Of a stretch of DNA of 46,024 nt, positions 1 to 46,024 are shown piece by piece. The notes under the pieces are model-generated. The model was not told where the DNA came from. It worked only from the letters and a program-made list of their open reading frames with translations, and did no database searches. The DNA comes from Myxococcales bacterium (GTDB lineage Bacteria > Myxococcota > Kuafuiibacteriia > Kuafuiibacteriales > Kuafuiibacteriaceae). Made by a program: the position numbers and the translations under genes. Location: assembly GCA_019634385.1 (NCBI GenBank), contig JAHQVK010000013.1:1-46024 (forward strand), in the 5' to 3' direction. The first letter of the stretch is position 1, and the number at the start of each line of letters is the position of its first letter.

Positions 1-70
1 AGCAGGCCAACCGTTCACAAACGCAGGATACGGCATCAGCTCCGCGCCGGAATTTGAAGACACGCCCTAG
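1..70 (+). CDS. C-terminal end of a truncated gene
   Basis: One plus-strand frame (codons from base 2) is open from the window edge to a TAG at 68-70 and gives 22 residues ending GISSAPEFEDTP. The composition is plausible for protein, but the piece is too short to assign a family. The stop codon lies inside the left terminal inverted repeat of the palindromic element at 66-221, so that element may have supplied this C-terminus. It could also be a chance open frame. Confidence 0.4.
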   Translation, partial: AGQPFTNAGYGISSAPEFEDTP

Positions 71-221
71 CAGCCGGTCGATTTAGCCCTGTGTGTAGCT
101 ATCGAGCCCGGCTTTTCGTGAAACGCTCTGACGACGAGGCGAGCGTACCTGGCGGTACGTGACCGAGGAGAGATTTCTTGTGGTCAGGACGTTTCGTTTC
201 ACACAAAGACCGGCTGCTAGG
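66..221. repeat. Palindromic MITE-like element with 14-bp terminal inverted repeats
   Basis: The ends are a perfect 14-bp inverted repeat: CCTAGCAGCCGGTC at 66-79 and its reverse complement at 208-221. Inside, the arms match again imperfectly: TTTTCGTGAAACG near 113-125 pairs with the CGTTTCACAC region near 195-204. The centre is a perfect hairpin, CGTACC-TGGC-GGTACG, near 146-161. The left arm has about 35 extra bases (about 80-113). No transposase is encoded and no clear target-site duplication is visible. This is the architecture of a miniature inverted-repeat element or a large REP-like palindrome. Only one copy is in the window, so mobility is inferred. Confidence 0.6.
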
Positions 222-233
222 CACTGGATGCTT

Positions 234-977
234 TTATGCTGAGATTTGGTGCCCAACAGAAGGCTGAGTATCAAAACTGTCTAGGCGGAGCTCACCCAGA
301 GGGGCCTCATCTTCAACAACTTCGATATCACCGCCGGATGCTTTGGCTCGCAGAGTCTCATTCAGTATCTCTACAGTCGGCAAACGAATCATTGGATCTG
401 CGCTCTTAAAATCGGCGACAACAGCACATACCTCAGCCAGACCGCTTTCCAAGGTGCTGACTTCCTCGTTGGCCAGGTTGAGCATCTCATCCATCGTTCG
501 AAACGCATCAAGGATTGCTTCTGCTTGTTCCTTAAACTCTGGAGGTAAACCTTTTGTTCCCCCAAGACGACCCACCATATTCACTGCTTCCATCTGTTTT
601 TCTTGGGTAGCTAGTACCTTCTCTGACAGAGATGTTGCTGCTGTTGATAAGTCGGTAAGAACACCCGATGACTCGGAAATTCGCCCTTTAAGACCAGTAA
701 AAACTTCCTCGTCGCCCATCATTTTGCCTTCATCCTTCAAGGCAGTGATGTCCGTCTCCTCAAAAGTAATAATCTTCCTTTTTCTCGCTGCTTCTTCTTC
801 AATCCTCCGGGCCTCTGCTTTTGCTTCCTCCACTTTCTTCTGAAGTGCTGCCACACGAACATTCGCCTGATTCCCAGCAGCTTTTGCTCGTAGGTAAAAA
901 ACATAAGCTGCTACAAAACCGACCATGAGGACATCAATCGCGCCAGCAACTACCCAAGTAGACAATTCAAGATTCAT
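234..977 (-). CDS. Membrane-anchored coiled-coil protein, unknown function
   Basis: I do not recognise a family. The 247-residue protein starts with one N-terminal membrane helix (about residues 8-28). An Ala/Glu/Lys/Arg-rich coiled coil follows (about 35-70), then a helical region and an acidic C-terminus. The ATG at 977 is chosen because GGAGG lies 9 bases upstream; an in-frame ATG at 986 abuts the GGAGG and an ORF start at 1049 runs far into the upstream gene. The start overlaps the end of the vWA-like gene by 11 bp, so the two are probably translationally coupled. The shape, one helix plus a long coiled coil, suggests a scaffold or partner for the exported vWA-like protein, but that is inference. 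Confidence 0.75.
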   Translation of the reverse strand: MNLELSTWVVAGAIDVLMVGFVAAYVFYLRAKAAGNQANVRVAALQKKVEEAKAEARRIEEEAARKRKIITFEETDITALKDEGKMMGDEEVFTGLKGRISESSGVLTDLSTAATSLSEKVLATQEKQMEAVNMVGRLGGTKGLPPEFKEQAEAILDAFRTMDEMLNLANEEVSTLESGLAEVCAVVADFKSADPMIRLPTVEILNETLRAKASGGDIEVVEDEAPLGELRLDSFDTQPSVGHQISA

Positions 978-2673
978 CGACTTCATCCTCCCAGTCTGAG
1001 TCTCCGAGGTTGGGGCCACTAAGTCTTCTAGCTTGACGAACCGCAACAAAACCCAAGAATCCCACCAAAAGCGGAATATTTAATACAAACCATCTTGTCC
1101 CGAGAGACCAAACGTAGTCCATTAACACCGGATCTCTTGCAGCATCGTTGTACGGCCCCCCTCCATCACTACGAACAACAAAGCCGTCTATCGTTTTTCC
1201 TTGGATATCAACCCGCAACTCATGAACCACCCCCAACTCTGGTTTGGGCAAGCCAACAACCATCGTCCGCCCGTTGCGCTTAAAGCTATGTTGTGCCAAC
1301 AACTTATCTCTGGCGAAGACACGGACCAATGCATAGAGCTCTACAAATCGAGGGCAGGTTTGACTCAGATAAACAACTATCCTTCGTTGCTCTTCTTCAA
1401 ACTTCCCACTGAAGCATTCAGGGTTAACCAAATAGGCCAATTCTCTCTCTCTGCGAATTTCTGGGCTAAAAACAGAAAGCCGTACTGAATGATACCCTTG
1501 AATCTCATTTACTATTTCGCCAGAGAAGAAGCCCCCCTCATCTCTGGTCAGCCGCACCGGAGAGAGATGACCAGAAGGGGCTTCGATCACCGCCTCCATA
1601 ACCATGTGTTTAAGTTTGGTGTAACTGTCTACCGGCGTATCCTTGTCCAGTAGAACCGCTCGGATTCGAGTCCTACCACCGATCATGGGACTCTCCGGTT
1701 CAATACGCACCTGAATGCTAAAGTCACTCGAATTAACAAGTCCTACTGCTTGGTCAGCACCCTCGGGTTGATCTAGTCGCCATACCCCAGCCTCTGGATT
1801 CTCAATTCGCACCAAATCATAGTCTTTAAAAGACTGCCATGCCACACCAGGATACTTTGTTTTTGCACCTAATATTCGCTCACCAGGAGTGATAACTCGA
1901 TTCCTAGTTTTTGGCGTCTTTTTGGGTAGAACCACCGTCGCCTTAGATATACTTCCATCTAAGACAACTTTATCTTCTACAATAATCAAACGTTCACGGT
2001 TATGTAAGGATGCAAATATATCCGAAAACGCACTCTTGAGATCCGAGCCTTTCTTAACCTGATAGGCTTTTCCTCCCGTTGCCTCCACAACATCTTCGTA
2101 AGCGGACATATCCGTTGTGGCCCCTAGCGCCACCACATACGCGAGTATGCCCATTTTCTTCAGCTTAGCTCCAAACTCTGGCGAAATCGATGGTGACTCA
2201 ACGCCGTCACGTAGTTCGTGAGCTACAATGAGGACTGCATCCGCCGTGCTAGGCTTCGGCTCAGCAAAAATCTTCGAGATATAGTCGCTTAGCTGCTCAA
2301 AAGACACCGGCTCTAGCTCTGGTAACTTACGAAAAGAGGTTCGCAGACCAGAAAATGTACTCTTCCTAGCAAGGGGCTTCGGCGCTATTCGAAGCGACTC
2401 ATTCGATTCTGCAAAGAGTCCAAGCTCATCCTCCGGATTTGACATTCCGGCGTACAACATCAACGCCGACAGACTCAACTGACGTGTAACTACGCTACCA
2501 TTGCGATCATCCACCACCAAAAGTGTCCGCGCAGCGACCGACTTCTCAGCCTTCCCCGCTTCTTCACTCGAAATATCCGCTTGAGATTCTTTCGGCGCAG
2601 GAGTCTGAGCCGTGCCAACTCTTGCTATAAGGAACAGCGCCAGCACCCCTGGCCATGCACGTAAGTTGCCCAT
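967..2673 (-). CDS. Exported vWA-like protein with C-terminal membrane anchor
   Basis: The protein (568 residues) has a signal peptide (hydrophobic segment about residues 7-22, then GTAQ), a von Willebrand factor A-like region (about 45-225) and beta-rich segments. One membrane helix near the C-terminus (about 530-550) precedes a short Arg-rich then acidic tail. This is the topology of BatA/BatB-type and secreted vWA proteins, with the bulk in the periplasm. The metal-site motif DxSxS is imperfect: the region reads VDDRNGS, with Asn at the second position, so metal binding may be weak or lost. The start at 2673 has GGAGG 7 bases upstream; an in-frame start at 2712 lies upstream of that Shine-Dalgarno and is unlikely. 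It is coupled to the downstream coiled-coil gene. Confidence 0.7.
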   Translation of the reverse strand: MGNLRAWPGVLALFLIARVGTAQTPAPKESQADISSEEAGKAEKSVAARTLLVVDDRNGSVVTRQLSLSALMLYAGMSNPEDELGLFAESNESLRIAPKPLARKSTFSGLRTSFRKLPELEPVSFEQLSDYISKIFAEPKPSTADAVLIVAHELRDGVESPSISPEFGAKLKKMGILAYVVALGATTDMSAYEDVVEATGGKAYQVKKGSDLKSAFSDIFASLHNRERLIIVEDKVVLDGSISKATVVLPKKTPKTRNRVITPGERILGAKTKYPGVAWQSFKDYDLVRIENPEAGVWRLDQPEGADQAVGLVNSSDFSIQVRIEPESPMIGGRTRIRAVLLDKDTPVDSYTKLKHMVMEAVIEAPSGHLSPVRLTRDEGGFFSGEIVNEIQGYHSVRLSVFSPEIRRERELAYLVNPECFSGKFEEEQRRIVVYLSQTCPRFVELYALVRVFARDKLLAQHSFKRNGRTMVVGLPKPELGVVHELRVDIQGKTIDGFVVRSDGGGPYNDAARDPVLMDYVWSLGTRWFVLNIPLLVGFLGFVAVRQARRLSGPNLGDSDWEDEVDES

Positions 2674-2865
2674 TTTTCCGCCTCCCCATAAATGTTCGGA
2701 CGGCCGGATCAATGATTCACCGCTTGATAGGTTGCTGGGACCCCACCGTCTTAGAGCGGGACACGGTCACTTTAGAATCGCAGCTAGGTAAAAATGTTCA
2801 CTTCCAGGCACTCAAGCCGTTTCAGCTCTGGCCCTGGCGCCTGACTTCAGCTTCCCTATTACAGT

Positions 2866-3801
2866 ATGGACACTGATGTTGAGGTCTTTGCGCCCGCCAC
2901 CGTCGCCAACGTTGGCTGCGGCTTCGATGTACTCGGTTTTGCGATCCACCGACCGGGTGATTTGGTGGTGGCTCGCCCGGGGCCAGAAAACCAACTCACG
3001 ATCGAGTCCATTCATGGTGAAAGCGAAGGTATTCCACTCGAAATCGAGAAGAATACGGCCGGAGTCGCAGCCAAGGCTTTGCTGGACCACCTCGGTGAAA
3101 GACGGGGAATTAGCCTAGAAATCACTAAGGGTATTCCGATAGGCAGCGGCACCGGATCAAGTGCAGCCAGTGCCGTGGCCGCAGTTATGGCAGTCAACGA
3201 GTTTCTGGGCCGGCCTCTTTCCCGATTGGAGCTACTTCCCTTTGCCCTCGAGGGTGAAGCGATCGCTAGCGGAGGAGCCAAACATGCAGACAACGTTGGC
3301 CCGTGTCTGCTGGGCGGCATGGTCTTGTGCCCAACCAATGCTAACATTGAACCGGTTCAACTCTCTTATCCCGAAACTCTCCACGCAGCGGTAGTCCTCC
3401 CCAAGCTCCACATACTAACCACAAAAGCCCGTGCGATCTTACCGGCGCAGATCGATATGAAGACCGCAATTACTCAGTGGGGAAACGTTGGGAGCTTGGT
3501 TGCTGGTCTGCTGCAAAATGACCTCACCCTGATTGGCCACTCTCTGCAGGACGTTGTCGCTGAACCCTACCGCGCTCAACTCATCCCTGGTTTTCCCGAT
3601 GTCCGTCTGGCAGCCTTAGATGCTGGCGCACTAGGGTGTGGGATATCCGGTGCTGGACCAGCAATATTCGCCATATGTAATGGGAACCAAACGGCTTTCG
3701 AGGTGGCCATCTCAATGCAAAAATCCTTTGCGAAAAACGACCTCGAATCATACCGATACATCTCTCCAATAAATCCGCTGGGAGCCCAACGCACCCGATG
3801 A
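2866..3801 (+). CDS. thrB: Homoserine kinase
   Basis: This is a GHMP-family kinase of 311 residues, close to the usual 300-320 for ThrB. It phosphorylates homoserine with ATP to O-phosphohomoserine, the step before threonine synthase in cytosolic threonine synthesis. The N-terminal motif is PATVANVGCGFDVLG, the ThrB version of the opening strand. The ATP-binding glycine/serine loop is GIPIGSGTGSSAAS (about residues 89-102). HADNVGPCLLGG (about 140-151) and a C-terminal GCGISGAGPAIFA loop complete the family signature. It stands alone: no thrA or thrC is adjacent. It diverges from the vWA-like gene across 192 bp that must hold both promoters. Confidence 0.93.
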   Translation: MDTDVEVFAPATVANVGCGFDVLGFAIHRPGDLVVARPGPENQLTIESIHGESEGIPLEIEKNTAGVAAKALLDHLGERRGISLEITKGIPIGSGTGSSAASAVAAVMAVNEFLGRPLSRLELLPFALEGEAIASGGAKHADNVGPCLLGGMVLCPTNANIEPVQLSYPETLHAAVVLPKLHILTTKARAILPAQIDMKTAITQWGNVGSLVAGLLQNDLTLIGHSLQDVVAEPYRAQLIPGFPDVRLAALDAGALGCGISGAGPAIFAICNGNQTAFEVAISMQKSFAKNDLESYRYISPINPLGAQRTR

Positions 3802-3873
3802 CCACTGCTCAGGCTTTGGACGCACCCTCACCCACTTTGGGTCCACCAAACCGTATCGTAGAAACATGACAAC

Positions 3874-6201
3874 GTGTGCATCGCCATCGTCGCGGTAGCT
3901 TCTATTGCATTTTCACATCCAGATCCAATCTACCAAATCGCCCCTGCAGAACCGGCAAAAAGCTCATCAACAGCCATTGGTTTAGTGGCAAGTGGGGCCG
4001 TCTCTCTCGGTGCATATCAAGCTGGATTCCTGTATCTCACCACCGAAATAAAAAAACGGTATCCTGAAAACAACCAACCCTTAAAACTCGTCACCGGTGC
4101 CTCAGCCGGCAGCACTAACGCGCTGGTGACCGGCATCGAAAATTGTCAGCCATCACGTTCAGAACCGGATCAAAGCTTAGGTTGGCGTATTTGGATACCA
4201 ATCGGCTTCGCTGATATTTGGGATCCCAAAAATGTCCAAACAAACGGAGTTCTCTCAAACCAAGCCATGAAGAAGGCATTCTCGAAGTTAAGCCCTGAGC
4301 TCAGCCGGGGTTTACCCAAAGAATGTGATTTCGTTGCCGGGTTTACGGCTACTCGGGTACATCCGCTAAACGTAAGTCTCACTCCAGGTCTACGAGTGCC
4401 CCGACAGGAGGATAAGTTTGTTGTCCGAGTCCAAGGGCAAGGTATTGGCACACCTGTCCGTATTAGCAACTACGTCGATCCCTACCAAAGTACTCCTATG
4501 CCCCTACTGCCACTTACCGGAGCGGTAAGCCAGAAAGGTGCAGCCAAAGACTACGCACTATTAAGCAAAGTGCTATTTGCATCAGCGGCTTTTCCGCTGG
4601 CTTTTGCCCCAGTCCGTATTTCTTACTGTCTGACTACGCCACCAAGTCAATATATCTTTATTCCGCGACTAGATACGAGCTGTACTAAACCGAATCGATC
4701 AGATGAGTTTATAGATGGTGGCGTCTTCGACAACTCTCCCTTGCATCTAGCCTACAGCCTGGCACGGAGTGGTCTTCGCACTTCACCCAACGGGCTCCCT
4801 GAATGGCGTAATTTAGAGGTATCATCCTGGCTCGATAGTCGTCCTCTATTTTCAGATATCTACTTTGGCTACGTAGATCCATGGACTAGAGCTTATCCCG
4901 AGATAAAGCTACCAAGCGAAAAGCCAAAGAAAACAACTCTCAAATATATTATTGATCTCGCCGCCAATTTTGTTGGTGCTTCCCGTGCTCGCGAACTCTT
5001 CAATCTTACAAAGGTTCACGATCGAATAAAAAGACAAGTATTACTCAGTCAAAATCACTTTCCACCCGCGGGTGATCTCTTCTATGCTTTTTTTGGGTTC
5101 TTTGAGCGTGATCTCCGTATCTTCGACTTTTATCTAGGAATGTATGATGCATTGGTTCTCATTCAGGAAAAAAGACCTGATATACCTATACTCAACAAAC
5201 TAGATCTTACTCATGGCTCTTGGCGGCCTTTTGCATGCATGCTCAGCTGGTTCAATTCTAATCACAAATCATTGCGACATACCTGCCAAGATGACTCACT
5301 ATCCAATTTCCGCATTCTTATACAAGTCTCGCTAGAACGCGTTTACCAAAACTGCTCAAAACTATCATCAACCGAGATTCGCTTAGGCCCAAAGCACTAT
5401 CACTGTGAAGCAGCTAGCAGTGGGCTTCGTCCACCCCAGTTGATATATGACCGAGGCAAAGATTGGGAAAGCTACGATCTATCCACAACCAGAGGATTGC
5501 TCGACCGGCTGTCTGATCTAGCATTTGCCTTTAAGGATTTAGGCCTCAATCCATCACAAGCAAGTCGAATTCGCTCCGTACTCAAGCAACACTTTGTTCA
5601 AATCGCCCACGATACTGCCGATATTGACCAAAATAGTTCCATTCGTGGGGTACTCAAAGTTGGTAGCAGCGTGGTGGCCAACGAAACTTTGGGTTATGAG
5701 TCTCCTCCGTGGATGATTCCAATTACGATCGGGACGGATGCGATCGAGACCGGACTCATCTTTGCTCCCTTTAGTGGGGCTGAAGGATGGTTACGACTCA
5801 ATCTAGCCCTCCAACTGCGCAACTGGACCAACTTTCTCCCTGGGGAGGAGCGCTATGTTGCCCTAAGTACCCTGTTCGGACCGGAATTTCTTCTCACCCG
5901 GTGGACCTCAGGTATTCTTCAACCATCTGTGGGACTTCGGGCTGGATATCAACTGAGTTCAGGAGATCAATTCGCCACCAAACGATGCCAACCATCGTTG
6001 GATCGAACCGACCACAGAGGATGCAGCCAGATTCTCACCCAAGCATTCATAGCTCTAGGTATTGTCGACCGGGTACGGCTGCAGCTACAGCTTGATTTTT
6101 TCCCCGAGCCTCCGGGTAAGGTCCGAGAAAATAATAATCCTTCCGCATTTAACAACTACCCAGTCCAACTAAGTGTCTCTGGGGGAATCACATTTTTCTA
6201 G
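3874..6201 (+). CDS. Patatin-like phospholipase with probable C-terminal outer-membrane barrel
   Basis: The protein has 775 residues. After a short hydrophobic N-terminus comes a patatin domain: oxyanion segment SGAVSLGAYQAG, nucleophile Ser in GASAGS (about residue 77) and the catalytic Asp in DGGVFDNSP (about residue 281). Patatins use this Ser/Asp dyad to hydrolyse acyl esters of membrane lipids. The last 180 or so residues alternate polar and hydrophobic residues and end in SGGITFF, a terminal Phe typical of Bam-inserted outer-membrane proteins. This suggests a PlpD-like layout, an enzyme domain plus barrel. The start is GTG because an in-frame stop lies at 3859; the ribosome site is weak and the signal peptide lacks a basic n-region. 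The 3' end overlaps convergent recJ by 33 bp. Confidence 0.82.
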   Translation: MCIAIVAVASIAFSHPDPIYQIAPAEPAKSSSTAIGLVASGAVSLGAYQAGFLYLTTEIKKRYPENNQPLKLVTGASAGSTNALVTGIENCQPSRSEPDQSLGWRIWIPIGFADIWDPKNVQTNGVLSNQAMKKAFSKLSPELSRGLPKECDFVAGFTATRVHPLNVSLTPGLRVPRQEDKFVVRVQGQGIGTPVRISNYVDPYQSTPMPLLPLTGAVSQKGAAKDYALLSKVLFASAAFPLAFAPVRISYCLTTPPSQYIFIPRLDTSCTKPNRSDEFIDGGVFDNSPLHLAYSLARSGLRTSPNGLPEWRNLEVSSWLDSRPLFSDIYFGYVDPWTRAYPEIKLPSEKPKKTTLKYIIDLAANFVGASRARELFNLTKVHDRIKRQVLLSQNHFPPAGDLFYAFFGFFERDLRIFDFYLGMYDALVLIQEKRPDIPILNKLDLTHGSWRPFACMLSWFNSNHKSLRHTCQDDSLSNFRILIQVSLERVYQNCSKLSSTEIRLGPKHYHCEAASSGLRPPQLIYDRGKDWESYDLSTTRGLLDRLSDLAFAFKDLGLNPSQASRIRSVLKQHFVQIAHDTADIDQNSSIRGVLKVGSSVVANETLGYESPPWMIPITIGTDAIETGLIFAPFSGAEGWLRLNLALQLRNWTNFLPGEERYVALSTLFGPEFLLTRWTSGILQPSVGLRAGYQLSSGDQFATKRCQPSLDRTDHRGCSQILTQAFIALGIVDRVRLQLQLDFFPEPPGKVRENNNPSAFNNYPVQLSVSGGITFF

Positions 6202-8022
6202 AGCATCCGCATCCTTCAGTAACTCACTACCGATGCGCAAATCGCGCACTCTGAGTTCAACCGAACGATGGCCTTGGTACTCATTGAGTTCAACGCTGGC
6301 GGCCAAACAAACTTCAACGCCTGGCTCACATTGTCCCGACAACTCTGCTTTTCGAAAAGCCATAGCAGACACCAGACGATGCTCACCTTCTAATCGCAGT
6401 TTGAGATGATCGTGTCCTACAACTCGGGCCTCTCGGACTCGCATCTTTGCGACACGAAAGACCGGCTGGGGGTTCGCGTTACCAAATGGCTCTAACTGTT
6501 GAAGGCCCTCATACACCGGAAAATCTATCTCGGCCGAACTCAGATCATCATCATAGTCGAGCAGGGCCTCGGTCTGTTGACCAAAGCTCGGGTCCGCTCG
6601 GGAACGAGCCGTTAAATCATCGCGGAACGCGGTAAGATTCTCATACCGCATTCGAAGGCCAGCTGCCGCTCGATGACCACCAAACTTGATCAGGTGATGC
6701 TGGCAGTCGCGCATAGCATCATACAAATGAAGTCCACGAGCCGTTCGGCCCGAACCACGCCCACCTTCTCCAACTAGAATCGTGGGCCGATCGTACCGCT
6801 CAACCAACTTAGAAGCAACAATGCCCACTACCCCTGCATGCCACGTAGGATCACCCAGAACCAACACATCCGGTAGGCCCAACTGCGCAACCATCTTTTC
6901 GACCATTGCTACCGAAGACTCATAAACGTCGCCCTCAATCCGCCTACGCTCCCCATTCGCCTCATCCAACGCCTGTGCAATGGGACGAGCGTCTTCTATC
7001 GACTCAGCAAGGAGCAATCTCACGCCCACGGTCGCATCGTCCAGTCGTCCAACCGCATTGATGCGCGGCCCTAACTTAAAGCCAACATCACCGCTATTGA
7101 TGCGAGAGGGGATCACCTTAGATACTTCCATTAAGGCCCGAGCACCGGGCCGTTCCGCGAGTCGTAGAGCTTTGAGACCGTAGTGAGTAAGAACTCGGTT
7201 CACCCCCATCAACGGAACCATGTCTGCAATGGTTCCTAAGGCAACTAAGTCCGTTCGCTTAAGTAAGTGAGGCTCCGGTCGGTCCGGCGAATAATAACCT
7301 CGCTCCCGCAGAACCTTTCTCACCCCAATGATGAGATTGTACGTTACACCAACTGCCGCCAGGCCTTTGTCGGGATATTTGCAGTCTGGCTGGTGAGGAT
7401 TCAGGGTTGCGACCGCATTAGGCAGTACGGGCGGGCATCGATGATGATCAACAATGATACACGCTAGCCCCAAATCATTGGCTTGGGAGATCTCGTCAGC
7501 AGCCGTGATTCCACAATCAAGGGTAACCAGCAGGCGAGCACCGGATTGAGCAATCCCCTCGATCGCCTTCTGGTTAAGACCATAGCCTTCCCGTAGCCGC
7601 TTCGGAATATAGATCTCCGGTTCCAGGCCATGTTCTCCCAGGAACTCAGCCAGCAAACTCGATGAGGTAACTCCATCAACGTCGTAGTCACCATAAAGAC
7701 ATACCGACTCCTGATTGATTACCGCATCCGCCACCCTCTCAGCAGCCCGCTTTAGATCCTTCATCAGAAACGGGTGAGGAAGATGCTCCAGTTTGGGTTC
7801 TAAGAATCGCTTGGCCTCCTCTTTGGTGGATATGCCTCGGGCCACCAACAACCTTGCGATCCTCGGATCTATCGCCACTTCGTGGCATAACTGTTCAGCC
7901 ACCCGCTCATCACACGGCCGACGTACCCATACCCGGCGTACACCACCACCAGAGGTTGCCTGCTCCCCGTCTGCCTTATTCATATCGATGATAGAGAAAC
8001 TACACACACCCGTTCCCAGCAA
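6169..8022 (-). CDS. recJ: Single-stranded-DNA-specific 5'-3' exonuclease RecJ
   Basis: RecJ degrades single-stranded DNA 5' to 3' in RecF-pathway recombination, mismatch repair and base-excision repair. The 617-residue length fits the family (about 560-620). DHH-superfamily metal motifs are in order: YGDYDVDG (about residue 110), TLDCGI (about 167), VDHH (about 190) and a later GPRINAVGRLDD. DHHA1 features include GHRAAAGLR, and an OB-like C-terminal domain follows. The start may be TTG at 8022, which has GAGGAG about 9 bases upstream; an ATG at 7983 has no ribosome site. The gene may be co-transcribed with the two membrane-protein genes upstream (66-bp gap to 8089). Confidence 0.93.
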   Translation of the reverse strand: MLGTGVCSFSIIDMNKADGEQATSGGGVRRVWVRRPCDERVAEQLCHEVAIDPRIARLLVARGISTKEEAKRFLEPKLEHLPHPFLMKDLKRAAERVADAVINQESVCLYGDYDVDGVTSSSLLAEFLGEHGLEPEIYIPKRLREGYGLNQKAIEGIAQSGARLLVTLDCGITAADEISQANDLGLACIIVDHHRCPPVLPNAVATLNPHQPDCKYPDKGLAAVGVTYNLIIGVRKVLRERGYYSPDRPEPHLLKRTDLVALGTIADMVPLMGVNRVLTHYGLKALRLAERPGARALMEVSKVIPSRINSGDVGFKLGPRINAVGRLDDATVGVRLLLAESIEDARPIAQALDEANGERRRIEGDVYESSVAMVEKMVAQLGLPDVLVLGDPTWHAGVVGIVASKLVERYDRPTILVGEGGRGSGRTARGLHLYDAMRDCQHHLIKFGGHRAAAGLRMRYENLTAFRDDLTARSRADPSFGQQTEALLDYDDDLSSAEIDFPVYEGLQQLEPFGNANPQPVFRVAKMRVREARVVGHDHLKLRLEGEHRLVSAMAFRKAELSGQCEPGVEVCLAASVELNEYQGHRSVELRVRDLRIGSELLKDADALEKCDSPRDT

Positions 8023-8088
8023 GATTCCCTGCTCCTCGGGTACTTCACATTCAGAAGGGAATGCCTTAGTAGGAGATTCTAAAAAAAG

Positions 8089-8979
8089 TCACTCTTTAAA
8101 TGCCGGACGCTGTGCGGCATCGGGCGCTCGGGACAAGCGACCAGCTTGTGAGACCCAATCATCTCGACGAATACGGCCCCTAAATGATGCTAGGCGCGTA
8201 TCAACAAACGTAATGTCTTCATTGTCCCATTCCGCAATCTGCCAAAAGTAAAATACCCCAGCGCGGTGCAGAGTCCGCTCTAGGACCGGCCCAACGCCGG
8301 CTATCTTTCGCAAGGGATCCGGCGGTCCAAATGCGGCTTCCGTCAGGAGATTCCTAGAGCCTTCTCGCCAAAGCACATGGCTGGTGGTGATCCCAAAACT
8401 ACGGTCCTCACCGCCAACCGCCTGAACCTCACTATCAACCACGCGAAGCGCTGGTTCCAGGGCTCTGCGCTGTTCGGAACCTAGCCGCTCATCCCGGCCA
8501 AGGACACTCTCCATCCGGTTGACCAACTGATCTAGCCGCTCATGATCAACAGTGCCTCCACGCCCCTCTGACCCAACGATATCTCGCTCCAAGTCAACCA
8601 GGCGTACCTCAATCAAGCGAAGACGCTCCAAAACCGGGGTGAGGTCCAATTTTCCCCCGCAAATCTCATTTAATCGGGTTTCAAGCGTAGCTACCTGGGT
8701 GGGCCATGTCTGTTTCTTGACCTGCTCGCCAAGTACGTGGATCTGATCACAAAGCTCGTTCAGCCGAGCTTCGGCACTATGATGAAAGTTCTCAAATCGT
8801 TCTTTGAGCACCATCAGATCTTTCAATTTGTCCCGATCTTCAACCTTTGTTCTTTCGAGCAATATATAGGCATCGGTTACGTCCTCGACGTTTAGGTATA
8901 TCCAATACCTCATGCCCACCGCTCCAAGCAGCGAGGCAAAAACAAAAAGCAGAGCTACTTCCGCAACGAGAAAATCCAT
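8089..8979 (-). CDS. Membrane-anchored coiled-coil protein with C-terminal helix-hairpin-helix domain
   Basis: There is one N-terminal membrane helix (about residues 3-25), then a charged, helical coiled-coil stretch (about 40-150) and a linker. The C-terminal domain (about 240-290) reads IAGVGPVLERTLHRAGV, then FYFWQIAEW and RGRIRRDDWV. That is the helix-hairpin-helix fold found at the C-terminus of some L21 ribosomal proteins and NADH-dehydrogenase-associated proteins. It could bind nucleic acid or protein; its substrate is unknown. ATG 8979 is chosen because GAGG lies 6 bases upstream; TTG at 8991 is the alternative. The start lies within about 10 bp of the stop of the upstream gene, and recJ follows, so this looks like an operon. 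Confidence 0.75.
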   Translation of the reverse strand: MDFLVAEVALLFVFASLLGAVGMRYWIYLNVEDVTDAYILLERTKVEDRDKLKDLMVLKERFENFHHSAEARLNELCDQIHVLGEQVKKQTWPTQVATLETRLNEICGGKLDLTPVLERLRLIEVRLVDLERDIVGSEGRGGTVDHERLDQLVNRMESVLGRDERLGSEQRRALEPALRVVDSEVQAVGGEDRSFGITTSHVLWREGSRNLLTEAAFGPPDPLRKIAGVGPVLERTLHRAGVFYFWQIAEWDNEDITFVDTRLASFRGRIRRDDWVSQAGRLSRAPDAAQRPAFKE

Positions 8980-8987
8980 ATCGAGCC

Positions 8988-9686
8988 TCAATCGGGACGC
9001 ACATACACCCGAAGTCTGGGAAACGGCGGACTCGGCTTTCTTGGCGACCTAGCGGTCATGATCCGCTCCTTAGGTATTGCCAACGTCACTAATGCTTCGG
9101 AAATCCATCGAGTATCTGCAGCATCCCCTTCCAGCACCAGCACCCCAGGACAGTATTCCGCGATGGAGGCAATACGATCCAGAAGAGACCAGGAAAGGTC
9201 TCCTATCTCACCTTGCTGCATAGTTATCGAACCCAACTGCAAAACAGCCTCCAGTCTGATGTTACAGTCACCGACCGACGGCTCCCACTCGCCATCCATA
9301 AAGGCGTGGACCATATCCCCGTCCGGAAGGGCCGTAGTTGATGACCACGCCTTAGCCGTCGATGATGTGGGCATCAGTTTGACCACTCGCTCCCGATCAC
9401 GGCCCAGTGAACCGCTTGAAGCCGGTGTTCCAACCGCTCGACCGGCGCCGGATCCTGCAGCCAAATATGGAGATAGCTCAATATCCTCTGGGCGAACATC
9501 CTTCGACTTATCGTTTGACTGATCTGACGCCACTGCTTTGGTTCGCAGCGCAATTGTGTTTGCTATGCTAATGGCCACCCAAACCGTTGAGATCCAGATG
9601 CCAACCGCACCTACGCACACAACCAAAACCTGGGGTACGAAAGCGGTGGGCTTTTCGCGATAACGAAAATACCGGACTCTAACCAT
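8988..9686 (-). CDS. Membrane-anchored protein with a degenerate OmpA-like C-terminus (tentative)
   Basis: The 232-residue protein has a basic N-terminus, one membrane helix (about residues 16-45), a low-complexity linker (about 50-110) and a compact C-terminal domain. That domain contains LLDRIASIAEYCPGVLVLEGDA, a Leu/Val stretch ending in IPKERI, and a final PRLRVYV. The order recalls an OmpA C-terminal peptidoglycan-binding domain, but the usual Asp and Arg that bind diaminopimelate are not evident. I treat the similarity as weak. It is first in a minus-strand group with the helix-hairpin-helix protein and recJ, and it diverges from yajC. The ribosome site is poor. Confidence 0.65.
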   Translation of the reverse strand: MVRVRYFRYREKPTAFVPQVLVVCVGAVGIWISTVWVAISIANTIALRTKAVASDQSNDKSKDVRPEDIELSPYLAAGSGAGRAVGTPASSGSLGRDRERVVKLMPTSSTAKAWSSTTALPDGDMVHAFMDGEWEPSVGDCNIRLEAVLQLGSITMQQGEIGDLSWSLLDRIASIAEYCPGVLVLEGDAADTRWISEALVTLAIPKERIMTARSPRKPSPPFPRLRVYVRPD

Positions 9687-9799
9687 CGTTTGTTCTACCT
9701 GCCGCTCAGGATTGAGAAAACCGGCTATGCAAAAGGCGCGTCAAGGGATTAAACTAGGGCGCGAAATCCTGTCGTGAGATGACTGAAAGACAAGCATCA

Positions 9800-9921
9800 C
9801 ACAAGCGACTGGTTGGATGCCTCCGTATGTTGCGTTGTGAACCCACACGTTCGCAAGGAAGCGAACCACTTGGGTTGAAACCGGTATGGGGGAGTGACAC
9901 TCAGACGGTTTCACCCTTGCT
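9800..9921 (+). ncRNA. Candidate structured RNA or leader upstream of yajC-secD-secF
   Basis: Two strong adjacent stem-loops are visible. The first nests GTTCGC-AAGGA-GCGAAC (about 9849-9866) inside AACCCA/TGGGTT (about 9840-9876). The second pairs TGAAACCG with CGGTTTCA (about 9876-9913) and encloses a small GAGT-GAC-ACTC hairpin. An alternative long stem can form between CTCC (9821-9824) and GGAG (9891-9894). It matches no riboswitch consensus I can recall. It may be a cis-acting leader of the translocon operon or a free small RNA of 6S-like rod shape. The strand is assumed from the downstream operon. Confidence 0.35.
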
Positions 9922-9954
9922 CCTATCCTTAGACCGGGTTAATCGGCTCGGCCG

Positions 9955-10329
9955 ATGTATGTTGAGCTCCAGCAGCTTGCGTTACTCCTCGCGGCACAAA
10001 CCCCACAGGAAAATGGAGGAGGATGTGGTGGGGGACAGGAACAATTGCTCCTGCCCTTCATTATGTTCGCGATCATCTATGTCGTGTGGCTCGGTCCTGC
10101 GTCGCGGGAGCAAAAGAAGCAGGCAGACATGGTGGAAAAGCTCAAACGGGGCGACCGCATCATAACTAAAAGTGGCCTCATCGGCACGATCGCTGACAAG
10201 TCTGGTCAAGTGTTAGTGGTAGAGGTCGCCCGAAACGTAAAGGTGGAGATGCTCAAGAGCTCGGTCGCTGGAAAATACCAGCCCGAGCCCGAGAAGAAGC
10301 CTGATACGAAGTCCGAAAAGAAAGGCTGA
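9955..10329 (+). CDS. yajC: Preprotein translocase subunit YajC
   Basis: YajC is the small single-pass component of the SecDF-YajC complex that helps protein export through SecYEG. The 124-residue protein has a membrane helix at about residues 31-48 (LLPFIMFAIIYVVWL), then the family's basic stretch REQKKQADM and a cytoplasmic beta domain with GDRIITKSGLIGTI. The C-terminal tail is Lys/Glu-rich. A Gly-rich GGGCGGG segment before the helix is common in deltaproteobacterial YajC. It is the first gene of yajC-secD-secF; secD follows after 6 bp. There is no tgt or queA upstream, unlike in enterobacteria. Confidence 0.93.
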   Translation: MYVELQQLALLLAAQTPQENGGGCGGGQEQLLLPFIMFAIIYVVWLGPASREQKKQADMVEKLKRGDRIITKSGLIGTIADKSGQVLVVEVARNVKVEMLKSSVAGKYQPEPEKKPDTKSEKKG

Positions 10330-10335
10330 TTTCTG

Positions 10336-12120
10336 ATGGAACAAGGTTGGTACCAACGCTTGGTCGTGGTCCTCGTTCTCGTAGCTGCTGCGATTTATTA
10401 CGCGCTTCCCTCGTTTATCTATTTTACTGCCCCGCCCGAAGTCCGAAGTTCGACCGAAAAGCTCGCAGAAGTGACCCCAGAGTGGCTTCCCGATGCAAAG
10501 TTCAACTTAGGGATCGATCTTCAGGGGGGGCTCCATCTGGTGATGGGGGTGGATGCTGAAAAAGCCGTACAAGATCATACCGATCGACTCGCTGCTGACA
10601 TCTACGAGATGGTGGAAGAAAAAGGGGTGCTGCTCACCCGAGCCCGACGAGAAGGAGAAGCTCCGGAGATTACATTTGAGCTGAACTCGTCGGAGGACTG
10701 GCAAACACTCAAGCCAATTCTGGATGATTGGCGAGGCTCGTGGGCCGTTCTAAGCCGCTCCAGCAGCCTCGTCGTTTTCGGTATGAGCGCCGATCGACAG
10801 AATGAAATACGGACGGATGCCCTCGATCAAGCCCTGAAGACCATTCGTAACCGCATCGACCAAACCGGTACCAAAGAGCCGGACATCCGAAAGCGAGGGG
10901 ACGGCTCGATCCTCATCCAGCTAGCGGGGGTATCAAAAGAGGATCAGGACCGAGTCCGGGACGAAGTCATTGGTCGCACAGCTCAACTTGAGTTCAAGAT
11001 CGTTGACGAAACAAACCAATATTTTGCTGAAATCGCCCAAGCCGAGAACAAGCCGGCTTCGGTGACCCTCCAGGTTGATCGAGCCGGCTCTGAGCTTCGA
11101 AACGCCTCTAATCGTCCGTTTCTCATCGGTACTGACAAAGAGGAGCTCCGTAATTTCCTGGCGGCCCATCAGGATACCCTTCCTCCGGATCTGGAAGTTG
11201 GTGTTGAAGAATATCAACTCAACCCTCAGGCAACACCAGAATACCGTTCCTACCTTCTTGATCGCCGACCGGGCATTACCGGTGAGTTCCTCGAGAATGC
11301 CTTCCCGAGCTTCAACCCGGAAGAAAGCACCTACGAAGTCACCATGCGCTTCGATCGCAAAGGGGCGGTGATCTTCGAAAAGCTGACCAGAGAGAACATC
11401 GGTCGTCAGATGGCCATTGTATTGGATGGGGTTGTTGACTCCGCCCCGGTCATCCAAAGCGCGATCCCCGGGGGCAACGCCCGAATATCCAGCCGGGGTA
11501 CCCAACAAGAAGCTCTGCTAGCCGCAAAGTCTTTGTCCCTCGTACTAAAAGCAGGAGCTCTTCCTGCGCCAGTGTACGTACAGGAAGAACGAACCGTGGG
11601 CCCCACCCTAGGCGATGATGCGGTAGCAAAGGGCAAAACCGCTCTCATGGTCGCTCTGACTGGGGTACTTATCATTATGCTCGTTTACTATAGAGGCAGC
11701 GGGTTGATGGGCATCATCGCTCTGAGCTGCAATCTGCTTCTGCTGTTTGCAGCCTTAGCTCTCGGTGGGGTCACCTTGACCCTTCCTGGCATTGCCGGAT
11801 TGGCACTGACCATCGGGATGGCTGTAGACGCCAATATCATCCAGTTTGAACGTATTCGCGAGGAACTCCGCTCCGGCAAAGCCCCTCAGACCGCAGTGGA
11901 TGCCGGTTTCGACAAAGCCCTCAGCGCGATCTTCGACGCTAACGTGACCACACTGCTGGCATGTATCGTTTTAGGCAGCTTTGGCTCCGGCCCCATTCGA
12001 GGTTTCGCTGTCACCCTGGGGATCGGCGTGGTGATCAATACCTTTACGGCCGTGGTGGTACCTCGCTTAGGCCTTGACTACTTTGCCCGTGGAAGACGGG
12101 TGAAGTCCCTCAGCATCTAA
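10336..12120 (+). CDS. secD: Protein translocase subunit SecD
   Basis: SecD, an RND-superfamily inner-membrane protein, uses the proton gradient with SecF to pull exported proteins across the membrane. The 594 residues begin with one helix (about 7-25). The signature GIDLQGGLHLVMGVD (about 58-72) opens the large periplasmic P1 region. The P1 head contains RNRIDQTGTKEPDI. The C-terminal five-helix bundle begins near residue 435 and includes the GMAVDANIIQFERIREE motif with the proton-relay Asp. The length matches family norms, and nothing is missing. The gene lies between yajC (6-bp gap) and secF (16-bp gap). Confidence 0.96.
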   Translation: MEQGWYQRLVVVLVLVAAAIYYALPSFIYFTAPPEVRSSTEKLAEVTPEWLPDAKFNLGIDLQGGLHLVMGVDAEKAVQDHTDRLAADIYEMVEEKGVLLTRARREGEAPEITFELNSSEDWQTLKPILDDWRGSWAVLSRSSSLVVFGMSADRQNEIRTDALDQALKTIRNRIDQTGTKEPDIRKRGDGSILIQLAGVSKEDQDRVRDEVIGRTAQLEFKIVDETNQYFAEIAQAENKPASVTLQVDRAGSELRNASNRPFLIGTDKEELRNFLAAHQDTLPPDLEVGVEEYQLNPQATPEYRSYLLDRRPGITGEFLENAFPSFNPEESTYEVTMRFDRKGAVIFEKLTRENIGRQMAIVLDGVVDSAPVIQSAIPGGNARISSRGTQQEALLAAKSLSLVLKAGALPAPVYVQEERTVGPTLGDDAVAKGKTALMVALTGVLIIMLVYYRGSGLMGIIALSCNLLLLFAALALGGVTLTLPGIAGLALTIGMAVDANIIQFERIREELRSGKAPQTAVDAGFDKALSAIFDANVTTLLACIVLGSFGSGPIRGFAVTLGIGVVINTFTAVVVPRLGLDYFARGRRVKSLSI

Positions 12121-12136
12121 GGGCGGAGAAGATCAG

Positions 12137-13345
12137 ATGTTCAACATCATCAAACCGAACACCAAGTTCGATTTTATGGGCCAGACGCCCCAATTCGCAA
12201 AACTATCTGTTGCCCTGTTCGTAGGCGCGCTGTTGGTCATTGCCCTAAAGGGCCTAAACTTGGGACTCGATTTCGCCGGCGGTTACTCTATCTTGTTGGA
12301 GTATAACAAGCCGGTCACCGCAACGGAGGTCAGAGACCAGGTCAAAAATCTCTTCGCAGGGGTAGACACCTCCGTGCAGAGTTTCGAGTTGGATCAGCCC
12401 GGAAAAACGCACTATCTCATTCGCATTCTGCGCTCGGAAAGTCTGGGCAACGAGGAAGTCACCGAGCTGGAAGCTAGCTTCGCTACAACGTTTGGCGAGA
12501 GCTTTAACAAGCTCCGCTATCAATCTGAGGCTGGTGACGTTTTAGAGGTACTCTTCACTGGGAGTGCCACAACCGCCGCCACCTCCCCCAAAACGGTCAA
12601 GGATCTGGTGGAGAAAACGGGTCACAGCGTATCTTTCGTCCGCCGTATCGGCCGCGACGACGAGCTACGTTACTCAGTAGTCCTGGTAGGCGTTAGTGCG
12701 GAACTCGTGGAAGGGATGAAAGTCTTAGACCCCAAAGTCAGCGCCCTGAGTACCGAATTTGTGGGACCGACCATTGGTAAACAACTTCGCGACGATGGCC
12801 TGCTCGCGGTCCTATATGCCTTGGCCATCATCTTGGTGTACGTAGCCCTCCGATTCGATTTCTACTACTCGCCAGGCGCAATCATCTGCTTGTTCCACGA
12901 TGCGGTGATCACCACCGCTTTTCTATCCCTGATCGGAGAACAATTCACGTTGGCCACCATCGCCGGCCTTCTGACCCTAGTGGGTTACTCCATCAACGAC
13001 ACGATCGTGGTTTTTGACCGCATCCGCGAATCGGTTGAGACCACCACCGAGCGGAATCTAGATCGTATCTTGAACAAGGCGATCAACGACACCCTCGGCC
13101 GCACGCTCATGACATCCATCACCACCCTCCTGGCCTGCTTGGCGTTGATCGTCTTTGGACGGGGTACAGTATTGGCATCCTTCGGGATGATCATGAGTGT
13201 AGGCATCGTTATCGGGACGTACTCATCAATTTACGTGGCCTCACCAATGTTCAAACTCCTACGGGAACGATTCGCCCCCGACGAACAAGCTATTGCGGCA
13301 CGAAAAGCAGCCCAAGTCACAAACCCGGACAAAGCGGTGGTCTAG
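12137..13345 (+). CDS. secF: Protein translocase subunit SecF
   Basis: SecF is the partner of SecD in the proton-driven export motor. The 402-residue protein has a first helix near 25-42, the signature GLNLGLDFAGGYS, a periplasmic P4 domain and five C-terminal helices from about residue 220. The conserved motif VGYSINDTIVVFDRIRE (about 285-300) carries the family Asp residues. P4 appears somewhat longer than in E. coli SecF (323 residues). GGAG lies 8 bases before the ATG. The gene ends 4 bp before the convergent DUF4846 gene; no clear terminator hairpin fits in that gap. Confidence 0.96.
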   Translation: MFNIIKPNTKFDFMGQTPQFAKLSVALFVGALLVIALKGLNLGLDFAGGYSILLEYNKPVTATEVRDQVKNLFAGVDTSVQSFELDQPGKTHYLIRILRSESLGNEEVTELEASFATTFGESFNKLRYQSEAGDVLEVLFTGSATTAATSPKTVKDLVEKTGHSVSFVRRIGRDDELRYSVVLVGVSAELVEGMKVLDPKVSALSTEFVGPTIGKQLRDDGLLAVLYALAIILVYVALRFDFYYSPGAIICLFHDAVITTAFLSLIGEQFTLATIAGLLTLVGYSINDTIVVFDRIRESVETTTERNLDRILNKAINDTLGRTLMTSITTLLACLALIVFGRGTVLASFGMIMSVGIVIGTYSSIYVASPMFKLLRERFAPDEQAIAARKAAQVTNPDKAVV

Positions 13346-13349
13346 GCTC

Positions 13350-14162
13350 CTAAGGGCAACCAGTCTCCGAGAATCGCTTGAGATCTAACCAGCTAAACGT
13401 CCATTCCGGCGTTTTCAATGGCCGGTTAACATCCCCCACGTTGTACCATGGACCATCCGCTTTAGGATTCCGCAGCACGTGGATCTCCTGGGCGGGCATA
13501 TAGCTCTGAACAAGTGCCAATCTGCGCTGACTAGACTCGTTCTCCACCACATCCACGACAAGCACCGCGTGCCCCGGGTTCCCACCTTGGATAAAAACGT
13601 CACCGGGCTGGACCTCAAGCGGATCCACTACTGGCACAAGATCGCGAGCCATGGACGCAGTCCCAGCGTACATGAAGATCGAATTGAGATATGCTCGGAA
13701 TGCTCGGTAACGCGCGTCCGGAACGCCCCGGCGTCGTAAGATCACCGATCGGCCTCGGATCTTCGGTCGATACCCCAGCGACCAATCAGACCATGAAACT
13801 TTGTGCCCACTCGTGTAACGAAAGCATATCCGGTCAAACTGTTCGCCGTCCCATTGCCACTCGGCAAACAGCCGCATCACCGCGTCCGCACACTGCTGCA
13901 AGTCTCGTTTGCCTACATCAATGTCTAGAACCAGCCAATGCGCTGATTGATTGTGCTTCTTTCGACCGTTATACAAATGGACGTCCGGCCTTCCTGGCTT
14001 GACAGAAAGCTTTCGCAGCCAGGCGCCAAACGAGGTTGGGCTCAAATGTACCCTCTGATAGCCAACTGGAGGTACCAAGCGCTCCGGGAGCGTTCGACTC
14101 GCGGAATGAGTGGGCCAGGGTACGATAGCCAACCCAATTACCCACGTGACTGACGCCATCAT
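13350..14162 (-). CDS. DUF4846-family secreted protein
   Basis: The 270 residues start with a hydrophobic signal-like segment (about 3-20). The body has the pattern of DUF4846: FGAWLRKLSV near 45, a VHLYNGRKK segment, WLVLDIDVGKRDLQQCADAVMRL, WSLGYRP and, toward the C-terminus, PGDVFIQGGNPGHAVLVVDV followed by SYMPAQEIHVL. The GHAVLVVDV and QSYMPAQ segments recall an NlpC/P60-like or transglutaminase-like fold, so a cell-wall role is possible but unproven. The enzyme activity of the family is not known to me. The gene is convergent with secF with only 4 bp between the stops. Confidence 0.82.
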   Translation of the reverse strand: MMASVTWVIGLAIVPWPTHSASRTLPERLVPPVGYQRVHLSPTSFGAWLRKLSVKPGRPDVHLYNGRKKHNQSAHWLVLDIDVGKRDLQQCADAVMRLFAEWQWDGEQFDRICFRYTSGHKVSWSDWSLGYRPKIRGRSVILRRRGVPDARYRAFRAYLNSIFMYAGTASMARDLVPVVDPLEVQPGDVFIQGGNPGHAVLVVDVVENESSQRRLALVQSYMPAQEIHVLRNPKADGPWYNVGDVNRPLKTPEWTFSWLDLKRFSETGCP

Positions 14163-14274
14163 GGCTTAACGTTCCTCATTTTGTCTTCTTCACATACAAC
14201 AACAGTTGAGCAAGCAAATGAGGAGCAATGACCGTTGTCACCCACCGCCAAGCCTTCCACTCAGCCAGGCCTCA
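14163..14274. other. Non-coding spacer
   Basis: This stretch lies between the DUF4846 gene start and the tandem repeat. I see no gene, RNA fold or mobile-element end in it. It probably holds the promoter of the minus-strand DUF4846 gene, though no clear -35/-10 pair stands out. Confidence 0.4.
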
Positions 14275-14580
14275 CCGGCTCCGCTAGGACACGCAGCGGC
14301 TATCAGACCAACTTTGACCGGCTCCCACTAGCAGGCCATCGGATCAACTTTTGACCTGCTCCGCTAGGACACCGCGGCCATCGGATCAACTTTTGACCTG
14401 CTCCGCTAGGACACCGCGGCCATCAGATCAACTTTTGACCTGCTCCGCTAGGACACCGCGGCCATCAGATCAACTTTTGACCTGCTCCGCTAGGACGCCG
14501 CGGCCATCGGAGCAACTTCTGACCGGCTCCGCTAGGACACCGCGGCCATCGGAGCAACTTCTGACCAGCTCCGCTGGGGC
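14275..14580. repeat. 42-bp tandem repeat array (about seven units)
   Basis: The segment CCGCTAGGAC recurs at 14361, 14403, 14445 and 14529, with a one-base variant at 14487 and CCGCTGGGGC at 14571, an exact 42-bp period. Two diverged units lie upstream (from 14281, and one shortened to about 36 bp from 14325). Each unit has an ATCAACTTTTGACC-type part and a CCGCGG palindrome. The middle units differ at only one to three bases, and edge units diverge, the usual picture of unequal crossing-over or slippage. Because 42 is a multiple of three, some frames stay open (14-residue peptide repeats), but no ribosome site supports translation. There are no variable spacers, so it is not CRISPR. Confidence 0.9.
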
Positions 14581-14656
14581 AAAATAGCCTTTTCGCGTGT
14601 TATTGAGCTCGTACAAGGCTTTGGCTTGAAGCCCGAAGAATCAAGTCAGCTTTGGC

Positions 14657-16309
14657 TCATGGTCCATCCTCCTCGTCGAGAGCGACCATCGGATAGGCAT
14701 CAACAAACGCCACCAACGGATCCGTTTCTCGCCAGGGACGGAGCTTGTTCATAATGCGGATAAACCACGGATGCGTACCCATACGCTGTTGCCAAGCAAC
14801 AACCTTAGGCAAGCCGAGTCGGTCTAGACCAGCAAACCACTCGCTTTCCACGCCCGAAAACTGCCGAACAAACGGGAAGATTGCCGCGTCGTAAAACCCT
14901 GGCTTTTCCCCGTCCAAAAACGAGCACCCCTCAAGCAGTACTTCCAACTCCGCCAAGCATCCTACCGCTTCGCCGCGAGCACCCGAGGTGTCTTCATCCG
15001 GATACCGAGTCGGATACTTGTACCGATCCAAAGCCCGCTTAAATGGCCCATCAATCGTTGAAAGCATCAACGACAACGCATCTGAAGGATGACAACTCAT
15101 CGCCTCCGGCCGTTGGGTTCGAACCCAATGCATGATATCCAGGCTTTCTTTTAGCACTTCGCCGGAAGACAATAGGAGGACAGGCACCGTGGTGGCACCA
15201 AGCTCCAACATTGCTGCTGGTTTGTGACGAAGTTCAATCTCGCGGACTTCCGGATTATATCGCCCAGCGGCAAGAGCCATTCGTGCTCGCATCGCATAAG
15301 GACACCGACGGAAACTGTACAATACACCGTCGAGGGGCTGAACGAGCGGAGCGATGCCCATAATCTGCAGTTCTGGAGACAGCTTAGCCCCCAGGTGAGA
15401 TTCTCCACGTTCTTCAGCCGCAATCATTTGCCGAGCACGCTCCCGCCGACGCTCACGATCCGATTCGGTGGTATGCGGATAGCAGCGAGCGCAACTAACC
15501 CCATGCTCGTACTCCGCGGCTTGCTCATCACCGGGTACCAGCGGCTCCAAACACCCGAAACACATCTGGTGCGAACCCGGTTTAAGCTCCGCATCCACCG
15601 ACACTCGGTGATCGAACACAAAACACTCCCCCCGCCATTTTGACGCTTCAGAAGCAGTTGTCTCCAAATACCTAAGAATACCCCCTTCCAGGTGGTAGAC
15701 TTCCTCAAATCCCTCACGAAGCATGAAAGAACTAGCTTTCTCGCATCGGATACCACCGGTGCAAAACATCGCGACTTTCTTGTTTTTTTGGGGATGAAGA
15801 TGGGCCGTCACCCAATCTGGAAAATCTCGAAACGTCTGAAGGCCAGGATCAATCGCCCCTTCGAACGAGCCTAGCCTCGTTTCGTATTCATTTCGGGTAT
15901 CGATCACTAGCACTTCCGGATCATCAAGAAGTCGGTTGAAAGCTTCCGGTCCTACGTAGGTACCCACTCGCTTAAGCGGGTTGATCTCCTGGTCCCCCAT
16001 AGTGACAATCTCTTGCTTCAGCCTCACCTTCATGCGGTAAAACGGCAAATAGTCACAAAGTGACCGCTTTTCCTCCAGCATCTCAAGACCAGGCTGACTG
16101 CGAAGGAATGCAAGGACCGCGTTGATCCCGTCAGCCGATCCCGCAATCGTACCGTTGACACCCTCATGGGCGAGAAGCAGCGTCCCGAGAATGCCTTGTT
16201 GCTCGCACAGTAGGCGGAGAGGCGAACGTAGGTCTTGATAATGGGGAAGATCAGCAAACTTGTAGAGTGCAGCTACCACGTAGCTCCCCCGCGATACCGG
16301 CACCGGCAT
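14657..16309 (-). CDS. trhO: TrhO-type tRNA hydroxylase/rhodanese fused to a glutathione S-transferase-like domain
   Basis: The N-terminal 330 or so residues match TrhO (YceA/UPF0176), which makes 5-hydroxyuridine at position 34 of some tRNAs. They comprise an acylphosphatase-like domain (about 10-105), a rhodanese domain with the active Cys in CTGGIRCEKAS (about residue 183) and a Cys-rich segment CFGC...CARC (about 250-285). E. coli TrhO is 350 residues; this protein has 550. The extra C-terminus is GST-like: a thioredoxin-fold half with FRRCPYAMRARMAL (about 335-348) and TTVPVLLL, then an all-helical half with FYDAAIFPFVRQF. The ATG has GGGAG about 4 bases upstream. There is no frameshift at the junction, so this is one fused protein. 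Confidence 0.88.
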   Translation of the reverse strand: MPVPVSRGSYVVAALYKFADLPHYQDLRSPLRLLCEQQGILGTLLLAHEGVNGTIAGSADGINAVLAFLRSQPGLEMLEEKRSLCDYLPFYRMKVRLKQEIVTMGDQEINPLKRVGTYVGPEAFNRLLDDPEVLVIDTRNEYETRLGSFEGAIDPGLQTFRDFPDWVTAHLHPQKNKKVAMFCTGGIRCEKASSFMLREGFEEVYHLEGGILRYLETTASEASKWRGECFVFDHRVSVDAELKPGSHQMCFGCLEPLVPGDEQAAEYEHGVSCARCYPHTTESDRERRRERARQMIAAEERGESHLGAKLSPELQIMGIAPLVQPLDGVLYSFRRCPYAMRARMALAAGRYNPEVREIELRHKPAAMLELGATTVPVLLLSSGEVLKESLDIMHWVRTQRPEAMSCHPSDALSLMLSTIDGPFKRALDRYKYPTRYPDEDTSGARGEAVGCLAELEVLLEGCSFLDGEKPGFYDAAIFPFVRQFSGVESEWFAGLDRLGLPKVVAWQQRMGTHPWFIRIMNKLRPWRETDPLVAFVDAYPMVALDEEDGP

Positions 16310-16456
16310 ATTTCTCCCTAAACTACTCCTGGAGTTTCATCACGTCGAGATGTTCTCCCTCTCAGTTGCAAAAGCCACTTTTGTAAGCCGGGGGTAGCCA
16401 CCGTACAGCAGAAATCACTTGGGTTGAGTGAGCCCAAGTTCCCGCTAGATCCCCGA

Positions 16457-18154
16457 TCAAAGGTCTGAACGGGTTGCCTTCACACCCGCAGGTCGCTCAA
16501 ACCCGGGAAGCGATGCCGGAACATCATCGCCGATGGAGATCCCCAAGAGCTTAGCAAGGCTAGCTGCATACCGGCGGATATCCAGGGTCTGTTCCGAACT
16601 AGCCTTGGATATTCCTACCCCCCAGGCGAGTACCGGAACTTCCCGATCATATAGATACGGGGTTCCGTGAGTAGTTCCACCGTTTGTTCCTGGATCAACA
16701 ATAACTCCTTTTGAGGGGAGTACATAAATGTGCCCAGAACGCTCCAAATCTATCCCCATTGCAATAGCCCTTTTGAGTGGATCTGACGCCCCCGTCCATC
16801 CAACCGCCTCTCGGGTAGCTACGGCAAGCGCAATCTCTGGATGTTGCTGTAGCTCAGCCAACATTGCCTCCAAAATGGCCTCCCGACGTTCATCCTTGAC
16901 AGCCGATTGAGACAGATAAACATAGGGAATGTAATAGCCTCCCACATACTCTCCTTCACCAAACTTCTTCACCAAAACGGTGTTGACGTCGTCCATAAGT
17001 TGTCGCGGAAAAATCCGAGATACAGAAGGAGAGTCAGGAAGCGGCGCCTGACCGTGGTCTGAAGAGATGACAACCGCTACCCGAGTTCGTTTTGCCAACT
17101 TATCGATAAAAGCAGCTAGCATCATATCCGTTCGAATTAGATTATCAATGTACTCCCACGATTCGGCCCCAAACAGGTGGCCTATGTAATCACTCCCCGA
17201 TATAGATATAGCCAGCAAGTCCGGGATATCATCTTGCCCCATTGCCAGCGCCCACACCGCTTCTTCAGCACAATCCAGTTGGTACTGAGTTGCCCCTGGC
17301 GTGTATCGAAACAATGAAGCCGCCTGATCCGTATCGGTCAGATCATGCGGGAAGGTACGTGTGAGTTCTGGGATCAGACTTTCCACCTCTCGGTTGTCTG
17401 AGACCCCCGCTCGCTTTTGGGTTTGTGGCAGCGCATTCCAAGGGCCAATATAAGCACTCACCGGGTGCTTAGCGCCCCAAACCTCCAGCCACTTAGGTAT
17501 AGAAGACGTATAGTAGGTTGACGACGTAAAGCCTGGGATAGCTGAGTGATAAAATAGTACCAGATCTGGTCTTTTTCCCCCCGGTAGGACCGCCCCTCGA
17601 TCTTTGATACTGATAGATGCAACTATCGCCTTGCCCTGGGTTTGGGCTTTGAGGTGATCAGCCACAGTGGGCACCTTGAGAACCGCGGGACTCGCAAAAC
17701 CTTCAGCTCCAAGCACCGCATGAATACCATCATCAACCAGCGCTCTTTGACTACCTGAGACGATATCATAACGTGTGTTGGCTACCACCCCATGTCGATT
17801 AGGTGCAACACCAGTATGTAGAGTAGCGTGTCCGGCAGCAGTGATGGTCGCCCCGAATGGATACTCCACCCGGGCATGGTAAACGCCTTCTTTCTCCGCC
17901 CTCCGGAAAATCCCGTGCTCGGAGAGTAATGGCTTGTGCCGATTCAAGACCCAAGCGCCCAATTGATCTACCACCACGGATACGACCAACTGGGGACGCT
18001 CCGCTGCTGACGGTAACAACCCTGACGATCCTTGAGTGGATTCAACCGATGCGGGTCGCCAACAAGCCACCAAACTGCTCGCCGCCACCAAGCCTCCCCA
18101 AACTTGGTACCTTATCCTGCGGGTAGGTACCGTCCTGATAAAGCCTTTCGGCAT
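16457..18154 (-). CDS. PafA-like alkaline phosphatase, probable lipoprotein
   Basis: This is an alkaline-phosphatase-superfamily phosphomonoesterase of 565 residues that probably releases phosphate from organic esters in the periplasm. The N-terminus has a basic region, a hydrophobic stretch and a lipobox-like SLVAC (Cys about residue 31). VVSVVVDQLG starts the catalytic domain. The nucleophile Thr lies in FGATITAAGHATLHTG (about 104), with Asn in VVANTRYD. The KDR triad that marks PafA rather than PhoA is in SIKDRGAVLPGGK. Metal ligands appear as SGSDYIGH, SSDHGQ and TTHGTPY. No strong Shine-Dalgarno precedes the ATG. It lies alone, with 147 bp to the next minus-strand gene. Confidence 0.88.
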   Translation of the reverse strand: MPKGFIRTVPTRRIRYQVWGGLVAASSLVACWRPASVESTQGSSGLLPSAAERPQLVVSVVVDQLGAWVLNRHKPLLSEHGIFRRAEKEGVYHARVEYPFGATITAAGHATLHTGVAPNRHGVVANTRYDIVSGSQRALVDDGIHAVLGAEGFASPAVLKVPTVADHLKAQTQGKAIVASISIKDRGAVLPGGKRPDLVLFYHSAIPGFTSSTYYTSSIPKWLEVWGAKHPVSAYIGPWNALPQTQKRAGVSDNREVESLIPELTRTFPHDLTDTDQAASLFRYTPGATQYQLDCAEEAVWALAMGQDDIPDLLAISISGSDYIGHLFGAESWEYIDNLIRTDMMLAAFIDKLAKRTRVAVVISSDHGQAPLPDSPSVSRIFPRQLMDDVNTVLVKKFGEGEYVGGYYIPYVYLSQSAVKDERREAILEAMLAELQQHPEIALAVATREAVGWTGASDPLKRAIAMGIDLERSGHIYVLPSKGVIVDPGTNGGTTHGTPYLYDREVPVLAWGVGISKASSEQTLDIRRYAASLAKLLGISIGDDVPASLPGFERPAGVKATRSDL

Positions 18155-18415
18155 TTCTCGCGAGTAGCGAGCAAATCCTCAAGCGGCAAGTTCCTTCCGC
18201 ACGAATTGAAGACAGTGTGCTGCTAGCTTACAGGCTAGTCTGGGCGATGTTGTGACGCTAAGCGACAAAGCGTTGGCAAAAGCTGCGTATTTGAAGTAGC
18301 AGTCCAGGTCGATGTTGGCGGGAGATGCTTCACGGAGGTTTTATCCGGTGTCGCAGGTTTGCGCCAATGTAATCGTTACACTTAGGATTCCTGAGTTGAA
18401 AAAGGCGGGTGCGAA
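18155..18415. other. Non-coding region upstream of a small ORF
   Basis: About 260 bp without a supportable gene. A short hairpin (CTAGC-TTACAG-GCTAG, about 18224-18239) lies near the phosphatase start. No tRNA T-arm, riboswitch core or transposon end is visible. Promoters for the minus-strand phosphatase and for whatever is transcribed rightward presumably lie here. Confidence 0.4.
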
Positions 18416-18496
18416 ATGAGTCTCTCAGATAAACTAACTGGTGTCGCTTTTGGACTTCCCATCGTTTTTCTCTGGTTCGGTGCGTTAGGCGTCTAG
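18416..18496 (+). CDS. Possible 26-residue single-helix membrane peptide
   Basis: ATG to TAG encodes MSLSDKLTGVAFGLPIVFLW followed by FGALGV. A short polar start leads into an almost uninterrupted hydrophobic helix, the shape of small membrane subunits such as KdpF or CydX, but it matches neither. A purine-rich AAAAAGGCGGG lies about 7 bases before the ATG. It sits alone in a 571-bp gap upstream of prfC. A chance ORF of this length is easily possible, so the case rests on its hydrophobic profile and start region. Confidence 0.35.
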   Translation: MSLSDKLTGVAFGLPIVFLWFGALGV

Positions 18497-18725
18497 GTGG
18501 CCTGAGTCAGAATTTCTGCCGTCATCATCGAGTCGATTTTGGTCTCGGAACTCGCACGAAAACAGCGCACCTCCGTAAAGGCATGGAAACAAGATCCGCT
18601 GTGCTATCAACGGAGCAGCTCTCAACGCCCGACAGTGGCCTCAGATCCCCATAGAAGCGCGGACTCAGTCGCCGGACGAGAAAAGTTGCTCGTATCCCGC
18701 TTACTCTACACGTAAGAGAAAAGCG
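18497..18725. other. Leader region of prfC
   Basis: I see no gene in this stretch before the prfC start. A weak -35/-10-like pair (TTGCTC and TACACG, about 15 bp apart, near 18686-18712) precedes prfC closely, but it is not convincing. No terminator hairpin with a T-run is seen. Confidence 0.3.
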
Positions 18726-20315
18726 GTGGGGATCGAGCTTACCAAAGAAGCAGAGCGCAGACGAACCTTTGCCATCATTTCACACCCGGACGCCGGCAAA
18801 ACGACACTTACCGAAAAGCTACTGCTGTACGCCAATGCTATCCATTTGGCTGGATCGGTAAAGGCGCGGCGTACATCCAGGCATGCGGTATCAGATTGGA
18901 TGACCATGGAGCGCGAGAGAGGTATTTCGGTCACCTCCTCGGTGCTCCAATTTGAACACCAATCACGGGTGCTCAACCTCTTGGACACTCCCGGCCATGC
19001 GGACTTTTCCGAAGATACCTATCGGACTCTCGCCGCGGTCGATTCCGCGGTCATGCTGATGGATCACTCCAAAGGCGTGGAGCCCCGAACAAAAAAACTC
19101 TTCGACGTCTGCCGGCTACGGAAGGTGCCAGTCATAACTTTTATGAACAAACTCGACCGGGCCGGACTCGATCCGATCGAGCTGATCGACGATGTCTCCA
19201 GCCAGTTGGATCTCCGGTGTGCACCGCTCTTTTGGCCGGTCGGGATGGGCCGAAACTTTAAAGGAGTAGTGGAGATCGCAACCGGAGACTTTCTTCTGTT
19301 TAATGCTGAAGCTCACGGTACAACAGCTATTCTCGCCGACCGAGTACCATGGAAAGACGCTAAAGATCGGGTCGGAGCGGCGGAGTTTGATAAAGTAGAA
19401 GAGGATTTAGAGCTAATCCGAGAAGCAGGCGAAACCTACGACCCAGCGGCTTTTCTCCGGGGGGAACTCTCTCCGGTCTTCTGGGGCTCAGCGATGAGCA
19501 ATTTTGGTGTCGAAACTCTCCTCGACTACCTGGCCCGAGAGGCCGCTCGTCCATCGGGACGTACCACCGAAGATCATATTCGCATTGAGCCAGAAGAGGA
19601 TCGTTTCAGCGGGTTTGTATTCAAAATCCAGGCAAATATGAACCCACGCCACCGGGATCGAATAGCGTTTCTCCGTGTGGTTAGCGGCTGTTTTCACAAG
19701 GGTATGGAGGTGAAACTGGCTCGGACCAAAGAGAGTCTGCGTCTTGCCCGACCCCAATCATTTATGGCCCAGGAGCGCGCGAGTGTAGAAGAAGCATACC
19801 CAGGAGACATTGTGGGTCTACACGATACCGGTAAGCTTCGCGTGGGAGACACGCTTTCTACCGGTAGTCTCCTTCGCTTCAGCGGTATTCCTCGTTTTGC
19901 CCCTGAATTCTTTGGCAGAATGCGACTACGAGATCCTCTCAAACGGAAACAGCTAGATACCGGTCTTGAGCAACTGGCCTACGAGGGTGTCGTGCAGGTG
20001 TTTTTCAGTCCCAAGGAGGGTCCCCAAAGCGCTGTTCTTGGCGCCGTTGGCGTACTACAGTTTGAGGTGCTCAAAGAACGACTCAAAAACGAGTATAGCG
20101 TGGACGCCATCTTCGAAAATCTTCCATATCGGCACGCGCGCTGGATCATTGGTGAAGAACGGTCCGTTGCTTGGTTGCGCGCCGGGAGCTCCTTCAAAGT
20201 CCTCGATGATCGAAACGGTCAGCCGGTGTTGCTCTGTGAGACCTCATGGACCATCGATTATGCGCTCGAAAAAGCCCCCGGAAATCTTGAGCTCTTTGAT
20301 ATCGAACCTCTGTAA
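18726..20315 (+). CDS. prfC: Peptide chain release factor 3
   Basis: RF3 is the GTPase that removes RF1 and RF2 from the ribosome after termination. The 529 residues equal the E. coli length. G1 is SHPDAGKTT (about 19-27), the switch I region includes WMTMERERGISVTSSV (about 58-73), G3 is DTPGHADF and G4 is NKLDRAG. Domains II and III follow, with QSFMAQERASVEEAYPGDIVGL typical of RF3 rather than EF-G. The start is GTG, placing the P-loop where family members have it; the upstream ribosome site is weak. The gene ends 7 bp before the convergent metallophosphoesterase gene. Confidence 0.96.
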   Translation: MGIELTKEAERRRTFAIISHPDAGKTTLTEKLLLYANAIHLAGSVKARRTSRHAVSDWMTMERERGISVTSSVLQFEHQSRVLNLLDTPGHADFSEDTYRTLAAVDSAVMLMDHSKGVEPRTKKLFDVCRLRKVPVITFMNKLDRAGLDPIELIDDVSSQLDLRCAPLFWPVGMGRNFKGVVEIATGDFLLFNAEAHGTTAILADRVPWKDAKDRVGAAEFDKVEEDLELIREAGETYDPAAFLRGELSPVFWGSAMSNFGVETLLDYLAREAARPSGRTTEDHIRIEPEEDRFSGFVFKIQANMNPRHRDRIAFLRVVSGCFHKGMEVKLARTKESLRLARPQSFMAQERASVEEAYPGDIVGLHDTGKLRVGDTLSTGSLLRFSGIPRFAPEFFGRMRLRDPLKRKQLDTGLEQLAYEGVVQVFFSPKEGPQSAVLGAVGVLQFEVLKERLKNEYSVDAIFENLPYRHARWIIGEERSVAWLRAGSSFKVLDDRNGQPVLLCETSWTIDYALEKAPGNLELFDIEPL

Positions 20316-20322
20316 TAAATAC

Positions 20323-21234
20323 CTATCTACGAAGGTCCAATAACCGCACGGCTCCCGGTACATAAGAAGCAGAGCTCACGGACCATTCCCTGTGCTCAAC
20401 GACTAGTCGACCTCGTTCTGGCCACAAACGAAGGAGATTCCATCCTCCACGTACCGATAGATCCGTAGCGCTCCCTGCACAAACAATCACGGGATTGTGG
20501 CTATCCAAAACAAACTCCTGATGAAGATGCCCGTGGAGAACAAGATTTACTAACCCTCTTCTTGCACGGACCACAGATAAGAGCTCCCGATAGTCTCTCA
20601 GTCCATGACGTGGGCGATCCGGTTCTCCGTTCGCCCGAAAAAAACCATAGTGTAAAACAAGAATGGTACATGCTGAAGCTAGTTCTTGCGAACCTAGAAT
20701 AGTAGCCAAAACCCGAAGCTGATGGGCACCACATAAGCCGGATGAGTCACCAATCCCCGTAGCCCGGCTAACATCTAAGAGTATTAAAGCTATTCGTTTG
20801 TTCGCAATCCACTTTAAATAGGGATAGATACCTAGTGGTGATGCCAAAGCTCCAAACCAGCGGGCAAACCGGTCTTCAGTCACCGAACGTGGCGTGTACC
20901 GATCGTGATTTCCTGGAATAACCGTGAATCGGTCCGGCCTTAGGCGTCGATCGCCAAACAACTGTGCCACCCCTTCAAACTCTGACGTCCGCGCCATTTG
21001 GGTGATATCACCAGAACAGATCGCGTGATCCACCGACTGCAGATCAACATCCGTCAGAAGACTCTGAATACGGGCCCCCGCATCAGCAAAGTGTCGACGG
21101 CGACCGCCCAAATAATAGTTGGCACATCCCGCGGTATACTTACTCTCCCAATCCTGCCAATTCAGAGAAGGCGGAAGTGTATAATGAATATCTGAAAAAT
21201 GGGCGATCCGTACCGGCTCTTCAGTTGAGGCCAT
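20323..21234 (-). CDS. Calcineurin-like metallophosphoesterase
   Basis: The 303-residue protein has the five metallophosphoesterase metal blocks: HFSDIH (about 11-16), SGDIT (about 74-78), IPGNHD (about 105-110), ILVLHYG (about 193) and LHGHLH (about 233-238). These bind a dinuclear centre that hydrolyses phosphoesters. The overall form resembles the CpdA/Icc class, but cyclic-nucleotide specificity cannot be read from sequence. There is no signal peptide, so it is cytosolic. The ATG has GGGAG 6 bases upstream and overlaps the end of the GH57 gene by 14 bp. It is the last gene of a three-gene operon, which suggests but does not show a link to glucan metabolism. Confidence 0.85.
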   Translation of the reverse strand: MASTEEPVRIAHFSDIHYTLPPSLNWQDWESKYTAGCANYYLGGRRRHFADAGARIQSLLTDVDLQSVDHAICSGDITQMARTSEFEGVAQLFGDRRLRPDRFTVIPGNHDRYTPRSVTEDRFARWFGALASPLGIYPYLKWIANKRIALILLDVSRATGIGDSSGLCGAHQLRVLATILGSQELASACTILVLHYGFFRANGEPDRPRHGLRDYRELLSVVRARRGLVNLVLHGHLHQEFVLDSHNPVIVCAGSATDLSVRGGWNLLRLWPERGRLVVEHREWSVSSASYVPGAVRLLDLRR

Positions 21235-22840
21235 CTATAACTCCCGAGAGGTGCGGGTAGTTCATCCATGGGAACAACGGAGTAGATACTTCTATTTGCC
21301 TCAATTCTGACTCAATGATTTCGTTACTTTGTAGCATTTTAAGCAACCGATTGGCATGCTCCAAGTGAGTTTGAATCCTCTGCGTTGCATACTCGGGTGC
21401 AGTATCCAAACGAATGAGAAACGGCCAATCGCTCGCTGAGGCCAAGAATATCTCACGGGCAGCTTGGGATAAAGCTCGCTGGGTAAGTGGTGTTGGTGAA
21501 CTCAGCCGTGTGGAGACCTCAGTGAGGGAGGTAATTGCATCCAACAACCGCGGCCAAATCCACGACGTGCGTGGCCCTAGCCAAACCGAGGCGTCTCCTC
21601 CCTCACCCCAAGTGCTCAACGCAGGCTGAGAAACTTGAATCGGCTCCGCATCTGATAACGCATCTGCACCAGCCACCAGACGAACCCTTCCCTGGGCTTT
21701 CCGAACTACTTGATCAATGAATGTTGGACCTTCTCGCCACCAGTGACCAAAGAGCTCAGCGTCGAATAAAGCCACCGTATAGGCTGACCACCCTATACCC
21801 TCCGATGCAGACCTCAATTCTCGCTCTTGGGTCCGAAGAAAATGCTCCGCATGGCTTCTTGTTTCGGCCATCGCCAATGCGGAATCATAGTCCAGTTTTT
21901 CTTCTGGTGGTACACGCCGGTCGGTCACCCGGTGGTACCTCAAACGAAGAGGTACCCTCACGCCGGTAGCTAATCGATAGGGACGGGCCATATCCTCGGA
22001 CAATTGAAAACTCCGGTCCGAGTGAAAATCGAGGTACCAAGGTTCACCGGGGTACCCCACGTCCCGGCTCCATACCTGGCGAGCAGCGAGCGGATCGCGA
22101 CCAAACACCAACAAGCCCTCCGATGTCACTACCGGACGGCGTAAACCACAATGCGGAGAAGGAGCTCCATTCAGCAACCCGGTAGACTCCACGAACGTAT
22201 ATCGAATTCCGGCCTCACTGAGCACTGAGCCCGCATCTGCAAACCAACCGCACTCCGGCAGCCAAAAACCAGCGGGTGGATGACCAAAAGCTTGTGTATG
22301 GGCCACTACCCCCGCCCGAACTTGGGAGCGGATAAACTCCGGCTGATGCGCAAACAACGGAAGCAGGGGATGAGTGCCTGCGGTGGTCATGAGTTCCAAC
22401 ACCCCAGCCGCTTCCAACTGCCCAAACGCGTCCACCAAGTCCCCTCCAAACATCTCGTACAAGCGACGAATTCTCCCCAACCGCTCAACTTCTTCCCCAG
22501 CAATCGCTCGTCGAGAAGGATGCTTATAGTGATGAATCAGCTCCTCAGCCCATATAGCTGAACGACGGTCCAAATAAGCACGAAACCGCCCTTGCAGAGC
22601 GGGGTCCTGCCACATCGCTATCAGTGGGGGGCTTATAGAAAAAAGGATCCGGGCCGGGACCCCGTCTTTAACCCATCCGGTAAAGACGTCAAGAAGGGGG
22701 AGATAACATCCTTCTATTGCTTCAAATAGCCAGTCTTCTTCATAAAACTGGGAATGCTCCACGTGCCGGACAAATGGTAGATGGGCATGGAGCACCAACA
22801 ATAGGCACCCAGCTGGTTTAGGATTGGAGCTTGAATTCAT
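21221..22840 (-). CDS. GH57 family glycoside hydrolase, probable 1,4-alpha-glucan branching enzyme
   Basis: This cytosolic protein of 539 residues belongs to the GH57/DUF1957 group. Motif 1 is LVLHAHLPFVRH (about 15-26). The nucleophile Glu is in WLPECGW (about residue 195), and the acid/base Asp is in ALFDAELFGHWW (about residue 358). A C-terminal helical domain follows, as in Thermus and Thermotoga branching enzymes. These retaining enzymes cut alpha-1,4 glucan and re-join it as an alpha-1,6 branch in glycogen. Some relatives are amylases, so activity is not certain. Its start overlaps the DUF4912 gene by ATGA, the usual genomic pairing for this subgroup. Confidence 0.9.
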   Translation of the reverse strand: MNSSSNPKPAGCLLLVLHAHLPFVRHVEHSQFYEEDWLFEAIEGCYLPLLDVFTGWVKDGVPARILFSISPPLIAMWQDPALQGRFRAYLDRRSAIWAEELIHHYKHPSRRAIAGEEVERLGRIRRLYEMFGGDLVDAFGQLEAAGVLELMTTAGTHPLLPLFAHQPEFIRSQVRAGVVAHTQAFGHPPAGFWLPECGWFADAGSVLSEAGIRYTFVESTGLLNGAPSPHCGLRRPVVTSEGLLVFGRDPLAARQVWSRDVGYPGEPWYLDFHSDRSFQLSEDMARPYRLATGVRVPLRLRYHRVTDRRVPPEEKLDYDSALAMAETRSHAEHFLRTQERELRSASEGIGWSAYTVALFDAELFGHWWREGPTFIDQVVRKAQGRVRLVAGADALSDAEPIQVSQPALSTWGEGGDASVWLGPRTSWIWPRLLDAITSLTEVSTRLSSPTPLTQRALSQAAREIFLASASDWPFLIRLDTAPEYATQRIQTHLEHANRLLKMLQSNEIIESELRQIEVSTPLFPWMNYPHLSGVIDGLN

Positions 22841-25068
22841 TGTCGATAATACAACCGACGAACCGAGGGTTGACTGATCCCAACTGCGGATTCCTGCCGC
22901 TCGGATCTATGTATCAGCCGTTGAACAGTAGGTGAAGCCATCGATAACACCTCCCGGGTGGTCACCTCACTCTCTGGCCGTCGAGCAGCCACTCTCCTCG
23001 GTGCAGGCAAAACCGGTCGTTCCGGCTCCGACTGAGGCCTCGGAAAAACAGGTACCGAGCGCAATGGCGGCAACACCCCGATACTAGCCCACAACCGGCG
23101 CCCGTTAGCGGGTTTATGTGGTGCTCGGCGAACCACCGGCGTCTTTGGTGGCGCAATCGGTGGTGGCACCGCCTCCCGAGCTGACTCCAAACCGGAGGTA
23201 CTAGAGTCTAACCAATCATCAAACGTGGCTCCCAGCGCTCCTTGCTCATGGAGATACCTAGTCAACCGCTGGACATTGGGTCGATTAGCTGTGTTTAGCC
23301 ACACGTCAGTGGACTTTGTACTATCCGGAACTCCCAACCCATCGTCGAATTGTAACGGGGGCAAGAACATAGACCGCATGTCTTCAGCCAATATCGGCTC
23401 AGCCGATTCTCGTTGGGTAACCACCTGATGGACCATCCCAGTGCTGGTGATCCAGGCATGCTCGTCTGTGGTCCACCAGCGGCGGACACCGGTGCCAAAC
23501 AACGCTTTATCAAACTGCTGAGTGAGTTCTTCCGAGGATGGCACCGAGTGGCGAACATACTCGCTGCGTGAGTACTCCCCACTCCCAGGAAATCGATTTT
23601 CCCCCCATTGAGCCAAAGACGAAGAGCTCATGGCGTCCCAACGCTTTACCGAAGAAGAAGAAGAAGAAGAAGAAGAAGACGGAGGAGTCGCCCGGGAACC
23701 CGCCGCGCCAGGCTTTGTATCCAAGTCCGTGAAGACCTCCCCTCCCACCCACGCCGATGAAGAAGCTTGTACAGAGCCGGGCAAGTCTTGCTTCCACGGT
23801 GCCACTGGAGCCATTGTAAAGGGTGGTGGTAACACACCGCTTTGACCAGAGAAGGTCACCTGAACCGGCAGCACGTCGCCCTCTACCGGCCACCATGTAG
23901 GCAGAGCTGAGTTCTCAACCGGGGACTCAGCTCGAGATTCGTCCCGAATCACCGCTGAGACCTCGTTGGTCGCGTTCGAAGCCGGGGACAGAGGCTCCGA
24001 CCGGGACTGCCGAACCGACCGGGGAGGGGAAGACAGGTCTTGCGACTCTGACCACGGTTCAAAAGTGGGTGCCAACTGTACAAAACGCGGACGTTCCGGT
24101 GGGTGCCGATTTTTGGGCAAAACCTCAGCTGGTGCCGAACGTACCACTCGGCGTGTACCTACAAACAGCTCGGTAACGTAGGAGACATTGGGGGTAGGAG
24201 CCTCAATGAACGCCTCTCCCTTCAGGCTCGGCGCATGGTGAACGCTCACTAGCATCAGTCCATCCGCGTACCTCAAAGCCAGAGTCACCATTTCTTCGAT
24301 CGGTTCACCATCGATCCGCCAAGAGACGAAGAGTTGATCGCTGCCCCGTGGCAAAAGATACACGCGGTAAATATGTGCTGACGTTTGCGCGGTCGTAACC
24401 GGCACTTCTCCCCCCGCTTCCGGCTTCGAAGTGTATACCGAACGCCGGATCTGGGAGGTTGGGGGTGGTGTGATCACCTGTGAAGTAGAAGCTGGGGTAA
24501 CCACCTTAGAGGTCGGAGAGGGCGCTATCACCGACGAATGATGGTCTCTCGATGAGCGTGGCGTCTCGTTTAGCTCAGGAGGGATCGAGGCGCCCGGGTC
24601 CACCGTCACTGATTCCAGAGGCTTAGTCTCGACGAACGGTACAGACTGCCCAATACCATCCTGGGTGAGCACCGAAGCGCTGTTCAAGACAGCCTCCGGA
24701 CCCGAGGGGTTCTTCTGTGGGGAGCTCCCCGTAACAACCCCTAAGCTTTCCTCACTCTTGTGGGCCGTACTGGAGGTACCCATCAACTCCGAGGATTCCT
24801 TCTCAGAGTCCCCCCATTCCACCGCATCATCCCCGGGCTGCGCGAACCCGGATGGTGGCGGCGTCTGCGGCGTGGTTCGTATTTTACGGCCGCATATACG
24901 ACTGACCAGCTCATCTAGGGCTCGACCACGCACCAGTCCCAGCCGCTCCTTAAACTCCCCCATGGAGCGATAGGCCGGTAGCTTAGACGATGCAGCCTTT
25001 CTAAAAGAGCGAAGGGTGAGCCTGCGCCTAATCCATTCCCGAAACCCGCGATCCCTAGATTCACTCAT
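22837..25068 (-). CDS. DUF4912-domain protein with long low-complexity region
   Basis: The 743-residue protein has a basic N-terminal 60 residues, a Pro/Ser/Thr-rich spacer and a DUF4912 domain at about residues 230-325 (YRVYLLPRGSDQLFVSWRID then FVGTRRVVRSAPAEVLP). A long disordered tail follows. It includes a run of about ten Ser encoded by a (GAA)9 tract on the plus strand, and ends with Arg-rich segments (PTVQRLIHRSE, PSVRRLYYRQ). DUF4912 proteins often sit next to GH57 branching enzymes and are thought to bind carbohydrate or scaffold the enzyme; the role is not settled. The first gene of the operon, it has no membrane segment. Confidence 0.82.
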   Translation of the reverse strand: MSESRDRGFREWIRRRLTLRSFRKAASSKLPAYRSMGEFKERLGLVRGRALDELVSRICGRKIRTTPQTPPPSGFAQPGDDAVEWGDSEKESSELMGTSSTAHKSEESLGVVTGSSPQKNPSGPEAVLNSASVLTQDGIGQSVPFVETKPLESVTVDPGASIPPELNETPRSSRDHHSSVIAPSPTSKVVTPASTSQVITPPPTSQIRRSVYTSKPEAGGEVPVTTAQTSAHIYRVYLLPRGSDQLFVSWRIDGEPIEEMVTLALRYADGLMLVSVHHAPSLKGEAFIEAPTPNVSYVTELFVGTRRVVRSAPAEVLPKNRHPPERPRFVQLAPTFEPWSESQDLSSPPRSVRQSRSEPLSPASNATNEVSAVIRDESRAESPVENSALPTWWPVEGDVLPVQVTFSGQSGVLPPPFTMAPVAPWKQDLPGSVQASSSAWVGGEVFTDLDTKPGAAGSRATPPSSSSSSSSSSVKRWDAMSSSSLAQWGENRFPGSGEYSRSEYVRHSVPSSEELTQQFDKALFGTGVRRWWTTDEHAWITSTGMVHQVVTQRESAEPILAEDMRSMFLPPLQFDDGLGVPDSTKSTDVWLNTANRPNVQRLTRYLHEQGALGATFDDWLDSSTSGLESAREAVPPPIAPPKTPVVRRAPHKPANGRRLWASIGVLPPLRSVPVFPRPQSEPERPVLPAPRRVAARRPESEVTTREVLSMASPTVQRLIHRSERQESAVGISQPSVRRLYYRQ
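23651..23677. repeat. (GAA)9 trinucleotide microsatellite inside the DUF4912 gene
   Basis: Nine perfect GAA repeats on the plus strand encode a poly-Ser run (TCT codons) on the minus strand. Slippage by whole units would change the Ser length, and a partial unit would shift frame and truncate the DUF4912 protein after its conserved domain. Confidence 0.95.
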
Positions 25069-25205
25069 CGTTCTGTAAACTCTTTTAAAGACTTCCTGTC
25101 GCGCTTACCAGGATCGATACTTTTCGGAAACGCTCACCGAATATTCAGTCCCTACCCTGCAAAAGTCTCCTTTTTTTGTGGGACGTGCCAAGTCCTCTGG
25201 CCCTA

Positions 25206-25916
25206 ATGCTTTGGATCCGCCAAAGTGCAGCCATGGGTCTGGACCCATTTGAAATCGCCACACTAACTGTCGGAGCCATCGGGGTCGTAGTTTTCCTCAT
25301 TATAAAGCGCCCAGCACTTCTTAGCAGCGGACAGGGACGCCTCCCCAAGCGTTTTGAGTTGGTTGAGTTGGGGGGGGTTAAAGTACCTAAGGACGTACGA
25401 GAACCTCTCGCTTATCTTTCGGCCAGTCTGGGACGTATGGGTTTTATTGCGGTGGCTGAGCCACTACGCGCTCCGGCCATGACCGGCTTCGGACGACACT
25501 TGCTACTTGTTCCTTTTATTCATCCCAAAGAGGAAGCTTTATTCATCATGGGGATCGAGTCCCAAGTACTGGGTAGCAGCGAGATGATGCTCCACATCAT
25601 TTCACCTCTAAGCGAAGGCCGGAGTATCGAAACCACAACGCTCACCGGTCTCGCAGATATGGCTAGACCTCCCGGCGTAGATGCCCGCTTTGTGATCGAT
25701 GCGGACTCCATTGAGGAAATCTGGAGTCGACATCGCCTCGCGCTTACCGAGCACGAACGGTCTTCCCGAGCCACTGTCACCGCCACCAACTGGCGAAAGC
25801 ACGCTGGTGCCACCTATGATGCCTGGCTACGAGCCGCTCTGCGCGCTAATCGCATTACCCTAGATCTTCGAAGCAATTCTTATCGAATCCGGTCTTTACC
25901 CCGACGCGCAGTGTGA
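25206..25916 (+). CDS. Membrane-anchored protein of unknown function
   Basis: I do not recognise a family. The protein has one N-terminal membrane helix (TVGAIGVVVFLII, about residues 20-35), then a soluble alpha/beta region with GRHLLLVPFIHP, ESQVLGSSEMMLHIISPL and TTTLTGLADMARPPG, and a basic C-terminus. Three starts are possible: ATG 25206, ATG 25233, which places the helix almost at the N-terminus, and TTG 25176. None has a clear ribosome site. It diverges from the DUF4912 operon with about 137 bp between. The helix-plus-cytosolic-domain layout would allow a membrane-tethered regulator, but nothing shows this. Confidence 0.65.
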   Translation: MLWIRQSAAMGLDPFEIATLTVGAIGVVVFLIIKRPALLSSGQGRLPKRFELVELGGVKVPKDVREPLAYLSASLGRMGFIAVAEPLRAPAMTGFGRHLLLVPFIHPKEEALFIMGIESQVLGSSEMMLHIISPLSEGRSIETTTLTGLADMARPPGVDARFVIDADSIEEIWSRHRLALTEHERSSRATVTATNWRKHAGATYDAWLRAALRANRITLDLRSNSYRIRSLPRRAV

Positions 25917-26059
25917 AAACGCCACAACAGCTCCGAAGCACGGCAATATATGATCTGGGCGCAACTGTCATTCCGCCGACGCTGTCAATCATCCAACACC
26001 CTAGATCGACTCAAGTTTGTGGCCAAGGTGATGGTACGCATCATGCATCTTTATGAGTC

Positions 26060-27322
26060 ATGGTCGACGAATCAACCCATTTAGTTGAACTCATACATGG
26101 TTCGTCCATCTTAAAAAAACGGCTCTGCTACCCTCGCTTTGTTAGCGATGAACTCACAATCCTGATTCTCGACAGCAACTACCACTTGGTAGCGGAAGTT
26201 CGGAATGCCTTTGCTCGCCGCGGTCACAAGGTAATTTCCATCCCTGTGGCCAAAGATAGCGGAGCAATGGTCAACGCCACGCTTCGGGCCCTGGCGGAAG
26301 CACAACCAGACTTTCTTTTCACAGTAAACTTTCTTGGATTCGATCAGGAGGGGATCCTTGGGACTATTCTGGAAACACTACAAGTGCCCGTCGCAGTGTG
26401 GCTGGTGGACTCCCCCTTATTCATCCTCCGCGGTCGACCGGTGCCTGCCCCTTCTACAAGTCAGATATTTTGCTGGGAAAAAGCCTACATACCTGCGCTC
26501 CAAAAAAGCTGTGAATGCCACTACCTCCCTCTCGCCACCGAGCCGTCAGTCTTGGGCGGTCAACCGTCAACCGATGCTCTCGACGTGAGCTTCGTCGGTG
26601 ATAGTGGTCATCGTTCTCAGCAAAAATGGAAACGCCGATTGGCCCCTGAAGATGAGTCAATTGTAGAGGATCTTGCCAAAACATTTACCAAAGGGCCCCA
26701 CCACCGCTTGAGGGAAGCCCTATGCAATCCATCCATCTTGAGCGAACTACTGAGCGATCCTTCTGCGGTAGATCGATGGGCAGCGGCCACCTGGCGAGCC
26801 AACTCTCGGCAGCGAGCAACTTTTATCCGTGCACTCCAGTCATTGCCTTTGAGAGTCTATGGAGATGAAGGGTGGAGAATTATGCTCCCCAGCGCCCCAG
26901 TAGAACCGGGTCCAACTTATGGACCCCAGCTGGCTAAGGTGTACCAAAGCTCAGCCGTGAATCTAAACATCACGAGCTTGCAAATGCCCTCCGGGCTGAA
27001 TCAAAGGATCTTCGATGTGCCTGCCGCTGGCGGTTTTCTACTCACCGACGGCCAAGAAGATCTCTACGACTTTTTCACGGAGACTGACGTTGTCACCTGG
27101 TCAACTCTGGAAGAGGCCCAAGATAAAGCACTCTTCTACTTACAACGACCGAATCTACGGCGAAAGATCATCCACAAGTGTCAGCAAACCATCATTTCCG
27201 CTCACACCTACAGTCACCGCGTTCAAGAGTTACTATCGGTATTAAGAAAGCGGTTTGGCCCCACCCGGTTCAGCCCGGTTCCCTCCGGAACGCCCGCAAG
27301 TGACGATGCACGTACGTCCTAA
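26060..27322 (+). CDS. CgeB-like glycosyltransferase (DUF3880 plus GT1-like)
   Basis: The 420-residue protein has a Rossmann-like N-terminal half (LTILILDSNYHLVAEVRNAF near 32, DFLFTVNF near 85, VAVWLVDSPLF near 110) matching DUF3880. A C-terminal half follows with VSFVGDSGHR, LPLRVYGDEGWR, VYQSSAVNLNI and NQRIFDVPAAGGFLLTD. The last is the acceptor/nucleotide-sugar segment of CgeB/SpmB-type glycosyltransferases that decorate surface or spore layers. The absence of membrane segments fits a cytosolic transferase. The donor and acceptor are unknown. It has no glycosyltransferase or polysaccharide neighbours. Its 3' end overlaps the convergent GYF gene by 53 bp. Confidence 0.82.
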   Translation: MVDESTHLVELIHGSSILKKRLCYPRFVSDELTILILDSNYHLVAEVRNAFARRGHKVISIPVAKDSGAMVNATLRALAEAQPDFLFTVNFLGFDQEGILGTILETLQVPVAVWLVDSPLFILRGRPVPAPSTSQIFCWEKAYIPALQKSCECHYLPLATEPSVLGGQPSTDALDVSFVGDSGHRSQQKWKRRLAPEDESIVEDLAKTFTKGPHHRLREALCNPSILSELLSDPSAVDRWAAATWRANSRQRATFIRALQSLPLRVYGDEGWRIMLPSAPVEPGPTYGPQLAKVYQSSAVNLNITSLQMPSGLNQRIFDVPAAGGFLLTDGQEDLYDFFTETDVVTWSTLEEAQDKALFYLQRPNLRRKIIHKCQQTIISAHTYSHRVQELLSVLRKRFGPTRFSPVPSGTPASDDARTS

Positions 27323-28745
27323 CCGTCCCTCCTCGACCGATGCGAACCTTTACCTTGGAAGCAGAAGCCACCGCGGGAAAAGTCCATCCCTTGGATCGAC
27401 GTCGAACACATTGGGCCACGGATCGCGAAACCCCCCTGATGGAAGTGTTAGTCACCTCTCCCGGGCCAGATACCAAAAGACCGATCTCTACCCCTTCAGG
27501 TAGGGAATCGTTGCGTCGGTCCACTTGTGCGCACCGAACTAAAGACCGAAAATGACTCGCAACAACCCGACCAGCCGCTTCATCCGACAGGGTTGATGGG
27601 AACGGATAAGGCGCAAATCGATGGACCGTTTGGGCTTTCTTAGCCGCACCCTTGCGCCAACCATCCTTCGTCTTCATGGCCCGTGCTCTTACCGTCTTTG
27701 GTACGGGCACGGCCCTCGCGGACCGATGACCATTCAGCCAAGAAAAATCATCTGCTCCTCGCGATAGGCCCGGATTAGCCGGAGCTACGGAAACAGATGA
27801 AGCAGGGGGCCTTTGGAACGAGATAGCAACTCCCGCGGACTTCTTGGTCAACCTCTTCTTCGGCACCACCAGCGGGGTCACAGCCGATGATGTATTCCCC
27901 TCCGATGACGGCGCAACATGCGGCAGTGGGGTCATGGGGCCGGATCGAATATCCTCCGGCTGCATCCATTTTTCTTTAGCCGGAGGATTCGACGGACGAA
28001 CCGTAAGTTTGTCCCAAAGCTCGGTCGCCAAATAGCTAGCGATAAACACCGCACCACCGATGATAAGCGCTGGGCGAAGTATCCCTCGAGATGGCAACCG
28101 GAGCGGATGAGGTTCTTCGTAAGCTTCGTTCTCCACCGATTCCGCCGGCTCTTCATCAACGGACATCACCATCGTAGACGACTGCATCAACACCGTTTGG
28201 ACCATCGAAGGGTCCTCTTCCTCCAGTGAGGCATGGTCTCCCAGGCCCACTGCGGCTAGGAGGCCAGCGCGGACATAAGCCACATCCGACGATAATGAGG
28301 CTCTCCACACCGATAGATTCATTTCTGGAATCACATGCATCGAAAAACCGGGACTCGAGGCATCCACATCAGGGAGCTCAGTTTCCCGGCTTATATGATC
28401 ACGCAAAGAGGTTGCTGGAACCTCATCCAGAAGATCCCGCGACAATCTGACATCAGTGGTGTGTTGCTGGTAGGCATTCTCAAGCAATGGGACCACCCCA
28501 AGCGTCGGCCTCGGAGGAAGTTCTCTATGTAAATCGGACCGAGAATACACCGTGATCCATTGCTCAAAACCCGGCCGCCAGACGTAGTGCGAAGCGGTTA
28601 GTCGTCCCTGTCGAGCCATGCTCACTAGCTCATCATACGCATATGGTCCGTCCGTCTTACCGCTTCGCGCGATGTACCACCGACATCGGAGATCCATGCT
28701 CGTAGGTCCATCTTGGGCGATCCAAGCATGCTTTCCCTGCTGCAT
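27270..28745 (-). CDS. GYF-domain membrane protein with AgmX/PglI-like C-terminal tail
   Basis: A GYF_2/DUF4339 domain at about residues 20-75 (RWYIARSGKTDGPYAYDELV, then YVWRPGFEQWI) is followed by an acidic linker. One membrane helix (about 228-248, LIIGGAVFIASYLA), a Pro/Ser-rich periplasmic linker and a TonB-like C-terminal domain (about 395-480, with RCAQVDRR, VEIGLLVSGPGEV and CVRRRSKGWTFP) complete it. The latter resembles the AgmX/PglI tail found in myxobacterial motility and envelope proteins, with its characteristic Cys pair. So GYF is cytoplasmic and the tail periplasmic; it could carry a signal or force across the membrane. No Shine-Dalgarno is evident; ATG 28697 is an alternative start. 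Confidence 0.8.
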   Translation of the reverse strand: MQQGKHAWIAQDGPTSMDLRCRWYIARSGKTDGPYAYDELVSMARQGRLTASHYVWRPGFEQWITVYSRSDLHRELPPRPTLGVVPLLENAYQQHTTDVRLSRDLLDEVPATSLRDHISRETELPDVDASSPGFSMHVIPEMNLSVWRASLSSDVAYVRAGLLAAVGLGDHASLEEEDPSMVQTVLMQSSTMVMSVDEEPAESVENEAYEEPHPLRLPSRGILRPALIIGGAVFIASYLATELWDKLTVRPSNPPAKEKWMQPEDIRSGPMTPLPHVAPSSEGNTSSAVTPLVVPKKRLTKKSAGVAISFQRPPASSVSVAPANPGLSRGADDFSWLNGHRSARAVPVPKTVRARAMKTKDGWRKGAAKKAQTVHRFAPYPFPSTLSDEAAGRVVASHFRSLVRCAQVDRRNDSLPEGVEIGLLVSGPGEVTNTSIRGVSRSVAQCVRRRSKGWTFPAVASASKVKVRIGRGGTVRTYVHRHLRAFRREPG

Positions 28746-28968
28746 ATTCGTTCGCGTTCGGAAGCCTAGCCATGAAGCGTAGGACCGATCGCAGCCAATC
28801 CCGCGAACTCTTGGCAGGGAACCAAGTTTGCGGTTGCCGCCCCTCTCAAGCTCTATTGCATGGTTCTCCTAGGACTTGGACAGCGAGAGGCGAGACAGGC
28901 ACGTGCCGGTCTGCTAACAGCCCATCCGGCGACAGGTGAAGCTTCACCCGTCTGCGAAAGGTGCGCGG

Positions 28969-31900
28969 ATGAGATCCACTCCTGAAACTCATAAAACGCG
29001 GGCCGTACCGCGTACATGGTCTCCACTTACAACCCTTGCTGGACGACGTATTATGCTCCTGGGCAGTACCGGTTTCCTCGCAAAGGTAATGCTTTCTATG
29101 CTACTCGAGCGGTTTGGCCCAGAGCGCATCTATTGCGTAATACGAGGTACCCGCTCTAAGTCCCCCCGGGATCGTCTATTTGCTGAGGTGCTTTCATCAG
29201 AGATGATGAGCCCTCTTCGTGAGCGTTTTGGAGCGACCTTCGAAGCGGTCGTCAACAAGCAGGTTGAACCCCTGGGTGGGGATCTGAGCCAACCTAATAT
29301 GGGTCTGGACGAAACGACCCTCCATCAATTGCGCGGCAAGGTCGACGTCATCATCAATTCCGCGGGGCTGGTAAACTTCAATCCCCAGCTCGAGCAAGCG
29401 ATTATCTCCAACACGCTTGGCGCACTGACTGTAGCTGAGCTGGCCCGCGAGCTCGGTGCCAAATTGGTCCACGTCAGTACATGCTACGTTGCTGGTGCAC
29501 GATCTGGGCGGATCCGCGAGGACACACCCGTGGTCGGTTACTTTCCGCTACAAGCAGAGATGCCCGGAGTCCAATTTGACTGGCGTCGGGAACTTAATGA
29601 TGTTCACCGCATCATCGAGCAAGTCAAAGCTCGTACCGACGATGCAGCTCTAGAGGTATCACACCGTATGGAAGCCCTGCGTCGCCTCAAGGTAGAGGGA
29701 CGCGAACCCCATAAACGGACACTTCGGGCTGCGATTGCCAATCAGCGACGCCGCTGGGTCACTGAAGAGCAGATACGTCTGGGTGTCGAACGGGCTAAGC
29801 AGTGGGGTTGGACCAATATATATACCTACTCCAAAGCACTGGGAGAACAGGCCGTAGCCTCTACTGAGGGGCTAGACTGGAGCATCATTCGACCCGCCAT
29901 TGTTGAATCGGCCCTTCACTATCCGTTCCCTGGTTGGAACGAAGGAATGAACACCACCGCCCCGCTCGCCTATCTAGGCCTCAACGGCCAAGTAACCTTC
30001 CCTGGCAACAACAAACTTGTCCTGGATGTTGTCCCGGTAGATGCGGTCGCCTCAACAACTTTGGCCGCTGCCGCCGCCGTCCTCGCTGGCCAAACCGATA
30101 AGGTCTACCAAGTTGCCGCTGGCGACGTCAATCCCTGCTCCATGGCGCGAGCGGTGACCCTCGTTGGTGTATATCGTCGTCGCAAGACAAAATCTGAGAT
30201 GAATGAGGGGGAGATTTCCCGCTGGCACGGCGAACTTAAACTAAGACAAGAACCTCATCCCATCTCCCGGCGAGCCTACGAAAACCTTTCCACCCCAGCT
30301 TTGCTGCACTGGATAGAAAAAGCCCGGAAAGCAGTCGATAGTCTTGAGCCGGATCGATATGGTTTCCTCAGCCGGACCGTGGTCCGGGCACAAAAAAGGA
30401 CCAAAGAAGTCGAAGAACAACTAACCAAAGTTAGAGATGTCTTTGATCTCTTCATGCCATTCATCTGGGAAAATCAGTATATATTTAATACTTCAAACAC
30501 CCGAAGCCTCTTCGAGAGCATGAACGAGTCAGACCGGGCTCTGCTCCCTTACGAAGTTGAACGCACCGATTGGAGGCATTATTGGCTAGATGTACATCTA
30601 CCCGGTCTAGAGAAATGGGTCTTCCCCAAGCTAGATATCGATGGCCCCAAGCGAGTAACTATTCCTCGAGATTACAAAGATCTTGCAGAATTATTTGACG
30701 TTCGAACCAGGGAGAACGGCCGCCGAATAGCCTACCATATGGTGCAGAAAGGAGAAGACGCGACCGCATATACTTTCCGAGACGTGCGTAAGGCATCATT
30801 TTATGCCTCGAACTTACTCGAAAAAATGGGCATGAAAGACGGCGACCGGGTGCTACTCATTTCGGAAGGTCGGCCGGAGTGGGGTATGAGCTACTTCGGT
30901 ATTGTCCTTGGCGGCGGCATCGCCGTGCCCGTAGATGTAGATCTATCGCTTTCGGAAGTAGACAATATCGCCAAGGCCGCAGGAGCCAACCTCGCAATCT
31001 CTTCCCCCAAACATGCGGCACGTCTTGCAACCGTCAACGGAGAGTCTTATCTCCAACAGGTACGGGTTATCAAATTTGACGAACTCTTTGGCAACGCTCA
31101 CCAACTGGATGAAACCGAAGACCTCCGACCTAAGAAGCGTCGCCCAGAAGACCCAGCGTCGGTCATTTTTACATCAGGCACCACCGGCCGTCCCAAGGGT
31201 GTAGTCCTCAGCCATCAAAATTTTGCTGCCCTAACTGCTCGATTGTCCGCACTATTTGAGCTCAACCACCACGACGCTATGCTCTCGGTGCTGCCGCCGC
31301 ACCATACCTTTGAGTTTTCTGCCGGGCTACTTATGCCTCTCGCCAAGGGGTCTGCAGTAGCTTATCTCGAAGAACGCACTCCAGAGCTGGTCTCCAAAGC
31401 TTTTGATGAGCTCTCGGTCACCGCCATGATCGGGGTACCGGCAGTAATTGAAAGCCTTCACCGCCGAATTCAGGGAGAATTAGATCGTCTATTCCCACCC
31501 GCACGAATCATCATCCGGCAGCTCATTCGGTTGAACGAGCTTCTGCGCGATCGGACCGGGCTAAATCTAGGACAGATAGTATTCCGACCGGTTCATACCC
31601 AGTTTGGAGGCCAACTCCGCTACCTCATCAGCGGTGCCGCTCCACTCCGGCCGGACATCTATCGCGAGCTCCGCGGCTTAGGATTTGGAATTCATGAGGG
31701 TTATGGCCTCACGGAAGCATCACCGGTTCTCACCGTTGGTTGGCCACACCGTACAACACCAGCCGGTAGTGTTGGATGGCCGCTTCCTGGTATTGAGGTC
31801 CGCATTCTTGATCCCGATGACCGGGGCGTGGGCGAAGTGATCGCGCGTGGGCCTACGATCATGAAAGGCTACTTATCCGCGCCCGAGGCAACTAAAGAAG

Positions 31901-33402
31901 TCCTACGAAATGGTTGGCTCCATACCGGTGACCAAGGGCGCATGGATAAGGATGGACACCTCTTTATCGTCGGGAGAGAAAAAGATACGATTATAGATTC
32001 TTCGGGAAAGAATGTTTATCCTGATGAAATTGAGGAACTCTATGCAGACACCCCCCTCATTGAAGAACTATCAGTAGTTGGTATACCGACTGATAGTGGC
32101 ACCGGGGAGCGGGTCGCGTGCCTCGTGGTTCCCAATTACTCTGTTGAGATTCAGGGGCAAAAACTATCTAGGGAAAAGGTACACGAGGAACTCCAACGCC
32201 ATTTCAAAGATGTTAGCGCTCGACTACCATTCACCCGTAGGATCAAAGTCCTTCATATCTCCGAGCATCAGCTAGCTCGTACATCCACCCGCAAGGTAAA
32301 GCGCAACAGCGTCCGCCAAGAATTGATGCGTTTGGAGCAAGCTCGAAGTACATCTCAGGAAAACTTTAGCCCCGCCACAAAAGATTCAGGGATTGAAGCC
32401 TGGGTCCTAAAAATATTAGCAACTATTACCCGTCGATCGGCGAAAACGATCACCCTTGGGGCACGACTGGTTGATGACTTAGGATTCGACTCTCTAATGC
32501 AGCTAGAGCTTTTCAACACCCTAGAGGCTGAACATCCCCGAGCTCGTATTTCCGCAGATGAAATTGCGGAGGTGACCACGGTGGCGGAGATTGTCGCACT
32601 TGCTCAGCGAGACAAAGCCCCTCCCACCCTAAGCGAAAACATCCGCACCGCAACTGAACCCGAGGAGCCTTGGTCCATCCCAGCCCCATTAGTAACCATA
32701 GGCAAGACGGTACTAGGCATCGCCAACCAACTAGCATACCGAACACTCTTTGATATTCACGTCGAGGGCAAAGGCAACATTCCTGCAAATCGAAACTTCC
32801 TTGTCGCCTCAAACCACTCCAGTCACCTGGATATGGGTTTGGTTAAAGAGGCACTTGGCGTATTTGGCACCAGGATGCGGACCGTAGCTGCCAAAGATTA
32901 TTTTTTCGACGATCCCGTCAGAGGCATCTATTTTCGAAACTTTAGTGACTTGGTGCCAATGGACCGGCATGGTTCCCTCAGAAAGTCACTTCGACTTGCT
33001 TCACAAGCTATACACCAAGGCGATACTTTGCTTATCTTTCCGGAAGGCACACGATCACGGGACGGTAAGATGAGGCCTTTTAGACCAACTATCGGCTGGT
33101 TATGCCTCCACCAAAACGTTGATGTATTACCGATCTGGCTTGGCGGAACCCATGAGTCTCTTCCTGTCGGCGCTAACCTCCCGAAAACAGGAACCCTAGA
33201 GGTTCGCATTGGTGAACCGGTTTGTAGCTACAAAATGCGGGAAGCAACCCGCTCGATGAGTCGCTCCCAGGCGTATCGGTTGGTAACCAAAGAAGTCGAA
33301 CGCCGAGTTCGTACTCTTGGAGGCCTGCCCCTGGACGAAGATGAAACCGAGGATGTGTCCAAATCCAATTCATCCGAACAAGAGGAGCGCTCGACACCAT
33401 GA
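28969..33402 (+). CDS. elbD: ElbD-like multidomain enzyme: acyl reductase, AMP-ligase, acyl carrier, PlsC acyltransferase
   Basis: This is one 1,477-residue protein with four modules. The N-terminus is a fatty-acyl reductase-type SDR (GSTGFLAK about 32; YSK about 287). An AMP-dependent acyl ligase follows (FTSGTTGRPKG about 733, GYGLTEASP, TGDQGRMDKDG, catalytic-type Lys in STRKVKR). Next are a phosphopantetheine carrier (DLGFDSLMQ, Ser about 1175) and a PlsC acyltransferase (NHSSHLD about 1282, FPEGTRS about 1358). The order matches my memory of ElbD, the myxobacterial ether-lipid enzyme. A likely scheme is activation and loading of a fatty acid, reduction of the thioester, and acylation of a glycerol backbone. 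ATG 28969 has AAAGG upstream; GTG 28936 would add 11 residues. Ether-lipid function is inferred. Confidence 0.85.
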   Translation: MRSTPETHKTRAVPRTWSPLTTLAGRRIMLLGSTGFLAKVMLSMLLERFGPERIYCVIRGTRSKSPRDRLFAEVLSSEMMSPLRERFGATFEAVVNKQVEPLGGDLSQPNMGLDETTLHQLRGKVDVIINSAGLVNFNPQLEQAIISNTLGALTVAELARELGAKLVHVSTCYVAGARSGRIREDTPVVGYFPLQAEMPGVQFDWRRELNDVHRIIEQVKARTDDAALEVSHRMEALRRLKVEGREPHKRTLRAAIANQRRRWVTEEQIRLGVERAKQWGWTNIYTYSKALGEQAVASTEGLDWSIIRPAIVESALHYPFPGWNEGMNTTAPLAYLGLNGQVTFPGNNKLVLDVVPVDAVASTTLAAAAAVLAGQTDKVYQVAAGDVNPCSMARAVTLVGVYRRRKTKSEMNEGEISRWHGELKLRQEPHPISRRAYENLSTPALLHWIEKARKAVDSLEPDRYGFLSRTVVRAQKRTKEVEEQLTKVRDVFDLFMPFIWENQYIFNTSNTRSLFESMNESDRALLPYEVERTDWRHYWLDVHLPGLEKWVFPKLDIDGPKRVTIPRDYKDLAELFDVRTRENGRRIAYHMVQKGEDATAYTFRDVRKASFYASNLLEKMGMKDGDRVLLISEGRPEWGMSYFGIVLGGGIAVPVDVDLSLSEVDNIAKAAGANLAISSPKHAARLATVNGESYLQQVRVIKFDELFGNAHQLDETEDLRPKKRRPEDPASVIFTSGTTGRPKGVVLSHQNFAALTARLSALFELNHHDAMLSVLPPHHTFEFSAGLLMPLAKGSAVAYLEERTPELVSKAFDELSVTAMIGVPAVIESLHRRIQGELDRLFPPARIIIRQLIRLNELLRDRTGLNLGQIVFRPVHTQFGGQLRYLISGAAPLRPDIYRELRGLGFGIHEGYGLTEASPVLTVGWPHRTTPAGSVGWPLPGIEVRILDPDDRGVGEVIARGPTIMKGYLSAPEATKEVLRNGWLHTGDQGRMDKDGHLFIVGREKDTIIDSSGKNVYPDEIEELYADTPLIEELSVVGIPTDSGTGERVACLVVPNYSVEIQGQKLSREKVHEELQRHFKDVSARLPFTRRIKVLHISEHQLARTSTRKVKRNSVRQELMRLEQARSTSQENFSPATKDSGIEAWVLKILATITRRSAKTITLGARLVDDLGFDSLMQLELFNTLEAEHPRARISADEIAEVTTVAEIVALAQRDKAPPTLSENIRTATEPEEPWSIPAPLVTIGKTVLGIANQLAYRTLFDIHVEGKGNIPANRNFLVASNHSSHLDMGLVKEALGVFGTRMRTVAAKDYFFDDPVRGIYFRNFSDLVPMDRHGSLRKSLRLASQAIHQGDTLLIFPEGTRSRDGKMRPFRPTIGWLCLHQNVDVLPIWLGGTHESLPVGANLPKTGTLEVRIGEPVCSYKMREATRSMSRSQAYRLVTKEVERRVRTLGGLPLDEDETEDVSKSNSSEQEERSTP

Positions 33403-34391
33403 AGTTGTTTGTGACCGGTGGCACAGGCTTTTTGGGCCAATGGGTGATCCAATTCGCCCTCGAAGCTGGACATAATGTACGAGCCCTTGTTCGCGATGCC
33501 CATGCCAAATTACCTCCCGGGGTCGAAGCAATTGTTGGTAACCTAAGCAAAGCGGACCAACTCACAGCTGGCATCAACGGCTGCGACGCAGTCATTCACC
33601 TTGCGGGCAAAGTTTCCCGGCATAGGGCCGATAGCACTGCGATGCACGAGGTGCACATTCAAGGTACTCGAACCCTGATCTCCGCCATGACCCAGGTGGG
33701 TGTGCAAAAGCTAGTTATGGCTTCAACCTCTGGTACAATCGGCATACGAGAACACCGCCAACAAGAACCGGTTGATGAGACTTACCAACCCAACTTTGAG
33801 CTCCTTGGGCGGTTTCCATACTACACGTCGAAACTATATCAAGAGCAAGAGGCCCTCCGACGTCATGACGCCGGAGATGTCAAAGTGATAATTCTCAATC
33901 CCTCTTTGCTCCTTGGCCCCGGTGATCAGCGTCTAACCTCCACCACTGATGTCCTAGATATCCTCCAACGCCGAGTGCCCGCGGTCAGTAGTGGAACTAT
34001 GGCCATTGTGGACGTCCGCGACGCAGCCCCAATGTTTGTTCGCGCATTAGCTCAAGGTCGTCCTGGTGATCGATACCTTCTCAACGGGGCCAACATGACC
34101 GTACGCAGTTTTGCTCAGCGGGTAGGGGTCGCGGGGGATGTCGCCGCCCCAACCATAAAACTGGGCAAGACTTGGGCGATTCGGAGCTCAAAATGGATCT
34201 ATGGATTGTACGAGGCTTTCGAGCAAGATCCGCCCTTCGATCCGGTAGCGGTCGAAATGTCCACCCTGCATTGGGATGTCGACGCCACCAAAGCCCATCG
34301 CGAACTCAACTTTGTACCTAGAGATCCTCAGCTAACCATCGAGGCAACCGTTCGCGATCTCGAGGCGCGGGGTCTTTTCCGGCGCACATAA
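33399..34391 (+). CDS. NAD(P)-dependent epimerase/dehydratase (extended SDR)
   Basis: The 330-residue protein is an extended short-chain dehydrogenase: GGTGFLG at the N-terminus binds NAD(P), a DAVIHLAGK strand follows, MASTSGTIG is the catalytic Ser/Thr region and YYTSK holds the Tyr and Lys (about residues 147-151). It resembles hopanoid-associated HpnA-type epimerases and 3-beta-hydroxysteroid dehydrogenase-like reductases, but the substrate cannot be read. Its ATG overlaps the stop of the ElbD-like gene by 4 bp (ATGA), with GAGGAG upstream, so the two are coupled. A role on a keto or hydroxy lipid made by the large enzyme is a reasonable guess. Confidence 0.85.
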   Translation: MKLFVTGGTGFLGQWVIQFALEAGHNVRALVRDAHAKLPPGVEAIVGNLSKADQLTAGINGCDAVIHLAGKVSRHRADSTAMHEVHIQGTRTLISAMTQVGVQKLVMASTSGTIGIREHRQQEPVDETYQPNFELLGRFPYYTSKLYQEQEALRRHDAGDVKVIILNPSLLLGPGDQRLTSTTDVLDILQRRVPAVSSGTMAIVDVRDAAPMFVRALAQGRPGDRYLLNGANMTVRSFAQRVGVAGDVAAPTIKLGKTWAIRSSKWIYGLYEAFEQDPPFDPVAVEMSTLHWDVDATKAHRELNFVPRDPQLTIEATVRDLEARGLFRRT

Positions 34392-34440
34392 GCGAATCAA
34401 CCTTGCTCGCAGCCCCCCTCTAAGGTCCTATTGTTCCCCT

Positions 34441-35565
34441 GTGAGTCCATCCGACCGACTCCGCAACGTGCGAGCCGAGCTCAAAAGTCTGTTCTTGGAG
34501 CGGGAAACCGTCATAGACGGATTGCTGATTGCCCTCATGTCCCAAAAACATGTTCTGCTTTTAGGGCCCCCGGGGACAGCCAAGTCTATGCTTGCCCGAG
34601 CGCTCACGGAGCGACTCGAAGGAGCTAAACTGTTCGAGTGGTTGCTCACTAAGTTCACCACCCCCGAGGAACTCTTTGGACCCCCGTCTCTGCCTGCGTT
34701 GGAAAGTGGTCGCTACGAGAGAATTTTGGACGGAAAGCTACCAGAAGCGGAGGTTGCGTTTCTCGACGAAGTGTTCAAAGCCAACTCCGCTATTCTCAAC
34801 GCCCTGCTTGCCCTGCTTGCCGAGCGTAAGTTCCATCAGGGTACCCAAGCCATAGCTAGTCCGTTGGAAACAACCATAGCCGCTTCTAATGAACTCCCTG
34901 ATGAGGACGAACTTGGTGCACTCTACGATCGATTTCTTCTACGATTTACAGTCAATTACATCGAGGACGAACAGAAATTTGAAGCTCTCCTCCGCGCATC
35001 AGTTCCACCCCCTCCAGTCACCCGCCTCAATCCACTAGATCTAGCAGCGCTGCGCAAAGACTGCTCCACAACCACTGTCACAGACAGTGTGTTGGCTGAT
35101 CTGGTCCGCCTTCGAAGGGATCTTTCGGTTGAAGGTATCATTGCTTCTGACCGTCGATGGCGCCAGTCATTGGATATCCTTAGAGCTAGTGCCGTCCTTG
35201 AGGGACGGCAGGTTGTTCAGCGCACCGACTTAAAGTGGCTGGCTCACGTACTGTGGAATGACCCTGAGGAACGCCCTAAGGTTGTGGTGACAATGAACGG
35301 TCTTATGGGTCGTGAGGAGGAAGAAGCCCAAAAGATCCGTTTCCAGGCCAAAGAAATTCATGCGTATGCCTCACGGGAATGGCCAGATAGTTCCAGCAAT
35401 GCCCGGGCTGTGCTCGAAGCACACACAAAACTAGAAGACCTTCGACGCCGAGTGGAGCGATTGAGCAACGAAGCTAAACGAGACAAGCGGGATCCTGGTA
35501 GCCTAGTACAGCTCCAACACGATATTATCTCTATGCAATCCGAACTGCTGGGCTCCATGAACTAA
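34441..35565 (+). CDS. MoxR-family AAA+ ATPase, RavA-like
   Basis: The 374-residue AAA+ ATPase has Walker A GPPGTAKS (about 41-48), Walker B VAFLDEVFK (about 102-110), sensor 1 in TTIAASNELPDE and an Arg-finger region in ALYDRFLLRF. An N-terminal start with RNVRAELKSLFLERE and a helical C-terminus place it with the RavA branch of MoxR ATPases. These act with a vWA-domain partner as metal-dependent chaperones or assembly factors, e.g. RavA-ViaA in E. coli. The start codon is GTG. Its stop overlaps the start of the vWA gene (TAATG), so they are stoichiometrically coupled. A 49-bp gap separates it from the SDR gene. Confidence 0.88.
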   Translation: MSPSDRLRNVRAELKSLFLERETVIDGLLIALMSQKHVLLLGPPGTAKSMLARALTERLEGAKLFEWLLTKFTTPEELFGPPSLPALESGRYERILDGKLPEAEVAFLDEVFKANSAILNALLALLAERKFHQGTQAIASPLETTIAASNELPDEDELGALYDRFLLRFTVNYIEDEQKFEALLRASVPPPPVTRLNPLDLAALRKDCSTTTVTDSVLADLVRLRRDLSVEGIIASDRRWRQSLDILRASAVLEGRQVVQRTDLKWLAHVLWNDPEERPKVVVTMNGLMGREEEEAQKIRFQAKEIHAYASREWPDSSSNARAVLEAHTKLEDLRRRVERLSNEAKRDKRDPGSLVQLQHDIISMQSELLGSMN

Positions 35566-37088
35566 TGATCGAAGTGCAAACCTTAGAAATCGACGGCTAT
35601 GACCGGGATGTTTTTGAACGCATCTACCGAGCCGACAAAACCCTTCACGCTCATAAAGAGCGCTTAGGTCGACTTCTTCCCCACCCATTTGCTCTATTGC
35701 TTGACCTATTTGCGGTGCTCTTCAAACTGAATCTGATGATTCGACCTCGCCAAGAGGTGCAACCATCCGTTCTTATCAACCGCCATCTTGTAGAAGCAGT
35801 CCTTGGCCGCCCCGGAATCCAAGCGCTACGAGAACGGACCCAACTCAACGAATATGAGACGCGAATTGTACTCGTTGTCCTCGTTGACCGCCTGCTCCGA
35901 GCACTCACACGAAGCAACCACATGTCCCCATCAATGCTTGATGAAGGCATAGAGTTATCCCTCGAGGAGCAAAAACTCACCGAAACCCAAGGTATGCTGG
36001 ACCACTTGGAGAACCACCAGTTCCCCGTTGACAACGCGACTCGTAAACAACTCGCACACAACCTAAAAAAAGAAATTCAACACCAGAAAACAAAACTTCG
36101 AGAGGGAAAGGAACAGCAACAACAGCATGCGGACAACCTTCCCATCGAGCTCGACAACGAGGTTGGAGCCTCCGTGGAACGGATGGCGACAGAGCTGGAT
36201 GAATTCGACGAGCACCTACGCGGCCTTGGGCTGGCTAACAATGGTACTCTCCATCCAGATGCCGCTCGGCGGCGACTGGAGCTCGGAGAAAAGCTCGCAC
36301 GGAGTAAGAAACTGCAACTCCTAGCCCGGCTCGCTGGTACTCTCAAGGAGATCGCCTTCGAACAACGTAAAAAGTCTATCTCTCGCGCATCACAAACGGT
36401 GCACTCTGTTGCTGTTGGGGCCGATCTTACTCATCTTTTGCCATCCGAACTCCCGGGACTCAACAAGCAAAGAAGGGGAATACACCTCGATTTTTTACGC
36501 CGATTCACCGAGAAGCAGCTCATGCAGTACGATCTCCGTGCCCCCGCCCAGCGGGGCCCCATGGTCGTATGCGTAGATGGCAGCAGCTCTATGGCCGGCA
36601 GTAAAGAAGTCTGGGCCAAAGCTGTAGGACTAACTCTGATGGAGATAGCCCGTAGAGAGCGCAGAGCTTGCCTGGCGATCGTGTTTTCCGATGGGCAGGA
36701 ACTCTTCGAAGTTGAACTGGTTTCCGATCGAACCAAATTTGGACACCGGAGCCAGGTGGAGGACCGCTCAGTACTCAAGTTTGCTGAATACTTCCCAGGT
36801 GGTGGTACGAACTTTGAGCCCCCTTTACGACGTGCTCTAACCGCAGTCACAAGCCGTAACTATAGAAGAGGTGATATTATTTTCATCACCGATGGCCAAG
36901 CCCATTTGGATGATGCTCTTGTTAAAGAGATCAGTGATAAAAAAAAGCGCCATAGATTTAAAATAAGAAGTATTCTCGTAGATCTAGATAGCCAACAAGC
37001 CTCCCATCTTCGTCGGGTTGCCGATGACGTCATCCATATACACGACCTTAGTGAAAACGCGCTCAGCGGTATATTTACTGCAGTTTAA
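35565..37088 (+). CDS. vWA-domain protein, ViaA-like partner of the MoxR ATPase
   Basis: The 507-residue protein has a long helical N-terminal part (about 1-310) with a Gln-rich coiled-coil patch (KEQQQQH near 185) and a C-terminal vWA domain from about residue 330. The metal site is intact: DGSSS (about 338), a later Thr in GGGTNFEP and Asp in FITDGQ. It has no signal peptide or membrane helix, so it is cytosolic like ViaA. ViaA-type proteins deliver or recognise clients for RavA-type ATPases, and E. coli RavA-ViaA has been linked to respiratory complexes and membrane lipids. Here the pair follows a lipid-synthesis unit. The substrate is unknown. Confidence 0.85.
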   Translation: MIEVQTLEIDGYDRDVFERIYRADKTLHAHKERLGRLLPHPFALLLDLFAVLFKLNLMIRPRQEVQPSVLINRHLVEAVLGRPGIQALRERTQLNEYETRIVLVVLVDRLLRALTRSNHMSPSMLDEGIELSLEEQKLTETQGMLDHLENHQFPVDNATRKQLAHNLKKEIQHQKTKLREGKEQQQQHADNLPIELDNEVGASVERMATELDEFDEHLRGLGLANNGTLHPDAARRRLELGEKLARSKKLQLLARLAGTLKEIAFEQRKKSISRASQTVHSVAVGADLTHLLPSELPGLNKQRRGIHLDFLRRFTEKQLMQYDLRAPAQRGPMVVCVDGSSSMAGSKEVWAKAVGLTLMEIARRERRACLAIVFSDGQELFEVELVSDRTKFGHRSQVEDRSVLKFAEYFPGGGTNFEPPLRRALTAVTSRNYRRGDIIFITDGQAHLDDALVKEISDKKKRHRFKIRSILVDLDSQQASHLRRVADDVIHIHDLSENALSGIFTAV

Positions 37089-37108
37089 GAGCATAAGAGC
37101 CCCATAGG

Positions 37109-38503
37109 ATGAGCAAGCAAATCCCGCCATATTCGTCAGCCATAGACCCTCAACCTCGGGCTATAACCGGTCCACATTTGGGACGTATTCACGATCGCGT
37201 CCTCCACGTGCTAGCTGAAGTAGACACCGGGTACCCAGCAGATCGCTCTCTCGCCAATACGTTTCGTCGAGCCCGAGACTTAGGATCACATGATCGTCAG
37301 CAGGTTAAGGAAGAAGTCTACGGGTTGTTGCGACGGCGCCGTTTGGCCCAAGACCAACTACTCCGAGGATTACGAGCTTTAAAGAAATCACCAGAGCTTT
37401 TTGACCCACCAATGTGGTTGCGTCTAGAACTCCTAACCCACCTCATCCTAGAAGGAGCTACCCTAGCGAATCTCACCTATCGAGACGCTTATGCTGTGAA
37501 GCGCATCCCTAATCTATTTCAGCGCATCGCCAAAAAAACTCCTCGGTCTCCCCCTACAACCACGACTAAATCGATTGATCGTGCTGCGATTGAAGTATCT
37601 CTACCCACATGGTTGTACCAGCGTCTGGCGGATGGCGTTGGGATCGAAAAAGCTCAAGAAATTGCCCAAGCCCTATTGGAGCGAGCCCCCCTAACTCTCC
37701 GGGTGGACCATCACCGAAGCACTCGCTCACAGATACTCCAAATGTTGGCCGAACAAGGTATTTCCGCCCAGCCAACCCCGATTGCTCCCCACGGTATTAT
37801 CGTAGACCAAAGGATCGATCTCCGAAACTCTGCGCTTTTTCAAGAGGGGCTGGTTGAAGTCCAAGATGAGGGTAGTCAGTTGGTAGCTATGGCTCTCGGA
37901 GCTCAGCCTGGCGAGCATGTCATGGATGCATGTGCTGGAGCAGGCGGTAAGACGCTCGCCCTTTGGGCCAATATGCGCAGGCAAGGGCGGCTTGTTGCCA
38001 TCGAACCAGATAAGAAAAAGCACGATGCTCTCAAGACCAGACTTCCGACCGCAGGCCGCACGGTGGAAGTAATGCCTGTAGCACTTGAAGATCTCCCCGC
38101 GAACCAGCACGGTAGTTTTGATCGTATCCTAGTAGACGCACCATGTACTGGCACCGGTACTCTCCGAAGGCACCCAGACTTGAAGTGGAGACTCAAACCC
38201 GAGGATCTTGCCAAAGAGTGTGAACGGCAGATCCACTTGTTGGGTGCTGCTCTTCCTCTGCTCAAACCCGGAGGAATTATCGTCTATGCCACGTGCTCAG
38301 TCCTCCGCGAAGAGAACGAGACTATCGCGGAGCATATCGTCGCCTCCGCTCCTGAGCTGAATCCCCACCCTCTCGGGGAGCTATGGGGTCAAGCCATTGC
38401 CAAGCACTTTGGGCAGGGAGCTATGTGTCGTATTGGTCCGGGACCACATGCCAACCAGGCAGACGGCTTCTTCATCGCCGCCTTTGTTAGGGCGTCTCTT
38501 TAA
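37109..38503 (+). CDS. rsmB: RsmB/NOP-family rRNA (cytosine-5) methyltransferase
   Basis: The protein (464 residues) has an N-terminal NusB-like helical domain (about 25-150) and a class I SAM methyltransferase domain. DACAGAGGKT (about 273-282) is motif I. DAPCTGTGTLRRHPD (Cys about 346) is motif IV, and YATCSVLREENE (Cys about 396) holds the nucleophile that attacks cytosine C6. RsmB methylates C967 of 16S rRNA (E. coli numbering), while other RsmB/NOP members modify different sites, so the exact target is tentative. It follows the vWA gene after 20 bp but belongs to a general housekeeping family; its place in the block may be incidental. Confidence 0.88.
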   Translation: MSKQIPPYSSAIDPQPRAITGPHLGRIHDRVLHVLAEVDTGYPADRSLANTFRRARDLGSHDRQQVKEEVYGLLRRRRLAQDQLLRGLRALKKSPELFDPPMWLRLELLTHLILEGATLANLTYRDAYAVKRIPNLFQRIAKKTPRSPPTTTTKSIDRAAIEVSLPTWLYQRLADGVGIEKAQEIAQALLERAPLTLRVDHHRSTRSQILQMLAEQGISAQPTPIAPHGIIVDQRIDLRNSALFQEGLVEVQDEGSQLVAMALGAQPGEHVMDACAGAGGKTLALWANMRRQGRLVAIEPDKKKHDALKTRLPTAGRTVEVMPVALEDLPANQHGSFDRILVDAPCTGTGTLRRHPDLKWRLKPEDLAKECERQIHLLGAALPLLKPGGIIVYATCSVLREENETIAEHIVASAPELNPHPLGELWGQAIAKHFGQGAMCRIGPGPHANQADGFFIAAFVRASL

Positions 38504-38541
38504 CGTCCGGACCGCGGTTCTGACTTGTTTCCCACATTTGT

Positions 38542-38578
38542 GAGGGGTCGGTGGCTTTGCCACCCTTTCGGGCCCCTC
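38542..38578 (+). terminator. Two-tier stem-loop after rsmB, possible terminator
   Basis: An outer stem GAGGGG/CCCCTC (38542-38547 and 38573-38578) encloses an inner stem GGTGGC-TTT-GCCACC (38550-38564). It lies 39 bp beyond the rsmB stop. There is no T-run after it, so it is not a standard intrinsic terminator; it may stabilise the 3' end or pause transcription. Confidence 0.35.
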
Positions 38579-38756
38579 GGTCCTAGGCGATACAACGCGA
38601 GCATTCCATAACCATTCGCCGATCAGAACGACGAACACTGTGTTTTTGAGCCCTTCATCAAGAAGAACCGTACATCCAGTCCAACCGATTCTTCTCCACA
38701 CGAGCGAGAGCTCTGAGAAAGTTTAGTTTCAACCCAAAAATAATGGCATCTTGCTA

Positions 38757-39605
38757 ATGTCAGTCATGGTTAAACTCTTGATACGCGTCGCGCTCCTCCT
38801 TACGGCCCTAGTGGGAATCGCTGTGGTTGGTGTATTCTTTCTCATTACCGCCTACAGTAAGACTCGTCCCACAACCGGTGACGAGACAAAGGCTAATGCA
38901 GTTCTGGCGGAGGTTCACGAAGCTCTCAACATGGATGCCTGGAGGGAAACCGGAGCCATTCGCTGGAATTTTGCCGGTCGGCAAAAACATATCTGGGACC
39001 GGAGACGTCATCTCTCTCAGGTCAGCTGGGGTAAATATAAAGTACTACAAAGCCTCGATCGGCAAACCAGCCTCGTCTATGAAAATGGAACATTGGTAGA
39101 AGGAGAAAAGGCTAGGGTCGCTCGAGAACGAGCCTGGGCTTTCTTTATCAATGATAGTTTTTGGCTCCAACCATTCGACAATCTTCAGCAGGAAGGCATC
39201 AGACGCTCAGTGGTCTCTTGGAATGGTGAAGACGCCCTGTTTATTGAATACTTATCCGGAGGCCTAACCCCAGGTGATGCTTACCTATGGTTGATCGACA
39301 AAAATACCCACTTACCCCATGGATGGCATATGTGGGTCAAGATTCTACCTATCGGTGGACTGTGGACATCATGGGAAGATTGGGCAGCCCTCAGTACCGG
39401 AGCTCAAATAGCCACAAAACACAAATTTCCAATCTTTAATCTTCAAATTACCGAGATCGCGGCAGCTCCGGATATCCAAAGTCTCGAGAATGGACAGGAT
39501 CCATTTGCCCCATTACTCAACAAAGATAGTGGCCAACCACCAGCTATAGCAACTAGCCAACCCACCACAGGCAAGCCAGTCAGTGACGACTCCACAAGCC
39601 CCTAA
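38757..39605 (+). CDS. Membrane-anchored protein of unknown function
   Basis: I do not recognise this protein with confidence. An N-terminal helix (about residues 6-29, LLLTALVGIAVVGVFFL) is an uncleaved anchor or signal. The following region (about 45-235) alternates short beta strands with aromatic residues: WNFAGRQKHIWDRRR, SLVYENGTLVEG, ALFIEYLSGG and WLIDKNTHLPHGWHMWV. This pattern is like LolA-fold or lipid-carrier-like periplasmic proteins, though no signature is decisive. The tail is Pro/Thr-rich. TTG 38751 and ATG 38766 are alternative starts; no clear ribosome site is seen. It follows rsmB after 253 bp, so it probably has its own promoter. Confidence 0.68.
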   Translation: MSVMVKLLIRVALLLTALVGIAVVGVFFLITAYSKTRPTTGDETKANAVLAEVHEALNMDAWRETGAIRWNFAGRQKHIWDRRRHLSQVSWGKYKVLQSLDRQTSLVYENGTLVEGEKARVARERAWAFFINDSFWLQPFDNLQQEGIRRSVVSWNGEDALFIEYLSGGLTPGDAYLWLIDKNTHLPHGWHMWVKILPIGGLWTSWEDWAALSTGAQIATKHKFPIFNLQITEIAAAPDIQSLENGQDPFAPLLNKDSGQPPAIATSQPTTGKPVSDDSTSP

Positions 39606-39676
39606 ACACCAACAGTGAAAATCTATGGGGTTAACTCTTGCACCAACCTAACCTTGTTATAAACCGCCAACCCCAA

Positions 39677-40504
39677 CTACTCCCAGCCATTGGGCACCAC
39701 AAACCCACGACCACCCATCGACCCCACCATCACTGGCTGCTGCATCTGCTCAACCATAGAAACTACGTCAGCAGCTGCTCTCTCTCGTTCGAACTTATAC
39801 TGGGTGGGACTCAGCCACCATGGCTTCGGAATGACTGCCCACGCCCGAGCTCTGGAAAGCTCAAACCAATCTTGCGATTCGCACCAAAAACCAGTCTCGA
39901 CGGAAGGTTCAACATCATCCGGCAATCGTTCGGACAGAAAATGAGGAAATAGTGCACCCAGGAGTAGAACTTCATGGACGTCGGGGAATGGAAGTTCCTT
40001 GGGCCATGCTTCCCGCTTGAAAGCACGAATCGGTAACGTGAGTTGATGGTTCACCAAACGGTCCAGCTTTAAGTCTAGCCGATCTCGCCGGCGAGGACCT
40101 ATCCAATCGCGCGGTGCTGATGACGGAGTCAGGCTCCCCAAGTAATACTTTATCGCGATCTCGCGATGCACCAAGCGCCCGTTTCTGTCCCGATATAACG
40201 AATCAAGCTCCCCGAGTGTTGTTGCACCACTAACCCGCAATACCCGTTGAACCTCAATAAGCGTACTTACTGAGCCTAGACTATGCATGTGAAGCCATTC
40301 AAAGTACCGCCCCACTGCTCGCGGGACTTCCTGCACCGTGGGGAGGTGCCGCGGCATAACCTCATGTGCCCAATGGGGCTCTACTCGATCATATCCCCTC
40401 TGATGCCAGTAGGTCTCAGTCATTAGCGGAACAGCATTTCGCAACCAACATACGTCTTCGTCTATCCGCTCACGAGGTGCGGGTACAGCAACAGACCTCA
40501 TCAT
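39677..40504 (-). CDS. DUF1853-family protein
   Basis: The 275 residues match DUF1853: YFEWLHMHSL near 68, TLGELDSLYRDRNG near 95, HREIAIKYYLGS near 113 and DRLDLKLDRLVNHQL near 140. The HREIAIKYYLG and DRLDLK blocks recall the PD-(D/E)xK nuclease core as proposed for this family, which would make it a possible nuclease, but that is not proven. There is no signal peptide. It lies 4 bp after the LysR gene and is the last gene of the minus-strand cluster. Usually DUF1853 is a free-standing gene, so its place in this cluster is of note. Confidence 0.82.
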   Translation of the reverse strand: MMRSVAVPAPRERIDEDVCWLRNAVPLMTETYWHQRGYDRVEPHWAHEVMPRHLPTVQEVPRAVGRYFEWLHMHSLGSVSTLIEVQRVLRVSGATTLGELDSLYRDRNGRLVHREIAIKYYLGSLTPSSAPRDWIGPRRRDRLDLKLDRLVNHQLTLPIRAFKREAWPKELPFPDVHEVLLLGALFPHFLSERLPDDVEPSVETGFWCESQDWFELSRARAWAVIPKPWWLSPTQYKFERERAAADVVSMVEQMQQPVMVGSMGGRGFVVPNGWE

Positions 40505-40508
40505 CTAT

Positions 40509-41432
40509 TCACGGGGGGAGAATCGAGTGCTCACCGGGGTCAGAACTCTGTAAGGTTCTACCGTATTCCACCAAGAAGTCCTTCAATCGCATCGCAGCTC
40601 GAGTGCGATGCATATCAACCCGATAAAGCAAGTAGATCACTTCCGGCACACCTGGTAAGTCCGAATGAAGCACGCGGAGCTCACCAGAAGCACCGTGACG
40701 GGCAACACGACGAGGTATTAAGCCCACCCCAAGGCCTTCTTTTACCAGCGCCCTAAGGAGTTGGAGATCTCCACATTCCAGCACTTGATCTGGCAACACC
40801 TCATCGGATGCAAATCTCGCCAATAGATCTGTAACTCGACTCTCTCGCCTACTCACCAAAAGAGGCCCTCTTTTCATCCGGACATATGCCTCAATAACCG
40901 TTCGCGGGGCGGGCTCATGAGCGCATACATAGACCTCAATTCCGTCTCGATATAATGGTACAATAACTAGATCTGGGTGAGGCTCGGGATTCACGACCAA
41001 CCCAAAATCTATAGTCCGCTCCACCACAGCGTTGCGAACCTCATTGTGGGTTCCGCCCCATAGTGAGATACGTACCATGGGCGCTCGCTCCATAAATTTC
41101 CGAAGGAAAGCAGGAAGAAAGTAAGCACCAAGCGCATCATGGCAACCGAGCACAAAATCGCCTACATCCTCGGCTTCTAATCCAGATATCTCTGCTCGGG
41201 CTCTGTCAATGGTAACAAATATATCTTCTGCTGTAGTCCGAAGTACTTTCCCCGCGGCTGTCAACGATATGCCTCGAGCATCTCTATGAAAAAGCGTAGA
41301 CTTTAGCTCCTCTTCAAGGTTCTTGAGCGAAACACTCAATGTTGGTTGCCGGGCATCCAATGCACGAGCTGCCTTGGATATGCTTCCATGCTTGACTACC
41401 GCAAGAAAGTATTCCAGCTGTCGAAGCTCCAT
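40509..41432 (-). CDS. LysR-family transcriptional regulator
   Basis: The 307-residue protein has an N-terminal winged helix-turn-helix, MELRQLEYFLAVVKHGSISK then AARALDARQPTLSVSLKNLE (residues 1-40), and a C-terminal effector-binding domain (about 85-290) with two alpha/beta lobes. LysR proteins bind a small molecule and activate or repress nearby genes; the ligand here is unknown. The ATG at 41432 starts exactly at the usual LysR N-terminus; an ORF start at 41471 would overlap the kinase gene. GGAG lies about 10 bases upstream. Only 4 bp separate it from the kinase stop, unusual for a LysR gene, which is more often divergent from its targets. Confidence 0.9.
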   Translation of the reverse strand: MELRQLEYFLAVVKHGSISKAARALDARQPTLSVSLKNLEEELKSTLFHRDARGISLTAAGKVLRTTAEDIFVTIDRARAEISGLEAEDVGDFVLGCHDALGAYFLPAFLRKFMERAPMVRISLWGGTHNEVRNAVVERTIDFGLVVNPEPHPDLVIVPLYRDGIEVYVCAHEPAPRTVIEAYVRMKRGPLLVSRRESRVTDLLARFASDEVLPDQVLECGDLQLLRALVKEGLGVGLIPRRVARHGASGELRVLHSDLPGVPEVIYLLYRVDMHRTRAAMRLKDFLVEYGRTLQSSDPGEHSILPP

Positions 41433-41436
41433 ACCT

Positions 41437-43518
41437 TTATCGCTCCAAACGAAATCGTAACTCTGCGTCACCGGTATCTGGTCTCGGCCACCTCACCCCG
41501 CTCAGAGTCCTCCTAATGCAGAGCTGACTAGGCCTAGTTGCGCCTGAAAATCGTATTTGACCTAGACGACCGCCAAACCCAATGATCGCCCGGACCGCAA
41601 CCATCTTTTCCTCATCCGCTAAGCACTTTCGGAGATTATCAAGCCTGGACCGCACCCGACGGAGAGTTTGAGCTGGGCTGATGCTACCAATTACTTCCAC
41701 ATCCACTAAACGGATAGTTTGCGACGGCAGCAATCCGGTAGACTCTTTCTGATCCACAATGCTCTCAACATCATCTGTATTTAAGGGCCCGCGCCCCACA
41801 CTCGATGAGCTCCCACTTCTCCCATCAGCTCCAGATGATCCAATCGACTGGGTACCCGAGCTCGCTGTGGAAGAAGTATTTCCGGCCGCTCCAGATGCTC
41901 TGGTTGGCTGAGTGCCGGATCGTACTGTGGAGGAAATACTTCCGTCCGCTCCGGATGACCCCATCGGTTGGATACCCGATGGCGTTGTTGATACCGTATC
42001 TTCTGACGGTCCCGTACTCAGAGCCATAGCCAATGTATCTGTTCTCTCTTCAGTCTCTCGCCGGACTGGATGTTTCACCTTCGGAGCTTGAAGTCGCTCG
42101 GTTTTCGTTGAATTAGTCTTAGTTGCTGAGACTATTGCGTTCCCGGACTTTTTTGTCCCCTCTCTCTTCCGTCCTCTCGGAGGAAAGACAGTCCTCTCCA
42201 GTCGAGCTATTTCATCCCCACCCCTCGCCTTCGAACCTGGATTGTGACCTCTCGTGGTTCGCCCCTCCACCCGGCCAGACTGAGTCGCGGTGGTCGCCAA
42301 GGATAAGAACGGCACTTCTGTACCTACCGATACATTACCTGGAAGGTCATCAGTCTTTGTCTTTTTTTGAAGCAAGCTCCGATCATCCAAAACGGCTTGC
42401 TCATTGAGCAAAGTACCTCCGTTTCTTGAGAAAGCTTCGTCAATATCGAAACTAAACATTGGCTCAGCTTCCAAAGAATGAGAGAAAACCCGGTACCCAG
42501 CTACAAACAATGCTCCCGCAATCATGCTCAAGGCCAACACCCCCAGGAAGCCCCGTAGCCCTTGAGGGACTTTTTTCCCTAGAGTAGATGATTTAAGGAC
42601 TTTAGAAACTGGCGCATCACTAATTTCGGTCGATAACAAGCGAACCACTTGCTCCATAGATTGGGGGCGATCCTCAGGACTCTTGGCCAGACATGCATCT
42701 ATTAGTGAACTAACCGATCTGGGGAGGGTTGGAACAATATCGGCGGCCGATGGGGGTTGCTCCACCGCATGCTTCATCATGACCCCAAGCGGTGTCTCGG
42801 CCTCAAACGGAAGCCTCCCAGAAGCGGCCTCGAACAAGACCACTCCGAAGGCATATACGTCGGATCGAGCGTCCACTTCACCGGTCTGTGCTTGCTCCGG
42901 CGGCATGTATGCTGGCGTACCAAGGAGCAATCCTTCATAAGTCGTTGGATTACTAGTTTGCGCATCCCCCAAAATTTTGGCCAAACCAAAGTCGCAAACC
43001 TTCACTCGGTCAAGAGTCACGACGCCGCCTTCAATAAGAACATTACCGGGTTTTACGTCCCGGTGAATCACATTACATGAATGTGCTTCGCGCAGCGCTT
43101 CGGCCATTCCTAAGGCTAAGGCATATAGCTCTGGAGTAGGCAGCGGACCGCTGCTTTTGAGATGACCCGCCAGGGATGTACCCCGAACCCACTCCATGAC
43201 AAGGTAGGCTCGACCAGAGTGGTCTTCACCAGCAGCAAGGATCCGAACCACATTGGGGTGCACAACCTGCTTAATAGCGCGCACCTCTCGGGCAAACCTT
43301 CGGGAGTGGCGACCACTGCGCTGGTACTCCGGATGCAGGATCTTCACCGCGACTTGCTGCTTTGTTTCTAGGTCCAGTGCCGCGTAGACTGAACCCATGC
43401 CACCTTGCCCCAGCTCTCGCTGGATATGATATCGGTCCGCAACTACTTCCGGTGGAAATCCCTGCGTTGTAGTCACAGTAACCGGATATATATCAGAAAT
43501 GACCGGCGACGCCCACAT
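41437..43518 (-). CDS. Transmembrane Ser/Thr protein kinase with AgmX-like C-terminal tail
   Basis: A Hanks-type kinase domain spans about residues 28-300: ELGQGGMGSVY loop, VAVKIL with the ATP Lys, HRDVKPGN catalytic loop, DFGLAK and the PPEQ activation-segment end. All key residues are present. One membrane helix follows (about 322-345), then a long Ser/Thr/Lys-rich extracytoplasmic linker with three 20-residue repeats and a final domain (about 615-693, with NLRKCLADEE, VRAIIGFGGRLGQIRF and CIRRTLSGVRWP). That domain resembles the AgmX/PglI tail with its Cys pair. The layout suggests sensing or envelope contact by the tail and phosphorylation inside. ATG 43518 overlaps the porin gene by 26 bp; GTG 43476 is possible. 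Confidence 0.85.
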   Translation of the reverse strand: MWASPVISDIYPVTVTTTQGFPPEVVADRYHIQRELGQGGMGSVYAALDLETKQQVAVKILHPEYQRSGRHSRRFAREVRAIKQVVHPNVVRILAAGEDHSGRAYLVMEWVRGTSLAGHLKSSGPLPTPELYALALGMAEALREAHSCNVIHRDVKPGNVLIEGGVVTLDRVKVCDFGLAKILGDAQTSNPTTYEGLLLGTPAYMPPEQAQTGEVDARSDVYAFGVVLFEAASGRLPFEAETPLGVMMKHAVEQPPSAADIVPTLPRSVSSLIDACLAKSPEDRPQSMEQVVRLLSTEISDAPVSKVLKSSTLGKKVPQGLRGFLGVLALSMIAGALFVAGYRVFSHSLEAEPMFSFDIDEAFSRNGGTLLNEQAVLDDRSLLQKKTKTDDLPGNVSVGTEVPFLSLATTATQSGRVEGRTTRGHNPGSKARGGDEIARLERTVFPPRGRKREGTKKSGNAIVSATKTNSTKTERLQAPKVKHPVRRETEERTDTLAMALSTGPSEDTVSTTPSGIQPMGSSGADGSISSTVRSGTQPTRASGAAGNTSSTASSGTQSIGSSGADGRSGSSSSVGRGPLNTDDVESIVDQKESTGLLPSQTIRLVDVEVIGSISPAQTLRRVRSRLDNLRKCLADEEKMVAVRAIIGFGGRLGQIRFSGATRPSQLCIRRTLSGVRWPRPDTGDAELRFRLER
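41812..41991 (-). repeat. 60-bp tandem repeat (three units) in the kinase linker
   Basis: GCTCC(A/G)GATG recurs at 41828, 41888 and 41948, a 60-bp period. The units encode 20 residues each with the pattern STxxSGxQPxxSSGADGxxS, i.e. a flexible Ser/Gly linker between membrane helix and tail. Units differ at several positions, so the array is not newly made. Confidence 0.85.
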
Positions 43519-44746
43519 GAGCTACAACCTCATCCCGAAAATCAGAGAAATCCCAAATTTCCGTGGAAAGCTTGAGCCTTAATGAGCGATGAACAACCAG
43601 GTTTATGCCATTTGTATACCGAAGAACAGCACTTTCACCCCTTAGAGGACTGTTTGTAGCCAAATTACCGATACGGCGAAGTCCGTCCACGCGAGCAAAG
43701 ATCTCCAACCATTCCGAAAAAGGGTATTCCACTTCTGCGAGAAATCCTTGCTTTATAAAAAAATCTTTAGTGCGACCTTGAGTATCAAAACGAAATGCCC
43801 CGGGCTCATCCGGAATCCCAAACTCGGTCCGGCGAAGTAGCACCTCTGCACGCAACACTAACGCGTCCATCTTCAGATGTGTATCTATCCCGAGAATGAG
43901 GTAAGACTGAGTAGCTGCAGGATCATAAAACCCATGAATACCGGATGCACCAGTAGTTAATGTGGTGTAGTTACCAATATTTATTGTCACAGCCAATCGA
44001 CCACCTACCGATGGCTGACTATTGTTGTCGATATAATACAAACTAGGTGATCTACTCTGGACAAAGTCGATATCAAAAGCATCGTTATTCCCTTTTAGAC
44101 CCGAGACCGCGTGAATAGCATAATCAACAGCCATGCGGTCGTTGAACCAGTAGGTCCCATAAACTTCGATGCCATTGTCCACGTAGGGGATAGGAAGGAT
44201 TCCATTATTCCATTCCGCTCGACGAAGCATTCGCCCCATGTCATAGGGGAGAGGCTTAGAGTTAGCGCGATGATTAGCGGGATCATGGCGAAGTGGAAAA
44301 TCGCCAAAACGAGGATTCATTCGTCCAACCCGTACACTCAATTCATCTAATAACCAGAAGTCTACATATGCCATCCCGATTTCAAAACCATGACATCCAT
44401 AGCAGACTTTCACATGAGCTGAGGTCCGGTCCCCAAAGTCAGTTACTAACTTTAATGATAATTCCGTAGTGAACCCATCAAACACAAAATCTCGTGCTGA
44501 ATCGGCATCAAATACATGTAGATAGTCCAATTGAACGGAGCCGGCCATATTGCTTCGCACATCGATCGCCCATGCCCCACCCACACCTACTAGCAGCCCA
44601 ACTATCGTCAGCGCTCCTGTAAAAACCGGTTGCGACGGCAACTTGCCCCACTTATCCCCTGTTGGAGCAGATTTTTTTCCCTTATCCGCCTCACAAGACT
44701 CAGAATCATCCTCCCTACAATTCATATCGAAACCTTTTAGCTCCAT
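43493..44746 (-). CDS. Predicted outer-membrane barrel carrying a CxxCH haem motif
   Basis: The 417-residue protein has a polar N-terminus of about 40 residues, then a signal-like helix (about 43-60, TGALTIVGLLVGVGGAWA). The rest has alternating beta-strand character and ends LRDEVVAHVGVAGHF-style in a terminal Phe, as Bam substrates do. VCYGCHGFE (about residue 115) is a canonical c-type haem motif, unusual inside a barrel. GRMNPRFGDFPLRHDP and SKPLPYDMGRM follow. It lies between cytochrome-like genes and a kinase gene, and overlaps the kinase start by 26 bp. AGGGGG lies about 5 bases before the ATG. Haem attachment is inferred from the motif alone. Confidence 0.75.
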   Translation of the reverse strand: MELKGFDMNCREDDSESCEADKGKKSAPTGDKWGKLPSQPVFTGALTIVGLLVGVGGAWAIDVRSNMAGSVQLDYLHVFDADSARDFVFDGFTTELSLKLVTDFGDRTSAHVKVCYGCHGFEIGMAYVDFWLLDELSVRVGRMNPRFGDFPLRHDPANHRANSKPLPYDMGRMLRRAEWNNGILPIPYVDNGIEVYGTYWFNDRMAVDYAIHAVSGLKGNNDAFDIDFVQSRSPSLYYIDNNSQPSVGGRLAVTINIGNYTTLTTGASGIHGFYDPAATQSYLILGIDTHLKMDALVLRAEVLLRRTEFGIPDEPGAFRFDTQGRTKDFFIKQGFLAEVEYPFSEWLEIFARVDGLRRIGNLATNSPLRGESAVLRYTNGINLVVHRSLRLKLSTEIWDFSDFRDEVVAHVGVAGHF

Positions 44747-44755
44747 GGCAGCCCC

Positions 44756-45172
44756 CTACAACTCATCAATATTTTTGTCCGCAGAGGTGTCATTGCGCCG
44801 TCGCTTCGATCGCTCCTGCGCCGCATAGTATTCGAGAAAAACTAGCACTTGCTTAGCCTCAGTAGCAGATATGCCCGAACCAGGCATTCTCCGCATTCTA
44901 TCCACATAGTTGCGCCAATGAGCAGGATCAGTAATGCCGGACGAGAGTGGACGAGCTAGGGTATGACAACGAGAACATCGCAGCGCGAACAGTCTATAAG
45001 CGCCCCGAACCTCCGGTTCTAGAGCCTCAACACGCTCTTCAGACCACCCTCCCCTTCGTCCTGAAAAACCTGCACACCCCACAGCGAATAGACCAACGCT
45101 GGCCCCAACCATCATGATGGTTAGGCCAAGTATGTATCCCCATACGCCCGACAGATCATATACCCTAGTCAT
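44756..45172 (-). CDS. Small c-type cytochrome, probable lipoprotein
   Basis: The 138-residue protein has a signal/anchor helix (about 8-32) ending FAVGC, a plausible but weak lipobox. One haem-binding CSRCH (about 66-70) and a possible Met ligand in RRMPGSG (about 95-101) follow, the layout of a single-haem cytochrome c domain. The C-terminus is basic then acidic. It would move electrons in the periplasm or at the outer-membrane inner face. ATG 45172 is chosen for AAGGAG 6 bases upstream; TTG 45202 is a poorer start. It overlaps the upstream gene by 8 bp and ends 9 bp before the barrel gene, so it is in the same operon. Confidence 0.85.
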   Translation of the reverse strand: MTRVYDLSGVWGYILGLTIMMVGASVGLFAVGCAGFSGRRGGWSEERVEALEPEVRGAYRLFALRCSRCHTLARPLSSGITDPAHWRNYVDRMRRMPGSGISATEAKQVLVFLEYYAAQERSKRRRNDTSADKNIDEL

Positions 45173-45692
45173 TCTTAGCTCCTTCGGCGATCCAATCCGC
45201 AATCAATTGTCGAGAACGTAGTCCAAGCATAGGCGGGCCATCAAACGGCATCCGACTACCAAATGGAGGATTCGGGCCTAGCTTTTGAAGCAAATAGCTC
45301 TCGCACGGGAGACCTTCTATGACAATATTCTCTCTGGAGTTATTGCCACCCTGCCGAAGCTGCTCATAGCTCGAAAGATCCAAACCACCAATCTCTATTC
45401 CTATAGGATCCACTTCATCAGGGAAGTGACAGGAGCAGTTAACAACCCCACTCTTTCCTTCGAAAATAGACAGAATATCAGCTCTAAATGCAACATCCTT
45501 TGAAGGATCACTATCTTCATTCACACATCTCGTCGCCACATTGTCACCCAGCTCTGGATCACACGCGACCGAGACTACAAAGGCTATGATGAACCCAACA
45601 CTTCGTGTACAGGTAGTCATTTCGAGTGGAAATGATGAACTTCTCCGTACTTTTCCGGCAAACTGGTCTGTTTTCTGCGTTGACTCCTTCAT
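45165..45692 (-). CDS. Cytochrome-like exported protein with CxCH motif
   Basis: The 175-residue protein has a membrane/signal helix (about 32-44) ending SVACDPE, a possible lipoprotein site. The rest resembles planctomycete-type cytochrome c domains (ADILSIF near 70, GLDLSSYEQLRQG, SRMPFDGPPML, IADWIAEGAKN). Where the family has CxxCH this protein reads NCSCH: the first Cys is shifted or replaced, leaving one residue between the Cys pair. It may bind haem through one Cys, bind another metal, or be a derived non-haem protein. AAGGAG lies 9 bases before the ATG; an internal ATG at residue 25 would give a shorter signal peptide but has no ribosome site. Confidence 0.75.
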   Translation of the reverse strand: MKESTQKTDQFAGKVRRSSSFPLEMTTCTRSVGFIIAFVVSVACDPELGDNVATRCVNEDSDPSKDVAFRADILSIFEGKSGVVNCSCHFPDEVDPIGIEIGGLDLSSYEQLRQGGNNSRENIVIEGLPCESYLLQKLGPNPPFGSRMPFDGPPMLGLRSRQLIADWIAEGAKND

Positions 45693-45695
45693 GGT

Positions 45696-46024
45696 TTATA
45701 GCTCCTTGGGACATAATTCCCGGCGCTCGGTGGGCCTAAAACCCAAGACCTCCCCCCCCTCATCACTCGAAATTCCATCTTCTGTAATAGATGTAGGTGA
45801 GGGTTGATTACCACCATCAATGGAAATTAACGCGGGATCGGTGCGAGCTATGACTATGGAACATAGTGGTAACCAATCCTTTGGAAACACTTGATGGGTG
45901 GAAGTATATTCAGCATCCCCGTCTAAATCTAGTAACTCTATATCCTCATCAAGAATATAAGGCTGATTTATACGTTGGAAGACATAAGCTCGCGTTTCGG
46001 GGAACAGACGAACATCATCCGGCA
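45696..46024 (-). CDS. C-terminal part of a truncated gene, unknown function
   Basis: The minus-strand frame ending in TAA at 45696 stays open to the window edge (about 108 codons), so the start lies outside. Visible sequence includes PDDVRLFPETRAYVFQRINQ, DEDIELLDLDGDAEY and LCSIVIARTDPALISIDGG, acidic with some beta character. I do not recognise a family. Its last codons hold the AAGGAG ribosome site of the next gene, so it is the upstream member of the cytochrome-barrel operon. Confidence 0.7.
   Translation of the reverse strand, partial: PDDVRLFPETRAYVFQRINQPYILDEDIELLDLDGDAEYTSTHQVFPKDWLPLCSIVIARTDPALISIDGGNQPSPTSITEDGISSDEGGEVLGFRPTERRELCPKEL

Follow-up and report, generated by a model that had tools for sequence, protein, structure and literature searches.

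The closest described system is the elb operon (elbA-E) of Myxococcus. In M. xanthus both ElbD and ElbE have a part in making ether lipids: elbD mutants lose them, and disruption of elbE, the operon partner of elbD, lowers their content, a defect that elbD does not rescue (PMC9131029). In vitro activity of M. xanthus ElbD was demonstrated for the ACS and ACP modules but not for the FAR or acyltransferase modules; linkage of elbB and elbC to elbD is not required, ElbC was described as a protein 'of unknown function', and disruption of AGPS had a small effect (PMC9131029). The elb operon is also present in Acidobacteria subdivision 4 (PMC10087280), to which Pyrinomonas, with abundant ether and membrane-spanning lipids, belongs (PMC4644332). 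Two other routes serve for comparison: the mammalian FAR1/GNPAT/AGPS/alkyl-DHAP reductase route and the anaerobic Ger/PlsA (glycerol ester reductase) route, which also yields sn-1 alkyl ethers.

The DNA analyzed here (the window) is a stretch of 46,024 nucleotides from the assembly GCA_019634385.1 (contig JAHQVK010000013.1, positions 1 to 46,024) of an uncultured Myxococcota bacterium of the family Kuafuiibacteriaceae. We consider it probable, with good confidence, that the window carries the elbD-elbE operon of an Elb ether-lipid pathway and that the product is an alkyl ether and not a plasmalogen.

The elbD-elbE gene pair

The original prediction described a single polypeptide carrying reductase, AMP-ligase, carrier and PlsC modules, each with its key motifs, in an ElbD-like order, and an SDR gene overlapping it by ATGA. 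The analysis bore this out. All five Pfam domains were found in that order (Table 1), and the reductase (GSTGFLAK, YTYSK), ligase (TSGTTGRPKG, YGLTE, TGD), carrier (LGFDS) and acyltransferase (NHSSHLD, FPEGTRS) motifs are conserved in an alignment of 21 homologues. The ATGA at positions 33399-33402 is common to the stop of elbD and the start of the SDR gene, and no internal stops were found in the pair. An in-frame GTG at 28936, upstream from the ATG at 28969, is an alternative start for elbD.

Table 1. Features of the elbD-elbE pair in the window and of the elbC-elbB pair elsewhere in the same genome
Feature	Position	Strand	Description
elbD orthologue	28969..33402	+	1477 aa, ATG start, FAR-ACS-ACP-PlsC
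Fatty-acyl reductase domain, NAD(P)-binding (NAD_binding_4)	29062..30057	+	aa 32-363, Pfam 1.1e-49
Sterile domain (FAR C-terminal)	30367..30624	+	aa 467-552, Pfam 3.7e-10
AMP-binding (acyl-CoA/ACP synthetase) domain	30703..31875	+	aa 579-969, Pfam 2.8e-76
AMP-binding C-terminal subdomain	32026..32220	+	aa 1020-1084, weak, below curated cut-off
Carrier (phosphopantetheine, PP-binding) domain	32401..32601	+	aa 1145-1211, Pfam 6.4e-8; Ser1175 of LGFDS
PlsC-type Acyltransferase domain	32755..33141	+	aa 1263-1391, Pfam 2.7e-21
elbE orthologue	33399..34391	+	extended SDR, 330 aa; GGTGFLG, YYTSK; ATGA overlap with elbD
elbB (HAD-IB)	L118 (G000:C123) 316-1038	minus	own genome
elbC (LarA-type NPN family NF052592)	L118 (G000:C123) 1041-2642	minus	own genome

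Whole-protein homologues of ElbD were found across the phylum (E = 0); the full-length, collinear homologues of two same-family genomes are 60% and 55% identical, and identity is 43-47% in most other Myxococcota possessing the gene. The ElbD proteins of M. vastator, M. dinghuensis and a Myxococcus-type genome (G049) were used as references, standing in for M. xanthus ABF88003.1. The window protein is collinear with Myxococcus ElbD over aa 22-1450 with 43-44% identity, and a Myxococcus-type ElbD query returned the window gene as its reciprocal best hit with 1262 bits, the next protein of the genome scoring 127. In M. vastator (L196), M. sp. CA023 (L206) and M. dinghuensis (L232) the genes elbA-B-C-D-E are consecutive and ElbD is 43% identical to that of the window. 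No other multidomain reductase family was found to be closer. Judged by domain order, motifs, collinear identity and reciprocal best hit, the window protein is an ElbD orthologue.

The SDR is ElbE. The elbE gene directly follows elbD in every examined locus extending that far. The coupling of the two genes is not a novel one, and the proposal that the SDR acts on the same lipid intermediate, although right, was already known from the lowered ether lipids of the M. xanthus elbE mutant (PMC9131029).

Two further NAD_binding_4 reductase-like proteins are encoded in the same genome (G000:C163:6150-6857 and G000:C40:1150-1809, the open frames being 397 and 768 aa long). Upstream from elbD, a divergent gene (window 27270-28745, minus strand) codes for a product that combines a GYF domain with a weak match to AgmX/PglI at its C-terminus and partially resembles the gliding protein GltJ. 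On the elbE strand, 49 bp past elbE, a MoxR-type AAA ATPase and a VWA protein (RavA-ViaA-like) are encoded at window 34441-37088. This pair was rejected as a part of the pathway: it does not adjoin elbE in the same-family genome G002 (L040), where an rsmB-like gene directly follows elbE, and it therefore looks inserted.

Partner genes and other ether-lipid routes

The reference elb operon (L041) was taken from genome G049, a single contig of 8,973,512 bp. The present genome shares with the Myxococcus operon the module order of ElbD, an elbE directly downstream and orthologues of ElbB and ElbC, but here the operon is split into elbD-elbE and elbC-elbB, and neither CarF nor AGPS was found. The elbC and elbB genes are located on contig C123, where they follow each other in the order C-B with a gap of 2 nt, unlinked to elbD-elbE; ElbC is 60% identical to the Myxococcus protein. 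No ElbA-like gene was found beside either pair. Two relatives, G002 and G012, have their elb genes divided in the same way, with elbC 78-81% identical. In other genomes B-C-D-E usually form a single cluster.

Among the Acidobacteriota, an elbD-type gene is located downstream of elbC in all 24 loci whose sequence extends 8 kb or more past elbC. Two loci of this phylum, L208 and L228, carry between elbC and elbE a reductase-only ElbD (NAD_binding_4 plus Sterile; L208 3103-4602 and L228 6016-7692) of 499-558 aa, so that ElbB, ElbC, the reductase domain and ElbE may be the irreducible core. In both, a YegS/DAG-kinase gene adjoins elbE, and PlsY is encoded nearby in L228.

The presence of ElbC and ElbD was scored independently in 146 Myxococcota genomes, with thresholds set by eye at a clear E-value gap and a contig-edge ElbD fragment (genome G118) counted as present: 99 genomes had both proteins, 47 had neither, and there were no exceptions. 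A Fisher test on this co-occurrence is inflated by shared ancestry. The pattern nevertheless persists within one family (f13), in which some genera have both proteins and other genera have neither. LarC was found in 98 of the 99 genomes with both proteins; the remaining one, G114 (95% complete), has LarE and gave no PF01969/LarC match.

The assembly of the host is 93% complete, and absences from it are therefore not absolute. The original prediction had called for a search for a CarF-type plasmalogen desaturase, and this came back empty: no CarF (PF10520) was found in this genome nor in three genomes of the same family (G002, G012 and G019), which speaks against formation of plasmalogens. No AGPS orthologue was found in the assembly, its best FAD oxidases being distant relatives (22-29% identical), and the Ger/PlsA signature PF09989 was not matched in this genome or in four others searched; both of these routes were set aside. 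Compared with the mammalian route, equivalent chemistry of activation, reduction, acylation and carbonyl reduction would be expected, but here AGPS is missing and the modules are fused in one protein. With CarF, AGPS and Ger/PlsA all missing, alkyl (plasmanyl) ether lipids, and not plasmalogens, are the expected product, with the Elb route as their only source.

Of the 146 Myxococcota genomes, 19 have a true AGPS (identity of 49% or more), as against 99 with ElbD; the Elb set thus mostly works without AGPS, in agreement with the small effect of AGPS disruption in M. xanthus (PMC9131029).

ElbC as a LarA-type protein

ElbC scored 849 bits against the NCBIfam model NF052592 (LarAH14/15/16), and the copy of the present genome 800, the cut-off being 740. 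An AlphaFold model of the ElbC of a relative (L160; pLDDT 90) found its best match among the single-histidine LarA enzymes (9q3k, TM 0.79/0.87). The residues of ElbC, numbered as in the host's own copy, were compared with those of LarA_Sp (PMC12611868) through equivalences set by hand from the HMM alignment. The putative cofactor lysine K205, nickel-ligand histidine H221 and catalytic histidine H130, as well as Y363 and H461 (Tyr307 and His401 of LarA_Sp), show no variation among 17 sequences, nor among 35. The second catalytic histidine of LarA has no counterpart in ElbC, an invariant Asn196 lying one residue away.

By family score, fold and residues, ElbC is a member of the LarA nickel-pincer-nucleotide (NPN) superfamily. 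It shares with LarA_Sp, LarA_Bw and LarAH14/15/16 the fold, the cofactor lysine, the nickel-ligand histidine, one catalytic histidine and the equivalents of Y307 and H401. It differs from this group in that identity is 23%, in a proline (Pro362) replacing His306 of LarA_Sp, and in having lipid genes and not sugar genes as its neighbours. The Arg/Lys that contacts the NPN phosphate is also replaced, by Leu, Val, Ile or Met in all sequences, and for this reason binding of the cofactor by ElbC is likely but not certain.

The NPN-making LarE is present in the genome. LarC was found in two pieces on two contigs (G000:C171:131-1210 and G000:C98:30531-30944), one of them near the contig start, which is probably due to an assembly break. 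The LarAH15 of PMC11770544, a Phytophthora gluconate epimerase, was discarded as a relative of ElbC, its numbering seemingly being a different one. In the literature searched, we found no paper linking LarA or NPN with Elb or ether lipids, and no reported substrate for LarA groups 14-16.

Proposed pathway and its meaning

We infer the substrates, the order of steps and the products in this organism as follows. The AMP-ligase of ElbD would activate a fatty acid and load it onto the protein's own carrier domain; the N-terminal reductase would convert the acyl group to an aldehyde or alcohol, and the PlsC domain would acylate a glycerol-phosphate acceptor. The carbonyl intermediate reduced by ElbE would be a fatty aldehyde, or else 1-alkyl-DHAP, which would give 1-alkyl-G3P. 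The pathway would be completed by the products of the unlinked elbC and elbB genes: ElbB (HAD-IB phosphatase-like) would remove a phosphate, and ElbC would carry out a hydride-type reaction on the glycerol moiety.

An NPN enzyme with one histidine could not easily perform a two-base racemization; removal and return of a hydride could be within its reach. ElbC might then supply the ether-forming step itself, a specific proposal that we hold to be unlikely: an acylated glycerol-phosphate would be transiently oxidized at its C2 hydroxyl to a DHAP-like ketone, the C1 acyl group exchanged for the fatty alcohol made by ElbD, and the hydride returned by ElbC or ElbE. Were ElbC to act on this hydroxyl, the transient C2 ketone would resemble the DHAP lipids that are the substrates of AGPS.

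The aldehydes or alcohols made by ElbD could instead go into products other than ether lipids, for instance wax esters or storage lipids derived from alcohols, with the PlsC domain making ordinary phospholipid. The FAR and PlsC domains would fit such a use, and ElbD homologues occur in Pontiella, in which ether lipids were not detected (PMC11868695). We nevertheless regard it as very unlikely, given the loss of ether lipids in M. xanthus elbD mutants (PMC9131029) and the conservation of elbB-C-D-E as a unit, also in the Acidobacteriota, whose subdivision 4 makes ether lipids. That the system is a decaying remnant, its operon split over two contigs and the pathway perhaps no longer running in this organism, is the least probable of the alternatives: the motifs are all intact, the genes have no internal stops, and G002 and G012 maintain the same split with well conserved elbC genes.

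A role of ElbE as an HpnA-type (hopanoid-associated) protein or as an epimerase of nucleotide sugars, with its place beside elbD due to chance, is also highly improbable. HpnA is the best NCBIfam model for ElbE, and several solved sugar epimerases also have its fold; the score of 194.6 bits, however, lies far below the HpnA cut-off of 367.65, and identity with HpnA was rejected. The closest solved fold to the predicted structure (pLDDT 94) is 3wj7 (gox2253, a reductase-like SDR), followed by cinnamoyl-CoA reductases, and elbE adjoins elbD, or a FAR-only ElbD, across the Myxococcota and Acidobacteriota. We take ElbE to be a carbonyl reductase and not an epimerase of sugars.

The preferred reading, an Elb pathway leading to alkyl ethers, makes the pair in the window an ordinary, intact new member of the known ElbD/ElbE system, and the interest lies mainly in the partner ElbC, encoded outside the window. 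An uncultured Myxococcota family can be added to those that probably make alkyl ether lipids, and its Elb set is accompanied by neither AGPS nor CarF nor Ger/PlsA. Because ElbC is of the LarA type, agrees with ElbD in its occurrence in 146 of 146 genomes and is linked to it in the Acidobacteriota, the hypothesis that bacteria use a nickel-dependent step to make ether lipids becomes testable, and the link suggests a possible role for LarA groups 14-16. If ElbC did supply the ether-forming step, it would act as an aerobic synthase of ether lipids with no relation to AGPS or Ger, and, as far as the literature searched shows, no NPN enzyme would have had a role in lipid synthesis before it.

Follow-up and report, generated by a model that had tools for sequence, protein, structure and literature searches.

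How an outer-membrane barrel comes to carry a c-type haem motif of its own, and what it does among small cytochromes, a Ser/Thr kinase and a LysR-type regulator, is the question raised by a run of seven genes in a Myxococcales genome. The stretch of DNA analysed here (the window, 46,024 nucleotides) is a complete contig, C107, of a genome of 5.39 Mb in 257 contigs that is 93% complete. All seven open reading frames are found on the minus strand, as the initial annotation had stated, and span the contig edge to position 39677 with intergenic distances between a 38-base overlap and a 9-base gap. From sequence comparison and structure prediction, we consider it probable that the core genes, for a lipoprotein, a CxCH protein, a monohaem cytochrome and the barrel, would together specify a compact outer-membrane electron conduit in which the porin itself would be a cytochrome of the c type.

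The first gene of the run is open at its 5' end, where it is cut by the contig edge, and the window holds its 3' part as an ORF fragment (45696–46022, minus strand). Searching the window's own genome (G000) with the homologue from G002, one of three relatives (G001–G003) in the window's family (f1), places its N-terminal portion at the beginning of contig C209, which shares an exact 141-base overlap with the window end; joined with C209:754-2, the gene encodes a DUF7482-like lipoprotein of 313 aa, with the lipobox IPIGC in the C209 part. A long divergent ORF lies upstream on the opposite strand, and the lipoprotein is thus encoded by the first gene of the unit. In G002 and G003 the homologous gene immediately precedes that of the CxCH protein, and in the 195 genomes searched the protein was found only in these two and in the window genome; the G003 homologue scores just above the DUF7482 cut-off and the G002 homologue just below it. 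A reading of this lipoprotein as a divergent EB_dh protein was rejected, the profile comparison being negative (probability 0.4).

The barrel gene (43493–44746, minus strand) does encode the CxxCH motif that had been annotated, in the form CYGCH at residues 115–119 (codons 44390–44404, minus strand); the roughly 40 amino acids ahead of its signal peptide may result from a mis-called start. When 195 genomes of the window's phylum are searched with a five-sequence profile, strong homologues (E below 1e-70) appear in three families: f1, f8, and f13, which we take to comprise Anaeromyxobacter-like genomes. Across the 28 homologues compared (27 full length, one cut at a contig end), residues C115, C118, H119, G120 and M170 are invariant, and each protein has a single CxxCH, beside which the mature protein has no other cysteines in nearly all cases; where there are more, they fall mostly into the N-terminal extension or the signal peptide, and one further cysteine is found in each of three homologues. 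The motif, kept in 28/28, is therefore not due to chance, and the earlier caution that homologous barrels might usually lack it does not apply. Five more distant outgroup porins have neither CxxCH nor Met170; the barrels with CxxCH group as a single clade (branch support 99/98), in the lineage of which the motif was likely gained once, although the outgroup branches are long.

Judged by the motif, Met170 and the neighbouring genes, all of which are indirect evidence, the barrel quite likely carries a covalent haem, which would be joined to C115 and C118, with H119 as an axial ligand. The likely second ligand, in the sixth position, would be Met170 (codon 44237–44239, minus strand); His159 is variable, being Phe in seven homologues and Tyr in one, and Met170 is thus the better candidate. 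Pfam gives no match above cut-off for the barrel or for either of the two small proteins, and no model in Pfam or NCBIfam recognises the CxxCH barrel; the five-sequence profile finds no match by sequence among solved structures; and a search of a plasmid collection with the barrel returns only a weak match, a porin of Candidatus Manganitrophus without CxxCH. In the literature searched, the partial coverage of which is no proof of absence, no account of this barrel family was found.

The AlphaFold2 model of the barrel, computed from a 27-sequence alignment for the polypeptide with no haem placed, has 16 strands (mean pLDDT 79, pTM 0.75). Strands 63–78 and 91–104 precede the motif, which lies between strands 108–117 and 120–133, with residues 115–119 at the end of the former and the tip of the β3-β4 hairpin, in loop L2, at residues 118–119; the constriction loop L3, which holds Met170, comprises residues 144–189. 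In the usual porin topology both termini are periplasmic, which places the hairpin tip and L3 on the extracellular side, and the haem would accordingly sit near the extracellular rim. K113 and C115 would face the barrel lumen, going by the alternation of residues in the alignment.

Foldseek matches to this model are 16-strand porins of the OmpT, chitoporin, OprP (E 2e-11) and OmpF types. The likeness to OprO/OprP (PF07396, Porin_O_P) and OmpF consists in the predicted fold and the L3 constriction loop and is a fold-level match only, the window barrel scoring 12.4 bits on Porin_O_P against a cut-off of 20.9; CxxCH and Met170, in contrast, are absent from the ordinary porins compared. A solute-porin fold would also suit a motif that serves as a disulfide, a thiol-redox site or a metal (Zn/Cu) site, with the cytochromes merely co-transcribed and serving another pathway. 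Porins of 16 strands with engineered metal sites (PDB 9j9n, 9j9p) are indeed among the fold matches, and a CxxCH in a β-hairpin departs from the helical setting that is usual in cytochromes c. We nevertheless regard this explanation as unlikely, since the exact CxxCHG spacing is kept in 28 of 28 barrels, beside CxxCH cytochromes in all lineages, and since the barrel is associated with decahaem cytochromes of the OmcA/MtrC family, as described below.

Among known systems, MtrAB, MtoAB, PioAB and the Geobacter Pcc complexes share with this locus the combination of a barrel and c-type cytochromes in one operon, with OmcA/MtrC decahaem cytochromes nearby in the relatives. The kinship to MtrAB-type conduits that had been suggested does not hold, however: a barrel of the MtrB type is built of 26 strands around a multihaem cytochrome, whereas the barrel described here has 16 predicted, OprP/OmpF-like strands, its own CxxCH and a mono- or dihaem partner; the periplasmic MtrA-type partner is a decahaem protein, while the partner in the window has one CxxCH; and the MtrB/PioB family (PF11854) has no match on the barrel or elsewhere in the 93% complete window genome. 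Geobacter-type Pcc is comparable by layout alone, the general arrangement of a barrel with a multihaem cytochrome being shared in the relatives, and the Pcc of Anaeromyxobacter (Adeh_3392, 12–14 haems) is a separate two-gene cluster (PMC4245776). The nearest known kind is represented by Cyc2 and Cyc572, cytochrome-porin fusions of Fe(II) oxidisers, which resemble the window barrel as 16-strand outer-membrane porins (by prediction here) with a single CxxCH in one polypeptide and with periplasmic c-type cytochromes as partners. Their CxxCH is N-terminal, before β1, and that of Cyc2 is thought to form a periplasmic plug (PMC8406198, PMC10654088); Cyc2 has, in addition, an AxPxFAR[Q/K][T/Y] motif upstream of CxxCH (PMC8406198). 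In the window barrel, by contrast, β1, β2 and most of β3 come before the motif, which is predicted to be extracellular, and P.FAR[QK][TY] occurs in none of the barrels compared. The internal position of CxxCH and the absence of the FAR motif rule out membership in the Cyc2 family.

The gene that ends just upstream of the barrel (44756–45202, minus strand) encodes a small monohaem c-type cytochrome, with the haem-binding motif CSRCH at 44963–44977 (minus strand) and a lipobox in three genomes of the same family. In nearly all loci the small cytochrome gene directly adjoins the barrel gene, and wherever contigs allow it is found beside it, one gene off (a kinase gene intervenes at locus L058 of G176) or about 2 kb off (G172). 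A profile search for the cytochrome finds matches in 25 genomes. In 23 of these the CxxCH barrel is present as well, and the two genes almost always share a locus; the two other genomes are G029 and G006, the latter with a porin that lacks CxxCH. In G105 the cytochrome match lies on another contig and a dihaem protein stands beside the barrel; dihaem partners (183–214 aa) occur in seven f8 loci. The constant partners of the barrel in relatives have one or two CxxCH motifs, and the cytochrome in the window has one. Genes of the relatives, which are high in GC, were called with a simple script, and one cytochrome that it had missed (G077) surfaced in the profile search. A CX4CH lipoprotein is a further component of most f13 loci and of some in f8, often together with an EB_dh haem lipoprotein (PF09459; E 3.4e-23), and many f13 loci contain or adjoin a gene for a decahaem cytochrome of the OmcA/MtrC family (TIGR03507, E 1.2e-83 in G016), which in some cases is on the other strand. 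The cytochrome genes are thus conserved neighbours of the barrel across lineages, and the proposal of an outer-membrane electron conduit made in the initial annotation fits the conserved CxxCH, these neighbours and the decahaem proteins beside the relatives' barrels. On such sequence grounds, the barrel and the cytochromes have a better than even chance of acting as an electron conduit.

The f8 loci with dihaem partners and the window genome pair the barrel with small cytochromes only, with no decahaem protein at the locus. This pairing, and the strand number and single haem motif in common with Cyc2, would also be compatible with a Cyc2-like oxidase or reductase of soluble metal, with Fe(II), or some other small substrate, passing into the pore to react with the haem of the barrel; such a function overlaps with that of a conduit and differs in the reactant, a small solute in place of a surface cytochrome or a solid. 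It is a possible reading, if a doubtful one, as the FAR motif is missing and the haem site lies at the opposite end of the barrel (PMC8406198), while in the relatives the decahaem partners point to a solid or bulky partner. In line with a conduit, the window genome encodes cytochrome c assembly proteins and one haem-copper oxidase. No OmcA/MtrC match was found in this 93% complete genome, an observation that counts against an electron conduit, as does the related cluster of G006, which keeps the small cytochrome, a decahaem protein, a canonical PSCyt1 lipoprotein and a molybdopterin/NrfD complex together with a porin that scores above the Porin_O_P cut-off and has no CxxCH; porins and cytochromes are thus associated even where the porin has no such motif.

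The second gene of the run (45165–45692, minus strand) encodes a PSCyt1-like lipoprotein with CxCH in place of CxxCH or CX4CH (CSCH at residues 86–89; codons 45426–45437, minus strand). Its family is homologous to the CX4CH/CxxCH lipoproteins of the relatives (profile match probability 97.8, E 6.8e-13), and it keeps the conserved Met148 and the C-terminal pattern of the family. The CxCH proteins of all three f1 genomes have CSCH or CGCH, coded by different codons, which excludes a sequencing error. Planctomycete-type PSCyt1 (PF07635) is related by profile to these lipoproteins, and the window protein differs from it in the CxCH spacing and in a score below the cut-off of 22 bits (it reaches 13.5 bits, and the G002 protein 20.5 bits); the G006 copy, with CGACH, scores above it. 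The sequence would allow either a haem bound via CxCH or the loss of the haem; in the literature searched, which was covered in part, no paper on a haem with CxCH spacing was found.

The remaining three genes were correctly identified at the outset as encoding a kinase, a LysR protein and a DUF1853 protein, as confirmed by Pfam (kinase 1.7e-51; HTH_1 1e-21 and LysR_substrate 7e-31; DUF1853 7.9e-39). The kinase (41437–43518, minus strand) is a transmembrane Ser/Thr kinase with an extracytoplasmic linker and an AgmX-like C-terminal domain; the AgmX assignment has no match in the domain library searched, but the domain itself recurs in the kinase of matching architecture that lies directly downstream of the barrel in G003, as it does in the window genome. 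Another kinase gene is found upstream of the lipoprotein gene in G002 and G003, and in each of the three f1 genomes with the barrel a kinase gene lies adjacent. Most f13 loci have genes for SpoIIE (with HAMP), HATPase and STAS proteins after the cytochrome, and in six f8 loci a kinase is encoded on the opposite strand. Most loci thus have a gene for Ser/Thr phosphorylation close to the barrel, the type of which differs by lineage. These neighbours would be expected if the barrel and the cytochromes were a redox or ligand sensor, reporting the extracellular redox state to the kinase (or to SpoIIE, HATPase and STAS proteins in relatives) and thereby to gene expression. We hold this to be decidedly improbable, because the signalling type shifts between lineages while barrel and cytochrome stay constant, because the f8 kinases lie on the opposite strand, because the 69 kinase matches in the window genome make a single adjacency weak evidence, and because decahaem surface cytochromes argue for electron transfer at the scale of respiration. 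The genes for the LysR-type regulator (40509–41471) and the DUF1853 protein (39677–40504), both on the minus strand, have no counterparts near the other barrels in the loci compared, and DUF1853 has no match in G001, G002 or G003; they were rejected as parts of a conserved unit, look private to the window genome and are likely incidental, the LysR gene probably being an added neighbour. The relay through kinase and regulator that had been envisaged is thus weakly borne out by the flanking phosphorylation genes and not by the regulator. For an electron conduit, the kinase probably regulates it or is co-regulated with it.

In such a conduit, the small cytochrome would act as the electron carrier that links the periplasm to the haem of the barrel, and the PSCyt1-like lipoprotein, with EB_dh and OmcA/MtrC proteins in the relatives, would lengthen the chain on either face. 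Anaeromyxobacter is a genus with known metal reducers, and in the Anaeromyxobacter-like genomes with OmcA/MtrC electrons could flow outward, for the reduction of metals or humics. The distance from a single haem at the rim to a small cytochrome may be too great for transfer to be fast if the cytochrome stays outside the barrel. A hairpin that faces outward with haem covalently attached would, in addition, need to get through BAM, and no precedent for this is known to us. Tentatively, the locus may represent a third class of trans-outer-membrane conduit, in which the haem is held between an outward β-hairpin and the constriction loop, the barrel is inserted after haem attachment, OmcA/MtrC proteins are coupled to it in some lineages, and a CxCH haem lipoprotein is its partner in the window's family.

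Known conduits consist either of a wide barrel that wraps a multihaem cytochrome or of a porin with an N-terminal haem domain. If our proposal is true, porins that hold an internal haem on their outer side would add a solution distinct from both, used in Anaeromyxobacter-like and uncharacterised lineages, and they would raise the question of how BAM inserts a haem-loaded hairpin. CxxCHG together with Met170 provides a specific marker for annotating a candidate conduit protein that is without a Pfam or NCBIfam model, and for the OmcA/MtrC cytochromes encoded in its clusters the barrel would be a candidate partner across the membrane.

Two further proteins encoded in the window carry C-terminal regions that were judged by eye: a GYF_2 domain protein (27270-28745, minus strand) shows, in its C-terminal part, a resemblance to the AgmX-like tail carried by the transmembrane Ser/Thr kinase at 41437-43518 (minus strand), and a 775-residue patatin-like phospholipase (3874-6201, plus strand) ends in a part that looks barrel-like, with a terminal Phe; the latter is possibly a patatin-barrel protein. 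Fusion enzymes are also present. A single 550-residue open reading frame (14657-16309, minus strand) unites a UPF0176/rhodanese (TrhO-like) protein with N and C domains that are glutathione S-transferase-like, and a 1488-residue fusion (28936-33402, plus strand) combines fatty acyl reductase (NAD_binding_4, Sterile), AMP-binding, acyl carrier and acyltransferase domains, overlapped by the epimerase-like gene that follows it (33399-34391).

Among the barrel-type loci of relatives, L052 (G077:C117) holds the cluster of the CxxCH-bearing haem barrel twice on one contig, the copies having diverged and each having its own cytochrome and its own decahaem protein. In three Anaeromyxobacter-like loci (L046, L048 and L051), the barrel and cytochrome genes are followed immediately by partner-switching genes for a SpoIIE phosphatase, HATPase and STAS proteins. 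The cluster at L069 (G006:C27, 1984-13658), whose Porin_O_P barrel lacks CxxCH, brings together pentahaem and tetrahaem cytochromes, molybdopterin and NrfD subunits, a PSCyt1 lipoprotein, an MtrC-like decahaem protein and the small cytochrome also known from the window's cluster; it possibly encodes a complete quinol-to-surface chain.
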